Shown: positions 1 through 64,000 of the stretch, piece by piece
How the letters are laid out: each line of letters starts with the position of its first letter
How positions within the stretch are numbered: the first letter of the stretch is position 1
Assembly: GCA_025980325.1 (NCBI GenBank)
Contig: JAICXQ010000003.1
Location: 1-64,000, forward strand
Direction: 5' to 3'
Origin: Frankiales bacterium
Lineage (GTDB): Bacteria; Actinomycetota; Actinomycetes; JAFAQI01
DNA length: 64,000 bases
Translations under genes and position numbers: made by a program
The notes under the pieces: generated by a model
The model's database searches: none
The model's input: only the letters and a program-made list of their open reading frames with translations
What the model was told of the DNA's origin: nothing

Positions 1-418
1 GCGGCAGGAACGCGAGGAAGAACAGCGCGACCTTCGGGTTGAGGATGTTCACCACGGCGCCCTGCGCGAGGGCGCTGCGCACCGAACCGGCCCGGGACAG
101 CGGGTCGAGCGCCGCCTGTTCGCCGGAAGCGGGCCGGGACAGCAGCCGGTGCAGCCCCAGCCCGACGAGGTACGCCGCGCCGACGTACTTGACCACGCCG
201 AACGCCGCCGCCGACGAGACCAGCAGGGCGGACAGGCCGGCTGCCGCCGCCGCGACGTGGACGAGCGTGCCGAGGTGGACGCCGACGACCGAGGCCAGGC
301 CGACCCGGCGGCCGTGCTCCACGCTGCGGGTGACGATGAACAGCACCGCCGGGCCGGGGATGACGAGCAGCGCCAGGCTGGCGAGGGCGCACAGGCCGAT
401 CGTCGGGGCGCTCGGCAC
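1..418 (-). CDS. LysE/RhtB-family exporter, N-terminal part
   Basis: Inner-membrane exporter of amino acids or related metabolites by family. The reverse strand from GTG 418 reads a first helix ending IPGPAVLFIVTRS, the family hallmark, a second helix beginning VGVHLGTLVHVA, a KYVGAAYLVGLG segment, and the NPKVALFFLAFLP motif just before the window edge. About 139 residues are visible of a family that usually has about 200-210, so only the C-terminal helices are missing. A GTG at 427 is in frame too; 418 is preferred because a GAAGAGGGGG tract lies at a better distance from it. The gene is divergent from the sigma factor. Substrate cannot be told from sequence. Confidence 0.88.
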   Translation of the reverse strand, partial: MPSAPTIGLCALASLALLVIPGPAVLFIVTRSVEHGRRVGLASVVGVHLGTLVHVAAAAAGLSALLVSSAAAFGVVKYVGAAYLVGLGLHRLLSRPASGEQAALDPLSRAGSVRSALAQGAVVNILNPKVALFFLAFLP

Positions 419-742
419 GGTCTTCACCCCCTCTTCAGATCCGTGTCTGAGGCTAGGCACCGTGACCCCGACGGACAACGAAGTTTCCCGCCGCCGCCGC
501 GCGGGGAAAACGGGACGCTGGGGCACGTCCGGACAGGATCCGGGCATAGGTCCCAGCGTCGAGCCACCCCCGGGGTGACATCACCATCGGGATATGGCAA
601 GATGGCGGGTCGCGCCGCGGAACATCCGCGGCGTCGCGTGCGTTGGAGCTACTGGTCGGTAAACCCGGCCACTGCACTCCGCGTCGTAATTGTCGGACAC
701 CAGAGGACACCCAACGAGAAGCCCTGGGGGGCTTGACCAGTC
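419..742. other. divergent intergenic region with two hairpins
   Basis: This 324-base gap separates the exporter from the sigma factor and must carry both promoters. Two inverted repeats are visible. TTTCCC at 484-489 pairs with GGGAAA at 504-509, and GACGCTGGG at 514-522 pairs with CCCAGCGTC at 552-560, with a further CCGGA/TCCGG pairing inside the second loop. No convincing -35/-10 pair stands out; TAATTG near 686 is the closest -10-like hexamer for the sigma gene. I see no open reading frame with coding character here. Confidence 0.45.
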
Positions 743-1933
743 ATGAGCACTGCCACCATCGCCCGCGTCAACGGTGACGCCGGCCTGCCCGCGCCCATCG
801 AGGACCTCCTCGACGCCGCCAGCGAGCAGGGGGCGCTGACGTTCACCGAGGTCCGCAAGGCCCTCGACGAGGCCGGCGTCGGCCCGGCCGAGGCCAAGCG
901 GGTCATCCGCCTGATCAGCGAGCGCGGGGTCGCCATCGGCGCCGACGCGCCCGGCGCCGCGCCGTCGATCGAGGACGAAGACCTCGTCGACGACTCCTGG
1001 GACCACGAGGTCCCGACCACCGACCTGGTGCGGGTCTACCTCACCGACATCGGCAAGGTCGCCCTGCTCAACGCCGAGCAGGAAGTCGACCTGGCCAAGC
1101 GGATCGAGGCCGGGCTGTTCGCCGCGGAGAAGATCCGCGCCGCGGATGCCAAGGAGACCCGCAAGATCGCGGCCAAGCTGCGCCGCGACCTCGAGTTGAT
1201 CGCCGCCGACGGCGTGCGGGCGCGCAACCACCTGCTCGAGGCCAACCTGCGCCTCGTCGTCTCGCTGGCCAAGCGCTACCAGGGCAAGGGCCTGACCCTG
1301 CTCGACCTGATCCAGGAAGGCAACATCGGCCTGGTCCGCGCCGTGGAGAAGTTCGACTACACCAAGGGCTACAAGTTCTCGACGTACGCGACCTGGTGGA
1401 TTCGCCAGGCGCTGCAGCGGGCGATCGCCGACCAGGGCCGCACGATCCGCGTGCCCGTGCACATGGTCGAGCAGATCAACAAGGCGCTGCGGGTCAAGCG
1501 CGACCTGGCGACCGAGCTCGGCCGGGAGCCGACGTTCGACGAGCTGGGCAAGGCGCTGGACATGACCGGCGAGCGGGTCGAGGAGATCCTGGGCTACGGC
1601 CGGGAGACCCTGTCGCTGGAGACGCCGGTCGGTGACGACGGTACGGCGACCTTCGGCGAGTTCATCGAGGACGCCGACGCCCCGGTGGCGGCCGACGTCG
1701 TCGACTTCGGCCTGCTGCAGGACCGGCTGCGCTCGGTGCTCGGGACGCTGCCGGACCGCTCGGCGACGGTCATGCGGATGCGCTTCGGCCTCGACGACGG
1801 CCGCGCCCGCACGCTCGACGAGGTCGGCAAGGAGCTCGGCCTCACCCGCGAGCGGATCCGCCAGATCGAGCGGGACACGATCAAGGACCTGCGCAAGTCC
1901 GACACCGCCGCGGCCCTGAAGGCCTGGCTGTAA
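743..1933 (+). CDS. principal-type RNA polymerase sigma-70 factor (SigA/HrdB-like)
   Basis: Directs RNA polymerase to -10/-35 promoters. Residues about 15-70 look like a region 1.1 helical domain, region 1.2 starts near [12 protein letters not shown] (about 93-104), region 2 contains [20 protein letters not shown] and the -10 recognition stretch [14 protein letters not shown], region 3 follows, and region 4.2 has the helix-turn-helix [20 protein letters not shown] near the C terminus. At 396 residues it is shorter than HrdB/RpoD and longer than mycobacterial SigB, so it could be the principal factor or a group 2 paralogue of the HrdA/HrdD kind. No clear Shine-Dalgarno precedes ATG 743. A three-copy intergenic repeat follows the gene. 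Confidence 0.93.
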
Positions 1934-1986
1934 GCACCGCCGGCGGCGTTCACGTCGCCTCGCGGGCCGTCAGGCCGCGGCCGCTC

Positions 1987-2056
1987 GTGATCATGGCGTT
2001 TCACCCTGTGTTTCGCCATGATCACGCTGCCGCGAGGGTTGGAACGCCATGATCAC
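1987..2056. repeat. three copies of CGCCATGATCAC forming a hairpin
   Basis: GTGATCATGGCG at 1987-1998 and its exact complement CGCCATGATCAC at 2014-2025 form a 12-bp perfect stem with a 15-nt loop. A third direct copy lies at 2045-2056. The element sits 53 bases after the sigma stop codon and may act as its terminator, although it has no T tract. Confidence 0.7.
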
Positions 2057-2122
2057 GGCGCGAGCCGGGGGCGGGCGGAGGTTCGTCACAAATTGGGGCT
2101 GTTTCTGCGCCGTACTCCCGGG

Positions 2123-2128
2123 TAATGT
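2123..2128 (+). promoter_or_regulatory. -10 box TAATGT of a leaderless transcript
   Basis: TAATGT ends 6 nt before ATG 2135, so transcription would start at or next to the A of the start codon. No Shine-Dalgarno is present, which agrees with a leaderless mRNA. Confidence 0.6.
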
Positions 2129-2134
2129 GCGGCC

Positions 2135-2332
2135 ATGAAACCGGAGACGATGTCGCTGTTCGAGCAGGAGATGCGCGACCAGGTCGCGTCGGCGCGCGAG
2201 GCGCTCATCCTCGCCAACAGCAAGGGCGACGCGCTGCTCGTCATGGCCGCACAGGCCCACCTCGACGGCCTCGTCGACCTCGCCCGGCGCAACGGCGTCG
2301 ACGTCTCCGCACCCGCCCCGCTCACCGCGTAG
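2135..2332 (+). CDS. small conserved-looking helical protein, 65 aa
   Basis: Unknown function. The 65 residues are mostly predicted helix: an N-terminal FEQEMRDQVASAREALILA segment and a second AHLDGLVDLARRNGVDV helix, with no signal peptide or membrane segment. The start is supported by a TAATGT box exactly 6 nt upstream and by the lack of any ribosome-binding site. It lies alone between the sigma factor repeat and a double hairpin, so it is probably a monocistronic gene. I do not recognise a family; codon use looks like that of neighbouring genes. Confidence 0.65.
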   Translation: MKPETMSLFEQEMRDQVASAREALILANSKGDALLVMAAQAHLDGLVDLARRNGVDVSAPAPLTA

Positions 2333-2340
2333 CCGCGGCA

Positions 2341-2386
2341 GCGATCGCGCGCCTGTCCGCCGAGAGGCGAGCCAGCGCGCGATTGC
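2341..2386 (+). terminator. nested hairpin between small gene and SDR gene
   Basis: GCGATCGCGCGC at 2341-2352 pairs with GCGCGCGATTGC at 2375-2386 with one mismatch, and the loop contains a second small stem (CGCC GAGA GGCG). It starts 8 bases after the stop codon of the 65-aa gene. There is no T run, as is common for actinobacterial terminators. Confidence 0.5.
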
Positions 2387-2414
2387 CATGTGCGCCTAAG
2401 CCAAGATGTCCCGC

Positions 2415-3329
2415 ATGAGTCTGTGTGAAGGCCGGGTCGTCATCGTCACCGGCGCCGGGCGCGGCATCGGCCGCGAGGAGGCGCTGGAGTTCGCCCGCGA
2501 AGGCGCGCGCGTCGTCGTCAACGACGTCGGCGTCGCCCGCGACGGCACCGGCGAGGACGCCACCCCGGCGCAGGAGGTCGTCGACGAGATCAAGGCACTC
2601 GGCGCCGAGGCGGTCGCCAACTACGACGACATCTCCGACTTCGACGGCGCCAAGCGGCTGATCGGCCAGGCGATCGAGTCGTTCGGGACCCTCGACGTCG
2701 TCGTCAACAACGCCGGCATCCTGCGCGACCGGATGGTCGTGAACATGTCGATCGACGAGTGGGACGCCGTCATCAAGGTGCACCTGCGCGGCACCTTCGC
2801 CACCACCCATCACGCGGCGAACTACTGGCGCGACCGCTCCAAGGCCGGCGACCCGGTCGACGCGCGCATCGTCAACACGAGTTCGTCGTCGGGCATCTAC
2901 GGCAACGTCGGCCAGTCCAACTACGGCGCGGCCAAGGCCGGCATCGCCGCGTTCACGGTCATCACCGCGATGGAGCTGTCGCGGTACGGCGTCACCGTCA
3001 ACGCGATCGCGCCGGCGGCGCTGACCCGGATGACCGAGGACCTCGTCCGCTGGCAGGCCGACGGCGAGGACGCCCCGGCCTGGGACCCGCGCGACCCGAG
3101 CAACATCGCCCCGCTCGTCGTCTGGCTCGGCAGCGCGGCGTCGCGGGAGATCACCGGCCGCGTGTTCAACGTCCGCGGCGGGCTGGTGTCGGTCGCCGAG
3201 GGCTGGGTCGCCGGTCCGGCCGAGGACAAGGGCGCCCGCTGGCAGCCGGGCGAACTCGGCGAGGTAATCCCCCGCCTGGTCGCCGCCGCCCGCCCCAACT
3301 CGGACACTTCGGGCAAGCCCGCTTCCTAG
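2415..3329 (+). CDS. short-chain dehydrogenase/reductase
   Basis: NAD(P)-dependent oxidoreductase, cytosolic, resembling the (3R)-hydroxyacyl-CoA dehydrogenase / 17-beta-HSD4 type of SDR. The Rossmann motif TGAGRGIG is at residues 12-19, NNAG at about 98-101, a serine cluster NTSSSSG precedes the active-site Y-x-x-x-K in SNYGAAK (Tyr170, Lys174), and the extra loop DVGVARDGTGEDATPAQEVV after strand 2 is typical of that subgroup. The C terminus is longer than a minimal 250-residue SDR. ATG 2415 is chosen because CAAGAT lies 7 nt upstream, as in other leaderless genes here; ATG 2406 is the in-frame alternative. Substrate is inferred only from the family. Confidence 0.9.
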   Translation: MSLCEGRVVIVTGAGRGIGREEALEFAREGARVVVNDVGVARDGTGEDATPAQEVVDEIKALGAEAVANYDDISDFDGAKRLIGQAIESFGTLDVVVNNAGILRDRMVVNMSIDEWDAVIKVHLRGTFATTHHAANYWRDRSKAGDPVDARIVNTSSSSGIYGNVGQSNYGAAKAGIAAFTVITAMELSRYGVTVNAIAPAALTRMTEDLVRWQADGEDAPAWDPRDPSNIAPLVVWLGSAASREITGRVFNVRGGLVSVAEGWVAGPAEDKGARWQPGELGEVIPRLVAAARPNSDTSGKPAS

Positions 3330-3338
3330 CCCACTGGC

Positions 3339-3360
3339 GACTTTGCTCGACTTTCGGCGG
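3339..3360 (+). repeat. GACTTTGCTCGACTTTCG repeat, copy 1
   Basis: Intergenic copy, 10 bases after the SDR stop codon, of a motif that recurs as an inverted pair at 7790-7809 and 7851-7873. I found no further copy in the window. Confidence 0.65.
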
Positions 3361-3401
3361 CGACACAGGAATCCGTGCGGTCGGCGGCGTACTTCTCGCA
3401 C

Positions 3402-5762
3402 GTGACGCGCAAACTTCTCGCTGCGGTTCTTGCCATCGCCACCGGGGTCACGACCCCGGTCCTCGCCGCCGGCCACGGCGACAACGGCAACCACGACGGC
3501 CAGGGCGACCACGGCCATCAATGGGTCGCTCCCCCGCGTGACCACTGGGCCGGCCACAGCGGCGACCTCACCAATGTTCAGGGCTGCGACCCGCTCGACG
3601 GCGCGCAGTGCCTGCTGCCGTTCCCGAACGACTGGTTCACCAAGGACGACCCGAGCAGCACGACCACGCGGCGGGTCGACCTGACCGTGCCGATGATGCC
3701 GCGCAACGTCGCCGGCAAGCCGATCGAGCCGACGGAGTGGGACCGCAACGACGGCTTCAGCGCCGGGTCGCAGATCCTCACCCTCGTCCCCGGCATGACC
3801 AAGAACTCCGACCTGGTGCCGTCAGGGCTGCCGCCGGTCACCGACCTCGGCATGAACGACGGGGACAACCTCGGCGTCGTCCTGCTCGACGAGGAGACCG
3901 GGCGGCGCTGGCCGGTGTGGACCGAGCTCGACCAGTACACCGACGAGAGCGGGACGCTTGCGGCCGGGACGGTCGGCAGCGTCGAGCACGACCTGATGAT
4001 CCACCCGGCGGTCAACCTCGCCGACGGTCACCGCTACATCGTCGCGCTGCGCCACCTCGTCACCGACGACGGTTCGATCGCGCAGCCGAGCGCGGCGTTC
4101 AAGGCCTACCGCGACGGCACCGCGCCGGCGACCGACGCGCGGCGCGCGCACATGGAGAACCTGTTCTCGACGTTGGCCAAAGCCGGGGTCGCGCGCGACG
4201 ACCTTTACCTCGCGTGGGACTTCACCACCGCGAGCACGAAGAACGTCACCGGCCGGCTGCTCGCCATCCGCGACGACGCGTTCAAGCAGCTCGGCGACAC
4301 GAACCTCGCCGACGGCATCGTTACGGGCAACGCGCCGGCGTTCACGGTCGACTCGACGACGGACTTCACCGCGAGCGAGAACAGCAAGGTCGCGCGCCGG
4401 ATCAGCGGGCACTTCACCGTGCCGTGCTACCTCGCACCGGCCTGCGATCCGCCGACGAAGTGCGACCAGGTCTCGCAAGGCCTGTTCAACGATTGCCCGA
4501 CGCCGAGTGAGTTCGCGCTCGACCCGACCAACCCGGACGCGGTGCCGTCGCAGACGCCCGGCCAGACCTACCAGGCCAACTTCATCTGCAACGTCGGCCG
4601 CAAGGCCTTCTCCGACGAAGCGACGTACGCCGGCACGATGCGACCGGTCGAGTACGGGCACGGGTTGTTCGGCAGCGCGAGCGAGGTCAACTCGGATCCG
4701 CAGACGACGATGGCGAACGACCACGCGATGGTCTACTGCGCGACCGACTGGACCGGCATGGCGACCGCCGACGTACCCAATGCAGTCGTCGCGCTGAACG
4801 ACCTGTCGCGGTTCCCGTTGCTGACCGACCGGGTGCAGCAGGGCGAGCTGGATTTCCTTTATCTGGCGCGGTTGATGGTGCACCCGCAGGGCTTCACCGC
4901 GAACCAGGCGTTCCGGTGGCCGGACGGCAAGCCATTCCTCGACATCCGGCAGGCCTTCTACGACGGCAACAGCCAGGGCGGCATCTTCGGCGGCACCGTG
5001 TGCGCGGTCTCGGTCGACGTCCGCCACTGCGCGCTCGGCGTACCCGGCATGGACTACTCGATCCTGTTGCCGCGGTCGAGCGACTACGTCGCGACCAAGC
5101 CCCTGTCGGCGTACGACCCGACGCAGGTCGACCCGACCGATCCGGTCAGTGCGAAGGATCAGATCGGCTACTCGTCGCTGTTCGACAACGCGTATCCGGA
5201 CCAGTCGCAGCGCATGGTGATCCTCGACCTGATCCAGATGTTGTGGGACCGGTCGGATCCGGACGGTTACGCGACGCACATGACCGGCGGGCTGCCGAAC
5301 ACGCCGACCCACCAGGTGCTGCTGCAGGTCGCGTACGGCGACCACCAGGTGGCGAACATCACCGCCGAGGACGAGGCGCGCACCATCGGCGCGCACGGCG
5401 CGGAGCCGCCGCTGGTCAGTGCGCGGTACGGACCGTACGTCGATCCGCTGTGGGGCGTCCCGGCGCTGTCGGCCGACTCGCCGTGGGACGGCTCCGGTAT
5501 CACGTTGTTCGACAGCGGCCCGGCAGGCTACGTGCGCAGCGTCCCGGCTGCGGACGGCGGCGGCACGCACGCCGGCACCGACCCGCCGCCGACCGCGGAC
5601 GTGCCGAACCGCTCCGGCGAGGATCCGCACGAGGCACCGCGGCGCGCGTTCTGCGGTCAGCAGCAGAAAGACGCCTTCCTCGCCGTCGGCGGTCTCGTCA
5701 CCCTGCCGTGCGGCGGGTCGCCGTACTTCTCCTGGGGCTGGGACGGCGTCACCGGTCTGTAA
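3402..5762 (+). CDS. large secreted alpha/beta-hydrolase, lipase-like
   Basis: Probable exported esterase or lipase of about 786 residues. From GTG 3402 the protein starts with a classical signal peptide (VTRKLLAAVLAIATGVTTPVLAA), followed by a His/Gly/Asp-rich linker. The early motif CDPLDGAQCLLPFPNDWFT resembles the N-terminal domain of bacterial Lipase_bact_N/VolA-type lipases. A nucleophile elbow G-N-S-Q-G sits in YDGNSQGGIFGG about two thirds along, and AYGDHQV later could supply the histidine. Cysteine pairs suit an extracytoplasmic protein. GTG 3375 would add nine residues. A -10-like TACTTC lies 6 nt before 3402. Substrate is unknown. Confidence 0.8.
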   Translation: MTRKLLAAVLAIATGVTTPVLAAGHGDNGNHDGQGDHGHQWVAPPRDHWAGHSGDLTNVQGCDPLDGAQCLLPFPNDWFTKDDPSSTTTRRVDLTVPMMPRNVAGKPIEPTEWDRNDGFSAGSQILTLVPGMTKNSDLVPSGLPPVTDLGMNDGDNLGVVLLDEETGRRWPVWTELDQYTDESGTLAAGTVGSVEHDLMIHPAVNLADGHRYIVALRHLVTDDGSIAQPSAAFKAYRDGTAPATDARRAHMENLFSTLAKAGVARDDLYLAWDFTTASTKNVTGRLLAIRDDAFKQLGDTNLADGIVTGNAPAFTVDSTTDFTASENSKVARRISGHFTVPCYLAPACDPPTKCDQVSQGLFNDCPTPSEFALDPTNPDAVPSQTPGQTYQANFICNVGRKAFSDEATYAGTMRPVEYGHGLFGSASEVNSDPQTTMANDHAMVYCATDWTGMATADVPNAVVALNDLSRFPLLTDRVQQGELDFLYLARLMVHPQGFTANQAFRWPDGKPFLDIRQAFYDGNSQGGIFGGTVCAVSVDVRHCALGVPGMDYSILLPRSSDYVATKPLSAYDPTQVDPTDPVSAKDQIGYSSLFDNAYPDQSQRMVILDLIQMLWDRSDPDGYATHMTGGLPNTPTHQVLLQVAYGDHQVANITAEDEARTIGAHGAEPPLVSARYGPYVDPLWGVPALSADSPWDGSGITLFDSGPAGYVRSVPAADGGGTHAGTDPPPTADVPNRSGEDPHEAPRRAFCGQQQKDAFLAVGGLVTLPCGGSPYFSWGWDGVTGL

Positions 5763-5765
5763 GGT
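5760..5765 (+). promoter_or_regulatory. -10 box TAAGGT overlapping upstream stop codon
   Basis: TAAGGT begins with the TAA stop of the hydrolase gene and ends 6 nt before ATG 5772, giving a predicted leaderless start for the P450. Confidence 0.6.
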
Positions 5766-5771
5766 CGCCCT

Positions 5772-7079
5772 ATGGCGCGCTCGACGTTGCTGCGATGGGC
5801 GGTGCAGTCACTCGGCCCGACGATGATGCTGCGCCGCTCGGCCCGTGCCGGCGAGCTCGGACCGCGGCTGTCGGTCGACCGGTCGCTGTGGGACGACCCG
5901 TTCCCGTCGTACGACGCAGTGCGCGCGCAAGGCGATCTGGTCCGCGGCCGGGTCATTCACGCGACCGCGTCGCACGCGGTCGCGAGCGAGGTGCTGCGCA
6001 GCCCGGTCTTCCGGGTCGGCGTGGATTCCGAGTCGTTGCCGCCGCTCGCGCGCCGCATGATCCGGATCGCGAGCGACACGCGGTATCCCGGGCCGGCCGA
6101 GCCGCCGTCGATGCTCGCGGTCGATCCGCCGCAGCACACGCGTTACCGGCGGCTGGTGTCGAAGGTGTTCACCGCCCGGGCGGTCGCGGCGCGGGAGCCG
6201 CGGGTGGAGGCGATCGCCGACGAACTGCTCGACCGGATGGCCGGCAAGCGGTCGGTGGATCTGGTCGAGGACTTCGCCGCGCCGCTGCCGGTGCGGATCA
6301 TCGCGGAGATCCTCGGTGTGCCGCCGTCGATGCACGAGCAGATGCTCGCGTGGGGCAACGCCGCGGCGGTCACGCTCGATCCGATGCTGTCCTACCGGTC
6401 GTTTCGCGGCGCGGCGATCGCGTTGCGGGAGATGCACGGCTGGCTCGACGCGCACCTGCGTTCGGTCCGGCGCGATCCCGGTGACGACTTGTTGTCGAAG
6501 CTCGCGACGCTGGAGGACGAGGGCGAGCACCTCGACGACGTCGAGTTGCGCGCGACCGCGTTGCTGGTGACCGGCGCCGGTTTCGAGACGACGGTCAACC
6601 TCATCGGCAACGGCGTCGCCGCGCTGCTCGCCAATCCTTCGCAACTCGAGGTGTTGCGGGCGCAGCCGTCGTACTGGGAGAACGCGACCGACGAGGTGCT
6701 GCGGTACGACTCCCCCGTGCAGGTCACCGTCCGGCATGCCGCCGAGGAGACGCTCGTCGCCGGGCACGCCGTGCCGCGCGGGCAGTTCGTCACGCTGTTG
6801 CTCGGCGGCGCGAACCGCGATCCGGCGGTGTTCGCCGACCCGCACGTGTTCGACGTACGGCGGGAAAATGCCCGCGAACACTTGGGTTTCTCGGCCGGCA
6901 TCCACTACTGCCTCGGCGCGTCACTAGCCCGGCTCGAAGGATCGGTCGCGTTGCGAAAGCTGTTCGACCGGTTCCCGGATCTCGCTGTCGAGGGTCAACC
7001 GGTACGGCGGCCGCTGCGCGTGCTGCGCGGCTTCGAGCGGTTCCCCGTGCGGTTGCGACAGCCGGCGCTGACGGCTTAG
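5772..7079 (+). CDS. cytochrome P450
   Basis: Soluble bacterial class I P450 of 435 residues; a heme monooxygenase needing ferredoxin and reductase partners not encoded nearby. The I-helix motif AGFETT is at 269-274, ExxR is Glu308-Val-Leu-Arg311, and the heme-binding loop FSAGIHYCLG carries Cys380. PPQHTRYRRLVSKVFT is the usual C-helix region. Length is normal to slightly long, with a basic N-terminal extension (LLRWAVQSLGP) that is not a clear membrane anchor. The gene follows the hydrolase by 9 bases and ends in a 4-base tail-to-tail overlap with the dienelactone hydrolase. Substrate cannot be predicted. Confidence 0.95.
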   Translation: MARSTLLRWAVQSLGPTMMLRRSARAGELGPRLSVDRSLWDDPFPSYDAVRAQGDLVRGRVIHATASHAVASEVLRSPVFRVGVDSESLPPLARRMIRIASDTRYPGPAEPPSMLAVDPPQHTRYRRLVSKVFTARAVAAREPRVEAIADELLDRMAGKRSVDLVEDFAAPLPVRIIAEILGVPPSMHEQMLAWGNAAAVTLDPMLSYRSFRGAAIALREMHGWLDAHLRSVRRDPGDDLLSKLATLEDEGEHLDDVELRATALLVTGAGFETTVNLIGNGVAALLANPSQLEVLRAQPSYWENATDEVLRYDSPVQVTVRHAAEETLVAGHAVPRGQFVTLLLGGANRDPAVFADPHVFDVRRENAREHLGFSAGIHYCLGASLARLEGSVALRKLFDRFPDLAVEGQPVRRPLRVLRGFERFPVRLRQPALTA

Positions 7080-7768
7080 GACAGCTTCGCTTTGAGGAAC
7101 GCCGTCGCGCGATCCCAGGCGGTCGCGGCGGCCTGCTCGTCGTGCGTGCCGAGCGCGTTCTCCTCGTTGCCGAAGGCATGCCCGGTGTTCGGGTAGACGA
7201 TGAACTCCACGTCCTTGCCCATGTCGGCGAGCTGGCGCTCGAGATCCTTGACCGCAGCCGGCGGGAAGAAGTCGTCGTTCTCGGCGAAGTGCCCCTGCAC
7301 CGGCGCGGTCAGCGACGACCAGTCCGGCGCCATGTCGCCCAGCGGTGCGCCGTAGAACGGTGCGGCCGCGCCGACCTTGTCGCCCTGCAACGCGGCGATC
7401 ATCAGCGTGAGCATGCCGCCCATGCAGAAGCCGATCACTCCGACCTTGTCGCCGCGGACCGCCTCGTGCCCGAGCAGGAAGTCGATCGCGCCGGCCATGT
7501 CGCGCGCCGCGCGATCCGGCGGCAGCGTCGTCATGAGCTCGTTGGCCTTGTCCATCTCGGTGTGCTCGGCGTAGTCGCCGTGGTAGAGGTCCGGCGCGAG
7601 CGCGACGAAGCCCTCGGCGGCGAGCCGGTCGCACGTCCGCTTGATCTGCGGGACCAGCCCCCACCATTCCTGGATGACGAGCAGGCCGGGGCCGCTGCCG
7701 GAGTCGGGGACGGCGAGGTAGCCGGATGCGGTGTCGCCGTTGCTTGCGAAAGAGACCGTCTCACCCAT
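7076..7768 (-). CDS. dienelactone hydrolase family protein
   Basis: Cytosolic alpha/beta hydrolase of 230 residues, close to the family's usual size. The Cys-Asp-His triad is visible: Cys115 in GFCMGG, Asp165/166 in AENDDFF and His197 in GHAFGN. The QEWWG motif with Glu34 is the family's characteristic partner of the nucleophile. By family it hydrolyses lactones such as dienelactone, but many members act on other esters. ATG 7768 is supported by TAGCGT 7 nt upstream (leaderless). It is divergent from the M48 peptidase across an inverted repeat. Confidence 0.92.
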   Translation of the reverse strand: MGETVSFASNGDTASGYLAVPDSGSGPGLLVIQEWWGLVPQIKRTCDRLAAEGFVALAPDLYHGDYAEHTEMDKANELMTTLPPDRAARDMAGAIDFLLGHEAVRGDKVGVIGFCMGGMLTLMIAALQGDKVGAAAPFYGAPLGDMAPDWSSLTAPVQGHFAENDDFFPPAAVKDLERQLADMGKDVEFIVYPNTGHAFGNEENALGTHDEQAAATAWDRATAFLKAKLS

Positions 7769-7775
7769 GTGGTGC

Positions 7776-7781
7776 ACGCTA
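7776..7781 (-). promoter_or_regulatory. -10 box TAGCGT for dienelactone hydrolase gene
   Basis: On the minus strand TAGCGT is followed by 7 nt and ATG 7768, and no Shine-Dalgarno is present. Confidence 0.6.
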
Positions 7782-7789
7782 TCCAACCC

Positions 7790-7873
7790 CGACTTTGCTC
7801 GACCTTTGGTGGTCGTGGCCGCGGCCGCACGCTCAGGAACGGGCCGGCGACCGGCGAAAGTCGAGCAAAGTCG
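7790..7873. repeat. inverted repeat between divergent leaderless genes
   Basis: CGACTTTGCTCGACCTTTGG at 7790-7809 and CCGGCGAAAGTCGAGCAAAG at 7851-7870 (continuing TCG to 7873) are near-perfect inverted copies separated by about 41 bases. Each arm lies just upstream of one of the two divergent -10 boxes, at the place where -35 elements or regulator sites are expected. The same motif occurs once more at 3339-3360. Confidence 0.7.
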
Positions 7874-7876
7874 GGT

Positions 7877-7882
7877 TAGGTT
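7877..7882 (+). promoter_or_regulatory. -10 box TAGGTT for M48 peptidase gene
   Basis: TAGGTT ends 7 nt before GTG 7890. The right arm of the inverted repeat ends 3 bases upstream of the box. Confidence 0.6.
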
Positions 7883-7889
7883 CGAGGGC

Positions 7890-8906
7890 GTGACCGCTGA
7901 CACTCCGGACCGCGCTCGGACCGTCCTGACCGCGATCTCGCCGCGCGCGTACGAGCACCCGGCCGACCGGGCGGCGCTGACCGCGCTGCGGAAGGTACGC
8001 GGGTTCGACCAGATGCTGCGCTGGCTGTCCGGCCTGTTCGCCGGGCGCAGCCCGCGGCTGCTCGCGCTCGCCTCGACGGTACGGGTGAGCGAGCGGCAGT
8101 TCCCGACGGTGCACCGGCTCGTGCAGGACGGCGCGCGCATCCTCGACCTCGCCGACGTTCCCGAGGTCTTCGTCAGCTGCGACCCCAGGCCGCAGGCGAG
8201 CACGATCGGGATCGACAAGCCGTTCCTGCTGCTGACCAGCGGGCTGGTCGACCTGCTCGACGAGGAAGAGCTGCGGTTCGTCATCGGCCACGAGCTCGGT
8301 CACGTCTTGTCCGGTCACGCGGTCTACCGCTCGATGCTCGACCAGCTGCTCGCGCTCTCGCGCCGGATCTTCTTCCTGCCGATGGGCTACCTCGGCCTGC
8401 GCGCGCTGGTGACCGCGCTCGAGGAGTGGTACCGCAAGTCCGAACTGTCGTGCGACCGCGCCGGGTTGCTCGCCGGTCAGGATCCCTCGGCGGCGCTGCG
8501 CGCGCAGATGAAGACCGCCGGTGGATCGCGGTTGGCCGAGATGGACGTCACCGAGTTCCTGGAGCAGGCGCGCGAGTACGACGCGCAAGGCGACCTGCGC
8601 AACGGCGTGCTCAAGCTGCTCGCGTTGCAGGGACAGACGCATCCGTTCGCGGTGTTGCGGGCGGCCGAGCTGCGGCGCTGGATCGACGGCGGCGACTACC
8701 AGCGCATCCTCGGCGGCGACTACCCGCGGCGCGGCGCCGAGGACGAGCCGCCGATCGCCGACGAGGCCCGCGAAGCCGCACGGTCGTACAAGGAGACGAT
8801 GGAAGACTCCGCCGACGCGCTGATGCGTCTCGTGCGCGCGGTCGGCGAAGAAGCCGTGTCGGTCGGGCAACGGGTCGCGGATCGCATTCGCGGCGACGAG
8901 TCCTAA
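7890..8906 (+). CDS. M48-type zinc metallopeptidase
   Basis: 338 residues. The zinc site HELGH is at residues 134-138 (FVIGHELGHVLSGHA) and the third ligand Glu185 lies in RKSELSCDRAGLL, so the catalytic set is complete. Unlike HtpX it has no clear N-terminal membrane pair; LALSRRIFFLPMGYLGLRAL at about 154-173 is the only hydrophobic stretch. GTG 7890 is chosen because the leaderless -10 box fits it and upstream in-frame codons run through the inverted repeat. The stop codon overlaps that of the opposite oxidoreductase gene. Confidence 0.87.
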   Translation: MTADTPDRARTVLTAISPRAYEHPADRAALTALRKVRGFDQMLRWLSGLFAGRSPRLLALASTVRVSERQFPTVHRLVQDGARILDLADVPEVFVSCDPRPQASTIGIDKPFLLLTSGLVDLLDEEELRFVIGHELGHVLSGHAVYRSMLDQLLALSRRIFFLPMGYLGLRALVTALEEWYRKSELSCDRAGLLAGQDPSAALRAQMKTAGGSRLAEMDVTEFLEQAREYDAQGDLRNGVLKLLALQGQTHPFAVLRAAELRRWIDGGDYQRILGGDYPRRGAEDEPPIADEAREAARSYKETMEDSADALMRLVRAVGEEAVSVGQRVADRIRGDES

Positions 8907-10036
8907 CCCCCTGCGCCGAACCAGCGGGCGATCCTGGATCGGCCGAATTCTTCCTTGTCCGCGGCCAATTCCGGCGACGGTCCTTCGAGGCCGCCGACCG
9001 GCGCCTGGCCCGGCGTGAACGTGACGTCGACCTTCGCGACCGCGCCGCGGCCGACCTCGACGTAGCAGATGCCGCGGCCGTCGTACGCCTGCGTCGCGGT
9101 CTCGCCGCGCAGCCTCGCCGCGATCCGGTGCGCGACGATCGCGGCCTGGCCTTCGGCGAAGACGCCGGCTTTCGGTGTGCCGGCGCTGGTGACGTCGCCG
9201 ACGGCGTAGACGTCCGCGAACGCCGTCTCCAGCGTGCGCGGATCGACCGGAATCCAGCCGTCGACGGCGAGCCCGGAGTCGATGACGACGTCGGGTGCGC
9301 GATGCACCGGGACGCCGAGGAAGAGGTCGTACGGCAGCTCGCCGCCATCGTCGAGTACGGCGACGCGGCGAGCCGGATCCAGCGACGCGACCCGTCGGTT
9401 CGGGCACCAGCGGATGCCGCGCTTCTCGAACGCCGCCAGCAGCGCGGCCGATGCGTCAGGGCTCGGCGGCACCGGCTTGGGCAGCGGCATGACGAGCGTC
9501 ACGCTCGAGGACGCGAGCACGTCTCGTTCGCGCAGGAAGTCGTGCACCAGCAAGGCCGTTTCGCTCGGCGCCGGCGGGCACTTGAACGGTGTCGACGTCA
9601 CGCCGACGACGACGTTGCCACCGCGGAAGCCGGCGAGCACGTCGCGCAGCGCGAACGCGCCGGCGACGGTGTAGAACTCGTGCCCGCCTTCGAGCAGTCC
9701 CGGCGTCGCGGCCGGATCGAGTTCGGCACCGAGCGCGACGACGAGCACGTCCGCCTGCAATGGGCCGGCGGTGGTCTCGACCCGCTTCGCCGTCGGATCG
9801 ATCGACTGCACCGTGGCGTTGACGAAGCGCACGCCGGGCAGCGACAGCGCGGCGTACGGATGCACCACCGCCGTCTGGTCGTGCTTGCCGAACATCACGT
9901 CGAGCTTGGAGAAACCGAAGACGAACGCGTCGCCGCCGTCGACGAGAGTCAGGTCGAGGTCGGGACCGAACTGTTCGGACAGGCTCGCGGCGAGTTCGAG
10001 CCCACCGAAGCCGGCCCCGAGTACGACGATGCGCAT
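8903..10036 (-). CDS. FAD/NAD(P)-binding oxidoreductase, sulfide:quinone reductase-like
   Basis: 377-residue pyridine nucleotide-disulfide oxidoreductase. The FAD Rossmann motif is MRIVVLGAGFGGLELA at the N terminus and the second FAD contact VYAVGDVTSAGTPKAGVFAE is in the C-terminal half. GALR..LAGFRGGNVVVGV looks like the central domain, and CPPAPSETALL resembles the FCSD/SQR group. Only Cys residues in FKCPPAP, RWCPNR and GICYVE are present, so I cannot assign SQR chemistry. ATG 10036 begins exactly at the Rossmann fold; CATGAT lies 6 nt upstream. It is divergent from the AAA gene with 83 bases between. Confidence 0.83.
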   Translation of the reverse strand: MRIVVLGAGFGGLELAASLSEQFGPDLDLTLVDGGDAFVFGFSKLDVMFGKHDQTAVVHPYAALSLPGVRFVNATVQSIDPTAKRVETTAGPLQADVLVVALGAELDPAATPGLLEGGHEFYTVAGAFALRDVLAGFRGGNVVVGVTSTPFKCPPAPSETALLVHDFLRERDVLASSSVTLVMPLPKPVPPSPDASAALLAAFEKRGIRWCPNRRVASLDPARRVAVLDDGGELPYDLFLGVPVHRAPDVVIDSGLAVDGWIPVDPRTLETAFADVYAVGDVTSAGTPKAGVFAEGQAAIVAHRIAARLRGETATQAYDGRGICYVEVGRGAVAKVDVTFTPGQAPVGGLEGPSPELAADKEEFGRSRIARWFGAGG

Positions 10037-10119
10037 CGGCTGATCATGTCGAAAATACGTCGACAACCAAAGCGTTTCGGCGCACCCTTTGCTGTTTGCA
10101 TCCGCGAGGTAGAGGGACA

Positions 10120-11235
10120 ATGACCGCCATCCGTGCCGTCCACGACGGCATCGACCATGCGCTCGAAGACGTGCTTCGGGCGCCGCTGCCCGACGCCGTG
10201 ACCGACGGCGCCGCGCCGTGCGATGCGCTGCTGTTCAACCTGTTCCTGCGCCCGCACATCCACGGACTGCACCCGTACCTGATCGAGGTCGACCTGAATG
10301 CCGGCGTCGACGTCATCGGCATCCTGCCCGAAGGCGCGCGAGTGCTCCGGTGGCACCGGCGCAGCGGTGTTCCGCAGGTACTGGCGTCGTACGACCGCTG
10401 CCTCGTCACGGTGCGCAGTTGGAAACGCGCGGCCGACGTCTGGGTGAGCGGGCCGGACAAGGACCGCGTCACATCGCTCGTCGCCGAGTTGAAGAAGAAG
10501 GTCCCGGAGCCGCCGAAGGAGCGTGCGGTACGAGTCACGTTCTGGCACAAGGCGAAGCGCAGCTGGCATCGCTCGCGCGACATCGACGTGCCGACGTGGT
10601 CGGAGGTGGCCCACCTCTACCCGGCGTCGGTGCGCGACGTGATGACCCGGCTGACCGCGTATCGGCCGGACGGCAGCGGATCGGGAGGCCGGTTGCTGTT
10701 GTGGCACGGACCGCCGGGCACCGGCAAGACGTCCGCGGTGCGCGCACTGTTCGACGCGTGGCGGGACTGGGCGAGCGCGCATGTCGTCTCCGATGCCGAG
10801 CAGCTGCTCAACAGCGTCGACTACCTGGCGCAGGTGCTGCTCGACACCGACGACGAGGACGACGGTGCGCCCTGGCGGCTGGTCGTCGCCGAAGACGCCG
10901 AGGAGCTGCTCCGGCGCGACGCGCGTTCGCATGTCGGTTCGGCGCTGGGCCGGTTGCTGAACACCGCGGACGGCCTGCTCGGTCAGGGCTCCAAGGCCTT
11001 GATCCTGCTGACCACGAACGAGCCGGTCGACGAGATGCACCCGGCGTTGCTGCGCCCGGGCCGCTGCCTCGCCCGGATCGAGTTCCCGCCGCTGTCGGCC
11101 GCCGAGGCCGGCGCGTTGCTCGGTACGGACGACGTGACCGGGCCGCTCACCCTGGCCGAGGTGATGGAACGCCGCGGCACGATCGGCCGCGTGCAGGCAG
11201 TACGCCAGAGCGAGCGTCCGGGGCTGTATCTCTAG
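10120..11235 (+). CDS. AAA ATPase with N-terminal DUF5925-like domain
   Basis: 371 residues. The C-terminal half is an AAA+ module: Walker A GPPGTGKT at 197-204, Walker B LVVAED at 254-259, sensor 1 ILLTTN ending at Asn300 and an arginine finger in ALLRPGR. The first 180 residues (with a KAKRSWHRSRDIDVPTW stretch) match the DUF5925 arrangement as I remember it from other actinomycetes. No partner gene that would reveal a substrate is adjacent. ATG 10120 has GAGG and GAGGG tracts upstream; an in-frame TTG at 10096 is less likely. Role unknown. Confidence 0.87.
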   Translation: MTAIRAVHDGIDHALEDVLRAPLPDAVTDGAAPCDALLFNLFLRPHIHGLHPYLIEVDLNAGVDVIGILPEGARVLRWHRRSGVPQVLASYDRCLVTVRSWKRAADVWVSGPDKDRVTSLVAELKKKVPEPPKERAVRVTFWHKAKRSWHRSRDIDVPTWSEVAHLYPASVRDVMTRLTAYRPDGSGSGGRLLLWHGPPGTGKTSAVRALFDAWRDWASAHVVSDAEQLLNSVDYLAQVLLDTDDEDDGAPWRLVVAEDAEELLRRDARSHVGSALGRLLNTADGLLGQGSKALILLTTNEPVDEMHPALLRPGRCLARIEFPPLSAAEAGALLGTDDVTGPLTLAEVMERRGTIGRVQAVRQSERPGLYL

Positions 11236-11291
11236 GCTGAGCCGTGCCTTGCGCGAGCCTGGAGCTGGCGTCTCGCGACTGCGTACTCACA

Positions 11292-11376
11292 GTCCGTAGC
11301 CGCGGACGCATGTGCCCTTTCTGGACCTAAGCGTCCAGGAGCGTAACGTCATGCCGCCCACGGGTTAGGTCCCGTG
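11292..11376. terminator. three tandem hairpins between convergent genes
   Basis: GTCCG/CGGAC (11292-11296 and 11303-11307), CTGGAC/GTCCAG (11321-11326 and 11333-11338) and CACGGG/CCCGTG (11359-11364 and 11371-11376) form three small stems in the 164-base gap between the convergent AAA and monooxygenase-like genes. A bidirectional terminator is the simplest reading. Confidence 0.45.
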
Positions 11377-11399
11377 AACAGGATGCGCCGCCGCCTCGC

Positions 11400-11720
11400 T
11401 TAGGCGCCCCAGCCGACCTTGTCGTGCGTGTCGAGCTCGCGCCAGAACGTCACCTCGGGCTCGGCGGTCGCGCCGACCTCGGCCATCATCGGACCGATCC
11501 GCTCCTGGTTCGCGGCGAAGAAACGCTGGAAGCTCTCGGGATCCGGCCACTCGTCGATCACCATGATCTGGCCGTCGTCGCTGCCGTAAAAGCGGTGCGC
11601 GATCAGCCCGTGGTTCTTCGCGTCGTCGGCGATCGCCCGGATGGCATCCGGCTCGGCGCCCGCCCGCTTCTCCAAGCTCGCCGGGTCACCCTTGATCCGC
11701 ATCGTCATCAGCACGGACAT
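11400..11720 (-). CDS. antibiotic biosynthesis monooxygenase-like (ABM fold) protein
   Basis: 106-residue dimeric alpha/beta-barrel protein. The core HRFYGSDDGQIMVIDEWPDPESFQRFF, with a following FF..N helix, is typical of ABM/EthD-like stress or heme-degrading proteins. ATG 11720 follows GAGAGGAGCG at good spacing, so this gene, unlike many neighbours, has a leader. A TTGACG/TATGGG promoter lies just upstream. Small ABM proteins often have no known substrate, and no operon partner helps here. Confidence 0.8.
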   Translation of the reverse strand: MSVLMTMRIKGDPASLEKRAGAEPDAIRAIADDAKNHGLIAHRFYGSDDGQIMVIDEWPDPESFQRFFAANQERIGPMMAEVGATAEPEVTFWRELDTHDKVGWGA

Positions 11721-11761
11721 GCCTGCGCTCCTCTCGATCGACCGATCCCTGTCCTGCTCTG

Positions 11762-11789
11762 CCCATATCAGGGCTACGTCGAACGTCAA
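11762..11789 (-). promoter_or_regulatory. TTGACG - 16 nt - TATGGG promoter
   Basis: On the minus strand TTGACG (11789-11784) is followed after 16 nt by TATGGG (11767-11762), about 40 bases before the ABM-like start codon. Confidence 0.45.
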
Positions 11790-12008
11790 GCGTTCACGCC
11801 TGCGGAACGCTCGAGACGAGCGCTTTGTACAGTCAGATGTCGCTCGACGTCACCGCGGCGACCTCGTGTTGGTGATCGCCTGCGCGAGGTACTGCTGCGA
11901 CGTGCCGGGGTGGCGGACGACGTCGCCGCGCCATCGCCGAGGTGTCCGTCCAGTTTCCCAGCCCGGCCGGGCCCTGTCACCGGAAGTACGGTACGGCGCG
12001 GCGCGGGG

Positions 12009-13064
12009 CTAGCGCGCGCGGCGCGCGATCCACCAGTAGCAGCCGCCGATCGCGAGCGCGGCCAGCGCGACGAAGATGCCGGTCTCCAGCCACTGCAACG
12101 CCCAGTAGCGGCTCGCCGGCTGGTACGTCACCGCCAGATGGAACACCCGCGCCGCCTCGTCGCGGCAGGCGTGGAACGCGTCGGCGACACCGGGAGCAGC
12201 TTTGACCGGCCCGTTCCCCGGCGCCCCCGGGGCCGGCGGATTGGCGATCGCCGGGCAGTACTGCTGCACGAACGCGGTCAGCTGCGCCGAACTCGCCACA
12301 TGCCCGGTGCTGGTGAGGATCTGGGTGGATTGCGTCCAGGTGTTCGAACCGGCCGATGCCTTCGCCACCAGCGTGATCGGCGAGCCGTCGGAGGAGACGA
12401 AACCGAATCCGTCCGCGTTCAACATCGACAACGTCTTGTGCAACGGCGGCAACAGGTGCGGGCGGATCAAACGCGTGGTCACGATCCGAGCGCCGACGTA
12501 CACGCCGAGAGTGGCCGCCATCGTCGGCACGACCCGCCGGATCACGACTCCGATCAATGCACCTGCGGCGAAGGCAAAGACCGCGTACCCGATCGGGGCG
12601 ATGTCCCGCCGTTCGAACAGGTCGTACGGGTTCGACCCGACCTTGTCGAGCGCGCGGTACCACCAGGTGATGACCAGAGTGAGGATGCCGGCGATTGTCG
12701 CGACTGCACCGGCACCGGTCGCGAGTTTCGTCGTCAGCCAACGGGATCGGGTGACGCTCTGCGTCCAGGCGAGCCGATACGTACCCGCTTCGAATTCGCG
12801 GGCGAGCAACGGCGCGCCCCAGAAGATGCCGAGCAATGCGGGAGTGACCAGCGACAGCACGTCGAAGCTGTTGCGCAGGAACGTATCGCTGTGCAGGAAC
12901 TGGGTGGTCGCGAGGTCGCAGCCGATCGTGCAATGCAGGATGTGGCTGTGGTACAGGTTCGACAGGTGCACACCGGTGATCGCGGCCGCGATCGCGAGCG
13001 CACCGAGCATCGCGTAGACACCCAACGTCTGGGTACGCGACTGCAGCCACGCGAATCGGGTCAT
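12009..13064 (-). CDS. ABC transporter permease of a YtrA-type operon
   Basis: 351-residue integral membrane subunit. Hydrophobic helices are visible at about 13-35, 78-100, 118-140, 150-172 and near the C terminus (WLETGIFVALAALAIGGCYWW). A long extracytoplasmic loop between the last two segments carries three cysteines. ATG 13064 overlaps the ATPase stop by 4 bases, so the two are translationally coupled. With the GntR regulator it forms a self-regulated exporter of the type used against cell-envelope antibiotics. The roughly 290 bases between this gene and the ABM gene, including 11790-12008, show no credible gene. Confidence 0.87.
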   Translation of the reverse strand: MTRFAWLQSRTQTLGVYAMLGALAIAAAITGVHLSNLYHSHILHCTIGCDLATTQFLHSDTFLRNSFDVLSLVTPALLGIFWGAPLLAREFEAGTYRLAWTQSVTRSRWLTTKLATGAGAVATIAGILTLVITWWYRALDKVGSNPYDLFERRDIAPIGYAVFAFAAGALIGVVIRRVVPTMAATLGVYVGARIVTTRLIRPHLLPPLHKTLSMLNADGFGFVSSDGSPITLVAKASAGSNTWTQSTQILTSTGHVASSAQLTAFVQQYCPAIANPPAPGAPGNGPVKAAPGVADAFHACRDEAARVFHLAVTYQPASRYWALQWLETGIFVALAALAIGGCYWWIARRAR

Positions 13065-13969
13065 CGGGCCACCGCCAATCGACTCGCCGGCTCGCTCGTA
13101 GCGTCCCGATCCCGGTCGCGGGCTTGGCGCATGTACGCGAGCACGAGGTCGTCGAGAGTGATCGGCGTGACCGTCCACGACGGATCGAGAATCGGGGTCT
13201 CGGTCCGGACCAACAGCGACGTCTGCTTCTCGGTGTGGCTCGCTTCGATGACGGCCGTGTTGCCCGGCAGCGCGACGTGGTCGCGGCGCGGCCCGGTGAG
13301 CAGGTGGTGCCCGGCGAGCAGCTCGTCGACGTCGCCGTCGATCGCGACCCGGCCGGCGACGAGCACGACGAGGTAGTCACACACGCGTTCGAGATCCGCG
13401 ATGAGATGTGACGACAGCACGACGCTGACGCCGTCGACCGCGACCACTTCCATCAGCGTTTGCAGGAACTCACGGCGAGCGAGCGGGTCGAGCGCCGCGA
13501 CCGGCTCGTCGAGCACGAGCAGCTGCGGTCGCTTCGCCACCGCGAGCGTCAAGGCCAGCTGCGCGCGCTGCCCGCCGGAGAGCGTGCCGGTGCGCTGCCC
13601 GAGGTCGAGGCCGAGGTCGCGCACCCGGTCGGCGGCGAACGCCGCGTCCCAGTTCGGGTTGAGCCACTCCCCCATGCGCAGGTGCTGTTCGACGGTCAAC
13701 CGCGAGTACGTCGGGCTGTCCTGCGCGAGGAAACCGATCCGGGCGAGCTGGTCGGCGCCGGCGTTGGGCCTCTCGCCCAGCACCGAGATCGAGCCCGCGC
13801 TCGGTTCGAGCAGGCCGACGGCGAGGTGCAGCAGCGTGGTCTTGCCGGCGCCGTTCGGCCCGACCAGACCGACCACGCGACCGGCCGGGATCGTCAGCGT
13901 GCAATCGGTGAGTGCCCAGCGCCGGCCGTACCGCTTGCCGACACCGGCCGTCTCCATCGCCGTGGTCAT
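13061..13969 (-). CDS. ABC transporter ATP-binding protein
   Basis: 302 residues. Walker A GPNGAGKT is near residue 36, the signature LSGGQRAQ near 129, Walker B LLVLDEP near 149, and the H-loop is in LSSHL. The C-terminal 80 residues form an extra domain common in exporters of the CcmA/YtrB type. It starts with ATG 13969 overlapping the regulator stop by 4 bases. It powers the permease encoded next and presumably exports a peptide or lipid-targeting compound, judging only from the GntR-YtrA context. Confidence 0.93.
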   Translation of the reverse strand: MTTAMETAGVGKRYGRRWALTDCTLTIPAGRVVGLVGPNGAGKTTLLHLAVGLLEPSAGSISVLGERPNAGADQLARIGFLAQDSPTYSRLTVEQHLRMGEWLNPNWDAAFAADRVRDLGLDLGQRTGTLSGGQRAQLALTLAVAKRPQLLVLDEPVAALDPLARREFLQTLMEVVAVDGVSVVLSSHLIADLERVCDYLVVLVAGRVAIDGDVDELLAGHHLLTGPRRDHVALPGNTAVIEASHTEKQTSLLVRTETPILDPSWTVTPITLDDLVLAYMRQARDRDRDATSEPASRLAVAR

Positions 13970-14364
13970 GCGACTCCCTCCCCTTCGACGAAGCAGTCGC
14001 GGAACGCCGTGCGGTAGATGGCCTCGATCTCCTCGCCGCTGAGGCCCGCGTCACGGGCCGAGCGCAACCAGGAAGCCATCGAGCGGCGGAACTTCGCCTG
14101 CGCTTGCGGATCGGTGCGCGGCAACCGGCCGACGACGAACGTGCCGAGACCCGGTCGCGCGCGCACCAGGCCCTCGCGTTCGAGGTCGCGGTACGCCTTG
14201 AGCACCGTGTTCGGATTGATCGCCAGCGACGCGACGACCTGTTGAGCCGTCGGCAGCCGGTCGCCGGGCTCGAGCAACCCAAGCTGCAGCGCTTGGTGCA
14301 CCTGCTGCACGAGCTGCGCATACGTCGGAACACCGGACGAAGGGTCCAGGTGGAACTCGATCAT
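13966..14364 (-). CDS. GntR-family regulator, YtrA subfamily
   Basis: 132 residues, the short YtrA form. An N-terminal winged helix-turn-helix (YAQLVQQVHQALQLG, then PTAQQVVASLAINPNTVLKAY, then GLVRARPGLGTFV) is followed by only about 50 residues, too few for a FadR or HutC ligand domain. It is the first gene of a three-gene operon with an ABC exporter. A perfect CACTAA-N4-TTAGTG palindrome lies 11 bases upstream and is the likely autoregulatory operator. Ligand unknown. Confidence 0.92.
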   Translation of the reverse strand: MIEFHLDPSSGVPTYAQLVQQVHQALQLGLLEPGDRLPTAQQVVASLAINPNTVLKAYRDLEREGLVRARPGLGTFVVGRLPRTDPQAQAKFRRSMASWLRSARDAGLSGEEIEAIYRTAFRDCFVEGEGVA

Positions 14365-14371
14365 TCATCAC

Positions 14372-14392
14372 TTCCACTAAGCAGTTAGTGAA
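14372..14392. promoter_or_regulatory. palindromic operator for the YtrA-type regulator
   Basis: CACTAA (14375-14380) and TTAGTG (14385-14390) form a perfect 6-4-6 palindrome, extended by TT and AA at the flanks. It lies between a TTGACA -35 box (14421-14416, minus strand) and the GntR start codon. A TATCAC follows the -35 by 14 nt, a short spacing, so the exact -10 is uncertain. Position fits repression of the operon. Confidence 0.7.
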
Positions 14393-14491
14393 AGAGTGAT
14401 AGGGGTTCGGTCGGTTGTCAAGCACTTTCGTTACGCGAGGACGGGTGCCGCGTACCACCCCACAGATGCCCAGCCGAGGAGACCTGTCGCA

Positions 14492-16177
14492 GTGACACCA
14501 CGATTGCGCCTGTCGCACCGCCCCGGATTGTTGCTTCTTGCGATGGCCATGAGCGTGCTCGGTTTTGGATTGGTGTCGGCGGGCGCGCAGCCGGCGCTCG
14601 ACGATCCGCCGCCGAGCGGGACGCCGTCCACCGACAGCTGCACGCACATGCCGAGCACCAAACCGCCCGTCGTACCGACGCAACCGACCGCATCGTTGAC
14701 ACCGGCCACGCGCCACCTCACCCTCAACCCCGGTCAGTCGGCGACCGTCCCGGTGAGCATCGTGCAGCCGGCGCAGGAACTCGACGCGTTCTTCCTCGAG
14801 GACAACGGCACGAAGAGCGAGTTCACCCACTGCGCTTTCCAGGGCGGCTTGCTGTGGGCGACCACGCGGTTGGCGAAGGAGCGCAACGTTCGCGTGGGCT
14901 TGGGCAACTTCGGCGACTACACGGGCTTCGAGTTGTTGCCGAGTGGCAGCACGGGCTTCGACGAGGCCCAAGGATCCAGCGGTGTCTACTACCTGGACTC
15001 GCCGATCCAGCGACCCGGTCGGGACTTTTTCACCGACGTGATGTACCTCGGCAGCGCGTGGCGGGGAACGTGGCACGCGACGAGTGGTGACCAAGCCGCG
15101 CTGGAGGCCGTGTATCAGGCCGCCACCGGCGCGGGTCATGTCATCGCGCCCGGCGACGTGGACAACATTCCCGCCGGTGCCGGTGCCGATTTTCGCGACG
15201 GCGCGTTTCGGGTCGCCGTCGTCCTCGCGGGCCAGTGGTTCGACACGCCGACCCGGACCCGCGGCTATCCCGGCGCAAGCTTCGCGACCGCCGAAGCCGC
15301 GCTTCGTGACCACGGCGTCAACGTCGCCGGCGTATGGCTCGACAACGAGAACAACAAGGAAGCAAACGGCGGCGCGCAGTACGACGGCTTCGCCGACCTG
15401 CGCACGCTGGTGACGGACACCGGCAGCCGGACGTCGACTTCGCTGAACTGCGGGCCGCACCGGCCGGCGGTGCCGGCCGGAGGCCTACCGCTGTGCGTGT
15501 TCCTCGCACCCGGCGACAGCGACCCCGAAGGTGGCAACTCGGCGGCGCCGTCTCAACTCGGCCCGATGATGCGCAACCTCGTCGAGTCATTCGGGAATCC
15601 GCAACCGGTCTCGATGCAGGTGCTCGGCGGCACGAAGGTGGTCACCCGTGTGGTCGGTGCCGCGCGGCGCGGCGTGAACATCCTGCTGCCGCACGTGTTC
15701 GACGCGGCGGTCACGGTCCGCTGCGACGGTCACGCGATCGGGCACACCGTTCCGGTGCAGTTGGGCGAGGTGGTCGCCGGTCAGCCGCGCGCCGCGTCGA
15801 CGTTCACCGTCACCTGCCGCAAGCCGCCGAAGCACGCGCCGCCACCGGTCGCCGACTCGGTCATCGCAATCTTCGGGCCTGCGGACCCGCCGGCAAAGGC
15901 ATTGCTGATCACGCACGCGCCGCCGAACCCCGCACCCGCGCCGCAGATCCAGCCCCAACCGCTCGCGCAGCAGGTGCCGCAAGGCGCGGTCGCCGCCGGC
16001 CTGAGCGAGCAACCGGATCTCGTTGCTCAGACCGCCAGCGTCTCCGGCCGTACGCCGGATGCCGATCGGCTGTGGTTCGGGCTGATGGCGATGAGCGCGT
16101 TGGGCGCCGGCGCCGTACGGTGGCGGTCCTCACACTGCACCGTGTTGTTGCGCGAGACTGTCGGGCGTGGCTCCTGA
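14492..16177 (+). CDS. secreted/anchored protein with integrin beta/VWA-like domain
   Basis: About 561 residues. GTG 14492 follows GAGGAG and begins a signal peptide (RPGLLLLAMAMSVLGFGLVSAGA). The central region has features I associate with integrin-beta-type VWA folds: LDAFFLEDNGTKS in the place of the metal-binding loop, VRVGLGNFGDY, a GHVIAPGDVDNI loop and FRVAVVLAGQWFDTP. The canonical DxSxS is not intact (DNGTKS has one extra residue), so metal binding is uncertain. A Pro/Gln/Ala-rich segment precedes a C-terminal hydrophobic helix and basic tail (LWFGLMAMSALGAGAVRWR), as in wall- or membrane-anchored proteins, but there is no LPxTG. It is divergent from the GntR operon. Confidence 0.7.
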   Translation: MTPRLRLSHRPGLLLLAMAMSVLGFGLVSAGAQPALDDPPPSGTPSTDSCTHMPSTKPPVVPTQPTASLTPATRHLTLNPGQSATVPVSIVQPAQELDAFFLEDNGTKSEFTHCAFQGGLLWATTRLAKERNVRVGLGNFGDYTGFELLPSGSTGFDEAQGSSGVYYLDSPIQRPGRDFFTDVMYLGSAWRGTWHATSGDQAALEAVYQAATGAGHVIAPGDVDNIPAGAGADFRDGAFRVAVVLAGQWFDTPTRTRGYPGASFATAEAALRDHGVNVAGVWLDNENNKEANGGAQYDGFADLRTLVTDTGSRTSTSLNCGPHRPAVPAGGLPLCVFLAPGDSDPEGGNSAAPSQLGPMMRNLVESFGNPQPVSMQVLGGTKVVTRVVGAARRGVNILLPHVFDAAVTVRCDGHAIGHTVPVQLGEVVAGQPRAASTFTVTCRKPPKHAPPPVADSVIAIFGPADPPAKALLITHAPPNPAPAPQIQPQPLAQQVPQGAVAAGLSEQPDLVAQTASVSGRTPDADRLWFGLMAMSALGAGAVRWRSSHCTVLLRETVGRGS

Positions 16178-16760
16178 GCTAAGCGACCCGAAGGCTGCGT
16201 TGCATCACTACCTGCGGCAGACGCGCGACGACCTCGTCTGGAAGCTCGACGGGTTGAGCGAACGCGACGCGAGACTGCCGCGCACGCCGACCGGCAACAA
16301 CTTGTTGGGCGTCGTGAAGCATTGCCTCAACGTCGAAGCCGGGTACTTCGGGCCGACGTTCGGCCGCGAGTTCGCCGCCGGCGATGAGTTGGTCCCGATG
16401 CAGGCGTACGAGCAGGATCCGCAGGCCGATTGGTACGCCCGCGAGGACGAGACGAAGGACGGGCTGGTCGACCTCTACCGCCGGGTCGCGGCGTTCGCGG
16501 ACGAGACCATCGAACAGTTGCCGCTCGACGCAGTCGGCCGGGTGCCGTGGTGGCCTCCGGACCGGAGCGAGGTGACGCTGGCGCGGATCATCGTCCATGT
16601 CATCTATGACACGGCCCGGCACGGCGGGCACGCCGACATCATGCGCGAGCAGTACGACGGAGCGGTGGGCTGGCAACCGGCGAGCCCGAACGTGCCGGGC
16701 GACTTCGACTGGCCCGCATACGTCGCGAAGCTGACCGACCTCGCGGATCGATTCGGCTGA
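16167..16760 (+). CDS. DinB-superfamily (DUF664) protein
   Basis: 197-residue four-helix bundle of the DinB/DUF664 group, which includes mycothiol-dependent enzymes of actinomycetes. Metal-ligand histidines are visible in VVKHCLN and in HVIYDTARHGGHAD, the usual His-x3-His spacing region. GTG 16167 overlaps the end of the surface-protein gene by 11 bases, suggesting co-transcription. By family it could be a thiol S-transferase or maleylpyruvate isomerase-like enzyme; substrate unknown. Confidence 0.87.
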   Translation: MAPELSDPKAALHHYLRQTRDDLVWKLDGLSERDARLPRTPTGNNLLGVVKHCLNVEAGYFGPTFGREFAAGDELVPMQAYEQDPQADWYAREDETKDGLVDLYRRVAAFADETIEQLPLDAVGRVPWWPPDRSEVTLARIIVHVIYDTARHGGHADIMREQYDGAVGWQPASPNVPGDFDWPAYVAKLTDLADRFG

Positions 16761-16793
16761 CGGGAGAAGTTTCTTGACGAGGTGCGGCAGGTT

Positions 16794-16970
16794 CTAGGCG
16801 GCACAACCGGCGATGATGGAGGAGCCGCTGAGGCAGCCGCCGTCTTCGAACAGGATCAAGCCGTTGCAGAGCTGGTACCAACCCTGTTCGCAGTGGTCCG
16901 CGACGATGGCGGCAGCGACGGCATCCCGATCGTTGCGGTCCGGACAAGCCGGCGAGTGTGAACAGTTCAT
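16794..16970 (-). CDS. DUF5999 small protein
   Basis: 58 residues. CSHSPACPDRNDRDA at the start, then HCEQGWYQLCNGLILFEDGG, match the DUF5999 pattern found across actinomycetes (Cys-His-x3-Cys, EQGW..LCNG, FEDTG). ATG 16970 sits 6-7 nt after GGAGGTG, a strong Shine-Dalgarno that decides the start. Function is unknown; the Cys/His set could bind metal. It is convergent with the DinB gene with 33 bases between. Confidence 0.88.
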   Translation of the reverse strand: MNCSHSPACPDRNDRDAVAAAIVADHCEQGWYQLCNGLILFEDGGCLSGSSIIAGCAA

Positions 16971-17031
16971 CGGGCTCACCTCCGTGCGCATCGGCACTTC
17001 GGTCGGTACAACGACCGAGGCGAGCAAACGG

Positions 17032-17484
17032 TCACGCGCTGGTTTCGGCCAATTCCGCGAGCCGATCGATCGACGCGGCAAGTCGCTCCGCCGTCGTCGC
17101 CCGCGCCCGCGGAAAGCGGCTGCGGTCGGTCAACTCGCTCCAGTCGTACGTATGCGTCACGCGCGTCCGGCCGTCGTCGATCGGCTCGAGTTCCCATCGC
17201 CACAAGTGCCCGGGCGGCCGGCGACCGGGAACGTTCGGCCGCCACGCGATCCGGCGGCCCTCCTCGAACTCGACGATCGTGTTCTCCCGCACGCCGCCAC
17301 GGAGCAGCGTCATGACGAACACGTCGCCGACGGCACGGACGCGCTGCCCGGTCGCGGCCTCGCGGAGGTTGTCGTTGCCGTCCCAGCGCGGTTGCTCCGC
17401 AGGGTCGGCGATCAATTCGAAGATCCGCGCTGCGGGAGCCGAGATGTCCCGGCTCGCGGACACCACTCGCGCCGAGTCGTTCAT
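17032..17484 (-). CDS. SRPBCC-family protein
   Basis: 150-residue START/polyketide cyclase-like fold. The N-terminal strand-helix VSASRDISAPAARIFELIAD, then PRWDGND, then TYDWSELTDRSRFPRA, are the usual SRPBCC landmarks. Such proteins bind hydrophobic ligands or act as cyclase/dehydratases; nothing nearby fixes a ligand. ATG 17484 begins exactly at the fold. It precedes the DUF5999 gene on the same strand by 61 bases. Confidence 0.87.
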   Translation of the reverse strand: MNDSARVVSASRDISAPAARIFELIADPAEQPRWDGNDNLREAATGQRVRAVGDVFVMTLLRGGVRENTIVEFEEGRRIAWRPNVPGRRPPGHLWRWELEPIDDGRTRVTHTYDWSELTDRSRFPRARATTAERLAASIDRLAELAETSA

Positions 17485-17645
17485 CCCCTTATCGAAGCAT
17501 TCGGCAGGTATTGCGCGCTCGGGTACGAAGACCACCGCGCCGGTCGGACTCGCAGTCCCGCCGAGCGCCGTCGGCCGGGTCGACGCGCTCATCTGCGAGT
17601 TCTTCGGCAACTCGGCGCTCTGCTGGCGCTGAATCCGATCGCGCG

Positions 17646-18107
17646 CTAACGCGGCGCCCACGCGTCGGGGTCCCGCGTCCCGGCGAGCACCTCGTCGGGG
17701 AGCTCGCCGCTGACGATGTCGGCGATGGTGACGTGCTCCAGTACGGCGCGGATGCTCGAGCGCAGCGACACCCAGACGTCTTGCAACGGTGCGGCGCTGC
17801 CGGCCAGCGTCAACGCGTCCGGGCGGACACCGCCGACGTTGGCAAGCGGGCCGTCGATCGCCCGGATGATGTCGGCGACCGCGATCTCGCCGGCCGGCTT
17901 GGCCAGCCGGTAACCCCCTTCCACGCCGCGGCGGCTGTCGACGATGCCGGCGTGCCGAAGCTCGTTGAGGATCCCGAGCAGGAACCGCAACGGGATCTGC
18001 TGCGCGTCCGCGACCGCTTCGGCCTTGACCAGCTGCCCGCCGGTCGAGACCGCGGCCATCTCGACGACGGCACGGATCGCGTAGTCGGTCTTGGCGGAGA
18101 TGCGCAC
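17646..18107 (-). CDS. Rrf2-family transcriptional regulator without cluster cysteines
   Basis: 153 residues. MRISAKTDYAIRAVVEMA and the winged helix (IPLRFLLGILNELRHAGIVDSRRGVEGGYRLA) are typical Rrf2. The three cysteines that hold an iron-sulfur cluster in IscR/NsrR are absent, which places it with cluster-free members such as CymR or RsrR-like forms. GTG 18107 has GGAGG close by and GATACT 7 nt upstream; either initiation mode is possible. Target genes cannot be inferred. Confidence 0.9.
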   Translation of the reverse strand: MRISAKTDYAIRAVVEMAAVSTGGQLVKAEAVADAQQIPLRFLLGILNELRHAGIVDSRRGVEGGYRLAKPAGEIAVADIIRAIDGPLANVGGVRPDALTLAGSAAPLQDVWVSLRSSIRAVLEHVTIADIVSGELPDEVLAGTRDPDAWAPR

Positions 18108-18143
18108 ATCCTCCAGTATCCGTTCGCCGGCGGCGCGAGTGGT

Positions 18144-18881
18144 TCAGGCGATGAGCAATCGCAGTCCGACGTCTGCCGCGTCGAGCTCGGCGATGTCGCG
18201 ATTGCGGTCGGCCCAGCGGCCGGAGACGAGGTCGTCGCGGAGGCTGCGGACGGCTCGCTGCTCGACGTCCGGCCCGAGCTTGGACCAGACGGAGATCCCG
18301 CGCCGGACGTCGTCGTCGAGGTACGCCTCGGGCCGGCGCCAGTACGCCTCGAGGAATCCGTCGGCGCAATCCCATGGAATCAGCACCGGCTCGGCTCTCG
18401 CGCCGATCGCGCGGGCTTGCTCGGCCAGCGACGGATGGCCGGCCAGCAGTCCGGGCAGCTCGGGCAGGTAGTCGCGGGTCAGCCAGAACTCCGCGACGGC
18501 GCTGAGTTCGAAGGTGAAGACCACGACGCGGCGGGCAACCCGACGCATCTCCAGCAGGCCGGCAATCGGATCCTGCCAGTGATGGACGGTTGCGATCGCC
18601 ATCGCGGCGTCGAACGATCGATCCGCGAACGGCAACTGCTCAGCCCGCGCCGCGACACACGGCGCGGCGCCGGGCGATCGCTGCGCGCGCATGACCGCCG
18701 AGGGTTCCACCGCGAGAACGTCGCGGTCGGGCGGCTCGTACGAACCGGTGCCGGCGCCGACGTTCAGCACGGTCTGCGCGTCGCCGAGTGCGGCCCAGAT
18801 CTGCGCCGCGATCCGCGGATCGGTACGCCGGGTCACGGTGTACGTCGTACCGATCGTGTCGTACAACTGCTCGCCCGGCAC
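18144..18881 (-). CDS. class I SAM-dependent methyltransferase
   Basis: 245 residues of the Methyltransf_11 type. Motif I VLNVGAGTGSYEP binds SAM, LAVEPSAVM is the acidic strand-2 loop, and AEQLPFADRSFDAAMAIATVHHW is motif II/III. The C-terminal part (WDCADGFLEAYWRRPEAYLDD) is shared by a group of small-molecule methyltransferases. GTG 18881 is the first start before the fold. It ends 36 bases upstream of the Rrf2 gene on the same strand and may be co-transcribed with it. Confidence 0.87.
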   Translation of the reverse strand: MPGEQLYDTIGTTYTVTRRTDPRIAAQIWAALGDAQTVLNVGAGTGSYEPPDRDVLAVEPSAVMRAQRSPGAAPCVAARAEQLPFADRSFDAAMAIATVHHWQDPIAGLLEMRRVARRVVVFTFELSAVAEFWLTRDYLPELPGLLAGHPSLAEQARAIGARAEPVLIPWDCADGFLEAYWRRPEAYLDDDVRRGISVWSKLGPDVEQRAVRSLRDDLVSGRWADRNRDIAELDAADVGLRLLIA

Positions 18882-18928
18882 TGACCCTGCCCTTCGTCGC
18901 ACGAGCGAGCCTACGTCGGGCCGAAAAG

Positions 18929-19450
18929 TCAGTGCGGCCGTCGACGGCGTGCGCTGCGATCGGGCTCGTCGTCGGCGTGGCGCGCGATCGAGGACTGCAC
19001 TTTGGCGAGCAGGGTGCGCAGTTGCCGTTGCTCCGTCTTGGTCAGCGCGGCACCGATGATCGTGCGCTCGCGTTGATGCAGCGACGGCAACATCTCGTCG
19101 ATGATCGCGGTCCCCTTCTTGGTGATCGCGATCAGGAGCTTGCGGCGGTCGCCCGGATGTGGCTGCCGCCGGACGAGACCGCGGCGTTCGAGCGTATTGA
19201 GCATCGAGGTCATGCTGCCGGTCGTGATGATGAGCCGCTCGGCGATGACACTCGGCTCGAGCGGCTCGCCGGCGCCCTCGATGACGGCCAGTGCCTGCTT
19301 CGCCGTGCCGGAGAGGCGATGGTCTTCCCAGGCCTGCCGGTCGTGCAGGCCGATCAGTCGATCGCCGGTACGGACGAGGTTCGCGTAGCACTCCGTCGCA
19401 AGCCGGTCGGCGCCGGGATATTCGTTCTCGAAGTTCTCGTCGACGGTGAT
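18929..19450 (-). CDS. MarR-family regulator, start codon unresolved
   Basis: About 173 residues. The winged helix is clear: LAVIEGAGEPLEPSVIAERL, then TGSMTSMLNTLERRGLVRR, then DRRKLLIAITKKG with the Asp-Arg wing. Conserved coding starts at about 19450, but no ATG, GTG or TTG occurs in frame there or in the hairpin upstream. The only plausible codons are ATC 19450 or a CTG at 19528 that would overlap the preceding stop as CTGA. The gene follows an ABM-like gene and is probably the repressor acting on the two palindromes at 19841-19869. Coordinates give the minimal coding region. Confidence 0.8.
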   Translation of the reverse strand: MTVDENFENEYPGADRLATECYANLVRTGDRLIGLHDRQAWEDHRLSGTAKQALAVIEGAGEPLEPSVIAERLIITTGSMTSMLNTLERRGLVRRQPHPGDRRKLLIAITKKGTAIIDEMLPSLHQRERTIIGAALTKTEQRQLRTLLAKVQSSIARHADDEPDRSARRRRPH

Positions 19451-19468
19451 CCAGGGCGCAGGCGCGCG

Positions 19469-19506
19469 CGACGAGGAGGGGCGGCGCGTACCGTCCCTCC
19501 TCGTCG
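19469..19506 (-). terminator. 12-bp perfect hairpin inside the MarR operon
   Basis: CGACGAGGAGGG (19469-19480) and CCCTCCTCGTCG (19495-19506) are exact complements with a 14-nt loop. On the minus strand the descending arm contains GAGGAGGG, a strong Shine-Dalgarno-like sequence that would be buried in the stem. It could be a partial terminator or a translational control element for the MarR gene. Confidence 0.55.
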
Positions 19507-19524
19507 GGGATTGACCGGCCCGGG

Positions 19525-19800
19525 TCAGGAGTCGGCTTCCTCGTAGATCTCGATCCGCGGCTCGTTGACGACGCCGGCCTTCTGCATGACCTCGGACAGC
19601 CGGGGGTCCGTGGCGAACGCTTGCGCGTCCGCGGGCGTCGGCCAGAAGGTGAGCACGAGGACCGAGTTCGGGTCGCTCGCGTCGCGCAGCAGCAGGTCGC
19701 CGGTGCAGCCGAACTCCTTCCGAACAGCGCCGTGGTCGTCGTAGCCGAGCTTCCACGTGTCGAAATCGGCGACGCGGTGTCGGACTGCCACTGTGGTCAT
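19525..19800 (-). CDS. small ABM/EthD-like alpha-beta barrel protein
   Basis: 91 residues. VAVRHRVADFDTWKLGYDDH, the LLLRDASDPNSVLVLTFWPT core and a C-terminal EPRIEIYEEA strand match small dimeric alpha/beta-barrel proteins related to antibiotic monooxygenases and YciI-like stress proteins. ATG 19800 follows GGGAGGGG. It is the first gene after a promoter covered by two identical palindromes and precedes the MarR gene, so it is probably the repressor's main target. Substrate unknown. Confidence 0.8.
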   Translation of the reverse strand: MTTVAVRHRVADFDTWKLGYDDHGAVRKEFGCTGDLLLRDASDPNSVLVLTFWPTPADAQAFATDPRLSEVMQKAGVVNEPRIEIYEEADS

Positions 19801-19840
19801 GGCCCCTCCCTGGGCAGGCAAGCCGCTGCGCTCGCAGACG

Positions 19841-19878
19841 ACTTGAATTCAAGTTACTTGAATTCAAGTCTTTGTCAA
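19841..19878 (-). promoter_or_regulatory. MarR-type double operator and promoter
   Basis: ACTTGAATTCAAGT occurs twice as a perfect 14-bp palindrome, at 19841-19854 and 19856-19869, one base apart. On the minus strand TTGACA (19878-19873) is followed after 16 nt by TAACTT (19856-19851), so one palindrome fills the spacer and the other lies at the start point. The TTGAATTCAA core is the classic MarR-family site. Confidence 0.85.
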
Positions 19879-19914
19879 GGCCTCGTCCCGTCTTCGCACC
19901 GCGCGAACCGCGGG

Positions 19915-20568
19915 CTAGATCCCGTGCGCCTGGCCTCGAACGTACGGCCCGATCTCGACCGTGTTCCCGGGGTCGCCGGACGCGGACCCGCGATACGACT
20001 TGCAGTACGCCAACGTCGGACCGGCGTCGCCGGTCGGGAGCCCGACGGAGAGCGAGTCCGGCCGGATGCTCACGGCAATCGCCGTCACCGTCGCCATGTC
20101 ACCGACGTCGCATCGATACTTGGCGACAAGGAAGTTCGCCGCAGCGCCCGGCAGCAACACGATGCGTGCACCCGGCCGGTCATGGACGTACATGCCGTTG
20201 TCTTGGAACCCGAACGGCAACGGGTGCCGTCCGTTCAACAGCGCGATCGTCGGGTAGACGGGCAGCCGGCAGTTGTCGTGCGACACGTTCCAGACGGTGA
20301 CGAGAGCGGAATGCTCGCCGGTCATCGGACTGGCGCTGCCGCTGAATCGCATCGTGAGCTGATGGCTGCTGCACGACGCATCGGCGAGCGGCTTCGCGTC
20401 CGAGGTGAGCGCCGGCGCCGTACCCGCGGACTTCCCGGGACTGGTGGTCGGCGGACGGTACGTCGACGCGGCGCCGGGATGCGCGCGCGTCGGCGTACAA
20501 CCGGTCAGCGCCAGCAACGCTCCGAACACGACGGGTACGACGGGTACGACGGGTACGACGGGACGCAC
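19915..20568 (-). CDS. DUF4232-type lipoprotein
   Basis: 217-residue secreted lipoprotein. The signal sequence ends in the lipobox LLALTGC. After a Pro/Ser/Thr linker comes one domain with CSSHQLTMRFSGSASPMTGEHSALVTVWN and late GPTLAYCKSY, typical of actinobacterial DUF4232. GTG 20568 starts a signal peptide whose hydrophobic part is encoded by a 9-bp tandem repeat giving PVV triplets. Function of DUF4232 is unknown. The gene reads away from the MarR operon promoter region. Confidence 0.83.
   Translation of the reverse strand: MRPVVPVVPVVPVVFGALLALTGCTPTRAHPGAASTYRPPTTSPGKSAGTAPALTSDAKPLADASCSSHQLTMRFSGSASPMTGEHSALVTVWNVSHDNCRLPVYPTIALLNGRHPLPFGFQDNGMYVHDRPGARIVLLPGAAANFLVAKYRCDVGDMATVTAIAVSIRPDSLSVGLPTGDAGPTLAYCKSYRGSASGDPGNTVEIGPYVRGQAHGI
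20528..20562. repeat. 9-bp tandem repeat ACGACGGGT, nearly 4 copies
   Basis: Three full units and one of 8 bases encode the repeated PVV of the lipoprotein signal peptide. Each change of one unit would stay in frame and only lengthen or shorten the hydrophobic core. Confidence 0.8.
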
Positions 20569-20605
20569 ATTCAGGTAACGCCCGAGCGGTCCTTCCGGTT
20601 GCCGG

Positions 20606-20821
20606 CTAATCGCGTCGCCGGGCGTAGGTGAGCCAGACGATCGCGCCGATCGGCGACGTCGCCCAGATCGCTACGAACCACAGCCAGCGGCCGCGGCGCG
20701 CCGCATCGATAAGAGCCCACAGTTGCAGCCCGACGACGACGAGGATCGCGACCAGGAGAACGACGAAGACGCCGCCGGACACCTCCGTCGACCCGGCCAC
20801 CCCAAAATGATGCCCGATCAT
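20606..20821 (-). CDS. PLDc_N-like two-helix membrane protein
   Basis: 71 residues with two membrane helices. The second part, IDAARRGRWLWFVAIWATSP followed by IGAIVWLTYARRR, is the phospholipase D/cardiolipin synthase N-terminal (PLDc_N) signature often found as a stand-alone small protein in actinomycetes. ATG 20821 overlaps the stop of the preceding gene by 4 bases. It is the last of three overlapping small genes. Function unknown. Confidence 0.8.
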   Translation of the reverse strand: MIGHHFGVAGSTEVSGGVFVVLLVAILVVVGLQLWALIDAARRGRWLWFVAIWATSPIGAIVWLTYARRRD

Positions 20822-21072
20822 TGGCGGCCTCGACTCACGGCGGTGATAGCCACCCGAACGCATGGCCTAGCCCGCGCAGCCGGCGGCGCAAGCCACGAAT
20901 GGCCGGCGCGCCACTCGGCCTCCCTTGCCATCAGAATGGTCACCCCGGCCACACTGACCCCGAGGATGCCGGCCGCTTCCTTCTTGCTGCACCATTCTTC
21001 CGGCGCGATCGGCTTCTTGGGCGGACCGACCACGCGGTCATCGAGGTGTCGTAACCGCTCCGAGATGCTCAC
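20818..21072 (-). CDS. small protein with RHLDD motif, 84 aa
   Basis: 84 residues, no recognised family. The N terminus SERLRHLDDRVVGPP resembles that of the gene before it, and a moderately hydrophobic segment KEAAGILGVSVAGVTILMA could be a single membrane helix. The C terminus is basic. It overlaps both neighbours by 4 bases (ATGA junctions), so the three are almost certainly translated together. Confidence 0.6.
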   Translation of the reverse strand: MSISERLRHLDDRVVGPPKKPIAPEEWCSKKEAAGILGVSVAGVTILMAREAEWRAGHSWLAPPAARARPCVRVAITAVSRGRQ

Positions 21073-21389
21073 GACGACAGTCTGCCGTCTTCACCTCGTC
21101 GTAGGTCGTCTTCGCGCGCGCGGCGCCGTCCGTCGGCGGCTACGAGGAATTCGACGACACACAAGCAAAGGACGCAGATGACTTCGACGACCGGTTGGTC
21201 GAGCCACCGTGAGAGCGCGATGACCGCGACCATCGCGACTGCGACACCGACGCACCGCCGTCGCGTTCGGGGCGACCAGACCTCCCAGTCACCGACCAGC
21301 ATCCGCCGGATGAGCGGGCGGTCGTCCCGGACGGGATGACCCAGAACGACGTCGTCGAGGTGCCGCGCCCAATCACCGAACCGGCTCAC
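21069..21389 (-). CDS. small membrane protein with RHLDD motif, 106 aa
   Basis: 106 residues from GTG 21389. The N terminus VSRFGDWARHLDDVVLGHP shares the RHLDD-V-G-P pattern with the next gene. Two hydrophobic helices follow (CVGVAVAMVAVIALS and VVEVICVLCLCVVEFLVAA) and the C terminus is highly charged. AACAAT lies 6 nt before the GTG. First gene of a three-gene overlapping set. No family recognised. Confidence 0.65.
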   Translation of the reverse strand: MSRFGDWARHLDDVVLGHPVRDDRPLIRRMLVGDWEVWSPRTRRRCVGVAVAMVAVIALSRWLDQPVVEVICVLCLCVVEFLVAADGRRRAREDDLRRGEDGRLSS

Positions 21390-21478
21390 GAACCGATTGT
21401 TCCCCGCTCGGCAGCGGGCTCCCCACTTGTCAGCGTCTGGTGTCGCTCTACGGCCCGCGTCGTGCTGACACCGTCGTG

Positions 21479-21494
21479 CTGACACAAGTGTCAG
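21479..21494. terminator. perfect palindrome CTGACAC-AA-GTGTCAG at the arr stop
   Basis: The palindrome overlaps the arr stop codon, and CGTCGTGCTGACAC is also repeated directly just beside it. It could end arr transcription or be a regulator site for the small-gene operon downstream. Confidence 0.4.
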
Positions 21495-21949
21495 TCCTCG
21501 ATCACGTCCAGTCCCTGCTCCCGCAGCAGCGCCAGGCGATCGAGCATGTCCTTCACCACGTCCGGGGGATGCCCTTGCCAGTCGGCGACCTCACCGACGA
21601 CCCGCAGCGGATGACGGGTGCGGTAGGACTGCGTGGGATTACCGCGGAATCTCTTGTCGGTGACGTTCGGGTCGTCCTCGAACGGACCCAGCGGTTCGAC
21701 GACGTAGATGCGTCCCCGCTCGTCACTGCCGGCGAGCGCACTCGCCAGCTCGGCTCCCCAGGCCGCAGTGTCGACGAGTGCGGTGAAGTAGATGTTGTTC
21801 GACACCCGGCCGTCCTGGAAGTTGGACGCGTAGCCGGGCACGAGCTCGTCGCCGGCGACGAGCGCGGACTTCGTCCCGTGGAAGAAGGGTCCGGGCACGT
21901 GCGCGCAGTGGTCGTACGTCACCGGGACGTGGCCGTCGTCGTCGATCAC
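21491..21949 (-). CDS. arr: rifamycin ADP-ribosyltransferase (Arr)
   Basis: 152 residues. Arr transfers ADP-ribose from NAD+ to the C23 hydroxyl of rifamycins and inactivates them. PFFHGTKSALVAGDELVPGY, IYFTALVDTAAWGAELA, RIYVVEPLGPFEDDPN and GNPTQSYRTRHPLRVVGEV match the family closely. His24, Tyr54 and Asp92/93 correspond to the catalytic triad reported for the M. smegmatis enzyme. GTG 21949 overlaps the preceding 81-aa gene by 4 bases. The enzyme is cytosolic, and chromosomal arr genes are common in actinomycetes. Confidence 0.95.
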   Translation of the reverse strand: MIDDDGHVPVTYDHCAHVPGPFFHGTKSALVAGDELVPGYASNFQDGRVSNNIYFTALVDTAAWGAELASALAGSDERGRIYVVEPLGPFEDDPNVTDKRFRGNPTQSYRTRHPLRVVGEVADWQGHPPDVVKDMLDRLALLREQGLDVIED

Positions 21950-22191
21950 GCGTGCAGCGAGTGCCGACCGACTGCGGCCGGTGAAGACTCGACGAGCGTC
22001 GCGGCGAGCATTTTGATCAATTCCGGCAATTCCTCGGCGGCGACGTAGTGCGTGGCGACGCATTCGTCGGTGCGCCAGATGCTGAGCACCACCGAGCCCG
22101 ACTCGGGATGCGCCGACACCCGCAGCGCGCGGCCGTCGTTGCGGGCGTCGAAATGCACGCCGCCACGTCGAGGCAACGGCGACACACTCAT
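21946..22191 (-). CDS. conserved-type 81-aa protein upstream of arr
   Basis: 81 residues, no recognised domain. The pattern LRVSAHPESGSVVLSIWRTDECVATH looks like a compact beta-sheet protein, followed by a helix AEELPELIKMLAATLVES. No signal or membrane segment. CACACT lies 7 nt before ATG 22191 with no Shine-Dalgarno, suggesting a weak leaderless promoter that would also drive arr through the GTGA overlap. Similar small proteins are widespread in actinomycetes without known function. Confidence 0.7.
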   Translation of the reverse strand: MSVSPLPRRGGVHFDARNDGRALRVSAHPESGSVVLSIWRTDECVATHYVAAEELPELIKMLAATLVESSPAAVGRHSLHA

Positions 22192-22231
22192 AGTCCGGAG
22201 TGTGCGCTCACCGCGATGCTCTGTCCATGGC

Positions 22232-22642
22232 TCAATGAAGCGAGGGCGCGTACGACAGCCCGACCACGGCGCCTTCGGGTGACAGCAGGCGGGCGACGGT
22301 CTGCCCCCACGGCTCGACCTTCGCGTCGTGCAGCATCTGGTAGCCGTGCGAACGTAGCTCCGCTACGCCGTCCGCCACCGCGGCCGCATCCGCGAGCTCG
22401 AACTCCAGACTCAGCTGCGGCCTGGCAACGTCCTGGGGCCACGTACTCGTGCCGAAGCAGGCCTCGGCGGCCTGCTCCAGCGGCCAGACGCCGAAGTGCT
22501 TGCATCCGCCGATCTCCTCGCTGGCGTAGTAGTCGCCGTCGAGCTGCTTGAGCGGCAGGCCCAGCGCGTCGAGATACAGCGCCCGGCTGGCCGCCGCGTT
22601 GTCGGTGATGACCGCGACGCTGGCCACGAATTCGATCTGCAC
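22232..22642 (-). CDS. VOC-family (glyoxalase/bleomycin resistance-like) protein
   Basis: 136 residues with two beta-alpha-beta-beta-beta units: FVASVAVITDNAAASRALYLDALGL in the first half and FELADAAAVADGVAELRSHG with the final SPEGAVVGLSYAP in the second. Members are metal-dependent glyoxalases, dioxygenases or binding proteins; the ligand set is not clear enough to choose. GTG 22642 follows GGAGG at 6 nt. A TATGTT -10-like box lies about 28 bases upstream. Divergent from the PNGase A gene. Confidence 0.85.
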   Translation of the reverse strand: MQIEFVASVAVITDNAAASRALYLDALGLPLKQLDGDYYASEEIGGCKHFGVWPLEQAAEACFGTSTWPQDVARPQLSLEFELADAAAVADGVAELRSHGYQMLHDAKVEPWGQTVARLLSPEGAVVGLSYAPSLH

Positions 22643-22736
22643 GCTCCACCTCCGATGTGGGTGCTGTTCGGAACATAGCCGCGACCGCGGCAGCCCGGGA
22701 GAAGGAGTCGCGGGCCTCGGCGTCGAACCGCCGCTC

Positions 22737-24359
22737 ATGTCCAACCCCCGCCGGCGCCTTGTCGCCGCTGCCGCCGCCGCCGTCCTCGCCGCCGGCGTGA
22801 CCCTCTCGGGTGCGGCGACCGCCGTCACCGACCCGGTCAACGGCCCGTACCCGCAGGTGCACGGCGAGATGGTCACCGGCATTCCGTCGACGCCGTCCTG
22901 CACCGACACCATCGTCAGCGGCTACCGGTTCCACAACACGGCGTACGGATCGGACGCACCGTTCACCGGCGACTACGTCCCCACCTGCGCCGGGCCGTGG
23001 TCGAAGGTCGTGTTGACGATGTCGGCCAACGTGCACACCGGCACCCAGTTCGACCGCATCGGCGACGTGCTGATCGGCGGCGTCGAAATGCTGCACATGA
23101 CCACGCCGGAAGGCGAGGCCGGCGAGACGGACTGGACGATCCAGCGCGACGTGACGGCGTACTCGACGGTGCTGGCGACGCGCCAGCCGACGTACTTCAT
23201 CATCGGCAACCAGACGGACAGCACGTACACGGGTGACTTCTACGGCACGCTCTCGCTCACGTTCTATGCCGCCGATGCGAACAACCGCGCCCCGGCCGGG
23301 CCGGACGAGGTGCTCGGGTTGAACTCCGCCGTCGACCGCGGGCTGCCGACGCGCAGCGGCGACCAGCCGGTGGCCTCCGCGGTCACGATCCCGGTCAATA
23401 CGACGACGCTCACGGCCGAGGTCTTCGCGTCCGGGCACGGCGCCGAGGAAGAGGACTGGTGGAACGCGCCGTTCGCCTGCCTCACCGGCGGCATCCCGTA
23501 TCGCGAGGTCGGCATCAGCATCGACGGGCAACTCGCGGGCATCGCGCCGGTCTACCCGACGATCTACACCGGCGGCTACGGGCCGGACTTCTGGCGCCCG
23601 ATCCCGTCACCGCGCGCGCTCGACCTGCGGCCGTACGTCTTCGACCTCTCGCCGTGGATCGGCGAGCTGACCGACGGCGACCCGCACACGTTCGCGATCG
23701 CGGCGATCGGGCAGGGCGGCTGCGCGGGCTACTGGTTCCTCGGCGGCAACCTGCTGGTGACCACGAACAAGGCGAACCGCGGACGCACCACCGGCGCGAT
23801 CACCTCGTACGCCGCGCCCGCGCAGCCGACGAGCACCTCGCTGGGCCAGCAGTCGAACACCGCGAGCGACCGGACGACGAGCGCGCATCACCTCGACGTC
23901 GTCGGCTCGCTGCGGCCGGCCGGCGCGAAGGTGCCGACAACCGTGCACGTCGTGGAGGACATGTCCAACACCGCGACCGACGCGGCGCTCGACGTCGACT
24001 CCGACTGGACGTGGGACTCGTCGACCACGCGCACGACCGGCGCGACGACGTCGACCAGCAGCCAGCACAGCACGTACGAGCTGATTCGCACCGGCCCGAC
24101 GTGGAGCCTGACCGACAACCAGGACACGACGTCGACCGACGGCGGCGTGACGCGGACGACGTCGCTGCGCGACTCGATGAACACGGCCGGACCGGTGATC
24201 GGCATCACCGGGCTCGTCGGCGCGAGCCAGGAGTCGTGGCGCTACTCCACGTCGGACGGCCTGTGCGTCGACCACGAGCTCGCCTCGGCCGTGCAGAACA
24301 CGATCGTCGACACGGTCGGCAATTCCTGCGGGCCGCTGCCCGCACTCGCAGGCAGCTGA
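22737..24359 (+). CDS. secreted PNGase A-like N-glycan amidase
   Basis: 540 residues with signal peptide (RRRLVAAAAAAVLAAGVTLSGAATA). The arrangement GDYVPTCAGPWSKVVLTMSAN, FDRIGDVLIGGVEMLHMTTPEG, DWTIQRDVTAYSTVL and then a WWNAPFACLTGGIPYREVGISIDG domain matches peptide-N4-(N-acetyl-beta-glucosaminyl)asparagine amidase A. The family cleaves the Asn-GlcNAc bond and releases N-glycans, including plant types. The C-terminal 150 residues are Thr/Ser-rich and may form an extra beta domain. With the GH92 mannosidase and GH36 galactosidase in the same window it suggests glycoprotein use. Confidence 0.88.
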   Translation: MSNPRRRLVAAAAAAVLAAGVTLSGAATAVTDPVNGPYPQVHGEMVTGIPSTPSCTDTIVSGYRFHNTAYGSDAPFTGDYVPTCAGPWSKVVLTMSANVHTGTQFDRIGDVLIGGVEMLHMTTPEGEAGETDWTIQRDVTAYSTVLATRQPTYFIIGNQTDSTYTGDFYGTLSLTFYAADANNRAPAGPDEVLGLNSAVDRGLPTRSGDQPVASAVTIPVNTTTLTAEVFASGHGAEEEDWWNAPFACLTGGIPYREVGISIDGQLAGIAPVYPTIYTGGYGPDFWRPIPSPRALDLRPYVFDLSPWIGELTDGDPHTFAIAAIGQGGCAGYWFLGGNLLVTTNKANRGRTTGAITSYAAPAQPTSTSLGQQSNTASDRTTSAHHLDVVGSLRPAGAKVPTTVHVVEDMSNTATDAALDVDSDWTWDSSTTRTTGATTSTSSQHSTYELIRTGPTWSLTDNQDTTSTDGGVTRTTSLRDSMNTAGPVIGITGLVGASQESWRYSTSDGLCVDHELASAVQNTIVDTVGNSCGPLPALAGS

Positions 24360-24371
24360 CCCACTCTGCCG

Positions 24372-24815
24372 TTACGGCTTTCCCTCCAGCGCGACCAGGA
24401 CGTCGTACGGACTTGACGTCGCCGGCGTGACCACGAGCCGGAACCGCTCGCGTCTCGATCGCGGCTGCAGGACTGCCGCGACGAGCCCCGAGCCACGCGC
24501 GCGGACCGTTGTGACCACACGCGCCGAGCTTGGTGGATCCCACGAGAGCGCGACGCCCAGCGAGCACGACGGCGACAGTCGCAGATACAGCAGACCGGTT
24601 CCGGCGAGGTTCACGATCGGCGACCTCGGCCGGGAGACGTCTTCGACCACGACGCCCGACGCCGAACGGCTCACGACCGTTCCGCAGATGGACGTTGCCG
24701 GTGCGGCGCTGCTCTTGGCCGCCGGACCGTCGGTGCATCCGGCCGCAGCGAATGCGACAACCGCCACCGTCGCACCGATGAGACCGAGCTGCGGGCTCAC
24801 GCTAGGCGCACGCAT
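24372..24815 (-). CDS. short secreted lipoprotein
   Basis: 147 residues from ATG 24815 with lipobox AFAAAGC. The mature part is a beta-rich domain with two further cysteines (SICGTVV and PSCSLGV) that could pair. It overlaps the 3' end of the G1 peptidase gene by 14 bases and is probably co-transcribed with it. No family recognised. It is convergent with the PNGase A gene. Confidence 0.65.
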   Translation of the reverse strand: MRAPSVSPQLGLIGATVAVVAFAAAGCTDGPAAKSSAAPATSICGTVVSRSASGVVVEDVSRPRSPIVNLAGTGLLYLRLSPSCSLGVALSWDPPSSARVVTTVRARGSGLVAAVLQPRSRRERFRLVVTPATSSPYDVLVALEGKP

Positions 24816-25959
24816 CCCAGTGATCGTAGAACCCGCCATGGGTGTTCACCGGATCGCCGCCGTTCTCGAGAACGTTGCTGAACGGTGCCGGCCGCACCAT
24901 GTCGATACTGAACTGATGCGGGTCCGTGATGCTCAACACGGTGCCCGAGTTGACGGAAGCCGAACTCCACGTCGTCGTCGCCGGCGACGGCTGGCGCAGG
25001 TAGTAGTACTGGCCGTCGACAGGATAGGTGAGACTCTTGTTGGTCGGTCGTTCGTCGATCCACTCGGCAGTTCCGCCACGCACGAATGCCGAGATGTTGT
25101 AGGCGCCGTTGTCAACACTGTCAACGCTCACGATCGCGCTCGTCCCCACCGTGATGTCAGTGACGGTGAAGGTCGCTTCACCCGTGGGTATCGAGGCGGA
25201 CGGAGCGCTGTAGTTCACCGACGCGCGAACGTCGTGTCCGGAGGGAATGCTCAGCCCCGTCTTGACCTCTTTCGTGTCGTAGTTGGGACTCGACGACAGC
25301 ACCTCGTACCACGCATAGATCGACGACAGATCCGAGCCGGTGTCCGTCCCGGTCTGTATCAGCCCGGCGTCGGCGCCGTCGCCGCCAATTCCCGACCAGA
25401 TCGCGTGCGAGGACGCGTGGGCACAACCCGCGACGAAGGTCGGTTCGGTGAAACGGCCGCTGATGGCGAGATAGCTGTTGCGCACCGAAGACAGTTCGTT
25501 GCCCGACCAGTTCTCCGACGGCGTTCCGTTGCTCTTGTCGGTGACGCATAACCCGGGTCGAGCCGATCCTTTCCAGCTGGCAAAGGTGTGGTCCCATTCG
25601 GCCCGGGCCGCGGTCTGCACCGCCGACGGTCTGGGCGGGAATCCGTAGAGCTGCAACTGCGCGTCCGTGCTCTCGAGCGGTGTCCAACCGGCCGGCGGGA
25701 TGACCTGCCGGGTACCGCTGAACTCGCCGCCGTACAGGTACTCGGTCGCGGCGCCCGGTTGCGGTGTCGCCGACCGGCTTCCGTCGGAACGCACATAGTC
25801 GACGGTTCGGACCGGCACCGCTGCGCAGTAGTCACCGCCTTCGGAATCTCCGGCCGCGACGACCGCTCCCTGAGCCGGCGATGCGGAAAATGCCGTGATC
25901 GGCATGGCCGACACGCCCGCTACGGAAACTGCCACGAACAGCACGCACTTCTTCAACAT
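24802..25959 (-). CDS. secreted G1-type (glutamic) endopeptidase-like protein
   Basis: 385 residues. ATG 25959 follows a GGGGGGGA tract and starts a signal peptide (KKCVLFVAVSVAGVSAMPITAFSA). The catalytic domain shows the eqolisin landmarks: ENWSGNE, an IWSGIGGDGADAGLIQTGTD stretch with the catalytic Gln, AWYEVL, and a late GTAEWIDERP holding the probable catalytic Glu. Eqolisins are acid-active extracellular proteases. About 130 residues before the domain may be a propeptide. The assignment rests on motif order, not on a search. Confidence 0.78.
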   Translation of the reverse strand: MLKKCVLFVAVSVAGVSAMPITAFSASPAQGAVVAAGDSEGGDYCAAVPVRTVDYVRSDGSRSATPQPGAATEYLYGGEFSGTRQVIPPAGWTPLESTDAQLQLYGFPPRPSAVQTAARAEWDHTFASWKGSARPGLCVTDKSNGTPSENWSGNELSSVRNSYLAISGRFTEPTFVAGCAHASSHAIWSGIGGDGADAGLIQTGTDTGSDLSSIYAWYEVLSSSPNYDTKEVKTGLSIPSGHDVRASVNYSAPSASIPTGEATFTVTDITVGTSAIVSVDSVDNGAYNISAFVRGGTAEWIDERPTNKSLTYPVDGQYYYLRQPSPATTTWSSASVNSGTVLSITDPHQFSIDMVRPAPFSNVLENGGDPVNTHGGFYDHWDACA

Positions 25960-26082
25960 CGAGTCCCCCCCGGATGCGATCTGAAGGCAGGCATGATTCA
26001 CCCACGGTGATGAGCCGGCGGTCTGCCCGTCCGCGGGAAATGGTCAGTACTGACTAAGACGAGGTCGGCAACAGGCCGGCGA

Positions 26083-26958
26083 TCAGCTGGTCGCCACGAG
26101 CTCCGGCGCAACCATTTTCTTTCCGGCTTCGTAGCCGCAGTCGATCAATTCGGCGGTCCGGGAGAAGTCGCGGAGCTCGTGATGCCCGAGTTCGACCCGC
26201 GGCATCGGAATGATCGGCCGCGGACTCGTCTCGGGAAACTCCAGCTTCGCCAGCCGGTACCGGCTGATCGCGAAGCTCATCAACAGGACGTCCAGCGCAT
26301 TCATCCGTGCGTCCCGGCGACCGAGCGATCCGCCGGTCACGTCGACGACCCAGATCCGTTGCGCGTCGAGCTCGATCGCGCGTTGCACCGGCACCGGGCA
26401 GGTGACGCCGCCGTCGACGTGCAGACTGTCGCCCAGCGCCACCGGTGGAAGCAGCGCGGGCAGGCTGGCACTCGCGACGAGGATGCGGTGCGGATCGCCG
26501 GCCGTCCACCAGACCGGATGACCGGTCACCAGATCGGTCGTGACGACGTGGACCGGAATCGGGAGGTCGGCGAGGTCGCCGACGCCGACCAACCGGGACA
26601 CGAGGCGATGCAGCCCGTCGGGCTCGTACAAGTGCATGTCGCGGCGGACGACGTGCCCGACGACCGAGCGGCGGCTCGACGGGAAGACGTCGTCGCGGTC
26701 GAGGCTGAGCCACAGCTCGCGTAGTTTCTGCAGGCGTTCGAGGGACGGATCGACCGCCATGAAGGCCGCGTTGAGCGCACCGACCGAGCAGCCGACGAAG
26801 ACGTCCGGGCGTACGCCGGCCTCGAGCAGCGCCTGCAACGCGCCGACCTGGATCGCGCCGAGGCTCCCGCCGCCGGAGAGCACCACGGCGTTCGCATACG
26901 ACTCGCGCGCGAGCTCGTCCGGGCGCCAATACCGACGCAAGCTCGCGAGCACCGTCAC
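26083..26958 (-). CDS. patatin-like phospholipase
   Basis: 291 residues. The oxyanion loop GGGSLG, nucleophile elbow GCSVG (Ser58 from the chosen start) and the catalytic-dyad Asp in HVDGGVTCPVPV are all present, so it should be an active Ser-Asp lipid acyl hydrolase. No signal peptide. GTG 26958 has GGAGG 5 nt upstream; an upstream TTG at 26991 lacks support. The C-terminal part (LEFPETSPRPIIPMPRVELGHHELRDF in part) is as in other actinobacterial members. It stands alone. Confidence 0.9.
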   Translation of the reverse strand: MTVLASLRRYWRPDELARESYANAVVLSGGGSLGAIQVGALQALLEAGVRPDVFVGCSVGALNAAFMAVDPSLERLQKLRELWLSLDRDDVFPSSRRSVVGHVVRRDMHLYEPDGLHRLVSRLVGVGDLADLPIPVHVVTTDLVTGHPVWWTAGDPHRILVASASLPALLPPVALGDSLHVDGGVTCPVPVQRAIELDAQRIWVVDVTGGSLGRRDARMNALDVLLMSFAISRYRLAKLEFPETSPRPIIPMPRVELGHHELRDFSRTAELIDCGYEAGKKMVAPELVATS

Positions 26959-27032
26959 CGTCGCCTCCGCGGGCGGAGAAGAATTGATCAACGATAGGGC
27001 GAAATCGGGTCACCGCAACAGATCTGGAATGA

Positions 27033-28043
27033 CTAGTCGGCGGGCGAATCTTCCGCTTTGGCCCTCGATCGAAAGGCGGCGACGAGCTCGACGAGTTCGA
27101 GCAACCAGGCGATGGCCGCGGCGCCGGCGATGCCGAACCAGATGCCCGAGGTGAACAAGTGGTTCGCGTCGTTGTTCTCAGCCGTGGTGCTGCGGAGCAG
27201 GACATGCGGTTCCTGGTCGTCCCACTGCCACTCGGAACCGTTGCGCGCGGTCGGCTGCACGCCGGTCACGGTCGAATAGTCGTCGGCGTCGATCCCGGTC
27301 GGAAAGTCGAGGAAGTCCCGCACACTCGACGGCGCGACCGGGTACGCCGGACCCCTTGCCGGGACGTTGCTGTAGGCCAGCGTCGGGTTGAACAGGACGT
27401 TCAACCCATGGGTGCCGACGCCGATGAGGACGCCGTGCCCCTCGACCGGCGGGATGGAGATGTCGGCGTACTCACCCTCCTTCCGAAAGGCCAGGAACGG
27501 TGCGCCGAAGGTGAACGACGCGGACGAGCGGTTCGACGTCTGCGACAGGAGGTAGGAGTGCGTGCCGTAGTTCGGCTTGAGCTCGTCGCTGAACGGCGTG
27601 GTCTGCGGCCGGCGTTGCACTTCGCGCACTTCGGTCGGGATCGCGCCCGGCCCCGTGTCGACCGGGAAGACGAGGCGGGGAAAGTTCTCGAGCAGCAACT
27701 GCCAGTGATACATGCCCGTGCGATTCGTCGGATGCGTTGTGCTGACCGGATTCTGCACTTCCACCGAGATGTAGTTCGTCGCCTTCGCGGCCTCTCTCGG
27801 AACACCGGGGCCATAGAGCGGGGTCGGCCCTTCGGCCACATTGACCTCGGCGCTGACGTTCTGCTGATCCAGCAGGACGACGATGTGGCCGCTCGGTGCC
27901 AGCGCGATGTGTTCGTTCGCCGGCTTCCGGACCAGCCCGACGAGGCCGGCTACCACCGTCGCCGCGAGCGTGACGATCACGCGCGCCAGCAGCTTGCGGG
28001 ACACCTGCCGCGGACCGTCCGATCGATCGCCGCCGGCCCGCAT
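27033..28043 (-). CDS. membrane-anchored exported protein with two terminal helices
   Basis: 336 residues. One helix near the N terminus (LLARVIVTLAATVVAGLVGLV) and one near the C terminus (IWFGIAGAAAIAWLLELVELV) frame a long extracytoplasmic beta-rich domain, so both ends face the cytoplasm. No known domain recognised; YISVEVQNPVS and SYLLSQTSNRSSASFTFG look like beta-sandwich strands. ATG 28043 is chosen as the first start before the basic N-terminal region. Role unknown. Confidence 0.72.
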   Translation of the reverse strand: MRAGGDRSDGPRQVSRKLLARVIVTLAATVVAGLVGLVRKPANEHIALAPSGHIVVLLDQQNVSAEVNVAEGPTPLYGPGVPREAAKATNYISVEVQNPVSTTHPTNRTGMYHWQLLLENFPRLVFPVDTGPGAIPTEVREVQRRPQTTPFSDELKPNYGTHSYLLSQTSNRSSASFTFGAPFLAFRKEGEYADISIPPVEGHGVLIGVGTHGLNVLFNPTLAYSNVPARGPAYPVAPSSVRDFLDFPTGIDADDYSTVTGVQPTARNGSEWQWDDQEPHVLLRSTTAENNDANHLFTSGIWFGIAGAAAIAWLLELVELVAAFRSRAKAEDSPAD

Positions 28044-28180
28044 GCCGACAAGCGTCTCAGAGCGCGGAGCCCGCTTGGAGGATCTTCGGGTCGCGGACAG
28101 GTACCGGTCGGGAGCAGGACTTCCGGGAGGCGCGGCGAAAGCGTGCCGCGCCAATGATCTCTTACCGGAAGGTAACCCCG

Positions 28181-28585
28181 ATGCGCACCCGTCTCGCCCT
28201 TGCCGTCGCCGCCGCGCTGTTCGGCGCAACCGCGGCCGCGGTCCCGTCGTTCGCCTCCACCGCGATCTCCAGCCCCGACTGCGCGACGACGCTGCACGAC
28301 GCGGCCACCGGCGTTTCGTCGTCCTGCTCCACCCAGGGCCCGCCGCCGGTCGAGTGCGTCAACTGTGGCATCCGCCGTACCGTCGACATCGTCGTCACCA
28401 AGGGCAGCGTGGATGCGACCCTCCGCTGCGACGGCGTGACGTACGCGACGCACGTCGACGGGCCCAACACCGGTTCGATCGCCATCTGGGGCGGCCAGAA
28501 CTGCACGGCCACTCTCACCGCGACCGCGGACGGCACGGTCGCGGCGGCGACCAGCACCGCGAGCTACGTCATCACCATCGACTAG
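28181..28585 (+). CDS. small secreted protein with several cysteines
   Basis: 134 residues from ATG 28181, which follows GGAAGGTAA. The signal peptide runs to about AVPSFAS. The mature domain is small and beta-rich with cysteines in PDCATT, SSSCSTQ, VECVNCGIRR, LRCDG and QNCTAT that probably form disulfides. No family recognised. It is divergent from the membrane-anchored protein gene upstream. Confidence 0.68.
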   Translation: MRTRLALAVAAALFGATAAAVPSFASTAISSPDCATTLHDAATGVSSSCSTQGPPPVECVNCGIRRTVDIVVTKGSVDATLRCDGVTYATHVDGPNTGSIAIWGGQNCTATLTATADGTVAAATSTASYVITID

Positions 28586-28639
28586 TCCGGCTCGAACACG
28601 ACGACCGCCGCAGCGTCTCGTTCGGCGCTAGCTTCTGCG

Positions 28640-29464
28640 TCAGGTGGACGTCGCCGCCGGGGTCGGAGTCGGCGTGGGTGTCGGCGTGGGTGTCGGCGTG
28701 GGCGAGGGTGTGCCCGACGGGCTCGGCGCCGGCGAGGCGGGCTTCGCCACGGTGACGTAGTTCATCATCCCGGCGGACAGGCCGGAGTCGTTCAGCTCCA
28801 TGACCCACACCCCGTAGTCGCCGGGCGGGACGGCGGTCATGGTCAGCGACCGGTAGCCCAAGCCGACCTCGTACTGCCGCAGCTGCGTCGTCCCGCGGTA
28901 GAGGCGGACGACGAACTCGTGCACCGGCCCGGAGTTCCGGTCGCCGGTCAGGTCCTCCGACTCGGACCGCCACGACACGAGCACGTCACTCGACTGCGCG
29001 CGGACGGACATGTCGATCGGCCCGGCGGGAGTCGCGCCCCAGGAGTCCGGCCAGGCGCAGCCGTGGAACACCTCGCAGTCGGTCGGCATCCCGGTGTGCT
29101 TGCCGACGTCGCACGCCGCATCCGAATGCATGCCGGGCGGGAGCCCGCCGGAACCGCAGTACGGGTCGGCGACGCGCGTCGGCGCGCCCGTCGAGGTTGC
29201 CGGCGTTTCGCCCGACGTAGCAGTCGTGGGCGAGGGCGACGCCGACGTCGGCAGGTCGCCGGCGGGCAGTGACGGTGCGACCGTGACCGACGGCAACGGC
29301 GCCGGCAGCGATCCGGACGCGCGGAGCACGTCGACGTCACGGCCATGGCCGCCGCCCGACCGTAGGCCGGCGACGAGCGCGATCGTCGCGGCGATCAGCA
29401 CGACGCAGCCCGCCGCCGCGACGCGTGCCGGCGTCGCGGCCGTCGGCAACCGCAGCTTGCGCAT
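28640..29464 (-). CDS. membrane-anchored FN3-like protein with Pro-Thr tail
   Basis: 274 residues. An N-terminal helix (VAAAGCVVLIAATIALVAGL) is followed by a Ser/Pro/Thr linker, a Cys-containing segment (DPYCGSGGLPPG, DCEVFHGCAWPDSW) and a fibronectin III-like beta domain (DVLVSWRSESEDL ... FVVRLYRGTTQLRQYEVGL). The C terminus is a run of Pro-Thr pairs encoded by a 12-bp tandem repeat, a typical wall-spanning or stalk sequence, but here it is at the very end. Function unknown. Confidence 0.7.
   Translation of the reverse strand: MRKLRLPTAATPARVAAAGCVVLIAATIALVAGLRSGGGHGRDVDVLRASGSLPAPLPSVTVAPSLPAGDLPTSASPSPTTATSGETPATSTGAPTRVADPYCGSGGLPPGMHSDAACDVGKHTGMPTDCEVFHGCAWPDSWGATPAGPIDMSVRAQSSDVLVSWRSESEDLTGDRNSGPVHEFVVRLYRGTTQLRQYEVGLGYRSLTMTAVPPGDYGVWVMELNDSGLSAGMMNYVTVAKPASPAPSPSGTPSPTPTPTPTPTPTPTPAATST
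28668..28703. repeat. 12-bp tandem repeat encoding Pro-Thr pairs
   Basis: GTCGGCGTGGGT occurs at 28668-28679 and 28680-28691 and as GTCGGCGTGGGC at 28692-28703. It codes for Pro-Thr repeats at the C terminus of the FN3-like protein. Confidence 0.85.
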
Positions 29465-29543
29465 CTCGGGTCCCCCGCGTCCTGTGCCCTCTCTGGATGA
29501 TGACACGTAGTCGGACCGTGCGGTTGCGTCCCGCGACGTTGCC

Positions 29544-29654
29544 ATGGTTCGCTCGTCCGGGCAGGCGTCGAGACGCGAGGAGAAGATCGAGTTGGCACCG
29601 CCGCGCGCGATCATGCCGGTCGTCGACCTGGTCCGGCAGCAGCAGGTCTCATGA
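29544..29654 (+). CDS. possible 36-aa leader ORF coupled to next gene
   Basis: ATG 29544 opens a 36-codon frame whose TGA overlaps ATG 29651 of the following gene as ATGA, the same junction used by real operons in this window. The peptide is basic at first and ends VVDLVRQQQVS. There is no clear Shine-Dalgarno. It could be a leader peptide or chance. Confidence 0.3.
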   Translation: MVRSSGQASRREEKIELAPPRAIMPVVDLVRQQQVS

Positions 29655-30100
29655 CCGTCGACGACCTCGCGGCCTTCGTCGGCGAATGGGATCTCGAGGT
29701 CGACCTTCCGGGCGCCGAAGACGTCCGCGGCCATGTCGTCTTCGAGCTGATGGGCGACGTCCTCGTGCAGCGGACGACCGTGCCGGTTCCGCAGGCGCCG
29801 GACAGCTGCTGCATCGTGGTCGCTCATGACGGCCGCTTTATGCAGCACTACTTCGACTCCCGTGGCGTCGCCCGGCTCTACGAGATGACCTTCGACGGCC
29901 GCACCTGGACGTTGGAGCGCACGAAGCCGGACTTCACCCCGCTGGAGTTCCACCAGCGCTACGCCGGCGTCCTCGCCCCCGACCACTCCACGATCGAGGG
30001 CGAGTGGCAGTCGTCCGCAGACGGCAGCGACTGGACCCGCGACTTCGGGTTGACCTACCGCCGCCGGCCGCGTACCGACCTGCCCGGGCCGTCGACGTAA
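29651..30100 (+). CDS. lipocalin-like / DUF1579-like small cytosolic protein
   Basis: 149 residues, no signal peptide. The N-terminal FVGEWDLEVDLP, the middle FELMGDVLVQRTTVPVPQAPDS, the GRFMQHYFDSRGVARLYEM strands and the final WTRDFGLTYRR suggest a small beta-barrel related to the DUF1579/lipocalin-like proteins of actinomycetes. ATG 29651 has only a weak AGCAGG upstream and overlaps a possible leader ORF. Ligand unknown. Confidence 0.72.
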   Translation: MTVDDLAAFVGEWDLEVDLPGAEDVRGHVVFELMGDVLVQRTTVPVPQAPDSCCIVVAHDGRFMQHYFDSRGVARLYEMTFDGRTWTLERTKPDFTPLEFHQRYAGVLAPDHSTIEGEWQSSADGSDWTRDFGLTYRRRPRTDLPGPST

Positions 30101-30135
30101 CCGAAGCCCGGGAGGAATCCGCGCCGTACGGTCGA

Positions 30136-30615
30136 ATGCCTCGCGCCGTGAGATGGTGGCCGGCGGTCGGCGTGCTCGCGCTGACGGCAGCCTGTGGCGG
30201 TCAGGGCGGCGTTCCGGACGCCTTCGCGTCCGGCGTGGCGCAGGCGCGGGTGGTGCTGGATCGGGTCGATTGCGACCCGTCCCCGGACACGTGCACCCGC
30301 TACGTGATTTTGGTGCCGCAGGGAAGCTCCACCGAGTCGCTGATGGCCGCCGTGACGCGGCGGGCCGCGCATTCATTGCGTTGGGTGCCGACCCGCGCGC
30401 CGCAAGTCGTCGAGCCGGACGAAGGCCGCGGGTACGACGGCCCCGGCAAGACCGGCGGCTACATCAACACCGCGGACGAAGAGCTGCGCTACTGGGAGAG
30501 GGTCGGCTACGGGTCGGAGTCACCGCCGAACGCGACCCTGCAGCAGGCCGAGCGCTTGATGCGTGCTCATCCGGACGCGATCGTCGTTCGCGTCGACGGC
30601 GATGGCCAGACCTAG
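30136..30615 (+). CDS. putative lipoprotein
   Basis: 159 residues. ATG 30136 starts a signal sequence with lipobox LALTAAC. The mature domain contains a CDPSPDTC pair and a helical end (ATLQQAERLMRAHPDAIVVRV). No family recognised. It follows the lipocalin-like gene by 35 bases on the same strand, and its TAG stop overlaps the opposite acetyltransferase stop. Confidence 0.65.
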   Translation: MPRAVRWWPAVGVLALTAACGGQGGVPDAFASGVAQARVVLDRVDCDPSPDTCTRYVILVPQGSSTESLMAAVTRRAAHSLRWVPTRAPQVVEPDEGRGYDGPGKTGGYINTADEELRYWERVGYGSESPPNATLQQAERLMRAHPDAIVVRVDGDGQT

Positions 30616-31100
30616 ACGAGCGACCGGAACATGACGTGAAGGCCGACGTACCCGTCGTCGGCATGCCGGAAGGCGCCGGGGACGGTTCCGATGATCCGAA
30701 ATCCGAGTGACTGCCATAGCCGTACGGCGGCGTGGTTCACCTCGACGACGGCGTTGAACTGAACGCCGCGATATCCCTGCTCACTCGCCCAGCCGAGCAT
30801 GTGCTCGCCGAGTGCGCGGCCCACGCCGCGATTGCGTTGATCCGGGTGCACCATGAAGCTCGCCGTCGCGATGTGCGCGCCGCGCCCGGGCCGGTTCGGG
30901 CCCATCGTCGCAGTCCCGGTGATCGCGTCGTCTTCGACGGCGACGACGGTACGGCCAGGGGGCTCGGCCATCCAAAGGGCACGAGCGGCGTCGGACGGCA
31001 GATTCTCCGGGTAGGCGTAGGTCTTGCCTTCGTCGACGACCGCGGTGAATATCGGGAAGATCTCCGGCCAGTCGCCGTCGGTCGCGTCGCGGATGACCAT
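30612..31100 (-). CDS. GNAT-family N-acetyltransferase
   Basis: 162 residues. The acetyl-CoA loop is VHPDQRNRGVGRALGEHML (Q/R-x-x-G-x-G/A), followed by FNAVVEVNHAAVRLWQSLGFRIIG, the usual motif B. The layout is that of phosphinothricin/L-amino acid N-acetyltransferase-like GNATs. ATG 31100 is supported by TACCGT exactly 6 nt upstream and no ribosome site. Substrate unknown. Confidence 0.92.
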   Translation of the reverse strand: MVIRDATDGDWPEIFPIFTAVVDEGKTYAYPENLPSDAARALWMAEPPGRTVVAVEDDAITGTATMGPNRPGRGAHIATASFMVHPDQRNRGVGRALGEHMLGWASEQGYRGVQFNAVVEVNHAAVRLWQSLGFRIIGTVPGAFRHADDGYVGLHVMFRSLV

Positions 31101-31106
31101 CCGGTC

Positions 31107-31112
31107 ACGGTA
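31107..31112 (-). promoter_or_regulatory. -10 box TACCGT for GNAT gene
   Basis: On the minus strand TACCGT is followed by 6 nt and ATG 31100, giving a leaderless start. Confidence 0.6.
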
Positions 31113-31136
31113 GTTGCCCGCCGCCGGTCGACGCGA

Positions 31137-31727
31137 TCAGCTTTCGGACGGTTCGGCGGTACGGCGGATGGCGACGAATCGTTGGTGTGCTTCGGACTCC
31201 GACTCGTGTAGCACGTCACGGGCGGCGCTCAGCCTCGCGGCGAGGTCCCGGTGCTGGTCGACCGCGGGCCACAACACCGAGAACACCTCGTCGAGCGTCC
31301 ATCCCGGCCACGGGCTGCGTACCAACCACAGTTGCCCGTCGAGTGGCTCCTCCAGCCACCACTCGCGAGTCTCGGCGACGGCGCGGCGGTGCTCCTCGGG
31401 CCAGACGAGAGCGAGTTGTGCGAAGCCGGTCAGTTCCTCGATCGGGGTGAAGCCCTCGGCTCGCAGCTCCTCGACACCGGGCACGGTCGACGGGCCGGGC
31501 AGTTGTTCGATGGTCGTCGTATGTCCGGGATGGACCACGCGGCCTAACGGAGCCAGCGCACGCCGTACCGGCGAGGGCAACGCGCCCCATCCGCGCAGAG
31601 CAACCTTCACGACCGACGCGGGAAGCAGCTCCCAGGGGCGCGGATGTGCGTGTTGGTCGCGGCCTGCGTACCGGCCGCAGGGCTGCGATGAGCGCACCGC
31701 CTCATTCTGCCGACACAACGCGTCCAC
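31137..31727 (-). CDS. uncharacterised protein, up to 196 aa
   Basis: Frame with clear third-position GC bias but no family I recognise. The stretch ELRAEGFTPIEELTGFAQLAL and the tryptophan-rich EWWLEEPLDGQLWLVRSPWPGW suggest a folded cytosolic domain of the FBXO- or imm-like kind; this is a guess. The N-terminal 40 residues are Arg/Gln-rich and the true start may be inside, for example near VVKVALRGWG. No signal peptide or helix pair. Confidence 0.55.
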   Translation of the reverse strand: MDALCRQNEAVRSSQPCGRYAGRDQHAHPRPWELLPASVVKVALRGWGALPSPVRRALAPLGRVVHPGHTTTIEQLPGPSTVPGVEELRAEGFTPIEELTGFAQLALVWPEEHRRAVAETREWWLEEPLDGQLWLVRSPWPGWTLDEVFSVLWPAVDQHRDLAARLSAARDVLHESESEAHQRFVAIRRTAEPSES

Positions 31728-31767
31728 TACCGGAGTTCTCGCACTGAATTAATGCATTCGGGCCCGG

Positions 31768-32142
31768 CTAGTACGGCAAGTCCTCCGGCCGGCAATTCGA
31801 GAAATCGGGCTCCGGCAGCCGTGGAAGCCTCTTCGCCGCAATGCTCGTCCGGCCTTCCAGCAGCGCGCGGGCGACGCGGTGCATGCCGTCCATGACCCGG
31901 CCCTCCGGATCCACGACTATCGGGAAACGCAGGTCGACCTCGTGAATCAGCCGGCAATGCTCGACGACGTTGCGGACGGTCGGCGCGTACCCGTGGTCGA
32001 ACCAATACGCAGAGTCGAGCTCCGCGATGTGTGTCAGCGAGAGTTCCTCGACCGGCTCGCTCTCGACCAGCGCGACAAGCCGATCGACGTCCCACGCATC
32101 GAGTCCTGACGCGCCGCGGCGGAAGTGGTATTGCTTGCGCAC
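31768..32142 (-). CDS. ParB/sulfiredoxin-like fold protein
   Basis: 124 residues. The C-terminal motif PIVVDPEGRVMDGMHRVARALLEG is the D-G-x-H-R core of the ParB/sulfiredoxin superfamily, and LDAWDVDRLVALVES, LSLTHIAELDSAYWFDH and CRPEDLPY are shared by a stand-alone family found in many bacteria. Such folds bind nucleotides or act as NTPase/nuclease; no role is known for this branch. GTG 32142 has GACACT 6 nt upstream and no Shine-Dalgarno. Confidence 0.8.
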   Translation of the reverse strand: MRKQYHFRRGASGLDAWDVDRLVALVESEPVEELSLTHIAELDSAYWFDHGYAPTVRNVVEHCRLIHEVDLRFPIVVDPEGRVMDGMHRVARALLEGRTSIAAKRLPRLPEPDFSNCRPEDLPY

Positions 32143-32281
32143 CCGACGAGTGTCCCGCAGCGCGCCCGCGCGCCAGGCTTTGAACCATGTCCGTCAGCTC
32201 GTGATCGTCGTCGTGGCCTCTTGCTGCTACCGGTCAGCGTTCGGCAGAAGGTGATGAGATCGCGGGCGGCGCCGGGATGGG

Positions 32282-33880
32282 TCAGTTCGGTGCGTGCACC
32301 GCAGTGCCGTCGGAGGGTTGGTAGACGAGGATCGGGTTGTCGTACCCGCGGAGCTGGAGTTCGCCGGCGACGGTCCACGAGTTGGCCTCGGCACCGGCGC
32401 GCTGGAGGGCCTCCTCGCTGGCGAGTACCCGTCCGAGCCGCTGCTTGGCTTCGTCCGTCAGCCGCGCGGCTTCGTTCACCGGGACCCCGATGACGCTGTA
32501 TTCGTAACGTTCTTCCGCACCGACGTTGCCGGCGACGACGGTGCCGGCCGAGACTCCCATCGCCGCGTCCAGCTCGGGAGTGACCGCGGCAAGGGTGAGC
32601 AGTTCACGCCGTAGCGTCCGCGCCGCGCGCAGGGCGCGTGCTGCGCTGTCGGGCGTCGGTGCGGGCGCGCCGAACACGCACAGCGCACCGTCGCCTTCGA
32701 ACTTGTTGACCCAGCCGCCCTCTTCGCCGACGACCCGGACGATGATGGCGAAGAACTGGTTGAGCAGCCGGAGCACGTCCTCCGGCGGTGCGCCTTGGGT
32801 CAGCCGGGTCGAGCCGATCAGATCGACGAAGACCGCTGCCACTTCGCGCCGCTCGCCGCCGAGCTTGATCTCGCCGGCCGCGACCGCGTTGCGAGCCACC
32901 TGCTCCCCGACGTGGCGACCGAACAGGTCCGCCAGCATCGCGCGTTCGCGCAGCCCGGCCACCATCTGGTTGAACCCGGCCTGCAGCAGGCCCAGCTCGC
33001 CGCCGTCGTTGACCGTCAGCGCCACGTCGAGATCACCGTGCTGCACCTGACCGACGCAGCGGCGCAGTTCGACCAACGGCGTCGCCAGCGAACGTGTGGC
33101 CACATAGACCACCGCCGATCCGGCGAGCAGGCCCGCGCCGATGATGAACCAGATGGCGCCCGCGGTCGGCGGCTGGCTGCGCGGCCTGCCGATGAAGCTC
33201 AAACCGATCATGAGCAAGAAGACGTCGGCGCCGATCAGCCACGACGCGATCAACTTGACCCGCACTCCTGGCGCGAGCATCCGCTCGGGCACGTTGCCGG
33301 CGAACGCGCGCGCGACGATGGGGCGGATCGTCCACTCGACGATCAGATACACCAGGCCGGACGTGGCAAGACCGCCGAGCAGGATCGACATCGCCACCCG
33401 CGCGACGTACGTGCCGCTGTGATGTCCGATCGCGGTCAGCAGCGACCATGCGAGCGCGGCGCCGAACCAGCCGAGCATGCCTTGCAGCGCCAGCCACAAC
33501 GGCACCAGCAACAGTCGCCGCTGCTCCTCACTCGTCGCCGGTCGGTCCGCGACGAGCCACTGCGTGCTCCTGGCGCAGGTGCGCCCCGCGACCGTGAATC
33601 CCACCGGCCCCGCCACCGACATGTAGACGACGAACAGCACGATGTCGGCCCAGCCGACGCCGGGTTGACCCTTGATCCCGGCACTGGTCAATGCGCCCGA
33701 CGCCAGCGCCAACGCGCCGCCGACGAGATTCGCGGCGGGCATGCGCATGGTCAGCCGCCGGCCTGCATCGGCGAACAGCTCCGCGCCGGGACGCTCGTCA
33801 AGCACGCCGGCAACGTACTGCGGATTCCTGGCCGCGTCTGTGAGCGCGGTCACGCGTCCGTCCACGCAAAGCTGCCGCAC
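32282..33880 (-). CDS. membrane class III adenylate/guanylate cyclase with HAMP domain
   Basis: 532 residues. Six hydrophobic helices in the first 270 residues are followed by a HAMP linker (TPLVELRRCVGQVQHGDLDVAL ... FNQMVAGL) and a C-terminal cyclase domain. Metal-binding Asp is in VAAVFVDLIGSTRL, the second Asp and substrate-lysine motif in WVNKFEGDGALCVFGAP, and the transition-state Asn/Arg in GVPVNEAARL. This is the layout of mycobacterial Rv1318c-Rv1320c cyclases, which make cAMP. Active-site residues look complete. The start could be a GTG slightly downstream. Confidence 0.92.
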   Translation of the reverse strand: MRQLCVDGRVTALTDAARNPQYVAGVLDERPGAELFADAGRRLTMRMPAANLVGGALALASGALTSAGIKGQPGVGWADIVLFVVYMSVAGPVGFTVAGRTCARSTQWLVADRPATSEEQRRLLLVPLWLALQGMLGWFGAALAWSLLTAIGHHSGTYVARVAMSILLGGLATSGLVYLIVEWTIRPIVARAFAGNVPERMLAPGVRVKLIASWLIGADVFLLMIGLSFIGRPRSQPPTAGAIWFIIGAGLLAGSAVVYVATRSLATPLVELRRCVGQVQHGDLDVALTVNDGGELGLLQAGFNQMVAGLRERAMLADLFGRHVGEQVARNAVAAGEIKLGGERREVAAVFVDLIGSTRLTQGAPPEDVLRLLNQFFAIIVRVVGEEGGWVNKFEGDGALCVFGAPAPTPDSAARALRAARTLRRELLTLAAVTPELDAAMGVSAGTVVAGNVGAEERYEYSVIGVPVNEAARLTDEAKQRLGRVLASEEALQRAGAEANSWTVAGELQLRGYDNPILVYQPSDGTAVHAPN

Positions 33881-33923
33881 TCGGCACTCACATGTGAACG
33901 GGCGCGCTCATGCGAGCGGAAAC

Positions 33924-34322
33924 CTATTGCCGGGCGTCGCGCTCGATCGCGGTCGCCTGCGACCACACGACCTGCCAGCCGGCCTGATCGTCTCGGCGAT
34001 AGCAATCGGTGTGCCAGCAGTCGGACGAGAACGCTTCCCCGGCCGGGCCGACCGCGATGGCGGACTTGTATCGAAGGACCGCCAGGTCGTGACCGTCGCT
34101 GAGAACGTCGACCTCCGACACGGCCTCGAATCGTTCGTACGCCAGATCCCCGGAGGCGACCGCGGCGAGATAGTCGGTCTTCGACAACCGAGCCCCGCGA
34201 GGTGTGATCAGCACATAGTCGTCCGCGTGCAGCCGCTGCGCGGTGACCATGTCCCGATCGACGAGCGAGCGCAGCCGGCTCGCTTCGATCCGGCGCAGGT
34301 CCGCATGCTCAGACGGTGTCAT
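33924..34322 (-). CDS. SnoaL/DUF4440-like NTF2-fold protein
   Basis: 132 residues. The helix-rich start (LRRIEASRLRSLVDRDMVTAQRLH), ADDYVLITPRGARLSKTDYLAAV and the final strands with WQVVWSQATAI match NTF2-like DUF4440/SnoaL proteins. These can be enzymes or ligand-binding proteins. ATG 34322 begins the fold; ATG 34337 would add five residues. Lone gene. Confidence 0.83.
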   Translation of the reverse strand: MTPSEHADLRRIEASRLRSLVDRDMVTAQRLHADDYVLITPRGARLSKTDYLAAVASGDLAYERFEAVSEVDVLSDGHDLAVLRYKSAIAVGPAGEAFSSDCWHTDCYRRDDQAGWQVVWSQATAIERDARQ

Positions 34323-34371
34323 TCGTCCAGGATGCACGCGAGCGGGACATGTGTGCGTGCTGCCGGCAGCC

Positions 34372-34875
34372 TTACGCGCCGACGGGCAGGTTGCCCTCTT
34401 GGGCGACGTACTGGGCCCGGCGGATCCAGATGGGGCTGTGGTAGACGATCTTTCCGTCGTTGAACGTGAGCTGGCCCCGGCGGATGATGCGCGATAGCCA
34501 GTGCTGGCGATCGCTTCCCATCCGTACGACGCCGGGACCGCGGTCGTATTCGGCCAGGCGCTTACCGGGGATGTGGAAGGGCCAGTCTCGATACACGTAG
34601 ATGCGTCCGTTGGTGACGATGATGATGCGGTGGAAGTAGAAGCTGACCAGTGAGATCCCCAGCTCGAGCAACTGGCCGATGGTCGGGATGAACTTCACGA
34701 CATCCTCGATCACCCCGAAGATCAACATGGTGAGCAGGTTGTTGAAGGTGAAGGCCACGCAGACGGCATGTTCGTCCAGGTGCGCTCGTCGCGCCACCCG
34801 GTTTGCCATCCGCTGGTTGTAGCCGGTGACTTCGAAGCGCCGCGGTTGACCAGCGGTCTCGTAGGCCGTGTCCAT
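34372..34875 (-). CDS. membrane protein with PH-like C-terminal part
   Basis: 167 residues. A hydrophobic hairpin at about 50-88 (LLTMLIFGVIEDVVKFIPTI, LLELGISLVSFYFHRIIIV) is followed by a beta-rich soluble part beginning TNGRIYVYRDWPF, which resembles small PH-like/bPH domains that follow membrane anchors. No ribosome site; TAATTT lies exactly 6 nt before ATG 34875. Function unknown. Confidence 0.72.
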   Translation of the reverse strand: MDTAYETAGQPRRFEVTGYNQRMANRVARRAHLDEHAVCVAFTFNNLLTMLIFGVIEDVVKFIPTIGQLLELGISLVSFYFHRIIIVTNGRIYVYRDWPFHIPGKRLAEYDRGPGVVRMGSDRQHWLSRIIRRGQLTFNDGKIVYHSPIWIRRAQYVAQEGNLPVGA

Positions 34876-34881
34876 GACCGC

Positions 34882-34887
34882 AAATTA
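34882..34887 (-). promoter_or_regulatory. -10 box TAATTT for membrane protein gene
   Basis: On the minus strand TAATTT is followed by 6 nt and ATG 34875. Confidence 0.6.
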
Positions 34888-35010
34888 CCGCAAAACACCG
34901 AGGAACGTGGCCGCTCTTGGCGAGCGAGGTGCCCACCATCCGAAGCCCGGAATAGGCGTCGAGAAGATCGCCGTTCTATCGCCAATGGATGCTGATTTTA
35001 GGAGGCCATC

Positions 35011-35337
35011 ATGGCAGAGGTGAAGGCGCTCAAGACCAACTGCCGCAGGTGCGGCGACGTGGTGGTCCCGACGTCCGATGTGCGCGTGACCGCGGCGGCG
35101 TCCGGTACCGGATTGTTCGTCTTCCAATGCCCGACGTGCAGGCGCGAGGTGTGGCAAGCATCCGACGCCGGCACGCTGCTCAGGTTGAGAGCGGCCGGCG
35201 CAATGCCGGTCCAGGGGCCCGCGCCGCTGGAACTCACCGAGCTTCACGACGGCTCGCCGATCAGCTGGGACGACCTGCTCGAGGCCCACGAGGTCATGCG
35301 CCATGACTGTTGTCCGCAGGACGAGCTCACCGCCTGA
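35011..35337 (+). CDS. zinc-ribbon protein
   Basis: 108 residues. Two Cys pairs, CRRCGD at 11-16 and CPTCRR near 40, 26 residues apart, form a likely zinc ribbon, and a CC pair lies near the C terminus. ATG 35011 has the best Shine-Dalgarno in the window (AGGAGG, 6 nt spacing). Such stand-alone ribbons may bind nucleic acid or protein; no partner is adjacent. Role unknown. Confidence 0.8.
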   Translation: MAEVKALKTNCRRCGDVVVPTSDVRVTAAASGTGLFVFQCPTCRREVWQASDAGTLLRLRAAGAMPVQGPAPLELTELHDGSPISWDDLLEAHEVMRHDCCPQDELTA

Positions 35338-35348
35338 CCGAGGCGACG

Positions 35349-35837
35349 TCAGAGTTCCCTGATCATCCGGATCTCGTCCTTGCACGGGTCCGAGGGAAGC
35401 GGCTGCACGTCACCGGTGACCGCGAATCCGGCCCGCTCGTAGAAGCGCATGGCCCGTTCGTTGTCCTTCGTCACCCACAGCGCGATCGTTCTTGCTCCTA
35501 CACCGTGCGCCCACGAAAGGACCGCATCAACCAGGCCGGCGGCGACTCCGGTACCGCGATGCGACGGAGCGACCCACATGCTCACCAGCTGCCGATCAGC
35601 GCCCAAGTCGTCGTCGACGCATCCCGCCAACCCGACACAGGCTTCTTCCTCGAAGGCGAGAAATACGGCCCACGAGGTGCCCGTCGCGGCGCGCGAGACG
35701 CGCTCGGCCCACTGCTCCCGCGGTCGAGCCAACTCGTTCGAGTACGTCGAGCCGAACGCAGACGGCGAATCCTGAAGTGCGCGGAGCCGAACCTCGCGGT
35801 ACAGGTCGAGGTCGTCGACAGTGACGCGGCGAATCAT
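35349..35837 (-). CDS. GNAT-family N-acetyltransferase
   Basis: 162 residues. The acetyl-CoA loop VAPSHRGTGVAAGLVDAVL and the following ALWVTKDNERAMRFYERAGFAVTG are classical GNAT motifs A and B; the N-terminal YREVRLRALQDSPSAFGSTYSNE is the common RimI-like helix 1-2 region. ATG 35837 starts the domain; TTGGAT lies 6 nt upstream. It ends 11 bases from the convergent zinc-ribbon gene. Substrate unknown. Confidence 0.92.
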   Translation of the reverse strand: MIRRVTVDDLDLYREVRLRALQDSPSAFGSTYSNELARPREQWAERVSRAATGTSWAVFLAFEEEACVGLAGCVDDDLGADRQLVSMWVAPSHRGTGVAAGLVDAVLSWAHGVGARTIALWVTKDNERAMRFYERAGFAVTGDVQPLPSDPCKDEIRMIREL

Positions 35838-35886
35838 GCCGCCATCCAACCGCTGCAAACCGCCGCCAGCCCTGCCGGTCGAGGGA

Positions 35887-36477
35887 TTACTGAAGGCAGA
35901 CGTCCGCGAACTCGAATGCGAAGGCGAGCGGCGCGAACGCAACAATCTCCGCAGCGTCAATCACGATGCCTACGACTCCGAAGGGATTGCCGCTCTCAAC
36001 CGAGCCCAACTGCTCACCCATGTTGCGGAGGTCCCCTTGCTCAAAGTCCTCCACCGCAGCGACGCCCGCGAAAGTGCCTGAGGGGGCGCATTGCACCAAG
36101 TGGTCGTGCAGCGTGGGCGATCCGAGCGGGACGGTGACGGCAGGCGTTGTCTCCTGCGGCAGCGGCACGGTGACTGTCGGGACGGTGATCGACGGGACGG
36201 AGACCAACGTGTCGCCCTTGTTGATGCACGTCACGAGTACGCAGACCGTCGTCGGCGCGGGGACCGACTCGCTCGGCGTGCTCACACCGGAAATCGTGGT
36301 TGGGCCGCCGACCGTCTGACTTGGGATGGTCGAGCCCGTACCGAAGCATGCGCCGGTGTCGTCGACGGTGAGGCAGGAGTCCGCGTATGCGGTGCCTGTC
36401 GTGAGCGCGCCGGCGAACACGGCACCTACGACGGCGATGGTGGACACCTGGCGAAGCGCGCGAAGACCGCTGGGCAT
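35887..36477 (-). CDS. secreted Val/Thr/Pro-rich protein
   Basis: 196 residues. Signal peptide to about TGTAYA, then a low-complexity Thr/Val/Pro/Ser stretch (SVPSITVPTVTVPLPQETTP) between cysteine pairs (DSCLTVDDTGACFG and VCVLVTCINKG), and a final hydrophobic helix-like region (VVGIVIDAAEIVAFAPLAFA). ATG 36477 follows a GGGGGG tract. It may sit at the cell surface; no domain recognised. Confidence 0.68.
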   Translation of the reverse strand: MPSGLRALRQVSTIAVVGAVFAGALTTGTAYADSCLTVDDTGACFGTGSTIPSQTVGGPTTISGVSTPSESVPAPTTVCVLVTCINKGDTLVSVPSITVPTVTVPLPQETTPAVTVPLGSPTLHDHLVQCAPSGTFAGVAAVEDFEQGDLRNMGEQLGSVESGNPFGVVGIVIDAAEIVAFAPLAFAFEFADVCLQ

Positions 36478-36592
36478 GCGTCAAACCCCCCAAAGAGAAA
36501 CGACTGTTTTTGCAACGACGAATGTGGTCAAAAGCGTACAAGCGCGGGCGACCGGCCGCAATGGAGGTTGGGGCAGCGAACCTTCGGCAGCC

Positions 36593-37873
36593 TCAGTCGT
36601 CCAAGAAGAGCGGTGAGCTGATTGCCTCCATGGCGAGGACGTCGCGGCAGTACGTCGTCTGGGTGCCGACGACGGGGTCGCAGCCCTGCTGCCGTACCGA
36701 CTGCCCGTCCGGCCCGAGCAGCTGCGCGCGGACGAACTTCGATCCCGCCGGGATGCCTGCATTACCGAGCCGGAAGTCATACGTCGACGCGGCGCCGAGC
36801 GGGACGTCGACGCTGCCCTGGTCGGTGACGATGCGCAGCGTGCTGCCGGGGACCGCGTTGAGGGTACGGATCCGGAAGGCCGAGCGCGGGCTGGTGTCCG
36901 ATCCGGCGATCGCCTCGTAGACGCCGTCGCCGTTGTGGTCGGCCTCGAGGAACAGCTGCGGGCCGCGCTCCAGCGGCGGCAGCGCGGACACGAACGTGTG
37001 ATGTGCACGCAAGCCGTCGAGGATGCCCTGCACCGTCAGCGACCGGACGAAGACCCAGGTGGTCGGGTCGCCGATGCCCTGCACGGAGTCGGTGGTCACC
37101 CAGTGCGAGTCGCTGCCGCCGGTGATGCCGACGTGATAGCCGCGCTGCAGGAAGCCGTCGTACCACTGCATCGCGAAGTCGTCGTCGTTGCTCGCGGGCG
37201 CGGGTGGTTGGTAGAACCACGGCTCGTTCCAGACCTCGACGTTGTCGGGGACGACCGAGTATCCGTACGTGCGCAGCCAGTTCATGTCGCTCGGGTGGTT
37301 GATCTGGAAGCTGCCGCCGGCGGCGCGCAAACCATCGGCCATCGCGGTCTCGCCGGCCGCCGACTTGTCCGCGACCTGCTGGTCGCACTCGATGATCGAG
37401 CCGGGGATCGCGCCGTCGTTTCCGTAGCAGGATCGCGCGCCGAGCATCTGCACGTGACCGGGCTGGGAGTTCTCGTATCCCGGCAGCCAGACGAAGTTCG
37501 GGTTGGCCGCTTGGAAGGCGAGCGCGTCCGGGTCGGTCTGGTTGACGACGTTGTTGTGGTCGGTGAGCGCGACGAAGTTGAGCCCGCGCTGCTGCGCTTC
37601 CTGCAGCCGCTGCACCGGGGCGAAGCCGACGGTGTACGGCGCGTCGCAGGGCCGGCGGGCGGCGCGGTCGGTGGACGACGGGTCCCACGCCGTCGTCGGA
37701 TCGATGCACGTGTCGTGGCCGTAGATCGTGTGCACGTGGAGGTCGCCGGCGACCCAGAACCCGACCGGTGGGCGCGGCCCCTGCTGCGCGACGTTGGGGC
37801 CGGTCGAGTCGGCGAGGACCGGACCGGCCGCGGTGAGGGTGAGGCAGGCGGCGAAGGCAGCGAGGCGGCGCAC
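36593..37873 (-). CDS. secreted CehA/McbA-like PHP metallohydrolase
   Basis: 426 residues. Signal peptide RRLAAFAACLTLTAAGPVLA, then the metal-site motifs of the CehA/McbA branch of PHP phosphoesterases: GDLHVHTIYGHDTC, FVALTDHNNV, GGSFQINHPSD and GITGGSDSHWV. CehA-type enzymes hydrolyse phospho- or ester bonds; being secreted, this one may act on an extracellular ester. A C-terminal beta domain follows. GTG 37873 is only 40 bases from the divergent alpha-galactosidase start, so the two genes share a very short control region. Confidence 0.83.
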   Translation of the reverse strand: MRRLAAFAACLTLTAAGPVLADSTGPNVAQQGPRPPVGFWVAGDLHVHTIYGHDTCIDPTTAWDPSSTDRAARRPCDAPYTVGFAPVQRLQEAQQRGLNFVALTDHNNVVNQTDPDALAFQAANPNFVWLPGYENSQPGHVQMLGARSCYGNDGAIPGSIIECDQQVADKSAAGETAMADGLRAAGGSFQINHPSDMNWLRTYGYSVVPDNVEVWNEPWFYQPPAPASNDDDFAMQWYDGFLQRGYHVGITGGSDSHWVTTDSVQGIGDPTTWVFVRSLTVQGILDGLRAHHTFVSALPPLERGPQLFLEADHNGDGVYEAIAGSDTSPRSAFRIRTLNAVPGSTLRIVTDQGSVDVPLGAASTYDFRLGNAGIPAGSKFVRAQLLGPDGQSVRQQGCDPVVGTQTTYCRDVLAMEAISSPLFLDD

Positions 37874-37913
37874 GGACAGGACTTCGGTGCCTTGCCGCCG
37901 AACTCCTGTCGCC

Positions 37914-40082
37914 GTGAGCCCTGTGGCCAGAAGCCGGCGCGCCGTCGCGCTGACCGCTGCCCTGGCCGTCGTCCTGCCGGTTGGCGCGGCCGCCGGTGCG
38001 GACACACCTCGCCCGGCCGACGGAATCGTGGTCGAGGCGGACGCGACCACGGCGGTGCTCGGCAACGCTGCCGTGTCCCGCACCTGGTCCCTCGTCGGCG
38101 GAGCCGTACGTACGACGGCGCTCGACGGCGCCGGCCGGCAGTGGGTGACCGCGCCCGGTGACGACTTCGCGTTGAATCTCGACGGCGTCCCGACGACGTC
38201 GACGACCGGCTGGACGCTGCTGTCGGTGACGCCGGGCAGCGACTCGCTGCTGTTCCGCTACGCGCTCGCCTCGACCGCTACGGCGCCGGCCGGGATCGAG
38301 CTCGACCGGCGAGTGGTGCTGCGGCCCGGCTCGTCGGTGTTCGAGACGACGTCGACGCTGGTCGACAACGGGCCGGCGCCGGCGCGGGTGTCGTCGTACA
38401 CCCTCGACCAGGTCACGACGGCGGCGACGCTGCCGGCCGAGGTGCAGGCCTACAACGGCGGCTCGGACTGGCGCGACGACTACCGCCACGTCACCGACGA
38501 GACCGCGGCCTTCGACGACGAAGGAGAGGTGCTGCGCGTCGGCGGCGACACCGGACTGTTCCTCGTGTCGCAGCGGCGCGGCGGCTCGATGAGCCGGGTC
38601 GGCCGCGACGCGACCGGGCGTACCTACGCCGGCGTCGACTGGGCGCGCGACCTGTTCGACTTCGGACCGCTGGAGTCGTCGCCGCCGTCGTACAACCGCC
38701 TGGACAACCCGGCGTACCCGGTGCCGGTCCGTGCGCGGGTGCTGCGGCCGCTGTCGTCGCTGGACCTCGGCACCGCCTACCTCGGTGTGTACTCCGGCGG
38801 CGCGGCCGAGGCGGCGGCGGCGTTCACGCGCGACTTCGCCGGTGCGGTCGAGCCGGCGTACGCGCACTCGGTCGACCTCAACACGTTCCACCCGTGGGGG
38901 CACGGTGACGGCATGAGCGACGCGAACCTGCGCCCGCAGGTCCTCGCGGCGAAGGCGCTCGGCGTCGAGACGTTCATGCTCGACGACCAGTGGCAGGGCG
39001 GCACCGGCGGCGAGAGCGGCGACTGGCGGTGGGACCCGGCCCGGTTCCCGGGCGCGGAGACCGACGATCGGCCGGACTTCGTCGACTACCTGCACCAGCA
39101 GGGCATGCAGCTCGGGCTCTGGATGTCGCCGCTGGAGTTCAACATGGCGTCGCAGACCTACGCCGCGCATCCGGACTGGGCCTGCGCTCCCGTCGGTGAC
39201 GTGACCGCGCAGGATCCCGACGACGCCGGGCTCGGTGTGTGGGATGCGACCAACCCTGCGTTCCAGGACTACATGGTGGGAGTCGTCGACCGGCTCGTGG
39301 CGGACGACGGTGTCGTCGAGTTCAAGTTCGACTTCATGGCGTGGGTCGACTGCGGCGACCACGACTACGCCGACTACGAAGACGCTTTCGTCTCGCTCGT
39401 GCACCGGATGCAGCGGCGGCACCCCGGTGTGACGTTCGAGCTCGACGAGACGAACGACCAGCGCGCGTGGCCGTTCGAGTCGGCGGCGATCGGACCGTCA
39501 TGGTTCGACAACGGGCACCTGCACGGCAGCACCGCGGTCGCGAAGCTGCTGCACGACGTGTGGAGCGCCGCACCGTGGGTGCCCACCGCGACCCTCGGGC
39601 TCGGTGTCTACGACGGGACGCTCACCGGCCCGTACGCGGGTGTCGCCGGAGTCGACGCGCTGTATCCGCTCGCGATGCTGACGCACGCGACGTTCTGGAC
39701 CGACCTCACATCGCTGTCGGCCGATCAGCGGGCAGAGACTTCCTGGTGGATCGCGTGGTATCGCGCGCACTGCGATGAACTCGGCCCCGCCGTCTACGAG
39801 TTGACCAATGCCGATCCGCTCGACGGGCAGTCGTGGGCGGCGTGGCAGCCGTGGAACGGCGACTCGGGTTACGTGTTCGCGTTCCGGCAGGCAGGCGGCC
39901 CCGCGACGGAATCGCTGCCGCTGCACGGCGTGAACTTGCGCGAGACGTACGCCGTCGCGGACGCGCGCACCGGCGCGCGACTCGGTGTGTACCGCGGCGC
40001 GGATCTCGCCGCCGGCCTTTCCATCAGTCTCGCGCCGTACAGCGCACGGGTCGTGTCAGTGAAGCCGCTAGGAGCGCACTAG
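37914..40082 (+). CDS. secreted GH36-type alpha-galactosidase
   Basis: 722 residues with signal peptide (SRRAVALTAALAVVLPVGAAAGA). An N-terminal beta-sandwich is followed by the barrel with LGVETFMLDDQWQGG, the nucleophile motif EFKFDFMAWVDCG (Asp near residue 471) and the acid/base region FELDETNDQRAWPFE, matching GH36/melibiase chemistry: hydrolysis of terminal alpha-1,6-galactose from raffinose-type sugars or galactomannan. The C-terminal beta domain is present. GTG 37914 is the first start before the signal peptide. Divergent from the PHP hydrolase. Confidence 0.88.
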   Translation: MSPVARSRRAVALTAALAVVLPVGAAAGADTPRPADGIVVEADATTAVLGNAAVSRTWSLVGGAVRTTALDGAGRQWVTAPGDDFALNLDGVPTTSTTGWTLLSVTPGSDSLLFRYALASTATAPAGIELDRRVVLRPGSSVFETTSTLVDNGPAPARVSSYTLDQVTTAATLPAEVQAYNGGSDWRDDYRHVTDETAAFDDEGEVLRVGGDTGLFLVSQRRGGSMSRVGRDATGRTYAGVDWARDLFDFGPLESSPPSYNRLDNPAYPVPVRARVLRPLSSLDLGTAYLGVYSGGAAEAAAAFTRDFAGAVEPAYAHSVDLNTFHPWGHGDGMSDANLRPQVLAAKALGVETFMLDDQWQGGTGGESGDWRWDPARFPGAETDDRPDFVDYLHQQGMQLGLWMSPLEFNMASQTYAAHPDWACAPVGDVTAQDPDDAGLGVWDATNPAFQDYMVGVVDRLVADDGVVEFKFDFMAWVDCGDHDYADYEDAFVSLVHRMQRRHPGVTFELDETNDQRAWPFESAAIGPSWFDNGHLHGSTAVAKLLHDVWSAAPWVPTATLGLGVYDGTLTGPYAGVAGVDALYPLAMLTHATFWTDLTSLSADQRAETSWWIAWYRAHCDELGPAVYELTNADPLDGQSWAAWQPWNGDSGYVFAFRQAGGPATESLPLHGVNLRETYAVADARTGARLGVYRGADLAAGLSISLAPYSARVVSVKPLGAH

Positions 40083-40150
40083 CCCTCGTCGTCGTAGCGC
40101 CGAAGCACGCCACTCCGCCCACAAGTGGACCGACGATGATGCTCGCTCAC

Positions 40151-40450
40151 CTACTCCGTGATCTTGTGCACGTTGCTTGCTGGTTCGTGAGGGTGTAACT
40201 CCTGTTCGTCTGCCAGCAACTCGGGCTGGTTCCAGCTCCAGGCGGGTGGATTCCGGCGCGCCAGCCGGCGCCACCATGGAAAGAACAGCAGGCCCAACGC
40301 GAGCGCGGCACCCAGGGTGAGCAACATCTCGACCGGACCGGACTCCCGCCACACATTTGCGAAACCGAAGAGCCCAAACGCAACTGCCCACCAGAAACCT
40401 GGCCGGTGCCGCATGACGCGCAAGTACGCACGGAAAGTCGGCCCGCTCAC
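40151..40450 (-). CDS. small two-helix membrane protein
   Basis: 99 residues. Helices at about FWWAVAFGLFGFANVW and MLLTLGAALALGLLFFPWW are followed by a charged cytosolic tail. GTG 40450 is chosen because CATTAT lies 6 nt upstream; an in-frame GTG 45 bases earlier would overlap the opposite promoter. No family recognised. Confidence 0.58.
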   Translation of the reverse strand: MSGPTFRAYLRVMRHRPGFWWAVAFGLFGFANVWRESGPVEMLLTLGAALALGLLFFPWWRRLARRNPPAWSWNQPELLADEQELHPHEPASNVHKITE

Positions 40451-40524
40451 GACTACATAATGAGGTGCCTCGCCACGACCGTCGTGTCCCGCCACCTATC
40501 CGAGCCCAACGCCACGGAGGGCCT

Positions 40525-41177
40525 GTGTCACTCGTACGCGTTCACAATTTTGCGGTGTCGCTCGACGGATTCGGTACGGGGGAAGGGCAGAGCCTCGAGA
40601 TGCCGTTCGGGCACGCGGAACATCCGGACGGAACTCGCGGCATCGACGACACAGGCTGCACGACTGGTTCTTTCCGACCCGTGCCTTCCGCGAGCAGCAG
40701 GGCCACGCGTTCGCCAGCCAATGGGGCCGAGGTATCGGCGTGGAGATCATGGGGCGCAACAAGTTCGGCTACCAGCGCGGCCCGTGGGAAGACGACGGGT
40801 GGACGGGATGGTGGGGGGACGACCCACCGTTCCATACGCCGGTCGTGGTGCTCACCCACCACGTGCGGCCCGCGATCGAGATGCAGGGCGGCACGACGTT
40901 CCACTTCCTCGACGCGGCACCCGCGCAAGCACTCGACTTCGCCCGGAGCCTCGCCGGTGACCTCGACGTACGGATCGGCGGCGGCGTGTCGACGGTGCGC
41001 CAGTTCCTCGCCGCCGACCTGATCGACCACATGCACATCGCCGTCGTACCGATCGTGCTCGGGCGCGGAGAACGGCTATGGGACGGACTCGAAGACCTCG
41101 ATCAGCGATTCGACATCGAGAGCGTAAGCGCACCGAGCGGCGTTACCCACGTCACTTTTACGCGCACATCAACCTGA
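40525..41177 (+). pseudogene. RibD/DHFR-like reductase gene with permuted blocks and frameshift
   Basis: GTG 40525 after GGAGG opens VSLVRVHNFAVSLDGFGTGEG, the normal start of RibD C-terminal/dihydrofolate-reductase-like proteins. At 40621-40652 the frame reads HPDGTRGIDDT, which in relatives stands after the RLHEW-type block. The block RLHDWFFPTRAFREQQ comes next at 40653-40702 but in another frame, and that frame then continues normally (EIMGRNKFGYQRGPW, TTFHFLDAAP, VRIGGG, HIAVVPIVLGRGERLW) to 41177. The order is thus B-A rather than A-B and a frameshift results. Either a broken gene or an assembly error. Confidence 0.75.
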
Positions 41178-41237
41178 GTCGCGAGCCCCCACCCCCGTGC
41201 GTACCGTTGCCCCCCACCGAGAGAGCGGCGCTGCCGA

Positions 41238-41855
41238 TCAGTGGCCCGGCTTGTACGGACTAGCGACCGGCGCAGGTGCGTCCATCGCGTGCGCGTCCGG
41301 CAGATCGCTGTCGACCTCGAGGACCTGCCCCGAGCGGGCGTCGACGAGCGCGATGATGTCGTGCAGGACGGTGGCGGCGCCGTCCTGCGACGACCCGCCG
41401 GGTGAGTCGGGGATGTTCACATACCGCACGACCCACACCGGTCGATTCGAAGTGCTGAGAACGAGATGACCATGCGCGTCATCCGTCCCGGCCCCGTGGT
41501 TGGTGTAGGCGGCCAAGAAGACTTGCGGTTTCGCACCCGAGATCGGGCCGCTGTACAGCCCGGTGGCCATGAACGCCGCGACAGCGTCGTCCCGCGAGAC
41601 CGTCGGCCGCATCCCTCCTGCGGGTGGCTGGAAGTCCAGCATTCCGTGGTCGTAGGTGAATCGGTGGGTCAGCAATCCACCGCTGAGCGCGGGTTGCGCC
41701 TCAGCCGCCGGTGTCGCCGCCGTCACCGCGACTGCTGCGTGCGGCGCATGACTCGTCACGAGCGACGAATCATGTGTGGACGACTGGCCGCAGGCCGTCA
41801 GCCCGACCGCGACGCCAACGGCTCCGACAAGCAAGGGCATCCTGTTCGCATTCAT
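41238..41855 (-). CDS. putative lipoprotein
   Basis: 205 residues with lipobox VGLTACG. The mature part has the beta-rich stretch VFLAAYTNHGAG ... VWVVRYVNIPDS ... IIALVDARSGQVLEVDSD, similar to small periplasmic beta domains, but I do not recognise the family. It lies 7 bases downstream of the next gene on the same strand and is probably in the same operon. Confidence 0.68.
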   Translation of the reverse strand: MNANRMPLLVGAVGVAVGLTACGQSSTHDSSLVTSHAPHAAVAVTAATPAAEAQPALSGGLLTHRFTYDHGMLDFQPPAGGMRPTVSRDDAVAAFMATGLYSGPISGAKPQVFLAAYTNHGAGTDDAHGHLVLSTSNRPVWVVRYVNIPDSPGGSSQDGAATVLHDIIALVDARSGQVLEVDSDLPDAHAMDAPAPVASPYKPGH

Positions 41856-41862
41856 GGCAACC

Positions 41863-42642
41863 TCAGCACCTCAAGGTCGTCGACGTCGACGTCGTCGAAT
41901 AGAAGGAGAAACCGTCGGACCAAGACGATCGCGCATAGCGGACGGGGCTGTCTGCGCATGGGGCGTCCACCTGCCCGAGCGAGTTCGTCCAGTTGTTGGC
42001 GTAATTCTCGCCCTGCGCGCTCGTCAACGAGTCCGGCGAGGAGGACGTTCCCGGAACGTCATCGCCGATGTACTTCGTCTCCGCCGAGTACTGCAAGGTG
42101 TAGGGGTCGAGCGTGCTCCACGGCCACACCGTAAAAATGTCGAACGGCGTGGACGCTTTCACCACACCGTCGACCAGCATCTCCTCGTCACCGGTCGTCG
42201 AGTTCCAGCGAACTTGGTAGTGGTTGGTCCCGAACGTCTTGCAGCCATCGGCAGTATCGATGTGCCGGTGAAAGGTGTCGCTGTTGTCTCGCCGATATTC
42301 GGTCGTCCAATATCGGCAGCTACCCCAGTACCGGAAGTAGCCGGCCTGCGCATACCCTTGGGAAGGTCCCATCTGGCCGGCGTGGATCATGACCCAGACG
42401 AACCAGAAGTTCTCGGCCGTCTGGTCGCCGGTGTCACAGATCACTCCGTTGTTGATCGCGATCGTGGCGCCGACGCCCTCGTAGGTATTCGCGCTTGAAT
42501 CAGGGTGCTGCATGATGTAGCCGTCGAAGTAGTTGTGCTCGCTCGACAGACAACTGACGGCGGCTTGTGCCGCCGGCGTCGACACCATGAGGGTGCCACC
42601 GAGAAGGACGATCAAACACGCGACCACACGCATGAGGCGCAT
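41863..42642 (-). CDS. secreted Trp/Tyr-rich protein of unknown family
   Basis: 259 residues. ATG 42642 follows GGGGGAGG and starts a signal peptide (VVACLIVLLGGTLMVSTPAAQA). The mature part is rich in aromatic residues (ENFWFVWVMIHAG, GYAQAGYFRYWGSCRYWTTEY) and beta-strand patterns, like a lectin or jelly-roll fold, with three or four cysteine pairs. No catalytic motif recognised. Likely first gene of an operon with the lipoprotein. Confidence 0.7.
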   Translation of the reverse strand: MRLMRVVACLIVLLGGTLMVSTPAAQAAVSCLSSEHNYFDGYIMQHPDSSANTYEGVGATIAINNGVICDTGDQTAENFWFVWVMIHAGQMGPSQGYAQAGYFRYWGSCRYWTTEYRRDNSDTFHRHIDTADGCKTFGTNHYQVRWNSTTGDEEMLVDGVVKASTPFDIFTVWPWSTLDPYTLQYSAETKYIGDDVPGTSSSPDSLTSAQGENYANNWTNSLGQVDAPCADSPVRYARSSWSDGFSFYSTTSTSTTLRC

Positions 42643-42776
42643 CGCTGCCTCCCCCGTCGACTGCGCAAAGAGTATTGCGCACGCGATGAGGTGTGTACCG
42701 TCCCAAAGGACTAAATCGCGTGGCTCCGCACATCGTCATGTTGTACGCGTGCGCGCGATCTCGGTGGAGGTGTTTT

Positions 42777-43520
42777 GTGGGATACGACAAGGGTCCGTCG
42801 CTGGCCGGTGCCCGGATCGAAGACGCCGACTTCTCCGGCGCTCGTCTGCATGCGCCGAACTTCGAGGGAGCGAGGATTACCGACGCTTGGCTCTACCGCG
42901 CCGACATCTCGGGAAACCTCGAAGGGCTGCGGCTGAACGGCGTCGAGGTGGCTCCGTTGGTGATGGCCGAGTTGGACCGTCGGTTTCCGCAGCGGGCGAA
43001 ACTGCGCGCGACGGATCCGGCCGGCCTCGCCGAGGCCTGGGACATGATCGAGGATCTGTGGCGGGCAACGGTCGCTCGTGCCCGCGCGCTACCACTGCCG
43101 TTGCTGTTCGAGCGAGTCGACGACGAGTGGAGCTTCGTCGAAACGCTTCGTCACCTCGTCATGGCCACCGACTGCTGGCTGCGGCGCATGGTCAACGGGA
43201 TCGAGCAGCCGTACCACCCATGGGCGCTGGCCGGATCGTGGCTCAGCGACCCCGCCGCCTGGGGGATCGACCCGGCCGCGACTCCGTCCCTGGACGAGGT
43301 TCTCGCGATTCGACGGGAGCGGATGGACGAGGTGCGGCAGACCATTGCCTCCGTCACACCCGACGAGCTGGAGCGAGTCTGCGTCCCGCCGCAAGCGCCC
43401 GGTCACCCGGACCGGCCGCACACGGTCGTCCGGTGCCTGCATGTGATCCTCGACGAAGAGTGGGAGCACAACCGCTACGCCGTGCGCGACCTCGAGGCCC
43501 TCGAGGCTCGCTCGGGCTGA
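42777..43520 (+). CDS. pentapeptide-repeat plus DinB domain protein
   Basis: 247 residues. GTG 42777 has GGAGGTG upstream. The first 60 residues carry A(D/N)LxG-type pentapeptides (GARIEDADFSGARLHAPNFEGARITDAWLYRADISGNLEGLRL). A DinB-type four-helix bundle follows with histidines in TLRHLVMATD and EEWEHNRYAVRD. Such fusions occur in actinomycetes and are probably thiol-dependent enzymes. Function unknown. Confidence 0.84.
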   Translation: MGYDKGPSLAGARIEDADFSGARLHAPNFEGARITDAWLYRADISGNLEGLRLNGVEVAPLVMAELDRRFPQRAKLRATDPAGLAEAWDMIEDLWRATVARARALPLPLLFERVDDEWSFVETLRHLVMATDCWLRRMVNGIEQPYHPWALAGSWLSDPAAWGIDPAATPSLDEVLAIRRERMDEVRQTIASVTPDELERVCVPPQAPGHPDRPHTVVRCLHVILDEEWEHNRYAVRDLEALEARSG

Positions 43521-43577
43521 CTCCGCCGCCGAACCGGAAACGGCGCCCGTCCATGCGGAGATCCGAGCGCTGCGCTC

Positions 43578-43583
43578 TACCGT
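43578..43583 (+). promoter_or_regulatory. -10 box TACCGT for nucleotidyltransferase gene
   Basis: TACCGT ends 6 nt before ATG 43590; no Shine-Dalgarno is present. Confidence 0.55.
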
Positions 43584-43589
43584 TGATCC

Positions 43590-44096
43590 ATGCGTGGCGA
43601 ACCGCTTGTCGGCAACCCCGACCGGCAGCGGGCGACCTTGGCACGGGTCGCTGGCGCTGTCACCCGAGCACCCTGGTTGGACGCCCTGCTCCTGGTCGGA
43701 TCGCTGGCGAGTGACACCGCTGACGCGCTCTCCGACGTCGACCTGTTGGTGGTCGTCCGCGAGGACCACTTCGAGCAGGCATGGGCCGACCGCGAAGCAC
43801 TACAGGTTGCCGATCCGCTCTGCGCCTGGGACCAACCGCCGGTCGGAGACACGGAGGTCGCGGCGCACCGTTGACTGACGAGTGAGCTCGTCCTCGTGGA
43901 GGCGCTCATCGCGACTCCCAGCAGCGGCGTACGTCTCGCCGAGCCGTGGGTGGTCGTCACAGGCCATCACGACGCGCCGGCCCGCCTGACCCGTCGTCCT
44001 CCGATCGAACCGCGCGAGATGGGCGCGACGCCGCCGCATCCCGTCGAGGCCGCGTACGACGAGTTCAAGAGCCGCATCCGTCGCGCCTGCTCTTAG
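43590..44096 (+). pseudogene. nucleotidyltransferase interrupted by an in-frame TGA
   Basis: The first 94 codons encode a nucleotidyltransferase start with the G-S-x9-S-D-x-D pattern in LLLVGSLASDTADALSDVDLLV. TGA at 43872-43874 follows AAHR; the same frame then continues with coding character (LTSELVLVEALIATPSSGVRL ... VEAAYDEFKSRIRRAC) to TAG 44096. A Trp codon TGG changed to TGA would explain this exactly. The gene is next to a second nucleotidyltransferase. Its function would be transfer of a nucleotide to an unknown acceptor. Confidence 0.75.
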
Positions 44097-44118
44097 CGAT
44101 GTGACGGGTGGCCGCCTT

Positions 44119-44124
44119 TACGCT
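44119..44124 (+). promoter_or_regulatory. -10 box TACGCT for methyltransferase gene
   Basis: TACGCT ends 7 nt before GTG 44132. This decides the start over an upstream GTG at 44108. Confidence 0.6.
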
Positions 44125-44131
44125 CTCTCTT

Positions 44132-44845
44132 GTGTCAGCCGGACAGAACCCGAGCGGACTGCCGGACATCGGGCGAACGCTGGTCAGCGCCCGCTCTTTC
44201 GACGAGTACGTCGCGATGTTCGCGCTGACCGACGAAGACATGTCGCGCTCGATCCTCGACTGTCCGGGCGGAGCCGCCAGTTTCGCCGCCGAGGCGCACG
44301 CGCGGGGCATGTCGGTCGTCGCCGTCGATCCCGTCTACGCCGCGCCGGCGCAATGGCTTGCCGAACACGCAGTCGCCGAGGCCGTGCGCGGCAACCGGCA
44401 CACCGGCTCGTCCGTCGACTCGTTCGTCTGGACGTTCTTCACCGACATCACCGACCACCTCAACCGACGAACAGCCGCCGCGGCCACGTTCGGGCGTGAC
44501 CTCGCCGCACGTCCCTCGACGTACGTCGCGGGGAGCCTGCCGCGCCTGCCGTTCCGCAACGCCTCGTTCGACATCGTGTTGAGTTCGCACCTGCTGTTCA
44601 TGTACGCGGATCGGCTCGATCAGGAGTTCCACGTGGCAGCAGCGTGCGAGATGGCGCGCGTGGCGCGGCGCGAAGTCCGGGTGTTCCCGCTGATCAGCGA
44701 CGCCGGGACCGACACGGGCGAACTGGTCGATGCGGTTCGAGACGGTGTCACCGCCCGCGGCTGCACGACCGCGATCAGGCCATCGCCGTACGAGTTCCAA
44801 AAGGGCGGCGACGAGATGTTGGTCATCGTCGTTCCCGAAACGTAG
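44132..44845 (+). CDS. SAM-dependent methyltransferase-like protein
   Basis: 237 residues. SILDCPGGAASFAAEAHARG is SAM motif I with an unusual Cys-Pro, VVAVDPVYA follows as motif post-I, and LPRLPFRNASFDIVLSSHLLFMYADRL is the motif II/III region. Fold type is class I; substrate unknown. GTG 44132 is chosen by its leaderless -10 box. It ends 11 bases from the convergent nucleotidyltransferase. Confidence 0.83.
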   Translation: MSAGQNPSGLPDIGRTLVSARSFDEYVAMFALTDEDMSRSILDCPGGAASFAAEAHARGMSVVAVDPVYAAPAQWLAEHAVAEAVRGNRHTGSSVDSFVWTFFTDITDHLNRRTAAAATFGRDLAARPSTYVAGSLPRLPFRNASFDIVLSSHLLFMYADRLDQEFHVAAACEMARVARREVRVFPLISDAGTDTGELVDAVRDGVTARGCTTAIRPSPYEFQKGGDEMLVIVVPET

Positions 44846-44856
44846 CGCGCGGCCGG

Positions 44857-45633
44857 CTACTCGTTCCTGATCCCATCGGCCGCCGGATCACATGTCCGCA
44901 CGAGCTCGACGAGTGTCTGACGTATCCGTACGGCGTTGTCGGGGTCGACGTACGCAGCCTCCGCGGCGAGCAGTTCGGCGGCTGCGGCGAACGCGCGCGT
45001 CAACTCGGCGCGATCGACGCCGTGCGGCAGTGTGGGTACGAGCCCGGCGGTGATTGCCGCCGGCAGCCGGTCGACACCGCGTCCTTCGTGGACGGGCACA
45101 TCGTGGCGAAGACAGACGAGCTGCACCGCGTGGTCGCGTACGCCGTCGATCATGTACACCGCCTGCCATCCGCGGCCGCGCGCGATGCTGGACCGTGCAT
45201 GCAAGGCGTGCAGCCATCCCAACGCAAGCACCGAGTTCGGCTCGGAGCGCGGCGGCCACGCGACGTCGTTAGCCTCGCCGAACACCAGGCGAAAGCTCGG
45301 TCCGTACGCGCCGAACTTGTCGTCGGGCCAGAACGACAAGTCCAGCTGCAACGTGTCCGGCAGCAGGAAGACCCGGTACAGGCCGCCGTGCCTCCAGAGG
45401 TCCGTGCGTGCAACCGGATCGAGGCGCGCGCCGATCAGATCCGTCCACGAGTCGGCCACCTGCGCCACGTCGGCTCCCGGGACCAGCCGCAGCGCGAGGT
45501 CGATGTCGGACCATCGATCCGTGGCACTATCGGCGCCGGATCCCAACAGCGCCGCCGCCGTCACTCGCTCATCCTCGCGGGCAAGATCGGTGAGCCAGTC
45601 CCTCACCTGTTCGCGCGAGGTCGCCGTGAACAC
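44857..45633 (-). CDS. nucleotidyltransferase-domain protein
   Basis: 258 residues. The metal site is in LLGSGADSATDRWSDIDLALRL (G-S-x10-S-D-x-D), as in aminoglycoside adenylyltransferases and related enzymes. The C-terminal helical half (AVYMIDGVRDHAVQLVCLRHD) is consistent with that group. It may modify an antibiotic or another small molecule; this is inference. GTG 45633 is preceded at 7 nt by TACGCT on the minus strand. Confidence 0.85.
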   Translation of the reverse strand: MFTATSREQVRDWLTDLAREDERVTAAALLGSGADSATDRWSDIDLALRLVPGADVAQVADSWTDLIGARLDPVARTDLWRHGGLYRVFLLPDTLQLDLSFWPDDKFGAYGPSFRLVFGEANDVAWPPRSEPNSVLALGWLHALHARSSIARGRGWQAVYMIDGVRDHAVQLVCLRHDVPVHEGRGVDRLPAAITAGLVPTLPHGVDRAELTRAFAAAAELLAAEAAYVDPDNAVRIRQTLVELVRTCDPAADGIRNE

Positions 45634-45640
45634 GGCTGCG

Positions 45641-45646
45641 AGCGTA
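45641..45646 (-). promoter_or_regulatory. -10 box TACGCT for nucleotidyltransferase gene
   Basis: On the minus strand TACGCT is followed by 7 nt and GTG 45633; the same hexamer and spacing serve the methyltransferase gene at 44119. Confidence 0.6.
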
Positions 45647-45655
45647 GCCAGCCGT

Positions 45656-46294
45656 CTACTCGGTGGGTACGACGTCGATGAGGTCGTGCCGCTGCGCCCA
45701 GAGCGCGGCCGAGGTGCGGTCGCGAACGCCGATCCGGGTGAAGATGCGGCCGAGGTGTGCCTTGACGGTTTTTTCGCTGATGCCGAGCTGCGTGGCGATG
45801 CTCTTGTTCGGCAGCCCGGCACCGACGAGCGCGAGCACGTGGCGTTCGCGAGGGCTCAGCTCGGCCACCGGCGATCCTGGCCGGGGACTTGGCAGCAACG
45901 CGGTTGCCGCGCGCGGATCCAGCGGCGCATGGCCCGCTGCCGCAGCCTTGATCGCGCGGACGACGTCATCGGGCTCGCTGTCCTTGAGCAGGTAGCCGAC
46001 GGCGCCGGCATGGATCGCATCGAGGATGCGTTCGGGCTGGCTCAGTGAAGTGAGCACGACCACGCGAATGCTCGGATCGCCGGTGAGGATCGCGCGCGTG
46101 GCCGCGACACCGTCGAGCCGGGGCATGCCGAGATCCATCAGCACCACCTCGGGCCGCTCCTGCGACGCCAACCGCACCGCGGTGTCGCCGTCGTCCGCGA
46201 CCGCGACCACGTCGATGTCCGGTTCGGTGCGGAGCAGGTCGCTGAGCCCCTGCCGCATCAACGCGTGGTCGTCGGCGATCAGTACGCGGATCAT
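45656..46294 (-). CDS. NarL/LuxR-type response regulator
   Basis: 212 residues. Receiver domain with phospho-acceptor Asp54 in EVVLMDLGMP, acidic pair in LIADDHALMR and the conserved Lys in YLLKDS; LuxR-type helix-turn-helix in ELSPRERHVLALVGAGLPNK and SIATQLGISEKTVKAHL. It overlaps the sensor kinase stop by 4 bases, so the two are a coupled two-component system. Target genes are unknown; a palindrome at 47738-47749 upstream of the kinase is one candidate site. Confidence 0.94.
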   Translation of the reverse strand: MIRVLIADDHALMRQGLSDLLRTEPDIDVVAVADDGDTAVRLASQERPEVVLMDLGMPRLDGVAATRAILTGDPSIRVVVLTSLSQPERILDAIHAGAVGYLLKDSEPDDVVRAIKAAAAGHAPLDPRAATALLPSPRPGSPVAELSPRERHVLALVGAGLPNKSIATQLGISEKTVKAHLGRIFTRIGVRDRTSAALWAQRHDLIDVVPTE

Positions 46295-47622
46295 GCCGGC
46301 ACCGCCGATCGGGCCGGGACGAGTAGCTCGACCGCCGCGCCGCCGTCGGGATTGTTGGCGATGCGCAGCCGGGCGCCGGCGTGGTCGGCGATGTCGGCGA
46401 GAAGGCGTAGCCCGGCGCCGCCGATGCCGCGATCCTGCGGGCCGGAGCGCTGCTCGGGTAGCCCGTGCCCGTTGTCGATGACGGCGAGGGCGAGCCACTC
46501 GTCCTCTGCGGTGAGGCGGTAGGTGACGCGGGTGGCGTGCGCGTGTTTGACGACGTTGCGGGTGGCCTCCTGCGCGACCCGGAACATCAACTGCTCGGTG
46601 TCGGCGTCGACCGCCAGTTCGTCGTCGACCGCGAGGACGACCTCGATCCCGCGCGCACGCAGGGTTTCGGCGAGGTCGTGCAGTGCCGGTACGAGGCCGC
46701 GGGCGTGCAGCCGAGGCGGTGCGATCACCAGCACGTACGTGCGCAACTCGCGTACCCAGTGCCGAAGCTGCACGCCCATCTCGCGCATCGCGGTCGCGAC
46801 ACCGCTCACCCCGTCCTGGTCTGCTTCGTGAGCGGTGGCGGCCAGCCGGTAACTGATGGCGGCGATGCCCTGTACGACGCCGTCGTGCAGGTCGGCCGCC
46901 ACCCGCCGTCGTTCCCGGTCCGCGGTGGCGAGCGTTTCGACGAAAGCCTGCTCGCGTTGCTCCTGCGCCTGACGCAGCCGGCGCGCCAGCAGGTACGCCA
47001 GCGGCGCTTGGATCAGATACAGCAGCAGGAGCCCGCCGAGCAACGCCGGCAACGAACGGACGAGCAATCGGTTGGAAGACTCCGTGATCGACTGGTAGCG
47101 CTGGTAGGTCTCGAACAACAGCCGTCGCCCCGACGGCGTGCGGACGCCGAGATACACCTCGAGCAGTTTCCCGAAGTGGCGTTCGGCCACGTTCTCCGGT
47201 GCGGTCAGGTTGCTGATCGCCGCGGCCGCGGGGCCGGTCAGCGCGACCTGCTCGTCCGGGCCGAGCGGGTAGCGCATCCCGATCAGCTGTGCGTCGTCGC
47301 TGTAGAGGATGGTGCCATCACTGGCCCAGATCTTGACCCGGACGACGTCCGCATTGAGGACGTGAGCACGGACCTGCCGGTCCAGCGCGTCACGCGCCGG
47401 GCCCGGCGCCAGCGAGGCATCGAGCAGGTACGGCGCCACGACGTCGCGAGCCTCCACCTCGGTGAGCGCCTTGGCCTGGGTCACGGCCTCGCGGTCGGTC
47501 TGATGACGCAACACCAAGACGACGGCCGACCCGATGACGGCAACAGCGATGAAGCCGGCAAGCAGGAACGCGGTCACCGCAAGTGTCGGGGTGAACGCCC
47601 ACCGCCCGCGCGCGACCGTCAC
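46291..47622 (-). CDS. NarL-type sensor histidine kinase
   Basis: 443 residues. GTG 47622 follows GGGGAGG and leads into a first membrane helix, an extracytoplasmic sensor region of about 150 residues, and a second helix (LLGGLLLLYLIQAPLAYLLA). The HisKA_3 motif RRRVAADLHDGVVQG holds the phosphorylated His (about 246); the ATPase motifs are EATRNVVKHAHA, DNGHGLP and GIGGAGLRLL. An ATG at 47721 would add 33 basic residues without a ribosome site. The signal is unknown; the sensor domain resembles sCache-like folds only loosely. Confidence 0.92.
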   Translation of the reverse strand: MTVARGRWAFTPTLAVTAFLLAGFIAVAVIGSAVVLVLRHQTDREAVTQAKALTEVEARDVVAPYLLDASLAPGPARDALDRQVRAHVLNADVVRVKIWASDGTILYSDDAQLIGMRYPLGPDEQVALTGPAAAAISNLTAPENVAERHFGKLLEVYLGVRTPSGRRLLFETYQRYQSITESSNRLLVRSLPALLGGLLLLYLIQAPLAYLLARRLRQAQEQREQAFVETLATADRERRRVAADLHDGVVQGIAAISYRLAATAHEADQDGVSGVATAMREMGVQLRHWVRELRTYVLVIAPPRLHARGLVPALHDLAETLRARGIEVVLAVDDELAVDADTEQLMFRVAQEATRNVVKHAHATRVTYRLTAEDEWLALAVIDNGHGLPEQRSGPQDRGIGGAGLRLLADIADHAGARLRIANNPDGGAAVELLVPARSAVPA

Positions 47623-47737
47623 ATCGCCTCCCCACCGCAGTGCCGATGCCCGACTCATCATGGACCGCCGCCGCGGCAGTCCGGGGCGCTTTTCGCCCAA
47701 CAGGTGCGACCGGGTTGCCATGAGGAGGTGGGAACGG

Positions 47738-47749
47738 ATGACTAGTCAT
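47738..47749. promoter_or_regulatory. perfect palindrome ATGACTAGTCAT
   Basis: A 12-bp perfect palindrome in the 236-base gap between the divergent kinase gene and DUF11 gene. It may be a dimeric regulator site for either direction. Confidence 0.4.
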
Positions 47750-47858
47750 CGCGTTCTTCAGGTCTTACGACCATCGTCTCATCGACAGAACTTCCCTGGC
47801 CCGCCAACGTGGCCTCAACGTCGCGGTCGGCGCCAGTCGCTGACAAGGGTGGTGCTCA

Positions 47859-48848
47859 ATGGCGAAGTCACTACACCGTCGTGTCGTCGGACGTGCAGGT
47901 CGTTCCCGACTGGCCATCGTGGCCGCAGGCCTGACCGTCCTCGCGCCGGTGCAGATCGCCGCGCACGCGTCAGGCGGAACGACGACCGGCGCAGACCTGC
48001 AGATATCGGGCTCGGCCAGCAACGGCGGGCCGGCTCCGGGTGCCGCGTTCACGTACACGTTCCAGGTCAAGAACGCCGGGCCGCAGACCGCAACCGCCGC
48101 AACGTTCACCGACCCGCTCAACGGCGGCGTCGCGATCAGCTCGGCAGCAGTGAACGGCAACGCCGCTGCCTGCTCGACGACGACCGACGTCAACGGGCTG
48201 GTCACCATCGGCTGCAGCCTCGGCGACATGGCCAGTGGCAGCCAACTCAACGTCGTCGAGAACGCCACCGCGCCGACCGTCAACGGCACCTACGTGAACG
48301 CCCCGTCCGTGCAGTCGAGTCTGACCGACCCGAACGCCGGCAACAACAACGTCGCGGTCGATATCAAAGTCAGCGGCGCGGCACCACTGGTCAACGGCCC
48401 GTGCGTCAGCATGACCACGCAGAATCCGCTGCCGCTTCTGCAGAACTTCACGCTGGTGACGCTGAAGGCGACGATCACGAGCTGCTCCGCGCTCACCCAA
48501 TCCAATCTCGCCGTCGCCTTCAACGGCGGCAGCGGGCTCGACGGTTACGTGTTCACCTGCAACGCGCCACAGGATCTCGTCACCGGACTAGCAGGGAGCT
48601 ACACGCTCACACCCGGTGCGTCCACCACCGCGACCTGCAAGAACCTCGGCAGCGTCAACGCGACCCAAGGCGCTCTGGGCCCGACGGCCAGCGGCACCGG
48701 AACAGCAACCCTCTACGCGGACTGCGAGAGCAATCTTCTGTCCGTCAGCAGCAACTTGCAGTCCCCCTGCACCGATGTGTTGGCAACCGGCACCTATGCC
48801 TGGTCGGTGAACGTGCCCGTCGTACTGCCACCCAATGGCAATCACTGA
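47859..48848 (+). CDS. secreted DUF11-repeat protein
   Basis: 329 residues. Signal peptide from RLAIVAAGLTVLAPVQIAAHA, then a DUF11/CARDB-type beta-sandwich (ADLQISGSASNGGPAPGAAFTYTFQVKNAGPQ in part, ending VQSSLTDPNAGNNNVAV), then a second domain with cysteine pairs (CVSMTTQ, TSCSAL, FTCNAP, TTATCKN). DUF11 repeats are structural parts of surface proteins. ATG 47859 follows AAGGGTGGTG. Possibly controlled with the divergent two-component system. Confidence 0.8.
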   Translation: MAKSLHRRVVGRAGRSRLAIVAAGLTVLAPVQIAAHASGGTTTGADLQISGSASNGGPAPGAAFTYTFQVKNAGPQTATAATFTDPLNGGVAISSAAVNGNAAACSTTTDVNGLVTIGCSLGDMASGSQLNVVENATAPTVNGTYVNAPSVQSSLTDPNAGNNNVAVDIKVSGAAPLVNGPCVSMTTQNPLPLLQNFTLVTLKATITSCSALTQSNLAVAFNGGSGLDGYVFTCNAPQDLVTGLAGSYTLTPGASTTATCKNLGSVNATQGALGPTASGTGTATLYADCESNLLSVSSNLQSPCTDVLATGTYAWSVNVPVVLPPNGNH

Positions 48849-48904
48849 CGACGCGTTACGAGGACGCTGCGGCACATGCGCGGATGAAAGAACGGCGCGC
48901 GGGC

Positions 48905-49111
48905 CTACAGCGCGGAGCGATCCGGATTGCGCCGACCATCAGCGGTGTAGGGCGGCGTCCACCCTTTGCTGGCGTAATAGCGATTCAGGCGTGGCCGCAT
49001 CGACCGCGGGACCCATCGCACACCTGGTCCCGGCCCGCCCCGGCGCAGGCTTGTCACCGTCAACACAGCCAGCACGAGCAGGATCGACATCACTATCCAG
49101 GTCATGGTCAT
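48905..49111 (-). CDS. small membrane protein, 68 aa
   Basis: 68 residues: one N-terminal helix (MTMTWIVMSILLVLAVLTVTS) and a basic tail with VRWVPRSMRPRLNRYYASKGW. ATG 49111 overlaps the preceding small gene's stop as ATGA, so the pair is translationally coupled. No family recognised; the tail pattern GW..PY at the end looks like those of small actinobacterial membrane proteins. Confidence 0.6.
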   Translation of the reverse strand: MTMTWIVMSILLVLAVLTVTSLRRGGPGPGVRWVPRSMRPRLNRYYASKGWTPPYTADGRRNPDRSAL

Positions 49112-49230
49112 CGCGACCCACGTCGTTTGAGTAACGACAGGATCGTGCCGGCCACGATCACCGCGGCGATGACGAAGAACATCACCATGAACGCCGTTCC
49201 ACCGTGGCCGGTCGTACTGTTCGGCGACAT
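49108..49230 (-). CDS. very small membrane protein, 40 aa
   Basis: 40 residues with one helix (FMVMFFVIAAVIVAGTILSLL) ending in KRRGSR. ATG 49230 is chosen; ATG 49248 has GGAGG too close to it. Together with the overlapping 68-aa gene it forms a two-gene unit divergent from the cupin gene. Function unknown. Confidence 0.5.
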   Translation of the reverse strand: MSPNSTTGHGGTAFMVMFFVIAAVIVAGTILSLLKRRGSR

Positions 49231-49297
49231 CGCGACAATTGACCACATGCCTCCGGTCTTCCCGGCTATCAACGACCGGTAACGCCGTCGCGAGGGC

Positions 49298-49828
49298 TTG
49301 ACCTCGCTCCGGGCTAGGAGGACCGTCGCCGCCATAACGGAGACGCCCACCTTCGACGGCACCGGTGCGGTCGCGGTCGCCGCCGACGCGGAAGTCTTCG
49401 AGCTCGGCGACGCAATGCTGCAACTGCTGTTGGACGCGAGCCACACGGGCGGCGCCCTCTCGGCTCACCGATGCCGACTGCCCGATGGAATGGTCGGAGC
49501 CGGCCCGCACCAGCACTCGAGGGCGTCGGAGTTGTTCTACGTGCTGTCCGGCACAGCTGATGTGCTGGTCGGGCCGCGACTCATCCGTGCCGGCGAAGGC
49601 GACCTCGTCGTCGTGCCCCCCAACTCGGCGCACGCCTTCGCCGCCGCCCCCGACTGCAACGCCGAACTGTTCATCGTCATCACTCCAGGCGTCGAACGGT
49701 TCGAGTTCTTCCGCAGTCTCGTGCGAGTGCGTACCGGCGAGCTGGACATGGCGACGTTCATTGCGTCCCAGGCCGCCTACGACATCTACCCCGCCGACGC
49801 CGGGCCCTGGAGCGCCCGAACAACGTAG
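49298..49828 (+). CDS. cupin-domain protein
   Basis: Up to 176 residues. The cupin metal site is GPHQHSRASELFYVLSG (His, Gln/His, Glu) with the second motif in PPNSAHAFAAAPD. Single-domain cupins include dioxygenases and binding proteins. The start is uncertain: no ATG or GTG lies before the fold, and the best codon is TTG 49298 after a GAGGG tract. It lies 67 bases from the divergent small membrane genes. Confidence 0.8.
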   Translation: MTSLRARRTVAAITETPTFDGTGAVAVAADAEVFELGDAMLQLLLDASHTGGALSAHRCRLPDGMVGAGPHQHSRASELFYVLSGTADVLVGPRLIRAGEGDLVVVPPNSAHAFAAAPDCNAELFIVITPGVERFEFFRSLVRVRTGELDMATFIASQAAYDIYPADAGPWSARTT

Positions 49829-49876
49829 GTCTGCACGAGACGACCGCAGCGCCGATTCAGATCGCTGCGACTCCGG

Positions 49877-52258
49877 TCAACCGGCCGGGTCGGAGAGGCT
49901 TGGCGGCGCGGCTGACGAATCCGTGGCCCAATCGGTGGCGGTCGCGGCGAGAGTGAAGGCCAGTGTCCGGCGGCTGTGCAGGTCGCCGTTGGCCAGCCAC
50001 GTCTTGCCGAGCGGCGCCGCCGCACTCCGGCCGGGTTGGGTGAGCGTCGCGGCTGCGACGTACTGGTCGATGCTGCTCGAGCCGGGCGCGTCGATCGTGA
50101 ACCGCGGACCGGAACTGCCGGGGCCGTTGATGACGACGTTGCTGAAGATCGGCGTCGAAAGCTCCCACGCGTCGACCCCGGGCTGGGCCTGGTACAGCCC
50201 GATCGCGGACAGCACATAGGCGGCGCTCATCGTGCCCGCGTCGTCGTTGCCGGGCAGCCCGTACGGCGTCGCGTTGAACACGGCCGTCGCCGCGCGCACG
50301 ACCTGCTCGGTCTTCGACGGCTCGCCGAGCCAGTCATAGAGCCACGGCGCCTGCAGGTCGGTTTCGTTCGCCGGCGTGTACTGGTTGCCGGCGTAATAGA
50401 TGCCGAACGCGCTCGCGTGCTGCTGCGCGAGCGGTACGGCCGGCGCGGCCTGCTGGTCGACCAGCGTCGAGAAGAACTCGTCGAGCCGCTGCTTCATCGT
50501 CGTGTCACCGAGCGTTTCGTCGAGACCGCGGACGTCCTGCGGGACCAGCCATTCGTATTGCCAGCCGGTCCCTTCCTGGTAGCCGTCCTGAAAGTCCGGG
50601 TCGTACGTCGACACCGGACCCTCTGTCGTCGGGTTGGCCCACGAACCGTCGGACATCCGCGGCCGGAGGAACTTCGAGCCGTCCTTGTCGTACAGGCTCT
50701 TCCAGTAGCCGGCCCGAACGGTCATCTCGTCGACCTGCGCAGTCGTGCCGTAGGTGCTCGCGAGTGCCGCGACCGCTGCGTCGTCGATCGCGTACTCGAG
50801 CGTGACCGCGGCGCCACGGTCACTGTGGTCGAACGGGATGTAGTGCAGCGACAAGTAGTCGGGCAGGTCGCTGCGCGGTGAGCCGCCCGGCGGCGGGTCG
50901 GTGGTGGCCTGCCGGTAGATGGCGTCGTACGCGCGTTGCGCGTCGGCACCGGTGAGCGCACCGTCGGTCACGAGCGTGGCGAGAGTGGGAGTGCCGGAGT
51001 CGCCGCCCATGATCGAGTAGTCGCGATTGCCGCGAACCCACTTCGGGATGACGCCGCCGTTCTGATCGGCGTCGTCGAGCAGCGAGATGCCGACGTCGTG
51101 CGCCACGTCCGGCGCGACGAGGGTGAGCAGCGGCGTCTGCGTGCGGTACGTGTCCCACAGCGACAGGTCCGTGTAGTGGTGCTCGCCGGCCGCGACGGCA
51201 TGGACGGCGCCGTCGAACCCGAGGTAGCTGCCGTCGGCGTCGTCGTACGTCGTCGGCATCAGCAGCGCGTGGTAGAGGCACGTGTAGAACGTCTGCTGCT
51301 CGTCGGCGGTGCCACCGGTGACGTCGATGCTGTGCAGCCGCGCGTCCCATTGCTGTTGCGCGTCGTCTTTGACGGTGTCGAAGCCGGTGCCGTCGGGCGC
51401 CTCGGCGTCAAGGTTGGCGGCGGCCTCCGCCGGGCTGGTGTAGCTGACGCCGATCCGTACGCCGACGCTCTGGTCCTGAGTGGTGTCGAAGCCGACCCAG
51501 CCACCGGCACCCCGCCCGGCGGCTGCACCGGCACCGGGCTCGAGACCGCCCGCGTCGGACCACGTGCCGTGCGCGGTGAACGGCCGGTCGAACCGGGCGG
51601 TGAAGTAAATGGTGACGCCGCCGGAGCCCGGCACGTCGACGTCGCCGGTGACGGTCCGATCGTCCGGGATGGTGATGTCGCCGGTCTGCGTCGTGCCGTT
51701 CGGTGCTTGGTTGCTGTCGTTGTCGCGGGTGACGTCGAGCAGCAGGTTCGCCTGCGTCGTGGCCGGGAACGTGTAGCGCTCGACCGCCGTGCGAGTGGTG
51801 GCGGTGAGCTCGGCGCGCGTCTGGTAGCGGTCGAGGGTGACGGCGTAGTAGCCGGGCGCCGTGGTCTCCTCGGCGTGGGAGAACGGGCTGGCCCAGTCGG
51901 CCGGATTCGCACTGGTGACGGCGCCCGTCGTCGGCATGAACGGCAGCTCGCCGCCGATATGGATCCCGGCGCCGGAGAAGTGCGTCAGCGCGAAGCCGCG
52001 GATCTCGGGGTCCTGGTAGGCGTAGCCGACGTAGTTGACCGGCTCGTCGCCGAGCGGTGTCGTGGTGGCCGGGCCGGGCGTCACCATGCCGAAGGGCACG
52101 CCGGCGGCCACGGTCGGGAAGCCGGCGCCGAGGGAGCCGGCGAGCGGGTTGACCAACGCCAGGTGGCTGCTGGCTGCACCCTCGGAGACAGCGGGTAGGA
52201 CGCACGCCATCGCGACGGTCGCGGTCGCGGTGATGATCGGCAGGAGCCTCGGGTGCAT
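49877..52258 (-). CDS. secreted GH92 alpha-mannosidase
   Basis: 793 residues with signal peptide (IITATATVAMACVLPAVSEGA). The GH92 layout is clear: VNPLAGSLGAGFPTVAAGVPFGMV at the start, RGFALTHFSGAGIHIGGELPF, DLSLWDTYRTQTPLL, QEGTGWQYEWLVPQD and GLPGNDDAGTMSAAYVLSAIGLY. GH92 enzymes remove alpha-linked mannose from high-mannose N-glycans with a calcium ion. The family often has Trp in place of the Ala in MSA-A-YVLSA. ATG 52258 starts the signal peptide. It fits with the PNGase A homologue 27 kb away. Confidence 0.93.
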   Translation of the reverse strand: MHPRLLPIITATATVAMACVLPAVSEGAASSHLALVNPLAGSLGAGFPTVAAGVPFGMVTPGPATTTPLGDEPVNYVGYAYQDPEIRGFALTHFSGAGIHIGGELPFMPTTGAVTSANPADWASPFSHAEETTAPGYYAVTLDRYQTRAELTATTRTAVERYTFPATTQANLLLDVTRDNDSNQAPNGTTQTGDITIPDDRTVTGDVDVPGSGGVTIYFTARFDRPFTAHGTWSDAGGLEPGAGAAAGRGAGGWVGFDTTQDQSVGVRIGVSYTSPAEAAANLDAEAPDGTGFDTVKDDAQQQWDARLHSIDVTGGTADEQQTFYTCLYHALLMPTTYDDADGSYLGFDGAVHAVAAGEHHYTDLSLWDTYRTQTPLLTLVAPDVAHDVGISLLDDADQNGGVIPKWVRGNRDYSIMGGDSGTPTLATLVTDGALTGADAQRAYDAIYRQATTDPPPGGSPRSDLPDYLSLHYIPFDHSDRGAAVTLEYAIDDAAVAALASTYGTTAQVDEMTVRAGYWKSLYDKDGSKFLRPRMSDGSWANPTTEGPVSTYDPDFQDGYQEGTGWQYEWLVPQDVRGLDETLGDTTMKQRLDEFFSTLVDQQAAPAVPLAQQHASAFGIYYAGNQYTPANETDLQAPWLYDWLGEPSKTEQVVRAATAVFNATPYGLPGNDDAGTMSAAYVLSAIGLYQAQPGVDAWELSTPIFSNVVINGPGSSGPRFTIDAPGSSSIDQYVAAATLTQPGRSAAAPLGKTWLANGDLHSRRTLAFTLAATATDWATDSSAAPPSLSDPAG

Positions 52259-52315
52259 GCCGCTGGGTTCGCCGCCGGCCGCCAACCTCCTGTCCCGGCC
52301 AAGTTGCCCGGTCGT

Positions 52316-53554
52316 TCAGCCGTTGGGCACCGGCATGTCGGTGCCCGCACCCGCGCACCAGCCGGCGCCGAGCACGGCCTGATTGCTCCAGAGCGACTGC
52401 ACCGGGAAGTTGGTGCCACGGTTGCCGCGGATGTTCGCGGCCGAGCCCGGCTCACCCGGAGTGTCCATACCGACGTAGGCGCACTTGTCGCCGTTCTCGT
52501 TCGCGTCAAACGGGTCGTACCAACCGCCGACCGCCGTGCCGTTGGGCAGGATGTCTTCCGCGCCGGGATCGGTGACCGTCTCTTCGATCTCGTGGCCCAG
52601 AGCAATCGTGACCGGGTCGAGCTTGCCGCGCGGGCCGGAGTTGACCAGGTTGGCGCCGCAACTGCTCGCCATGTTCAGGATGTAGGGCATGTTGGTGTAG
52701 GAGATGCCGCTGCGGATGTTGTTGTAGACGCCGCCCTGCAGCACCGGCTCGGTGTAGTCGTGGAACGCGCAGTAGCCCGAGGACTGCGCGATCGGGTCGC
52801 TGTAGTTCTGCGGTTGAGCGATGACGAAGTCGGCGTCCGCGAGGTCCCCGACACGGAAGTGCCCGACCGCGCGGGCCGCTTCCTGCGCGAGTTGCCGGTA
52901 GATGCCGCTGCCGTCGCCGTTCGTCTTCGCCTTGTCGAGGTTGCCGGAGTCGTCCACCCAGATGCCGCCGAGCTGGTTGCGCGGGTTCGTGATGTGCCGG
53001 CCGGCGGAGTCGTAGTACTGCGTCTGCAGGCCGGCCCATGCGGTGCCACCGAGCTGGGAGATGAAGTCGGCCATCAGCTTGCCGGTGCCGTCGGGGTCGC
53101 ACTTCAGCGTCGCGGCGCGCAGGCCCGGCTCCGCGACGCGCTCACGCGCGCAGTCCGCGTTGAACGCGCCTTCGCGTCCCCAGCCCCACAAGACCAGATA
53201 GATCTTGGGCTTGAGCTGCACGTGCCCGCCCCAGTAGGCCATGTTTCCCGGATAGGGCTGACCAACGGCCGGGAACTCCGGCAGCCCGCAGTTCGAGAAC
53301 GGGCCCGGCAACTTCCCGCTCTCCGGGCACGGCGGCGCCGGCGGGTTGTACGACTGCGCCGTACGAAACGCCCGGCTCCACTGGTTGCCGACTGTCGGCA
53401 GCAGGATCGGTCCGGCCTTCGCCGGCGACGCGACGTGCACGTGTTGTTTCGACACCGGCGCGGATGTCGACGTTGCCCACGCCGCCGGTGCACCAACTAA
53501 CAGAACTACCAGCAGCGCCAGCCGCGTCGTGACGCGCCTCGGCAGTGCATTCAT
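52316..53554 (-). CDS. secreted EXORDIUM-like protein with HEIEE motif
   Basis: 412 residues. Signal peptide LALLVVLLVGAPAAWA. IYLVLWGWGREG, then FISQLGGTAWAGLQTQYYDSAG, then ALGHEIEETVTDPG and WYDPFDANENGDKCAY recall plant EXORDIUM/phosphate-induced-1 proteins and their bacterial relatives, which share a H-E-x2-E motif and a late Gly-Asp-x-Cys. Whether it is a metallopeptidase is unclear because the second zinc histidine of HExxH is a Glu. ATG 53554 has GGAG 6 nt upstream. It lies 57 bases before the GH92 gene on the same strand, perhaps one operon. Confidence 0.75.
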   Translation of the reverse strand: MNALPRRVTTRLALLVVLLVGAPAAWATSTSAPVSKQHVHVASPAKAGPILLPTVGNQWSRAFRTAQSYNPPAPPCPESGKLPGPFSNCGLPEFPAVGQPYPGNMAYWGGHVQLKPKIYLVLWGWGREGAFNADCARERVAEPGLRAATLKCDPDGTGKLMADFISQLGGTAWAGLQTQYYDSAGRHITNPRNQLGGIWVDDSGNLDKAKTNGDGSGIYRQLAQEAARAVGHFRVGDLADADFVIAQPQNYSDPIAQSSGYCAFHDYTEPVLQGGVYNNIRSGISYTNMPYILNMASSCGANLVNSGPRGKLDPVTIALGHEIEETVTDPGAEDILPNGTAVGGWYDPFDANENGDKCAYVGMDTPGEPGSAANIRGNRGTNFPVQSLWSNQAVLGAGWCAGAGTDMPVPNG

Positions 53555-53953
53555 CGTCATCTCCGCGCCCTTCGCGATTTCGCCACGCCTCTTGGTCACT
53601 CACTCCTACGCGGCCACGCGCATTTCGCAACGTGAGCAGATGCATCGCGCAAATCACAGCGGGAGTCGAAGAGACAGGCCGCACCGAGCGTCGTACAAGC
53701 CGACCGCGCCAGGATGTCGCCAACCTCAGGACAACCCGTTGCTGGCGCAGGCACTTCCGTGGTTTCTGATAGATGGTCGAGCGATGCCTGCCGGGCGATG
53801 GCTGGAGAGGACCCAGCATGGACGCCGATCGGTTCTTCGCCAGCAAGTGGTCACGCGCGGTGCGACTGCGTCGACCACAGCCAGGTCTCCCGTTGCGAAC
53901 AACACAGTAGAGAGGCACTGGCGCGTGCGTCATCGTTCACTAGGGGAGAGCCG
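53555..53953. other. 399-base region with no gene, one arm of a direct repeat
   Basis: Divergent gap between the EXORDIUM-like gene and a 98-aa gene. It contains the 29-base repeat copy at 53716-53744 and presumably both promoters, but no clear -35/-10 pair. Frames crossing it have no coding character that I can see. Confidence 0.45.
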
Positions 53954-54305
53954 GTGAATCTGCGCGACCACCTCATCGACGCGTTGAATGAGGCCAAACG
54001 AGCTCGCGACGCTGCCGTCGAGAAACTCGCGGTTGTCCTACCGCACCCGCGCACCGGACGTGCACGGCTCGTGGACGCCTCGGTTCTTGACACAACTCAA
54101 CGGATCGCACTGTGGCGCTGCGAACACGCGCAGTTGGTGATCGACAGCCTGCAACACTGCATCTGGCTGCACGACTCATCGATGGCGGCCCCCTTTGACG
54201 CCGTCGTCGCGGCCGACGCCGGCGGCCGCGCCCGCCATCCCTCGACGTGAAGTCGTGGCACGCAACCGGCCGCCGGGTGGCCAACTTCAGGCCAACTGGT
54301 TGCTG
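53716..54305. repeat. 29-base direct repeat flanking a 98-aa gene
   Basis: Copies at 53716-53744 and 54277-54305 match at 24 of 29 positions (shared core CCAAC-TCAGG-CAAC--GTTGCTG). The interval holds one complete small gene. Spacing between copies is 561 bases. Confidence 0.55.
53954..54250 (+). CDS. 98-aa helical protein of unknown family
   Basis: 98 residues from GTG 53954, which follows GGGAGAG. Two long helices (LRDHLIDALNEAKRARDAAV and TTQRIALWRCEHAQLVIDSL) suggest a helical hairpin. No membrane or signal segment. The gene lies between two copies of a 29-base direct repeat. No family recognised. Confidence 0.6.
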   Translation: MNLRDHLIDALNEAKRARDAAVEKLAVVLPHPRTGRARLVDASVLDTTQRIALWRCEHAQLVIDSLQHCIWLHDSSMAAPFDAVVAADAGGRARHPST

Positions 54306-54388
54306 AAGCGGAGTTCGGACGTAGTTACTGGTGAATGTCTGGTGCAGGAGACATCTAGTCGGGGGTGACGCACGATCGAGGAGTAGCT

Positions 54389-56629
54389 ATGGCTCGACGT
54401 CGGTTGTTCGTTCTGCTCGGCGGAATCGTCCCTCTCGCAGCATCGGGGCTGGCTCTCTCCGCGACCGCCGGTACCAATAGCGTCACAGCGGCGTCCGGGA
54501 CGGCACTGCCGGAATTGGTCTCCGCGTCACTGTTCGGTGCGGCGCCGCCAGCGTCGGGCGCGTCGTCGTCATCGGGCGAGATTGTGCGATTCGTCTTCGA
54601 CGAGGCCCTGGCGCAGCAGTCGCTCGTGGCCGCGGACTTCCACCTGGTCGGCTTCGACGCCGATTTGCGATTCGACGGGCAGAGCGTGTTGCTCGAAGAC
54701 GGCGGCAAGTCGGCGCGGGTCACGTTCGGCACCGCGAGCGCGCCGGTGACGGCCGCGCAGCTGGCGGACATATCGCTCGCGAGCGTGTCGACCGGCGCCG
54801 TCTCCGATGCGGGCGGCAAGGTGAACCCACCGGGGAGCGTGCCGCTCGGCACGGCGCGGACGGTGCCCAACAAGCCCGGCGTCACCGTAGGCCCGGCGCT
54901 CGTGGACGTGAGCAGCTTCTCCAGCGCGCTCACCGATCCGACGCCCGACCCGACGGACACGCACGTGACGTTCCGGTTCGACCGACCGGCGTACGTGACC
55001 TCGGGCAGCGGCGGCGGGTGGCATCTGGCGATGCAGGACGGCTCGACGATCACCTGCACGTACAGCTCGGGGTCGGGCACCACGACCGTGACGACGACGT
55101 GTCCCAACCCTGGCACGCTGCCGATCACCGCGATCACTCCATCCCAGGTGACCCGGGCCTACGCCGACGCCGGCGTGGTCAGCACCGATCCGCAGAACAC
55201 CTCGCTCGCGGTGCCGCAGGGTGGCGTGAACGTCTTGCGCACCGTTGCGGTGACCGCGCCGCCGGCAGGCGCGCCGCCCCACCTGAGCACGGTGACCTAT
55301 AAGCCGCGAGTAACCGTTTCCTCGGGATCAGGCCGTTCCCGGATCGCGGACGAGGTCGTGTACGGGTTCGACCAGCCGGTGACGCTCGGCACCGCTGCGC
55401 CGTGCGGGACGACGGTCGGCACGACCGCGGTGAGCACCGGCGCCTGCTTCGTCGTGTCCACGGGTGACTCCCGGCAGATCACGGGTGCCAACACTGCCAA
55501 TTCCGGCCCCGTCGTGCCCAGCAATCCCCCACGCGTCGTCAACGACAGCACCGGCCAGCCGCGGCAGGTCGTCGTCACCGTGCCCGCCGGGACGGTGAAC
55601 TCAGCCGTCGGGGTCGCCGTACAGCCTGGTGCGGTGTCCGCGGCCGGTGGCAGCAAGTCGGCCGGACAAGCTGATTCGCTCGACCAGGCGTTCCCGGACG
55701 GTGGCGTGACGTTCGTTCCAGGAAACCTCGGGCTGGGCACGCACCTCGTCGCGATTCATGTCGACGACCAGTCTTCGCCGCTGCAGACGACGTACTACTT
55801 CGACCGGGACCTGCGCGCCGGGGGAACCAAGCCGGTCGCGACCGACCTGTACCTTCTCGATGCCGACGGTACCCGGCTGCGCTGCGCGGCCGCGACCGAA
55901 GCCTCCGGTGGACCGACCGGCTCCAACAACTCGATCACGTGCACCAGTTACCAGGTCATCGGCACGGTCACCGGCGGCGCACTCGCCCCCACCGCGCCGG
56001 CCGGCGACGACGAGATCCTCGATGCGGTGACCGGCGCGATCGAGGCCGGCGCGGTCACCGCCAGCGACGGCGCACAGAACCCGGAAGACGCCGCGTACGT
56101 CGACCAGCAGCCGGTGGTCAACGCCGTCCAACCGTCGCGCGGCCCGGCCACCGGCGGCACTCATGTGACGATCACCGGCACCGGGTTCGGCATCGTTCGG
56201 TCTGTGCACTTCGGCAGCACCAGCGCGACCAGTTACACGGTCGTCAGTCCGACCCAGATCAACGCCGTCGCGCCCCGACACGACCCCGGCGTCGTGGAAG
56301 TCACGGTTACGACGGTCACCGGCACCAGCGCTGCCACCGCGGGCGACGGCTACACCTACGTCACTCCGCCGCCGACCGTTACCGGCGTGAGTCCCCGGAG
56401 CGGCACCATCCGCGGTGGAACCCGGATCACCATCACCGGCACGAACTTCTATCAGGTCAAAGCGATCCACGTCGGCCGCACACCCATCACCCACTTCACC
56501 GTCGTCAGTCCGGCACGCATTAACGCGGTAACGCCGGCGCACGGGTCCGGCGCGAATCACCTCACCGTCACGACGTCGTACGGGACCAGCCGCGCGACGA
56601 GCCACGACGTGTACACGTACGAGCGGTAG
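54389..56629 (+). CDS. large secreted protein with two C-terminal IPT/TIG domains
   Basis: 746 residues. ATG 54389 follows GGAG; signal peptide RLFVLLGGIVPLAASGLALSATA. The first 560 residues are repeated beta-sandwich-like units (FVFDEALAQQSLVAADFHLVG, VTFRFDRPAYVT, VVYGFDQPVTLG and TTYYFDRDLRAGG look like four related repeats with an F-D core). Two TIG domains follow: VVNAVQPSRGPATGGTHVTI and VTGVSPRSGTIRGGTRITI. An adhesive or surface-layer role is plausible but unproven. Confidence 0.82.
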   Translation: MARRRLFVLLGGIVPLAASGLALSATAGTNSVTAASGTALPELVSASLFGAAPPASGASSSSGEIVRFVFDEALAQQSLVAADFHLVGFDADLRFDGQSVLLEDGGKSARVTFGTASAPVTAAQLADISLASVSTGAVSDAGGKVNPPGSVPLGTARTVPNKPGVTVGPALVDVSSFSSALTDPTPDPTDTHVTFRFDRPAYVTSGSGGGWHLAMQDGSTITCTYSSGSGTTTVTTTCPNPGTLPITAITPSQVTRAYADAGVVSTDPQNTSLAVPQGGVNVLRTVAVTAPPAGAPPHLSTVTYKPRVTVSSGSGRSRIADEVVYGFDQPVTLGTAAPCGTTVGTTAVSTGACFVVSTGDSRQITGANTANSGPVVPSNPPRVVNDSTGQPRQVVVTVPAGTVNSAVGVAVQPGAVSAAGGSKSAGQADSLDQAFPDGGVTFVPGNLGLGTHLVAIHVDDQSSPLQTTYYFDRDLRAGGTKPVATDLYLLDADGTRLRCAAATEASGGPTGSNNSITCTSYQVIGTVTGGALAPTAPAGDDEILDAVTGAIEAGAVTASDGAQNPEDAAYVDQQPVVNAVQPSRGPATGGTHVTITGTGFGIVRSVHFGSTSATSYTVVSPTQINAVAPRHDPGVVEVTVTTVTGTSAATAGDGYTYVTPPPTVTGVSPRSGTIRGGTRITITGTNFYQVKAIHVGRTPITHFTVVSPARINAVTPAHGSGANHLTVTTSYGTSRATSHDVYTYER

Positions 56630-56665
56630 CGCGCGGGGCCGCCCGCTGTGGAGCGGCGCCGGTGC

Positions 56666-58204
56666 TCAGCTCTTCGTGTGATCGGTGTAGGACATCAACA
56701 CCGGCGGCGACGGCGGATAGGGCCCGCAATCGACCACTGCGTAATAGGTAGTGATGGCGAGCCCGCGGTGATCGCTGACCGGCGACGACAGGGTAAGTCC
56801 ATGCGGGCTGGCGACGGCTTCTTTGGGCGTCGGAACCGGCAACCATCTCCCGCTCTTGATGTTGTAGCGCACGGCCTCGGCATGATGACAAGACCCGCCC
56901 GGTTGCCCGTAGTCACCTGTGACCCGCATGATTGCGAGGAGGTCGTTGCTGCCCGCCGCGAAAGTGACATCCTCGATCGGCGGGCTCGCCCATGCCTGGC
57001 GAGCTCCATTGACCGTGGGCACTGCCGTGGTTGGAATCGCCGGCAACGTCGTCCAGGTCCGCCCGCCGTTGACCGATAGGTACACGGACGGGTTGGGAGT
57101 GCCGAACGGCGGCTGGGCCCAGGTGACTACACGTTCTGATCCCTGGGCTGTGTACTCGGCGTCGACTCCGGCAAGCATGACGTTCGGCGGCGCAGCGAAC
57201 ACCTTCGTCCAGGAGGCACCCGCGTTAGCCGATCGCCACAAGCCGGCAGTCGGTGCGCTGCCGCCCGCCAGCGACGCGGTCCATAAGGTGGCCGGGTGGC
57301 GGGGGTCGACGATGAAGTACGGCTGGGATGATGTCCAGGGACTCAGACTCGTCTGATTGTACGAGGGCGGTGCTGGTTCCGGTGTCGCGGTAACGGTCAG
57401 CGGCGACGAGATCTGGGTCCATGACGTGCCGGAGTCATGGGTGACGAAAAACTGAATCGGGTTCGTGACGAGCGATAGCGCGGACAGCACGACCAACTGC
57501 AGAAGTCGCACCTGTTCGCATTCGAAATATGCGGTGCGCGGATCGCTAGGCGAAACGACCAAGGCGGTGTTCCCACAAGCTGGCGTGCCCTCCGGCGCAC
57601 TCGGCGCGTTCGCGCTCGGTACCGGCTGGGGGTCGTCGAATGTCGCGCCGCCGTTCGTGCTGACGAGGAACAACGTCGGAAGCTCGTCCAACGTGAGCTT
57701 ATTGGTATCCGTGTCGGTCGCAACGACGTAGACCGTCTCGTGGTTGGGCGAGCGACTCGTCGATTCTGCCGCCACCGAGCTGATGCTGTAGTTCGGATCA
57801 AGCGGTGCCGCTGCCTGCCCAGCTGTTGAGGAGGGTCCTGGCAAGGTGTCCAGAGACAGGATCATCTGCCACGTGCATCCGGCGTCTTGGGTGCGGAAAA
57901 GCTGCCTGTTGTTCGCATAGAACATGGTCTTGGGACTTGCAGGATCGACTGTGGGACCGACCCCCGGCGACGCATTATTGATGTACGTCTCTTCAGTCGT
58001 GGTCACGAGACTGTCATCAGGTGGTGGCGTGTCGATCGTGGTCCATGGTCCGGCGGATGGTTTACATCGCGCGACCGATCCAGCGCTTGCACCGGTGACG
58101 ACGCCGGAGCCCCCACACAGCGCCGCGATCGTCAACACGGTCAGCGTCCGTCGGTGGCGAAGCTCGGGACGGGGCCACGTGGCCGTCGAATGCGGTCGCG
58201 TCAC
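56666..58204 (-). CDS. secreted BNR/beta-propeller-like protein, paralogue 1
   Basis: 512 residues. GTG 58204 follows GGGAGG; signal peptide LTVLTIAALCGGSGVVTGASA. BNR/Asp-box-like motifs recur: STNGGATF, THDSGTSWTQ, SANAGASWTKVF and SVNGGRTWTTL, at intervals that suit a sialidase-like or VPS10-like propeller. VDPASPKTMFYANNRQLFRTQDAGCTW is shared with the next gene. Cysteines lie in ARCKPS, GCTWQ and CGNTA. It is the last gene of a minus-strand operon. Catalytic residues of sialidases are not evident. Confidence 0.82.
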   Translation of the reverse strand: MTRPHSTATWPRPELRHRRTLTVLTIAALCGGSGVVTGASAGSVARCKPSAGPWTTIDTPPPDDSLVTTTEETYINNASPGVGPTVDPASPKTMFYANNRQLFRTQDAGCTWQMILSLDTLPGPSSTAGQAAAPLDPNYSISSVAAESTSRSPNHETVYVVATDTDTNKLTLDELPTLFLVSTNGGATFDDPQPVPSANAPSAPEGTPACGNTALVVSPSDPRTAYFECEQVRLLQLVVLSALSLVTNPIQFFVTHDSGTSWTQISSPLTVTATPEPAPPSYNQTSLSPWTSSQPYFIVDPRHPATLWTASLAGGSAPTAGLWRSANAGASWTKVFAAPPNVMLAGVDAEYTAQGSERVVTWAQPPFGTPNPSVYLSVNGGRTWTTLPAIPTTAVPTVNGARQAWASPPIEDVTFAAGSNDLLAIMRVTGDYGQPGGSCHHAEAVRYNIKSGRWLPVPTPKEAVASPHGLTLSSPVSDHRGLAITTYYAVVDCGPYPPSPPVLMSYTDHTKS

Positions 58205-58219
58205 GGGACCTCCCGTTCG

Positions 58220-59800
58220 CTAGCTTCGGGTGTGGTCGGTGTACGACAGGAGCACCGGCTGGTTGTTCGAGCCGCAACTACCGTTCCCGCCGTTCGCGTA
58301 GTACGTCGTGGTGGCGAGACCACGATGGTCGCTGGCCGGCCAGGCAAGGCTGATTCCGTGCGGATCGGCGATGGCCTCTTTCGGCGTGGGGACAGGCGAC
58401 CATCTCTTGCTCTTGACGGTGTAGTGCACCGCCTCGGCGTGCGTACACGGAGCCCCAGGATTGCCGTAGTCGCCGCCGGCTTGCAGGATGGCCAGAATGT
58501 CGTTCGTCGCCGCGGCGAACGTGACCGCCTCGAACGCCGTCCAACTCTGCAGTGCGCCGTTCACCTTGGGTATCGCGGTCAACGGGATCGCCGGCAAGGC
58601 AGCCCAGCTCCGGCCGTTGAGGGAGAGGTACACCTGCGGCTTGCTGTTGCCCTTGACCGATGGACCCCAGGTGACGATTCGTTCCACGCCGGAAGGGGTG
58701 TACTCCGCGTCCACTCCGGCAAGGTGGGTGTCGGCCGGTGCGAACACCTTCGTCCAGGTCGCGCCGCTGTCGGTCGAGCGCCACAGAACGCCGGTCGCAT
58801 ACTGGCCCAGCTGACCGCTGGCCGCCCCGGTCGTCGATGCGCCGACGGCGAGATTCGTGGTCCACAACGTGTTGGGATGGCGCGGATCGACGATGAAATC
58901 GGGTTGGGACGGCGGCTGGTTGCCGGCGAGCAGGAAGCCGTCACCGCTCTGCACAGGTTGGGTTGCCAGGACTCCCAGCGCTGCCGAGACCTGGGTCCAC
59001 GATTGACCCGCATCATGCGTGACGAACAGTGGAGACGCGTTGGGGAACAGCGCAAAGGCGATGGCCGTGTAGAAGCCCAGGCTCAGCCACCACAGACGGG
59101 TCTGCTCGCACTGCATGTACACGGTCTTCGGATCGCTCGGCGCAACCTCGAGGGTGGTGTTCTCGCAGGCCGGCACGCCTTCGGGAGCTTCCGGTGCGTT
59201 CGCGCTCGGCAGTGGTTGCGGGGCATGAAATGTCGCACCGCCGTCCGTGCTCACGAGGAACAGCGTCGGTAGCTCGTCGAGCGTTTCCTGATTCGCCTGG
59301 GTCTCGGTCGCGGTGACGTACACCGTCGCGTGGTTGGCCGTCCGGCTCGTCGAAGCGATCGCCAACGACGTGATGCTGTAGAGCTGATCCGAGGACGCAA
59401 CGACCTCGGTCGGGGACGACGACGTCCCCGGCTGGCTGTCGAGCGAGAACGCGAGTTGCCACGTGCAACCCCCGTCGAGCGTACGGAACAGCTGCCGCGG
59501 CGTGGCGTAGAACATGTCCTTCGGGCTTGCCGGATCGACGGCCAGCCCGACACCGGGGACAGGGCTCGGCTGCAGCTCGCCCTGCGAGTCGTTCTGCTCG
59601 GTCGTGTTGATCAGGTTGGTACCCGGCGGAGTGCTCGTTGTCGTCCACGGCCCCGGCGAGACATGACAACGGGCCGGCGCAGCCTGCGCACCGCCGACCA
59701 CGCCGGCACCTGCGCAGAGGACGGCGACGGTGGCGAGCATGGAGACGCGAGGCCGGCGAAGGCTGGCCGTCCAGCCCGTGCTCGATGGCTGTGGTGTCAC
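58220..59800 (-). CDS. secreted BNR/beta-propeller-like protein, paralogue 2
   Basis: 526 residues, a clear tandem paralogue of the following gene: the same AVDPASPKDMFYATPRQLFR start, DELPTLFLVSTDGGATF, IVDPRHPNTLWTTNLA, STDSGATWTKVFAP, HAEAVHYTVKSKRW and the same end YTDHTRS. Asp-box motifs STDGGATF, THDAGQSWTQV and STDSGATW mark propeller blades. GTG 59800 follows GAGGAGG. Spacing to paralogue 1 is 15 bases, so they are co-transcribed. Ligand or substrate unknown. Confidence 0.83.
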   Translation of the reverse strand: MTPQPSSTGWTASLRRPRVSMLATVAVLCAGAGVVGGAQAAPARCHVSPGPWTTTSTPPGTNLINTTEQNDSQGELQPSPVPGVGLAVDPASPKDMFYATPRQLFRTLDGGCTWQLAFSLDSQPGTSSSPTEVVASSDQLYSITSLAIASTSRTANHATVYVTATETQANQETLDELPTLFLVSTDGGATFHAPQPLPSANAPEAPEGVPACENTTLEVAPSDPKTVYMQCEQTRLWWLSLGFYTAIAFALFPNASPLFVTHDAGQSWTQVSAALGVLATQPVQSGDGFLLAGNQPPSQPDFIVDPRHPNTLWTTNLAVGASTTGAASGQLGQYATGVLWRSTDSGATWTKVFAPADTHLAGVDAEYTPSGVERIVTWGPSVKGNSKPQVYLSLNGRSWAALPAIPLTAIPKVNGALQSWTAFEAVTFAAATNDILAILQAGGDYGNPGAPCTHAEAVHYTVKSKRWSPVPTPKEAIADPHGISLAWPASDHRGLATTTYYANGGNGSCGSNNQPVLLSYTDHTRS

Positions 59801-59904
59801 GGGAACCTCCTCACGAACCGACGCTCACGCTAGGTCTGGATCAACGACGGCGACAGCGATTGGCGGGCGGCTGTCCAGCGACTGTCCAGCCGCCGCCGCG
59901 CCCG

Positions 59905-60498
59905 TCACCCACTCCATTGGTTGATGCACGATTGCAGCGACTCGCGATAGGCGTCGCTGGTGTACGTCGCCCCCGAAACCGTTTGAATATCAGCGTTTTC
60001 GAGCCGCAGCGCCTCCTTGCGCAGTTGCGGGCCGGCGTAGCCGTTGATCTGGTCGTTGGTCGAGTTTCCGTTCGGCAGCTGGAGGTTCACGACGTCGGCC
60101 CAGTGAGTGCCCTGGATCTTGATGGCGACCTGTACCGGGCCGAAGCTGCCGGCCTGGAACGTTTGGCACGTGTAGGTCTGTGCCGGCCCCGCCGCCGCCT
60201 TCGTCTGGTGCGGATCGGCTTTCGCGGCCGGCCCTCCCCCACCAGTGGTAATCGTGACCGTGCGCGTCACGGTGACGGATCGCGGCGGTGGCGCACCGGC
60301 CGGCCGGGCAGGGCGAGCGGACGCGAGAACGCGAGCGGACGCAGGTCCGTCGGGAGTCGTGACGGATCGCATCGCGACCGTGGTCGAGGGCGACGCGTGC
60401 GTCGGGGCCGCGGGCGGGGTGCGGTAGCGCAGGGTCAACGTGAGTCCGACCGCAGTCAGACCGAGTACGACGCCGGTCTTGATGGCGGGCTTCATCAT
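59905..60498 (-). CDS. membrane-anchored FMN-binding domain protein
   Basis: 197 residues. An N-terminal helix (TGVVLGLTAVGLTLTL) anchors it outside the membrane; a Pro/Ala linker leads to the FMN-binding domain VAIKIQGTHWADVVNLQLPN, with the flavinylation motif SGATYTSDAY near the C terminus, where the Thr is expected to carry FMN covalently after ApbE action. ATG 60498 overlaps the reductase gene stop as ATGA. It probably takes electrons from the reductase to an extracytoplasmic acceptor. Confidence 0.88.
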   Translation of the reverse strand: MMKPAIKTGVVLGLTAVGLTLTLRYRTPPAAPTHASPSTTVAMRSVTTPDGPASARVLASARPARPAGAPPPRSVTVTRTVTITTGGGGPAAKADPHQTKAAAGPAQTYTCQTFQAGSFGPVQVAIKIQGTHWADVVNLQLPNGNSTNDQINGYAGPQLRKEALRLENADIQTVSGATYTSDAYRESLQSCINQWSG

Positions 60499-61910
60499 GC
60501 GAGCGCGAACCCTTCCGTGTGGATCCGGCCGATAGGCAATCCGGCGGCACGCAGTCCGCGGTTGACGCGCTCCGTCATCCCGGGCGGGCCGCAGACATAC
60601 GCGTCGCAGCAGCCCGGTTCGGTGATGAGATCGCGAAGCATCGCCGGGCTGAGCGGGTCGTCGTCGTCACCGGTGCCGCGGTGCCCGGTGACCACCAGCA
60701 GCCGGAACCGGTCGGTGCGTTGCAGGCGCACGAGTTCGTCGCCGAAGTTGACCTGACCGGCGTCACTGACGCGGTAGACCAACGTGACCGCGTCGGTTCC
60801 GCTCGCGATGACGTGCTCCGCGATGGCGAGCAGCGGCGCGACCCCGGAACCGCCGCCGATGAGCAGCACTTCCCGGCCGCGACGCAGCCGCCCGCTCAGT
60901 GCGCCGTACGGCCCTTCCAGCAGAACCCGCGTGCCCGGTTGGCAGTGCGCGAGCCAGTTGGTGTGGTCGCCGACCGGCTTGGCGGTCATCCGCAACCAGG
61001 ATCCGTTAGGTGCCGCCGACAGGGAGAACGGATGGGCCTGGGACCAGCCGCCGCGAACGAGGAAGCGCCAGCGGAAGTACTGGCCGCCGACGACGGGCAG
61101 CCGATCCAGTCTGCGGCCGGAGACATAGACGCTTGTCGAACCGTCGGGTTCGCTGGTCACGTCGACGACGCGGAAGCGGTGGCGCGCATATCGCCAGATC
61201 GGATCGCCGATGCGATAGCGCAGCACAAGGAACGCGACGCTGCCGTGCGCGCTCGCCCACACCACCCGAGCCGGAAGGCTGTGCATGAACAGCGCACCGG
61301 TCGCGAACTGGTGGGCGAACGCCAGTCCGATGCCGACGTACACGTACAGGTGGACCCACTGCCACGTCTCGTAGCGCAACCGGCGGCGGATCGGGCGAAG
61401 CGACGTCATGACCACGAGCGCGAGCAGCCCGAGCCCGACCGTGCCGGCGAGGACATCCGGATAGGTCAGCACCAGGACGGCGGCCTCGTGCACCACGGAG
61501 GTGTGCACCGCCAGCGCATCGCCGATGGTGATGGTCACGGTATGGATGAGAACCAGCCACAAGATGTAGCCGCCGAGCCACCGATGCGCGGCCGCCAGCC
61601 AATCGGTGCCGATGCGATGCTCCAGCGCCGGGACGCGCGCCATCAGCGTGACCTCGACGAGGATCAGGATCGCCGAGAGCATCCCGGCCGACCGGCCGAG
61701 CTCGACCAGCACGCTTCCGGTGCCGCCGGTCTCCCGCGTCACCGGACTCGACCACCAGTACAACAGCACGGCGAAGCACACGAGACCCGCCGACGCGACG
61801 ACGAGCCATGCCGTGGCGCGCCTGGTGAGCACCAGCCGTCGCATCGGCTCGACCGACGGCAGCGCCCGGTCGAGGACCGGCGCTTCGGTCGGGAGCACCG
61901 CCGACGACAT
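60495..61910 (-). CDS. ferric reductase-like membrane flavoprotein
   Basis: 471 residues. ATG 61910 follows GAGGAGG. Six helices in the first 230 residues carry histidines (AAHRWLGGYILWLVLIHTV, WQWVHLYVYVGIGLAFAHQ) that suit two hemes, as in ferric reductase transmembrane (FRE/NOX-like) domains. The cytoplasmic part is ferredoxin-NADP reductase-like: HPFSLSAAP for FAD, LLIGGGSGVAPLLAI for NAD(P)H and the final CGPPGM. It would move electrons from NAD(P)H across the membrane to the FMN protein encoded next. Confidence 0.9.
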   Translation of the reverse strand: MSSAVLPTEAPVLDRALPSVEPMRRLVLTRRATAWLVVASAGLVCFAVLLYWWSSPVTRETGGTGSVLVELGRSAGMLSAILILVEVTLMARVPALEHRIGTDWLAAAHRWLGGYILWLVLIHTVTITIGDALAVHTSVVHEAAVLVLTYPDVLAGTVGLGLLALVVMTSLRPIRRRLRYETWQWVHLYVYVGIGLAFAHQFATGALFMHSLPARVVWASAHGSVAFLVLRYRIGDPIWRYARHRFRVVDVTSEPDGSTSVYVSGRRLDRLPVVGGQYFRWRFLVRGGWSQAHPFSLSAAPNGSWLRMTAKPVGDHTNWLAHCQPGTRVLLEGPYGALSGRLRRGREVLLIGGGSGVAPLLAIAEHVIASGTDAVTLVYRVSDAGQVNFGDELVRLQRTDRFRLLVVTGHRGTGDDDDPLSPAMLRDLITEPGCCDAYVCGPPGMTERVNRGLRAAGLPIGRIHTEGFALA

Positions 61911-61929
61911 CTTCGCCTCCTCGCTGCCG

Positions 61930-63873
61930 TTACTCGTGGTTCGCGATCAGGTAGACCGGGCCCGCGTACGAAACCATCTGCTCCGTCTCGCCGGATGCGT
62001 CGTCGATGGTCGCGACCACTGCGTTCTCGACCACGCTGCGGCACTGGACGACGGTGTAGACGAGCCCGGCCGCCTGATCCAGTGCGGGCGCGACCGGATT
62101 GAAGTTCCAGTCGCGTACGTCGTACTTCGCGCCGGCCACGCCGACCGGGCTCGATCCGACCCGTTGCCACGAAGGCGCGCCGGGCGGCAGCCGGTAGGAC
62201 CTGATCGACGCGGTCGTGATGCCCGGCGCCGGATCGACGCCGAGGCTCAAGCTCACCCCGTCCGGCAGGAACGACAACCACAGCGGTTGGATCTGGTTGT
62301 AGACGCCGTCCGTCGTCACTTCCTGTGCCTGCGACGACTCCTCGCCGACGGGCAGGTAGACCTCGCGCAAGGTGGTCGGCGACGGCAACGTCGTCCAGTG
62401 CGTTCCGTTGTCGGTCGAGCGCAGCACCACGTAGACGAAGCCGTTCGTCTGCGGGTCGAGGTAGTGCTCGACGACCGCGGCCGCGAAGCCCGAGCCGTGA
62501 TCGGCGACCGCGTAGTCGTCGATGTAGGTCATCATCGGATAGCCGACGCCGGTGTCCTCCGTCGGTGCGGCCAGCCCGGTCCAGCTCTTCCCGTAGTCAC
62601 CGGACACGTAGAGCGTGCCGTCGGACTCGAACCGCCCGTTCTGGGTGTCGGCGCCGTCCACGCCGTTCGCCCGCGGCGGCGTCGTACCCGGCGGCGTCTC
62701 CACACCGAGCCCGTAGATCCGCCCTGGCCGGCTCGGGTCGACTCGCAACTGGAACAGGTAGTCCTCGGCAGTGCCGACCGCGTACAGCGCCGGCATCGCC
62801 CAGTGCGGACCGGGGCGGATCGGCACGGCGGCGAGTTGCCAGGTCGAGCCGCCGTCACGGCTCACGAACAACCGCATCCGGCCCGAGCTCGCGCTGGTTC
62901 CCGGCGCTGCGTCGGCGGCCGTCTCGAGATACACGACGTGGGGATCGGTCGGTGCGACGGCGAGCAGTTGCGGGTACCCGCTCCCCGCCGGCAGGGCCTG
63001 CATGGCGCTCGTCACTTGCATGCCACCCGCCGACACGGGTTGGCCGGCCAGCGGAACTGAGGCCGACCACGTCGTGCCGCCGTCGGCGCTCGCCGCCAGC
63101 ACCACATGCCCGCCGTACGTTCCGTACGCCGTCGACCACCACGGCGGCGCGATGGTCGCGTAGACCTGGTCGCCGGCTGCGGCAATCGCGGTGACGGCAT
63201 ATCCGGGTGGCACCGGGATCGCACCGTCGGTGACCGACGCGCCCGCGGGATGCGCGGTCGGATCGAGCGACAGCACCGGAGCCCACGAACACCCGCCGTC
63301 CGACGTGCGCAGCACCTTCGTGCCGTCCGACGCGAGCAGCCGTCCGGGCCGCCCACCGGGAACGACGAACGACGTGGACGCAACAGCGGCGCCGCCACCC
63401 ACACCTGCCGGCGGCACGCCCACCACCTGCTGACCGCTGTTGACCGCCGCGCTTGCGGTGTCCCACACCGAAGACGACGCATCCGGCATCCCGACGACGG
63501 CAAGCCGGCCGGTGACCCGCACGCCGGGGCATGGGCTGCGGGTGAGCACGTTTCCGGTCGCGACCGGCAGCTGCGCCGGTCCCTGTGCGCCGTACGGCGT
63601 CGTTGGCGGCGCCTCGGTCCGGCGCACCAGCGTCACCACCCGGACCTGCGCACCGGGCGGGGCCGGCGCGCCGTCCGCGGCGCCGGAAGGCTGCCGCCTC
63701 GGCAGGGCCGCGCCGGCGTGACCGGCGGCCAGCGACACCGGTCGTTGGGGCAGCAACAGCGTCAGAGCGATCAGCGCCGCGGTCGTCGCACTCGCGACGA
63801 CGCTCGGCCGCTTGGCGATCACCCCGGCGTGCAGCCGCCAACCGCTCGCCCGTCCGGTCGACAAGGCGAGCAT
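61930..63873 (-). CDS. large secreted BNR/beta-propeller-like protein, paralogue 3
   Basis: 647 residues. A hydrophobic helix at about 27-45 (VVASATTAALIALTLLL) acts as signal or anchor after a basic N terminus. Asp-box motifs: RTSDGGCSWAPVLSLD, ASADGGTTWSASV, SRDGGSTWQL, SGDYGKSWTGL and STDNGTHWTTL, so a propeller with more blades than paralogues 1 and 2. GCSW near the start mirrors GCTW of those proteins. ATG 63873 shares its A with the TGA of the upstream gene (TGATG), and the reductase starts 19 bases after its end. Confidence 0.82.
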   Translation of the reverse strand: MLALSTGRASGWRLHAGVIAKRPSVVASATTAALIALTLLLPQRPVSLAAGHAGAALPRRQPSGAADGAPAPPGAQVRVVTLVRRTEAPPTTPYGAQGPAQLPVATGNVLTRSPCPGVRVTGRLAVVGMPDASSSVWDTASAAVNSGQQVVGVPPAGVGGGAAVASTSFVVPGGRPGRLLASDGTKVLRTSDGGCSWAPVLSLDPTAHPAGASVTDGAIPVPPGYAVTAIAAAGDQVYATIAPPWWSTAYGTYGGHVVLAASADGGTTWSASVPLAGQPVSAGGMQVTSAMQALPAGSGYPQLLAVAPTDPHVVYLETAADAAPGTSASSGRMRLFVSRDGGSTWQLAAVPIRPGPHWAMPALYAVGTAEDYLFQLRVDPSRPGRIYGLGVETPPGTTPPRANGVDGADTQNGRFESDGTLYVSGDYGKSWTGLAAPTEDTGVGYPMMTYIDDYAVADHGSGFAAAVVEHYLDPQTNGFVYVVLRSTDNGTHWTTLPSPTTLREVYLPVGEESSQAQEVTTDGVYNQIQPLWLSFLPDGVSLSLGVDPAPGITTASIRSYRLPPGAPSWQRVGSSPVGVAGAKYDVRDWNFNPVAPALDQAAGLVYTVVQCRSVVENAVVATIDDASGETEQMVSYAGPVYLIANHE

Positions 63874-64000
63874 CAACAGCCGCCGGTATAGAGAAGGCCG
63901 TACGAAGTCACCGTCGTCGCCGTCTGGAACGTCGGGGTCGTCTGCTGGCGCGACACGTACGCCGTCACGAACAGCCGGCCCGAGCTATCGGTCAACCGGA
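63873..64000 (-). CDS. C-terminal end of an upstream exported-type protein (partial)
   Basis: The last 41 codons of a gene that enters from beyond the window end. The visible sequence RLTDSSGRLFVTAYVSRQQ and its final GLLYTGGC are beta-rich with a terminal Cys, similar in style to the neighbouring secreted proteins. The TGA at 63873-63875 overlaps the next start codon, placing it in the same operon. No family can be named from so little. Confidence 0.6.
   Translation of the reverse strand, partial: RLTDSSGRLFVTAYVSRQQTTPTFQTATTVTSYGLLYTGGC

Follow-up and report, generated by a model that had tools for sequence, protein, structure and literature searches.

Integrins are usually regarded as having arisen in animals and their close kin, bacteria having only isolated pieces (PMC3192720). 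A gene within the window (the whole 64,000-nt stretch of DNA analysed here) raises the question of whether a bacterium carries an integrin-β-type head, and whether such a head could bind without its metal. An earlier note, made from the sequence, had read the gene as an anchored integrin β/VWA-like protein with an altered metal-binding loop. Here, we combine sequence profiles, structure prediction and a family survey. The reading we favour, with a probability of about 0.6, is that the protein is a cell-surface integrin-β-type headpiece that would bind a surface or matrix partner without a MIDAS metal, either as an adhesin or as a docking partner.

Gene and encoded protein

The gene boundaries given in the earlier note stand, with a GTG start preceded by GAGGAG (Table 1). 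The same frame is mechanically extendable to 14396, and residues of the 561-residue protein are numbered here from that position. On sequence, the GTG at 14492 is the better start because of the ribosome-binding-site-like motif ahead of it and the clear signal peptide after it (best 19-residue hydropathy 2.1). Because long open frames come cheap in DNA of ~69% GC, coding was checked by codon-position GC and by relatives. GC at codon positions 1, 2 and 3 is 0.683, 0.551 and 0.854, respectively, and relatives match at E down to 4.1e-70, with matches in 8 of 99 related genomes (its own included). By both measures, the gene looks real.

The C-terminal helix and basic tail that the note had described are present: the helix comprises residues 558-574 and is followed by RWR, and its hydrophobicity is moderate, with hydropathy of just 1.07. 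Because the helix is weakly hydrophobic, the protein is probably, rather than certainly, membrane-anchored; we infer surface display from the same features.

Table 1. Features of the integrin-β-headpiece-like gene (window coordinates)
Feature	Position	Strand	Remarks
Shine-Dalgarno-like GAGGAG	14476..14481	+	10 nt upstream of GTG 14492; sequence
Integrin-β-headpiece-like gene	14492..16177	+	561 aa; secreted, probably membrane-anchored, usual metal residues lost
Signal peptide	14492..14587	+	Residues 33-64; hydropathy and sequence, cut site placed by eye
Cys 82	14639..14641	+	Pairs in occurrence with Cys 146 (14831-14833)
First hybrid-domain half (strands ahead of βI)	14693..14767	+	Model strands E11-14, E18-21, E26-35; aligned to integrin β2 from chain residue 72; core-profile match begins here
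βI/VWA domain	14780..15589	+	Predicted model, Foldseek, VIA-align
DNGTKS at MIDAS DxSxS position	14801..14818	+	First Asp kept; Gly and Lys stand in place of the two Ser/Thr
FGDY, Asp kept	14909..14920	+	Taken, from sequence, as the place of integrin β3 D158
Second-loop SGD	15083-15091	+	Asp kept
AGQWF, strand-D Asp of VWA metal site replaced by Gly	15227..15241	+	Alignment
Second hybrid-domain half	15599..15817	+	Model; contains Cys 443 and Cys 474, both invariant in 16 aligned members
Pro-rich linker	15818..16066	+	Counterpart of relatives' PNPNP linkers
C-terminal moderately hydrophobic helix and basic tail RWRSSHC	16067..16138	+	Hydropathy; relatives likewise end in a hydrophobic stretch and a basic tail

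Predicted fold

The 561-residue sequence used alone gives one sub-cutoff Pfam match (DUF4232, E 1.1), no NCBIfam match and no PDB match, and a sequence-pattern search matched 16 stretches, none of which encoded a relative. Residues 90-482 were examined as an AlphaFold2 model built with 14 aligned sequences (pLDDT 82.9, pTM 0.84). In the predicted model, a βI (VWA) domain of integrin-β fold is inserted in a hybrid domain, both halves of which align with integrin β. The best 50 of 144 Foldseek rows (E ≤0.001) are all integrin chains, with a best E of 2.5e-14. The top VIA-align row is integrin β2 (9t5z_B), with Z of 22.4 and rmsd of 4.0 (296 residues aligned, 14% identity). Integrin β7 (9p95_B) aligns with Z of 22.0 and rmsd of 4.3 (303 residues); the alignment spans model residues 5-390 and thus includes both hybrid halves.

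The family-core profile also finds integrin β in the PDB. Specifically, integrin β7 is the best match (E 8.9e-12), running from the hybrid strand onward, and 59 of the best 60 rows (76 matched) are integrin β, the other being complement factor B (E 0.035). A second profile likewise gives integrin β in 59 of its best 60 rows (61 matched); the exception is collagen VI, matched over residues 43-95 only (E 3e-8). A single canonical member is too distant to serve as query by itself, returning one row, integrin β7, at E 1.5. The control L030, another actinobacterial VWA protein, matches integrin β8 best (E 0.0018), and 17 of its 18 rows are integrin. By this sequence comparison, integrin-β likeness is wider than the family of the 561-residue protein, and L030, which has a hybrid-like strand by eye, may be integrin-like itself rather than a clean negative control.

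These results bear on the earlier note in two ways. The strands it had likened to integrin-β A domains, VRVGLGNFGDY (14888-14920) and FRVAVVLAGQWFD (15206-15244), both lie in the plus-strand frame, and a fold unrelated to VWA, the outcome it had named as counting against it, did not emerge from structure prediction and Foldseek, which found integrin β instead. The A domain and altered loop it described are there; the hybrid domain around βI, and the absence of the relatives' N-terminal propeller described below, had escaped it.

A generic VWA domain next to an unrelated β-sandwich could look integrin-like if the common VWA fold were inflated by the many integrins in the PDB. VIA-align rows covering the I-domain alone reach Z of at most 18.7 (185-208 residues aligned), and collagen VI, the short exception above, is a VWA protein. 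Other headpiece rows fall from Z of 22.4 to 18.1, so some of these score on a par with the I-domain rows; many have rmsd near 11, which probably reflects a different hybrid angle. However, the best rows align sandwich strands on either side of βI, extending ~90-100 residues beyond the I-domain rows with higher Z, and the profile match begins in the hybrid strand, which makes a generic VWA domain very improbable. A plain VWA domain was set aside because hybrid strands on either side also align.

Family and architecture

Most of the relatives fetched have open frames 826-1013 codons long. Their usual layout is a signal peptide, a stretch of ~350 residues that in most members contains Asp-box motifs, the shared core, a PNPNP-type linker, a hydrophobic stretch and a basic tail, and in most of them a propeller precedes hybrid-βI in the same chain. 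The 561-residue protein has just ~33 residues from signal peptide to hybrid strand, and so no N-terminal propeller; a loose pattern finds no Asp-box-like motif in it, nor in some longer members. Cys 352, 367, 443 and 474 are invariant in 16 of 16 aligned members, this protein included. It matches the family-core profile at E 2.0e-112, being itself one of the profile's 16 rows. With Pfam at E up to 1, Integrin_beta is matched by 12 of the 16 members, Sortilin-Vps10 by 11 and BNR by 9, and none of these by the 561-residue protein. Of the five members listed individually, two score above the Integrin_beta cutoff, and every other match stays below cutoff.

The propeller was modelled in the relative L067 and matches 7-bladed propellers at Z of 23.6-25.1. 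Many 7-bladed kinds tie in Z, integrin αL (24.0) among them, so the predicted fold does not distinguish this propeller from the integrin α type; its sequence points to Asp-box/xyloglucanase propellers. The whole-chain model of L067 has pLDDT of 78.8 and pTM of 0.49, too low to place the propeller against βI.

Seven genomes searched exhaustively contain 3 to 9 matches each (5 in the source genome, G000), gene pieces and copies cut by contig ends included. A class survey scoring at most five candidates per genome finds matches in 25 of 393 genomes, of which 12 are strong (best E <1e-80) and 13 weak and partial, and a phylum survey finds them in 6 of 396 genomes at E up to 1e-20, the source genome included; both surveys draw genomes evenly, and their counts are not whole-group frequencies. 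The 35 named loci comprise 12 from Frankiaceae/Frankiales MAGs, one from another Actinomycetota MAG and 22 weaker ones from other groups, of which L079 and L080 were read.

Several members were noted in their own right. L105:2233-3825 and L106:2695-5193 (both minus strand) have no propeller by eye and keep the DxSxS loop; propeller absence is thus not tied to metal loss. L110:1102-4932, of 1277 codons, has by eye extra propeller-like repeats before the usual architecture. C-termini such as those of L069 and L074 carry a recurrent LAMS/LAFS-like motif, preceded by QxQLA, ahead of the hydrophobic stretch and basic tail. By a loose pattern, the motif occurs in 22 of 37 members (one or more by chance) and is not found in the 561-residue protein; it could be a sorting signal. 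A paralogue in the source genome, L063 (G000:C72:5200-6312), has one in-frame TAG. In an Acidobacteria MAG, L080:3555-8237 looks by eye like FG-GAP repeats followed by an integrin-β-like VWA domain (DASNSF loop), which would combine both integrin-type parts in one chain. L084, an integrin-like VWA protein, is from a record titled as a Klebsiella pneumoniae MAG, a label that looks doubtful.

Metal site and a clade lacking its usual residues

In integrin β3, the MIDAS ligands are D119, S121, S123 and E220, with D251 listed under ADMIDAS, and D158 is a SyMBS ligand (PMC3792891). The Asp at the strand end is a vWA metal residue (PMC7159879). In the 561-residue protein, the positions of DxSxS, E220 and the strand-D Asp are occupied by DNGTKS, Gln and Gly, respectively. 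The loop change had been spotted in the earlier note and turns out to be common to a whole clade; the second loss, the strand-D Asp, had been missed despite lying within the strand it quoted. The FxDY Asp, a SyMBS candidate, is kept, with the alignment at other SyMBS ligands being uncertain.

The metal columns were tabulated over 37 strong members (>180 bits; L079 left out, and further matches from the exhaustive and phylum searches outside the table). D-x-[ST]-x-S is kept in 33 of them; L049 keeps it and has Asn in place of the strand-D Asp. In the remaining four, which come from three genomes, the strand-D Asp and the two hydroxyl residues are all missing. Specifically, the loop and strand-D motifs are DNGTKS and AGQ in the 561-residue protein, DTGPRS and AGK in L002, DVGPRS and AGK in L044, and DMGPRS and TGQ in L003. 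The E220 column has Gln or Gly in the four; it is weaker evidence of metal loss because Gln is also found in L064 and L065.

A tree was built from 40 of the 49 rows that have 200 or more filled columns, the other nine being omitted; in it the four metal-less proteins form one clade (100/100) even with the DxSxS and strand-D columns masked. All four have Cys 82, before the hybrid strand, and Cys 146, in the first βI helix, which may form a disulfide; both are absent in the two canonical members listed. L002, L003 and L044 keep the propeller. We infer from the alignment that MIDAS metal binding is absent in this clade.

The site might instead survive in shifted form, with a divalent ion bound by D136, S141 and the second-loop Asp (in SGD); the protein would then be a conventional MIDAS adhesin whose loop is unusual. 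All four clade members do keep the first Asp, followed by Ser at position 6, as well as the FxDY Asp and the second-loop Asp ([SN]GD). But the same four proteins have substitutions at the strand-D Asp together with both hydroxyl positions, with Lys or Arg in place of the second Ser, and we consider a shifted site unlikely.

Genomic context

Upstream of the gene, on the opposite strand, are a GntR gene, an ABC ATPase gene and a gene resembling ABC-2 permeases, whose Pfam match is sub-cutoff. The downstream neighbour encodes a mycothiol S-transferase. Among ten neighbours scanned, with the ORFs between 18.1 and 22.5 kb outside the scan, there is one DUF5925/AAA ATPase and no MoxR. A gene for a PNGaseA-type peptide N-glycanase (Pfam E 4.3e-57) lies at 22548-23996 of the window.

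Two same-genus genomes, G001 and G002, were searched beside the transferase. In the sister species G001, an M48 peptidase (92%), the transferase (80%) and an Rrf2 gene (81%) occur in kept order, and neither the integrin-like gene nor the other intervening window genes tried are found in the 8.0 kb examined. No match to the gene is found on the 3.5-kb G002 contig, which includes 2.1 kb ahead of the transferase, no orthologue in 6.0 kb beside the transferase in G009, and no orthologue of the short, propeller-less form among the genomes searched. The absence in G001 and G002 indicates either a gain of this copy in the source genome or its loss from those two.

The other three clade members, in three genomes of two families, sit behind a double-AAA ATPase gene and a gene for a PQQ-type propeller that is secreted; the adjacent genes of the 561-residue protein differ, and it is outside that three-gene block. 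The block, ending in the metal-less propeller-βI gene, was seen at L077:1-6542, L078:34-6470 and L101:7762-11821, the L044 copy being in L101. Its first two genes have identities of 92% and 74% between G002 and G000, and of 71% and 33% between G002 and G062. Elsewhere, downstream of a family member, L072:5825-10364 has six open frames in a row for similar-looking secreted proteins of ~200 residues; a similar protein in L070 has no Pfam match.

The gene might also be a decaying paralogue, with its propeller cut off, its metal site gone and the gene itself being lost. The missing propeller, the top identity of just 36% (to a clade mate) with an end branch of 1.36, and the lack of a counterpart next to the transferase in G001 and G002 are all in line with decay. 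Against it, the frame, signal peptide, Shine-Dalgarno-like motif and GC3 bias are intact, the cysteines are conserved, and the metal loss is common to three propeller-bearing relatives in a conserved three-gene block. Decay thus seems a doubtful account of the gene.

Discussion

Sequence and prediction give the fold, residue changes, clade and architecture; anchoring, lack of metal binding and adhesion are deduced from them. The core is predicted to be a βI domain inserted in a two-part hybrid β-sandwich, which the Pro-rich linker and C-terminal helix would hold away from the membrane. In the bacterial family this headpiece mostly has an Asp-box propeller, predicted to be 7-bladed, ahead of it in the chain, and its MIDAS is intact. 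In the clade, MIDAS is dismantled by replacement of Ser/Thr with Gly and Lys/Arg and of the strand-D Asp with Gly, and the fold, hybrid cysteines and FxDY Asp are kept, with an extra Cys pair; the 561-residue copy additionally lacks the propeller. Most likely, a partner would be bound via the βI face with no bridging MIDAS metal, the protein either acting as an adhesin that needs no metal or docking with another surface protein. Integrins bind an Asp of their ligand via the MIDAS metal, and mutating the MIDAS eliminates this binding (PMC3792891); R261 holds the βA domain against the α propeller (PMC12383024). Metal-independent binding is favoured because a MIDAS-less headpiece could still offer a docking surface.

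A more specific and rather speculative reading is that these bacteria display single-chain integrin heads, in which an alpha-like propeller docks on a β-like hybrid-βI in membrane-anchored paralogue families, and that the 561-residue protein is a metal-less, propeller-less β-type subunit. It would then dock in trans onto a separate propeller, either that of a paralogue or the PQQ propeller encoded next to its clade mates, giving a bacterial two-chain head.

Bacterial integrin-β-like proteins are already known (PMC3192720, PMC2651865). In open-licence literature, among the matches listed, none describes an Asp-box propeller fused to an integrin-β-like headpiece or a metal-less integrin-β-like clade in bacteria. 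Beyond VWA alone, the composite β headpiece, with βI inside hybrid, is here predicted for bacterial proteins. In most of them it shares a chain with a propeller, a genome has several copies, and there are metal-bearing and metal-less lineages. Such a collection lends itself to studying how a head of this kind operates when α/β pairing is absent, and whether βI can bind without its metal.

Among known systems, the integrin β headpiece (PF00362, Integrin_beta) likewise has βI in a two-part hybrid domain and provides the best structural matches. The 561-residue protein differs in being bacterial and in having no PF00362 match, full MIDAS set or known α partner; a Pfam scan finds no PSI, I-EGF or β-tail match, and a Pro-rich linker follows the hybrid half. 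The model also matches the I-domain of Pactolus, an integrin beta-2-like protein (PDB 2iue), with Z of 18.5 and rmsd of 2.5 (187 residues aligned). Pactolus is mammalian and is likewise not known to have a working MIDAS; the metal loss in the clade is separate from that in Pactolus.

In bacteria, integrin-β-like proteins are on record in cyanobacteria (PMC2651865), and a Trichodesmium erythraeum protein is described as homologous to integrin β over >450 residues, with no EGF repeats and no transmembrane segment (PMC3192720). It shares the βA domain, and the passages on it in these two papers do not mention metal loss. Of the 16 family members scanned, 11 match the domain of the Dictyostelium Sib proteins (PF24909, vWA_SIBA-E) at E ≤1, below the cutoff in all five tabulated; the Sib proteins differ in being eukaryotic adhesion receptors with other repeats (PMC2651865).

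Two systems that combine vWA domains with propellers, the PilY1-type pilus-tip adhesin and the MoxR-vWA-propeller system, were set aside on architecture and neighbourhood. Some PilY1 adhesins have a MIDAS-bearing VWA domain and a 7-bladed propeller in one protein, but that propeller is C-terminal and of PilY1 type (PMC13190605), and the 561-residue protein has none; its Pfam scan shows no PilY1 propeller, with linker and helix alone after the hybrid half. MoxR-vWA ternary systems are built around a MoxR ATPase, with the propeller C-terminal to vWA in the propeller subsystem (PMC7159879). They nevertheless provide a precedent, in that a subset of their vWA domains is without one or both metal aspartates, and for such domains another mode of peptide recognition has been suggested (PMC7159879).

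Follow-up and report, generated by a model that had tools for sequence, protein, structure and literature searches.

Gene order at the locus

The window (the whole stretch of DNA that was analysed, 64,000 bases) comprises positions 1-64000 of contig C53 (85,321 bases), from a MAG of 129 contigs that is 68% complete. Positions 56666-64000 hold five complete genes and one cut gene, all on the minus strand, and their operon extends beyond the window edge to about 77.3 kb on the contig. Read 5′ to 3′, the full locus encodes an ApbE, a STAND NTPase, an FtsH-type protease and a p97-like double-AAA ATPase, followed by an SBBP/PQQ-like propeller, a tethered propeller and two Asp-box propellers (prop4 and prop3); then come the FRE reductase, the FMN-binding protein and two more Asp-box propellers (prop2 and prop1), giving six propellers and two AAA machines. 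In contig coordinates the genes are:

56666-58204, minus strand: prop1, exported Asp-box propeller, a tandem duplicate of prop2 (58% identity)
58220-59800, minus strand: prop2, exported Asp-box propeller
59905-60498, minus strand: FMN_bind protein with an N-terminal anchor and an SGAT flavinylation motif (PF04205, over cut-off)
60495-61910, minus strand: FRE, an MsrQ-like/ferric-reductase membrane domain (PF01794) fused to a FAD/NAD(P)-binding domain (PF00175)
61930-63873, minus strand: prop3, exported Asp-box propeller
63873-65363, minus strand: prop4, Asp-box propeller (the window holds its 3′ end, 63873-64000)
65360-68071, minus strand: tethered propeller of 903 aa, with a signal peptide and a C-terminal hydrophobic stretch
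68078-69625, minus strand: SBBP/PQQ-like propeller of 515 aa
69645-71918, minus strand: p97-like double AAA ATPase
71919-74438, minus strand: FtsH/M41 protease
74667-76226, minus strand: STAND NTPase
76574-77314, minus strand: ApbE, about 15 kb upstream of the FRE-FMN pair

An earlier note on this DNA had described a minus-strand run of genes arranged like one operon, and its overlaps, short gaps and single strand are as we find them: TGATG between prop4 and prop3, a 19-nt gap before FRE, an ATGA overlap between FRE and the FMN gene, 104 nt before prop2, where a ribosome site of GGAGG type lies, and 15 nt between prop2 and prop1. The partial “exported-type” gene of that note is indeed present, and proves to be the Asp-box propeller prop4; the three propellers that it counted are all complete in the window, but the operon runs on and the contig holds six. 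We place the start of prop3 at the ATG at 63873, within the TGATG, while the mechanical ORF begins one TTG earlier, at 63876. The six junctions from FtsH to FRE range from a 4-nt overlap up to a 19-nt gap, and STAND and ApbE are set apart by gaps of about 230 and 350 nt. A promoter/terminator scan gave 0 promoters and 3 terminators; shuffled sequences gave more. Elsewhere in the window, a plus-strand gene (54365-56629) for a protein with two IPT/TIG stretches is convergent to the operon, and the minus strand encodes an exported-looking protein with no Pfam match (52316-53599) and a GH92 enzyme (49877-52285).

The STAND-FtsH-p97-propeller cassette

The AAA genes that define a cassette elsewhere fell outside the 64-kb window. 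Counting the window copy, there are ten copies of this cassette in three Frankiaceae-type MAGs, which are related to each other and are not independent samples; the other nine lie in the window genome (contigs C103 and C34), in G160 (one copy, split over two contigs) and in G052 (six copies). FtsH directly precedes p97 in every copy (10/10), with propellers downstream of or beside the two genes. Compared with the window copy, p97 is 54-73% identical, FtsH 57-78% and STAND 41-60%, but the propellers only 25-50%. In the p97 tree the window copy groups with three G052 copies (95/96) and not with the paralogues of its own genome.

The distribution of these proteins is narrow. Full-length STAND relatives were found, among 84,980 named species, only in the ‘Frankiaceae bacterium’ MAGs BP_191 and BP_195; in plasmids the family gave just three weak partial matches (27-30% identity), and in IMG/VR no match. 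The p97-like protein has its own helical N-terminal region, which in a search of 396 phylum genomes matched within the window's own genome and gave no match in the 395 others. For the propellers, a search of 247 class genomes returned, outside the window genome, nothing more than partial matches, the best being in G160 and G052. At two further loci, L019 (C21:84001-104000 of the window's own genome) and L021 (G160:C19), the DNA read holds propellers of this Asp-box family but no AAA genes.

FtsH scores 637.2 bits against TIGR01241, over the cut-off of 600, and the window copy has HESGH, GPPGCGKT and two TM segments; HE[SA]GH and GPPGCGKT are intact in 8/8 FtsH copies read. These are the features of a membrane-anchored AAA and M41 protease, and apparently of an active one. 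About 140 residues between the two TM segments would lie outside, and FtsH could therefore meet exported propellers. The p97-like protein has two P-loops in all copies, and both Walker B motifs are present in the window copy, while its score against the CDC48 model (TIGR01243) is 334.6 bits, short of the 802.65 cut-off. Its first P-loop reads GPPGTGKN, rather than GKT/S, in 8/10 copies (C53:69645-71918, L018, L020, L022, L074, L075, L076 and L083), a substitution expected to affect how magnesium is bound; L084 and L086, the copies that diverge most, have GKT. The predicted STAND model (pLDDT 76) resembles the nucleotide-binding regions of MalT, APAF-1 and plant NLRs, and the helices at its N-terminus are reminiscent of a helix-turn-helix.

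The propellers themselves are diverse. Prop1 to prop3 give BNR/Sortilin-type Pfam matches, all below cut-off, and the SBBP/PQQ-like propeller has no phmmer match in the PDB. Across the cassettes, members of the Asp-box, kelch or PQQ/SBBP families occupy the propeller slots, with a strong kelch-type propeller replacing the Asp-box one at L075 (8105-10426) and L083 (4668-7142); the slot keeps the fold, not the family. In the nine copies read in frame (all but L084), the C-terminus of the big propeller consists of a hydrophobic stretch followed by a basic tail.

In the literature searched, in which few subscription papers were in scope, we found no description of this cassette, and no paper that treats BNR repeats together with FtsH and gene neighbourhoods. 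The cassette is the unusual part of the locus and appears to be undescribed. The earlier note had seen here its best candidate for an undescribed system, and apparently there is one, but it is this cassette and not the link of redox genes to propellers.

The anatomy of the cassette suggests that its likely role is to handle or survey propellers of the envelope at the expense of ATP. The propellers could serve there as binding proteins or scaffolds stabilised by disulfides; FtsH, aided by p97 as an unfoldase, may extract or degrade clients in the envelope, the tethered propeller for instance, the domains and gene order suggesting that the p97-like ring could unfold them; and STAND might act as an NTP-gated switch. 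In this specific form, with FtsH and p97 handling propellers under the control of STAND, the mechanism is possible rather than probable. If the cassette genes do cooperate, they would represent a new route for quality control, shedding or surveillance at the actinobacterial surface, and would provide a defined gene set to test. In all ten copies, from three genomes, gene order links the apparently active FtsH and the double-AAA protein with exported propellers and STAND.

The main rival to envelope handling is a role in biological conflict (anti-phage or kin discrimination), in which STAND senses, the AAA proteins and protease execute, and the propellers are variable recognition parts. The presence of a STAND NTPase, the multiple copies, the patchy distribution and the fast evolution of the propellers relative to p97 are in keeping with this, as is the precedent of AAA-protease pairs in defence (IetAS in PADLOC). 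One copy (L086) also lies beside ORFs that by eye are tyrosine-integrase-like and OLD/AAA-nuclease-like (523-4030), and these neighbours hint at cassette mobility. However, the propellers are exported and not cytosolic, the PADLOC matches to IetA are of a generic AAA kind and come with no IetS, the window copy has neither a MoxR nor a vWA partner, and viral and plasmid sequences yielded only what is described above. We therefore think a conflict role unlikely.

The flavin pair and its place in the operon

FRE scores 60.2 bits against PF01794 (cut-off 28) and, in its C-terminal NAD-binding domain, 37.4 bits against PF00175 (cut-off 22), and its gene adjoins that for FMN_bind. Its haem-type histidines (109, 123, 187 and 200) are invariant in 25/25 sequences, and these four membrane residues would make up two haem sites. 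The FMN_bind protein has its D..SGAT motif in place, and homologues have an SGAT-like motif; the ApbE at the locus is the only one found in the window genome. The window FMN_bind protein (59905-60498) also has two cysteines (YTCQTF and QSCINQ) at positions where homologues differ, possibly forming a disulfide peculiar to it. A PF01794-PF00175 reductase with FMN_bind is a published type of transmembrane NAD(P)H-to-FMN path (PMC8238504), as the earlier note had held; 1797 MsrQ-like flavinylation clusters have been reported, mostly actinobacterial, in which a C-terminal PF00175 is common but not universal (PMC8238504, eLife 2021). The FRE and FMN_bind pair, with ApbE, is such a cluster, a known one of Actinobacteria, and agrees with it in all four respects tested. 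Following the model published for such proteins, FRE would take electrons from cytosolic NAD(P)H via FAD to two haems across the membrane, and from there they would reach the FMN that ApbE is expected to link covalently to the threonine of SGAT in the anchored FMN_bind protein.

Surveying 198 class genomes at E <= 1e-60, we found FRE in 83. Among 24 other class FRE loci read, FMN_bind adjoins FRE in 23 (the remaining locus is cut by a contig end) and ApbE directly follows the pair in 21, whereas Asp-box proteins, the AAA pair and STAND occur in 0/24. Used alone as a query against GTDB contigs, the FMN protein gave no matches. A search of 395 class genomes gave a single close relative of the window FRE, G086:C73 (54%); the two make up a clade of their own (SH-aLRT 100). 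This closest pair likewise has neither propellers nor an ApbE beside it. A split of an ancestral FRE-FMN-ApbE operon is possible.

Conversely, FRE, FMN_bind and ApbE are found in 0/9 other cassettes in the DNA read. The earlier note's proposal that the redox pair and the propellers form one system thus fails in both directions, and by the note's own criterion: none of the loci read in other genomes conserves the neighbourhood, and the link is seen at this single locus. We consider that the locus probably consists of two independent modules joined in one operon, a reading that does not require electrons to pass to the propellers. As the window copy groups with G052 cassettes, there are cassettes of the same subtype without the pair; since these closest relatives in the p97 tree lack it, the simplest history, and the most likely one, is an insertion of FRE-FMN among the propeller genes of the window copy. 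The sample behind this absence of a link is small (three cassette genomes, with the window genome 68% complete), and the fit of the pair into the operon, precise to the codon, counts against separate modules: it agrees with co-expression, and this can mean shared function. Taken as a whole, the cassette may be a so far undescribed envelope machine, present in several copies within a small lineage of actinobacteria; STAND, FtsH and the p97-like protein would act on propellers, exported or tethered, whose families are interchangeable, and the window copy would have captured a flavin pair. This reading we find quite possible, if a little short of probable.

A functional link as the earlier note saw it would make the propellers scaffolds for FRE-FMN, substrates of its redox chemistry or carriers of its cofactors; perhaps, as a lineage-specific recruitment, the pair would reduce disulfides or bound metal in them. 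The tight packing of the operon, and two extra cysteines (45 and 452) that prop1 and prop2 share with few paralogues, would suit such a link. However, propellers from cassettes that lack the pair also keep cysteines 112, 212, 231 and 509, and the fold relatives are not redox proteins. Cofactor-loaded propellers, which the earlier note had entertained, find no support in the sequences, which have no CXXCH (haem c), no FMN attachment motif and no twin-arginine motif, the sole SGAT in prop2 being part of an Asp-box. Together with the two counts above (0/24 and 0/9), this makes a redox role for the propellers improbable.

The propellers might instead be exported glycan-active enzymes (GH74- or sialidase-like), with the AAA genes providing their quality control; their profile matches in the PDB include partial ones to GH74 xyloglucanases and sialidases, and there are weak NCBIfam matches to the F510_1955 glycosylhydrolase. 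Yet these matches lie mainly over the Asp-box blades, which are common to non-enzymes (sortilin, YCF48 and DAIP), every curated cut-off is missed, and kelch and PQQ/SBBP propellers occupy the same slots, so that we regard this as very improbable. That a metagenome chimaera joined FRE-FMN to the propellers, as an arrangement seen once in a MAG so fragmented and incomplete could suggest, is scarcely credible given same-strand borders of 19 and 104 nt with GGAGG-type ribosome sites and similar codon-position GC on both sides.

With two modules in one operon as the preferred reading, the locus illustrates how neighbouring genes of an operon, seen at the edge of a window, may look like a system for which a broader comparison gives no support.

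Comparison with known systems

The flavin module resembles MsrQ-like clusters in its PF01794-PF00175 membrane protein, its SGAT FMN_bind protein, its nearby ApbE and its actinobacterial host, but differs in that ApbE lies upstream across the AAA and propeller genes, about 15 kb away, and not directly downstream.

For the cassette, MoxR-vWA ternary conflict systems include FtsH and beta-propeller types, with STAND domains in another subtype (PMC7159879, eLife 2020), and share with it AAA+ ATPases with FtsH-type domains. Their FtsH type has a double FtsH-type AAA protein whose first domain is inactive, its P-loop and Walker B lost (PMC7159879), whereas the window p97-like protein keeps both P-loops and both Walker Bs. 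The cassette also differs in having a complete FtsH with M41, exported propellers, a STAND protein that is not fused to propellers, and no MoxR/vWA; vWA gave no match at the locus, and the bpMoxR match is a generic AAA one below cut-off.

Tandem AAA domains are common to the cassette p97, the CDC48 family and the Cdc48-like actinobacterial protein Cpa (PMC6017811); from the CDC48 family the cassette protein is distinguished by its score below the model cut-off, its own N-terminal region and the GKN of most copies. The IetAS anti-phage pair similarly sets an AAA ATPase beside a protease, but in the cassette the protease is a zinc enzyme of the FtsH type and the ATPase is a double AAA protein; the IetA model gave 200.8 bits, missing its cut-off of 510, and the subtilisin-type IetS gave no match in PADLOC. 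Finally, the prop2 model, predicted with modest confidence (pLDDT 65, pTM 0.73), matches the folds of GH74, sortilin Vps10, YCF48 and DAIP at 11-16% identity and shares Asp-box repeats with them; the likeness shown is one of fold, not of gene context or catalytic residues.
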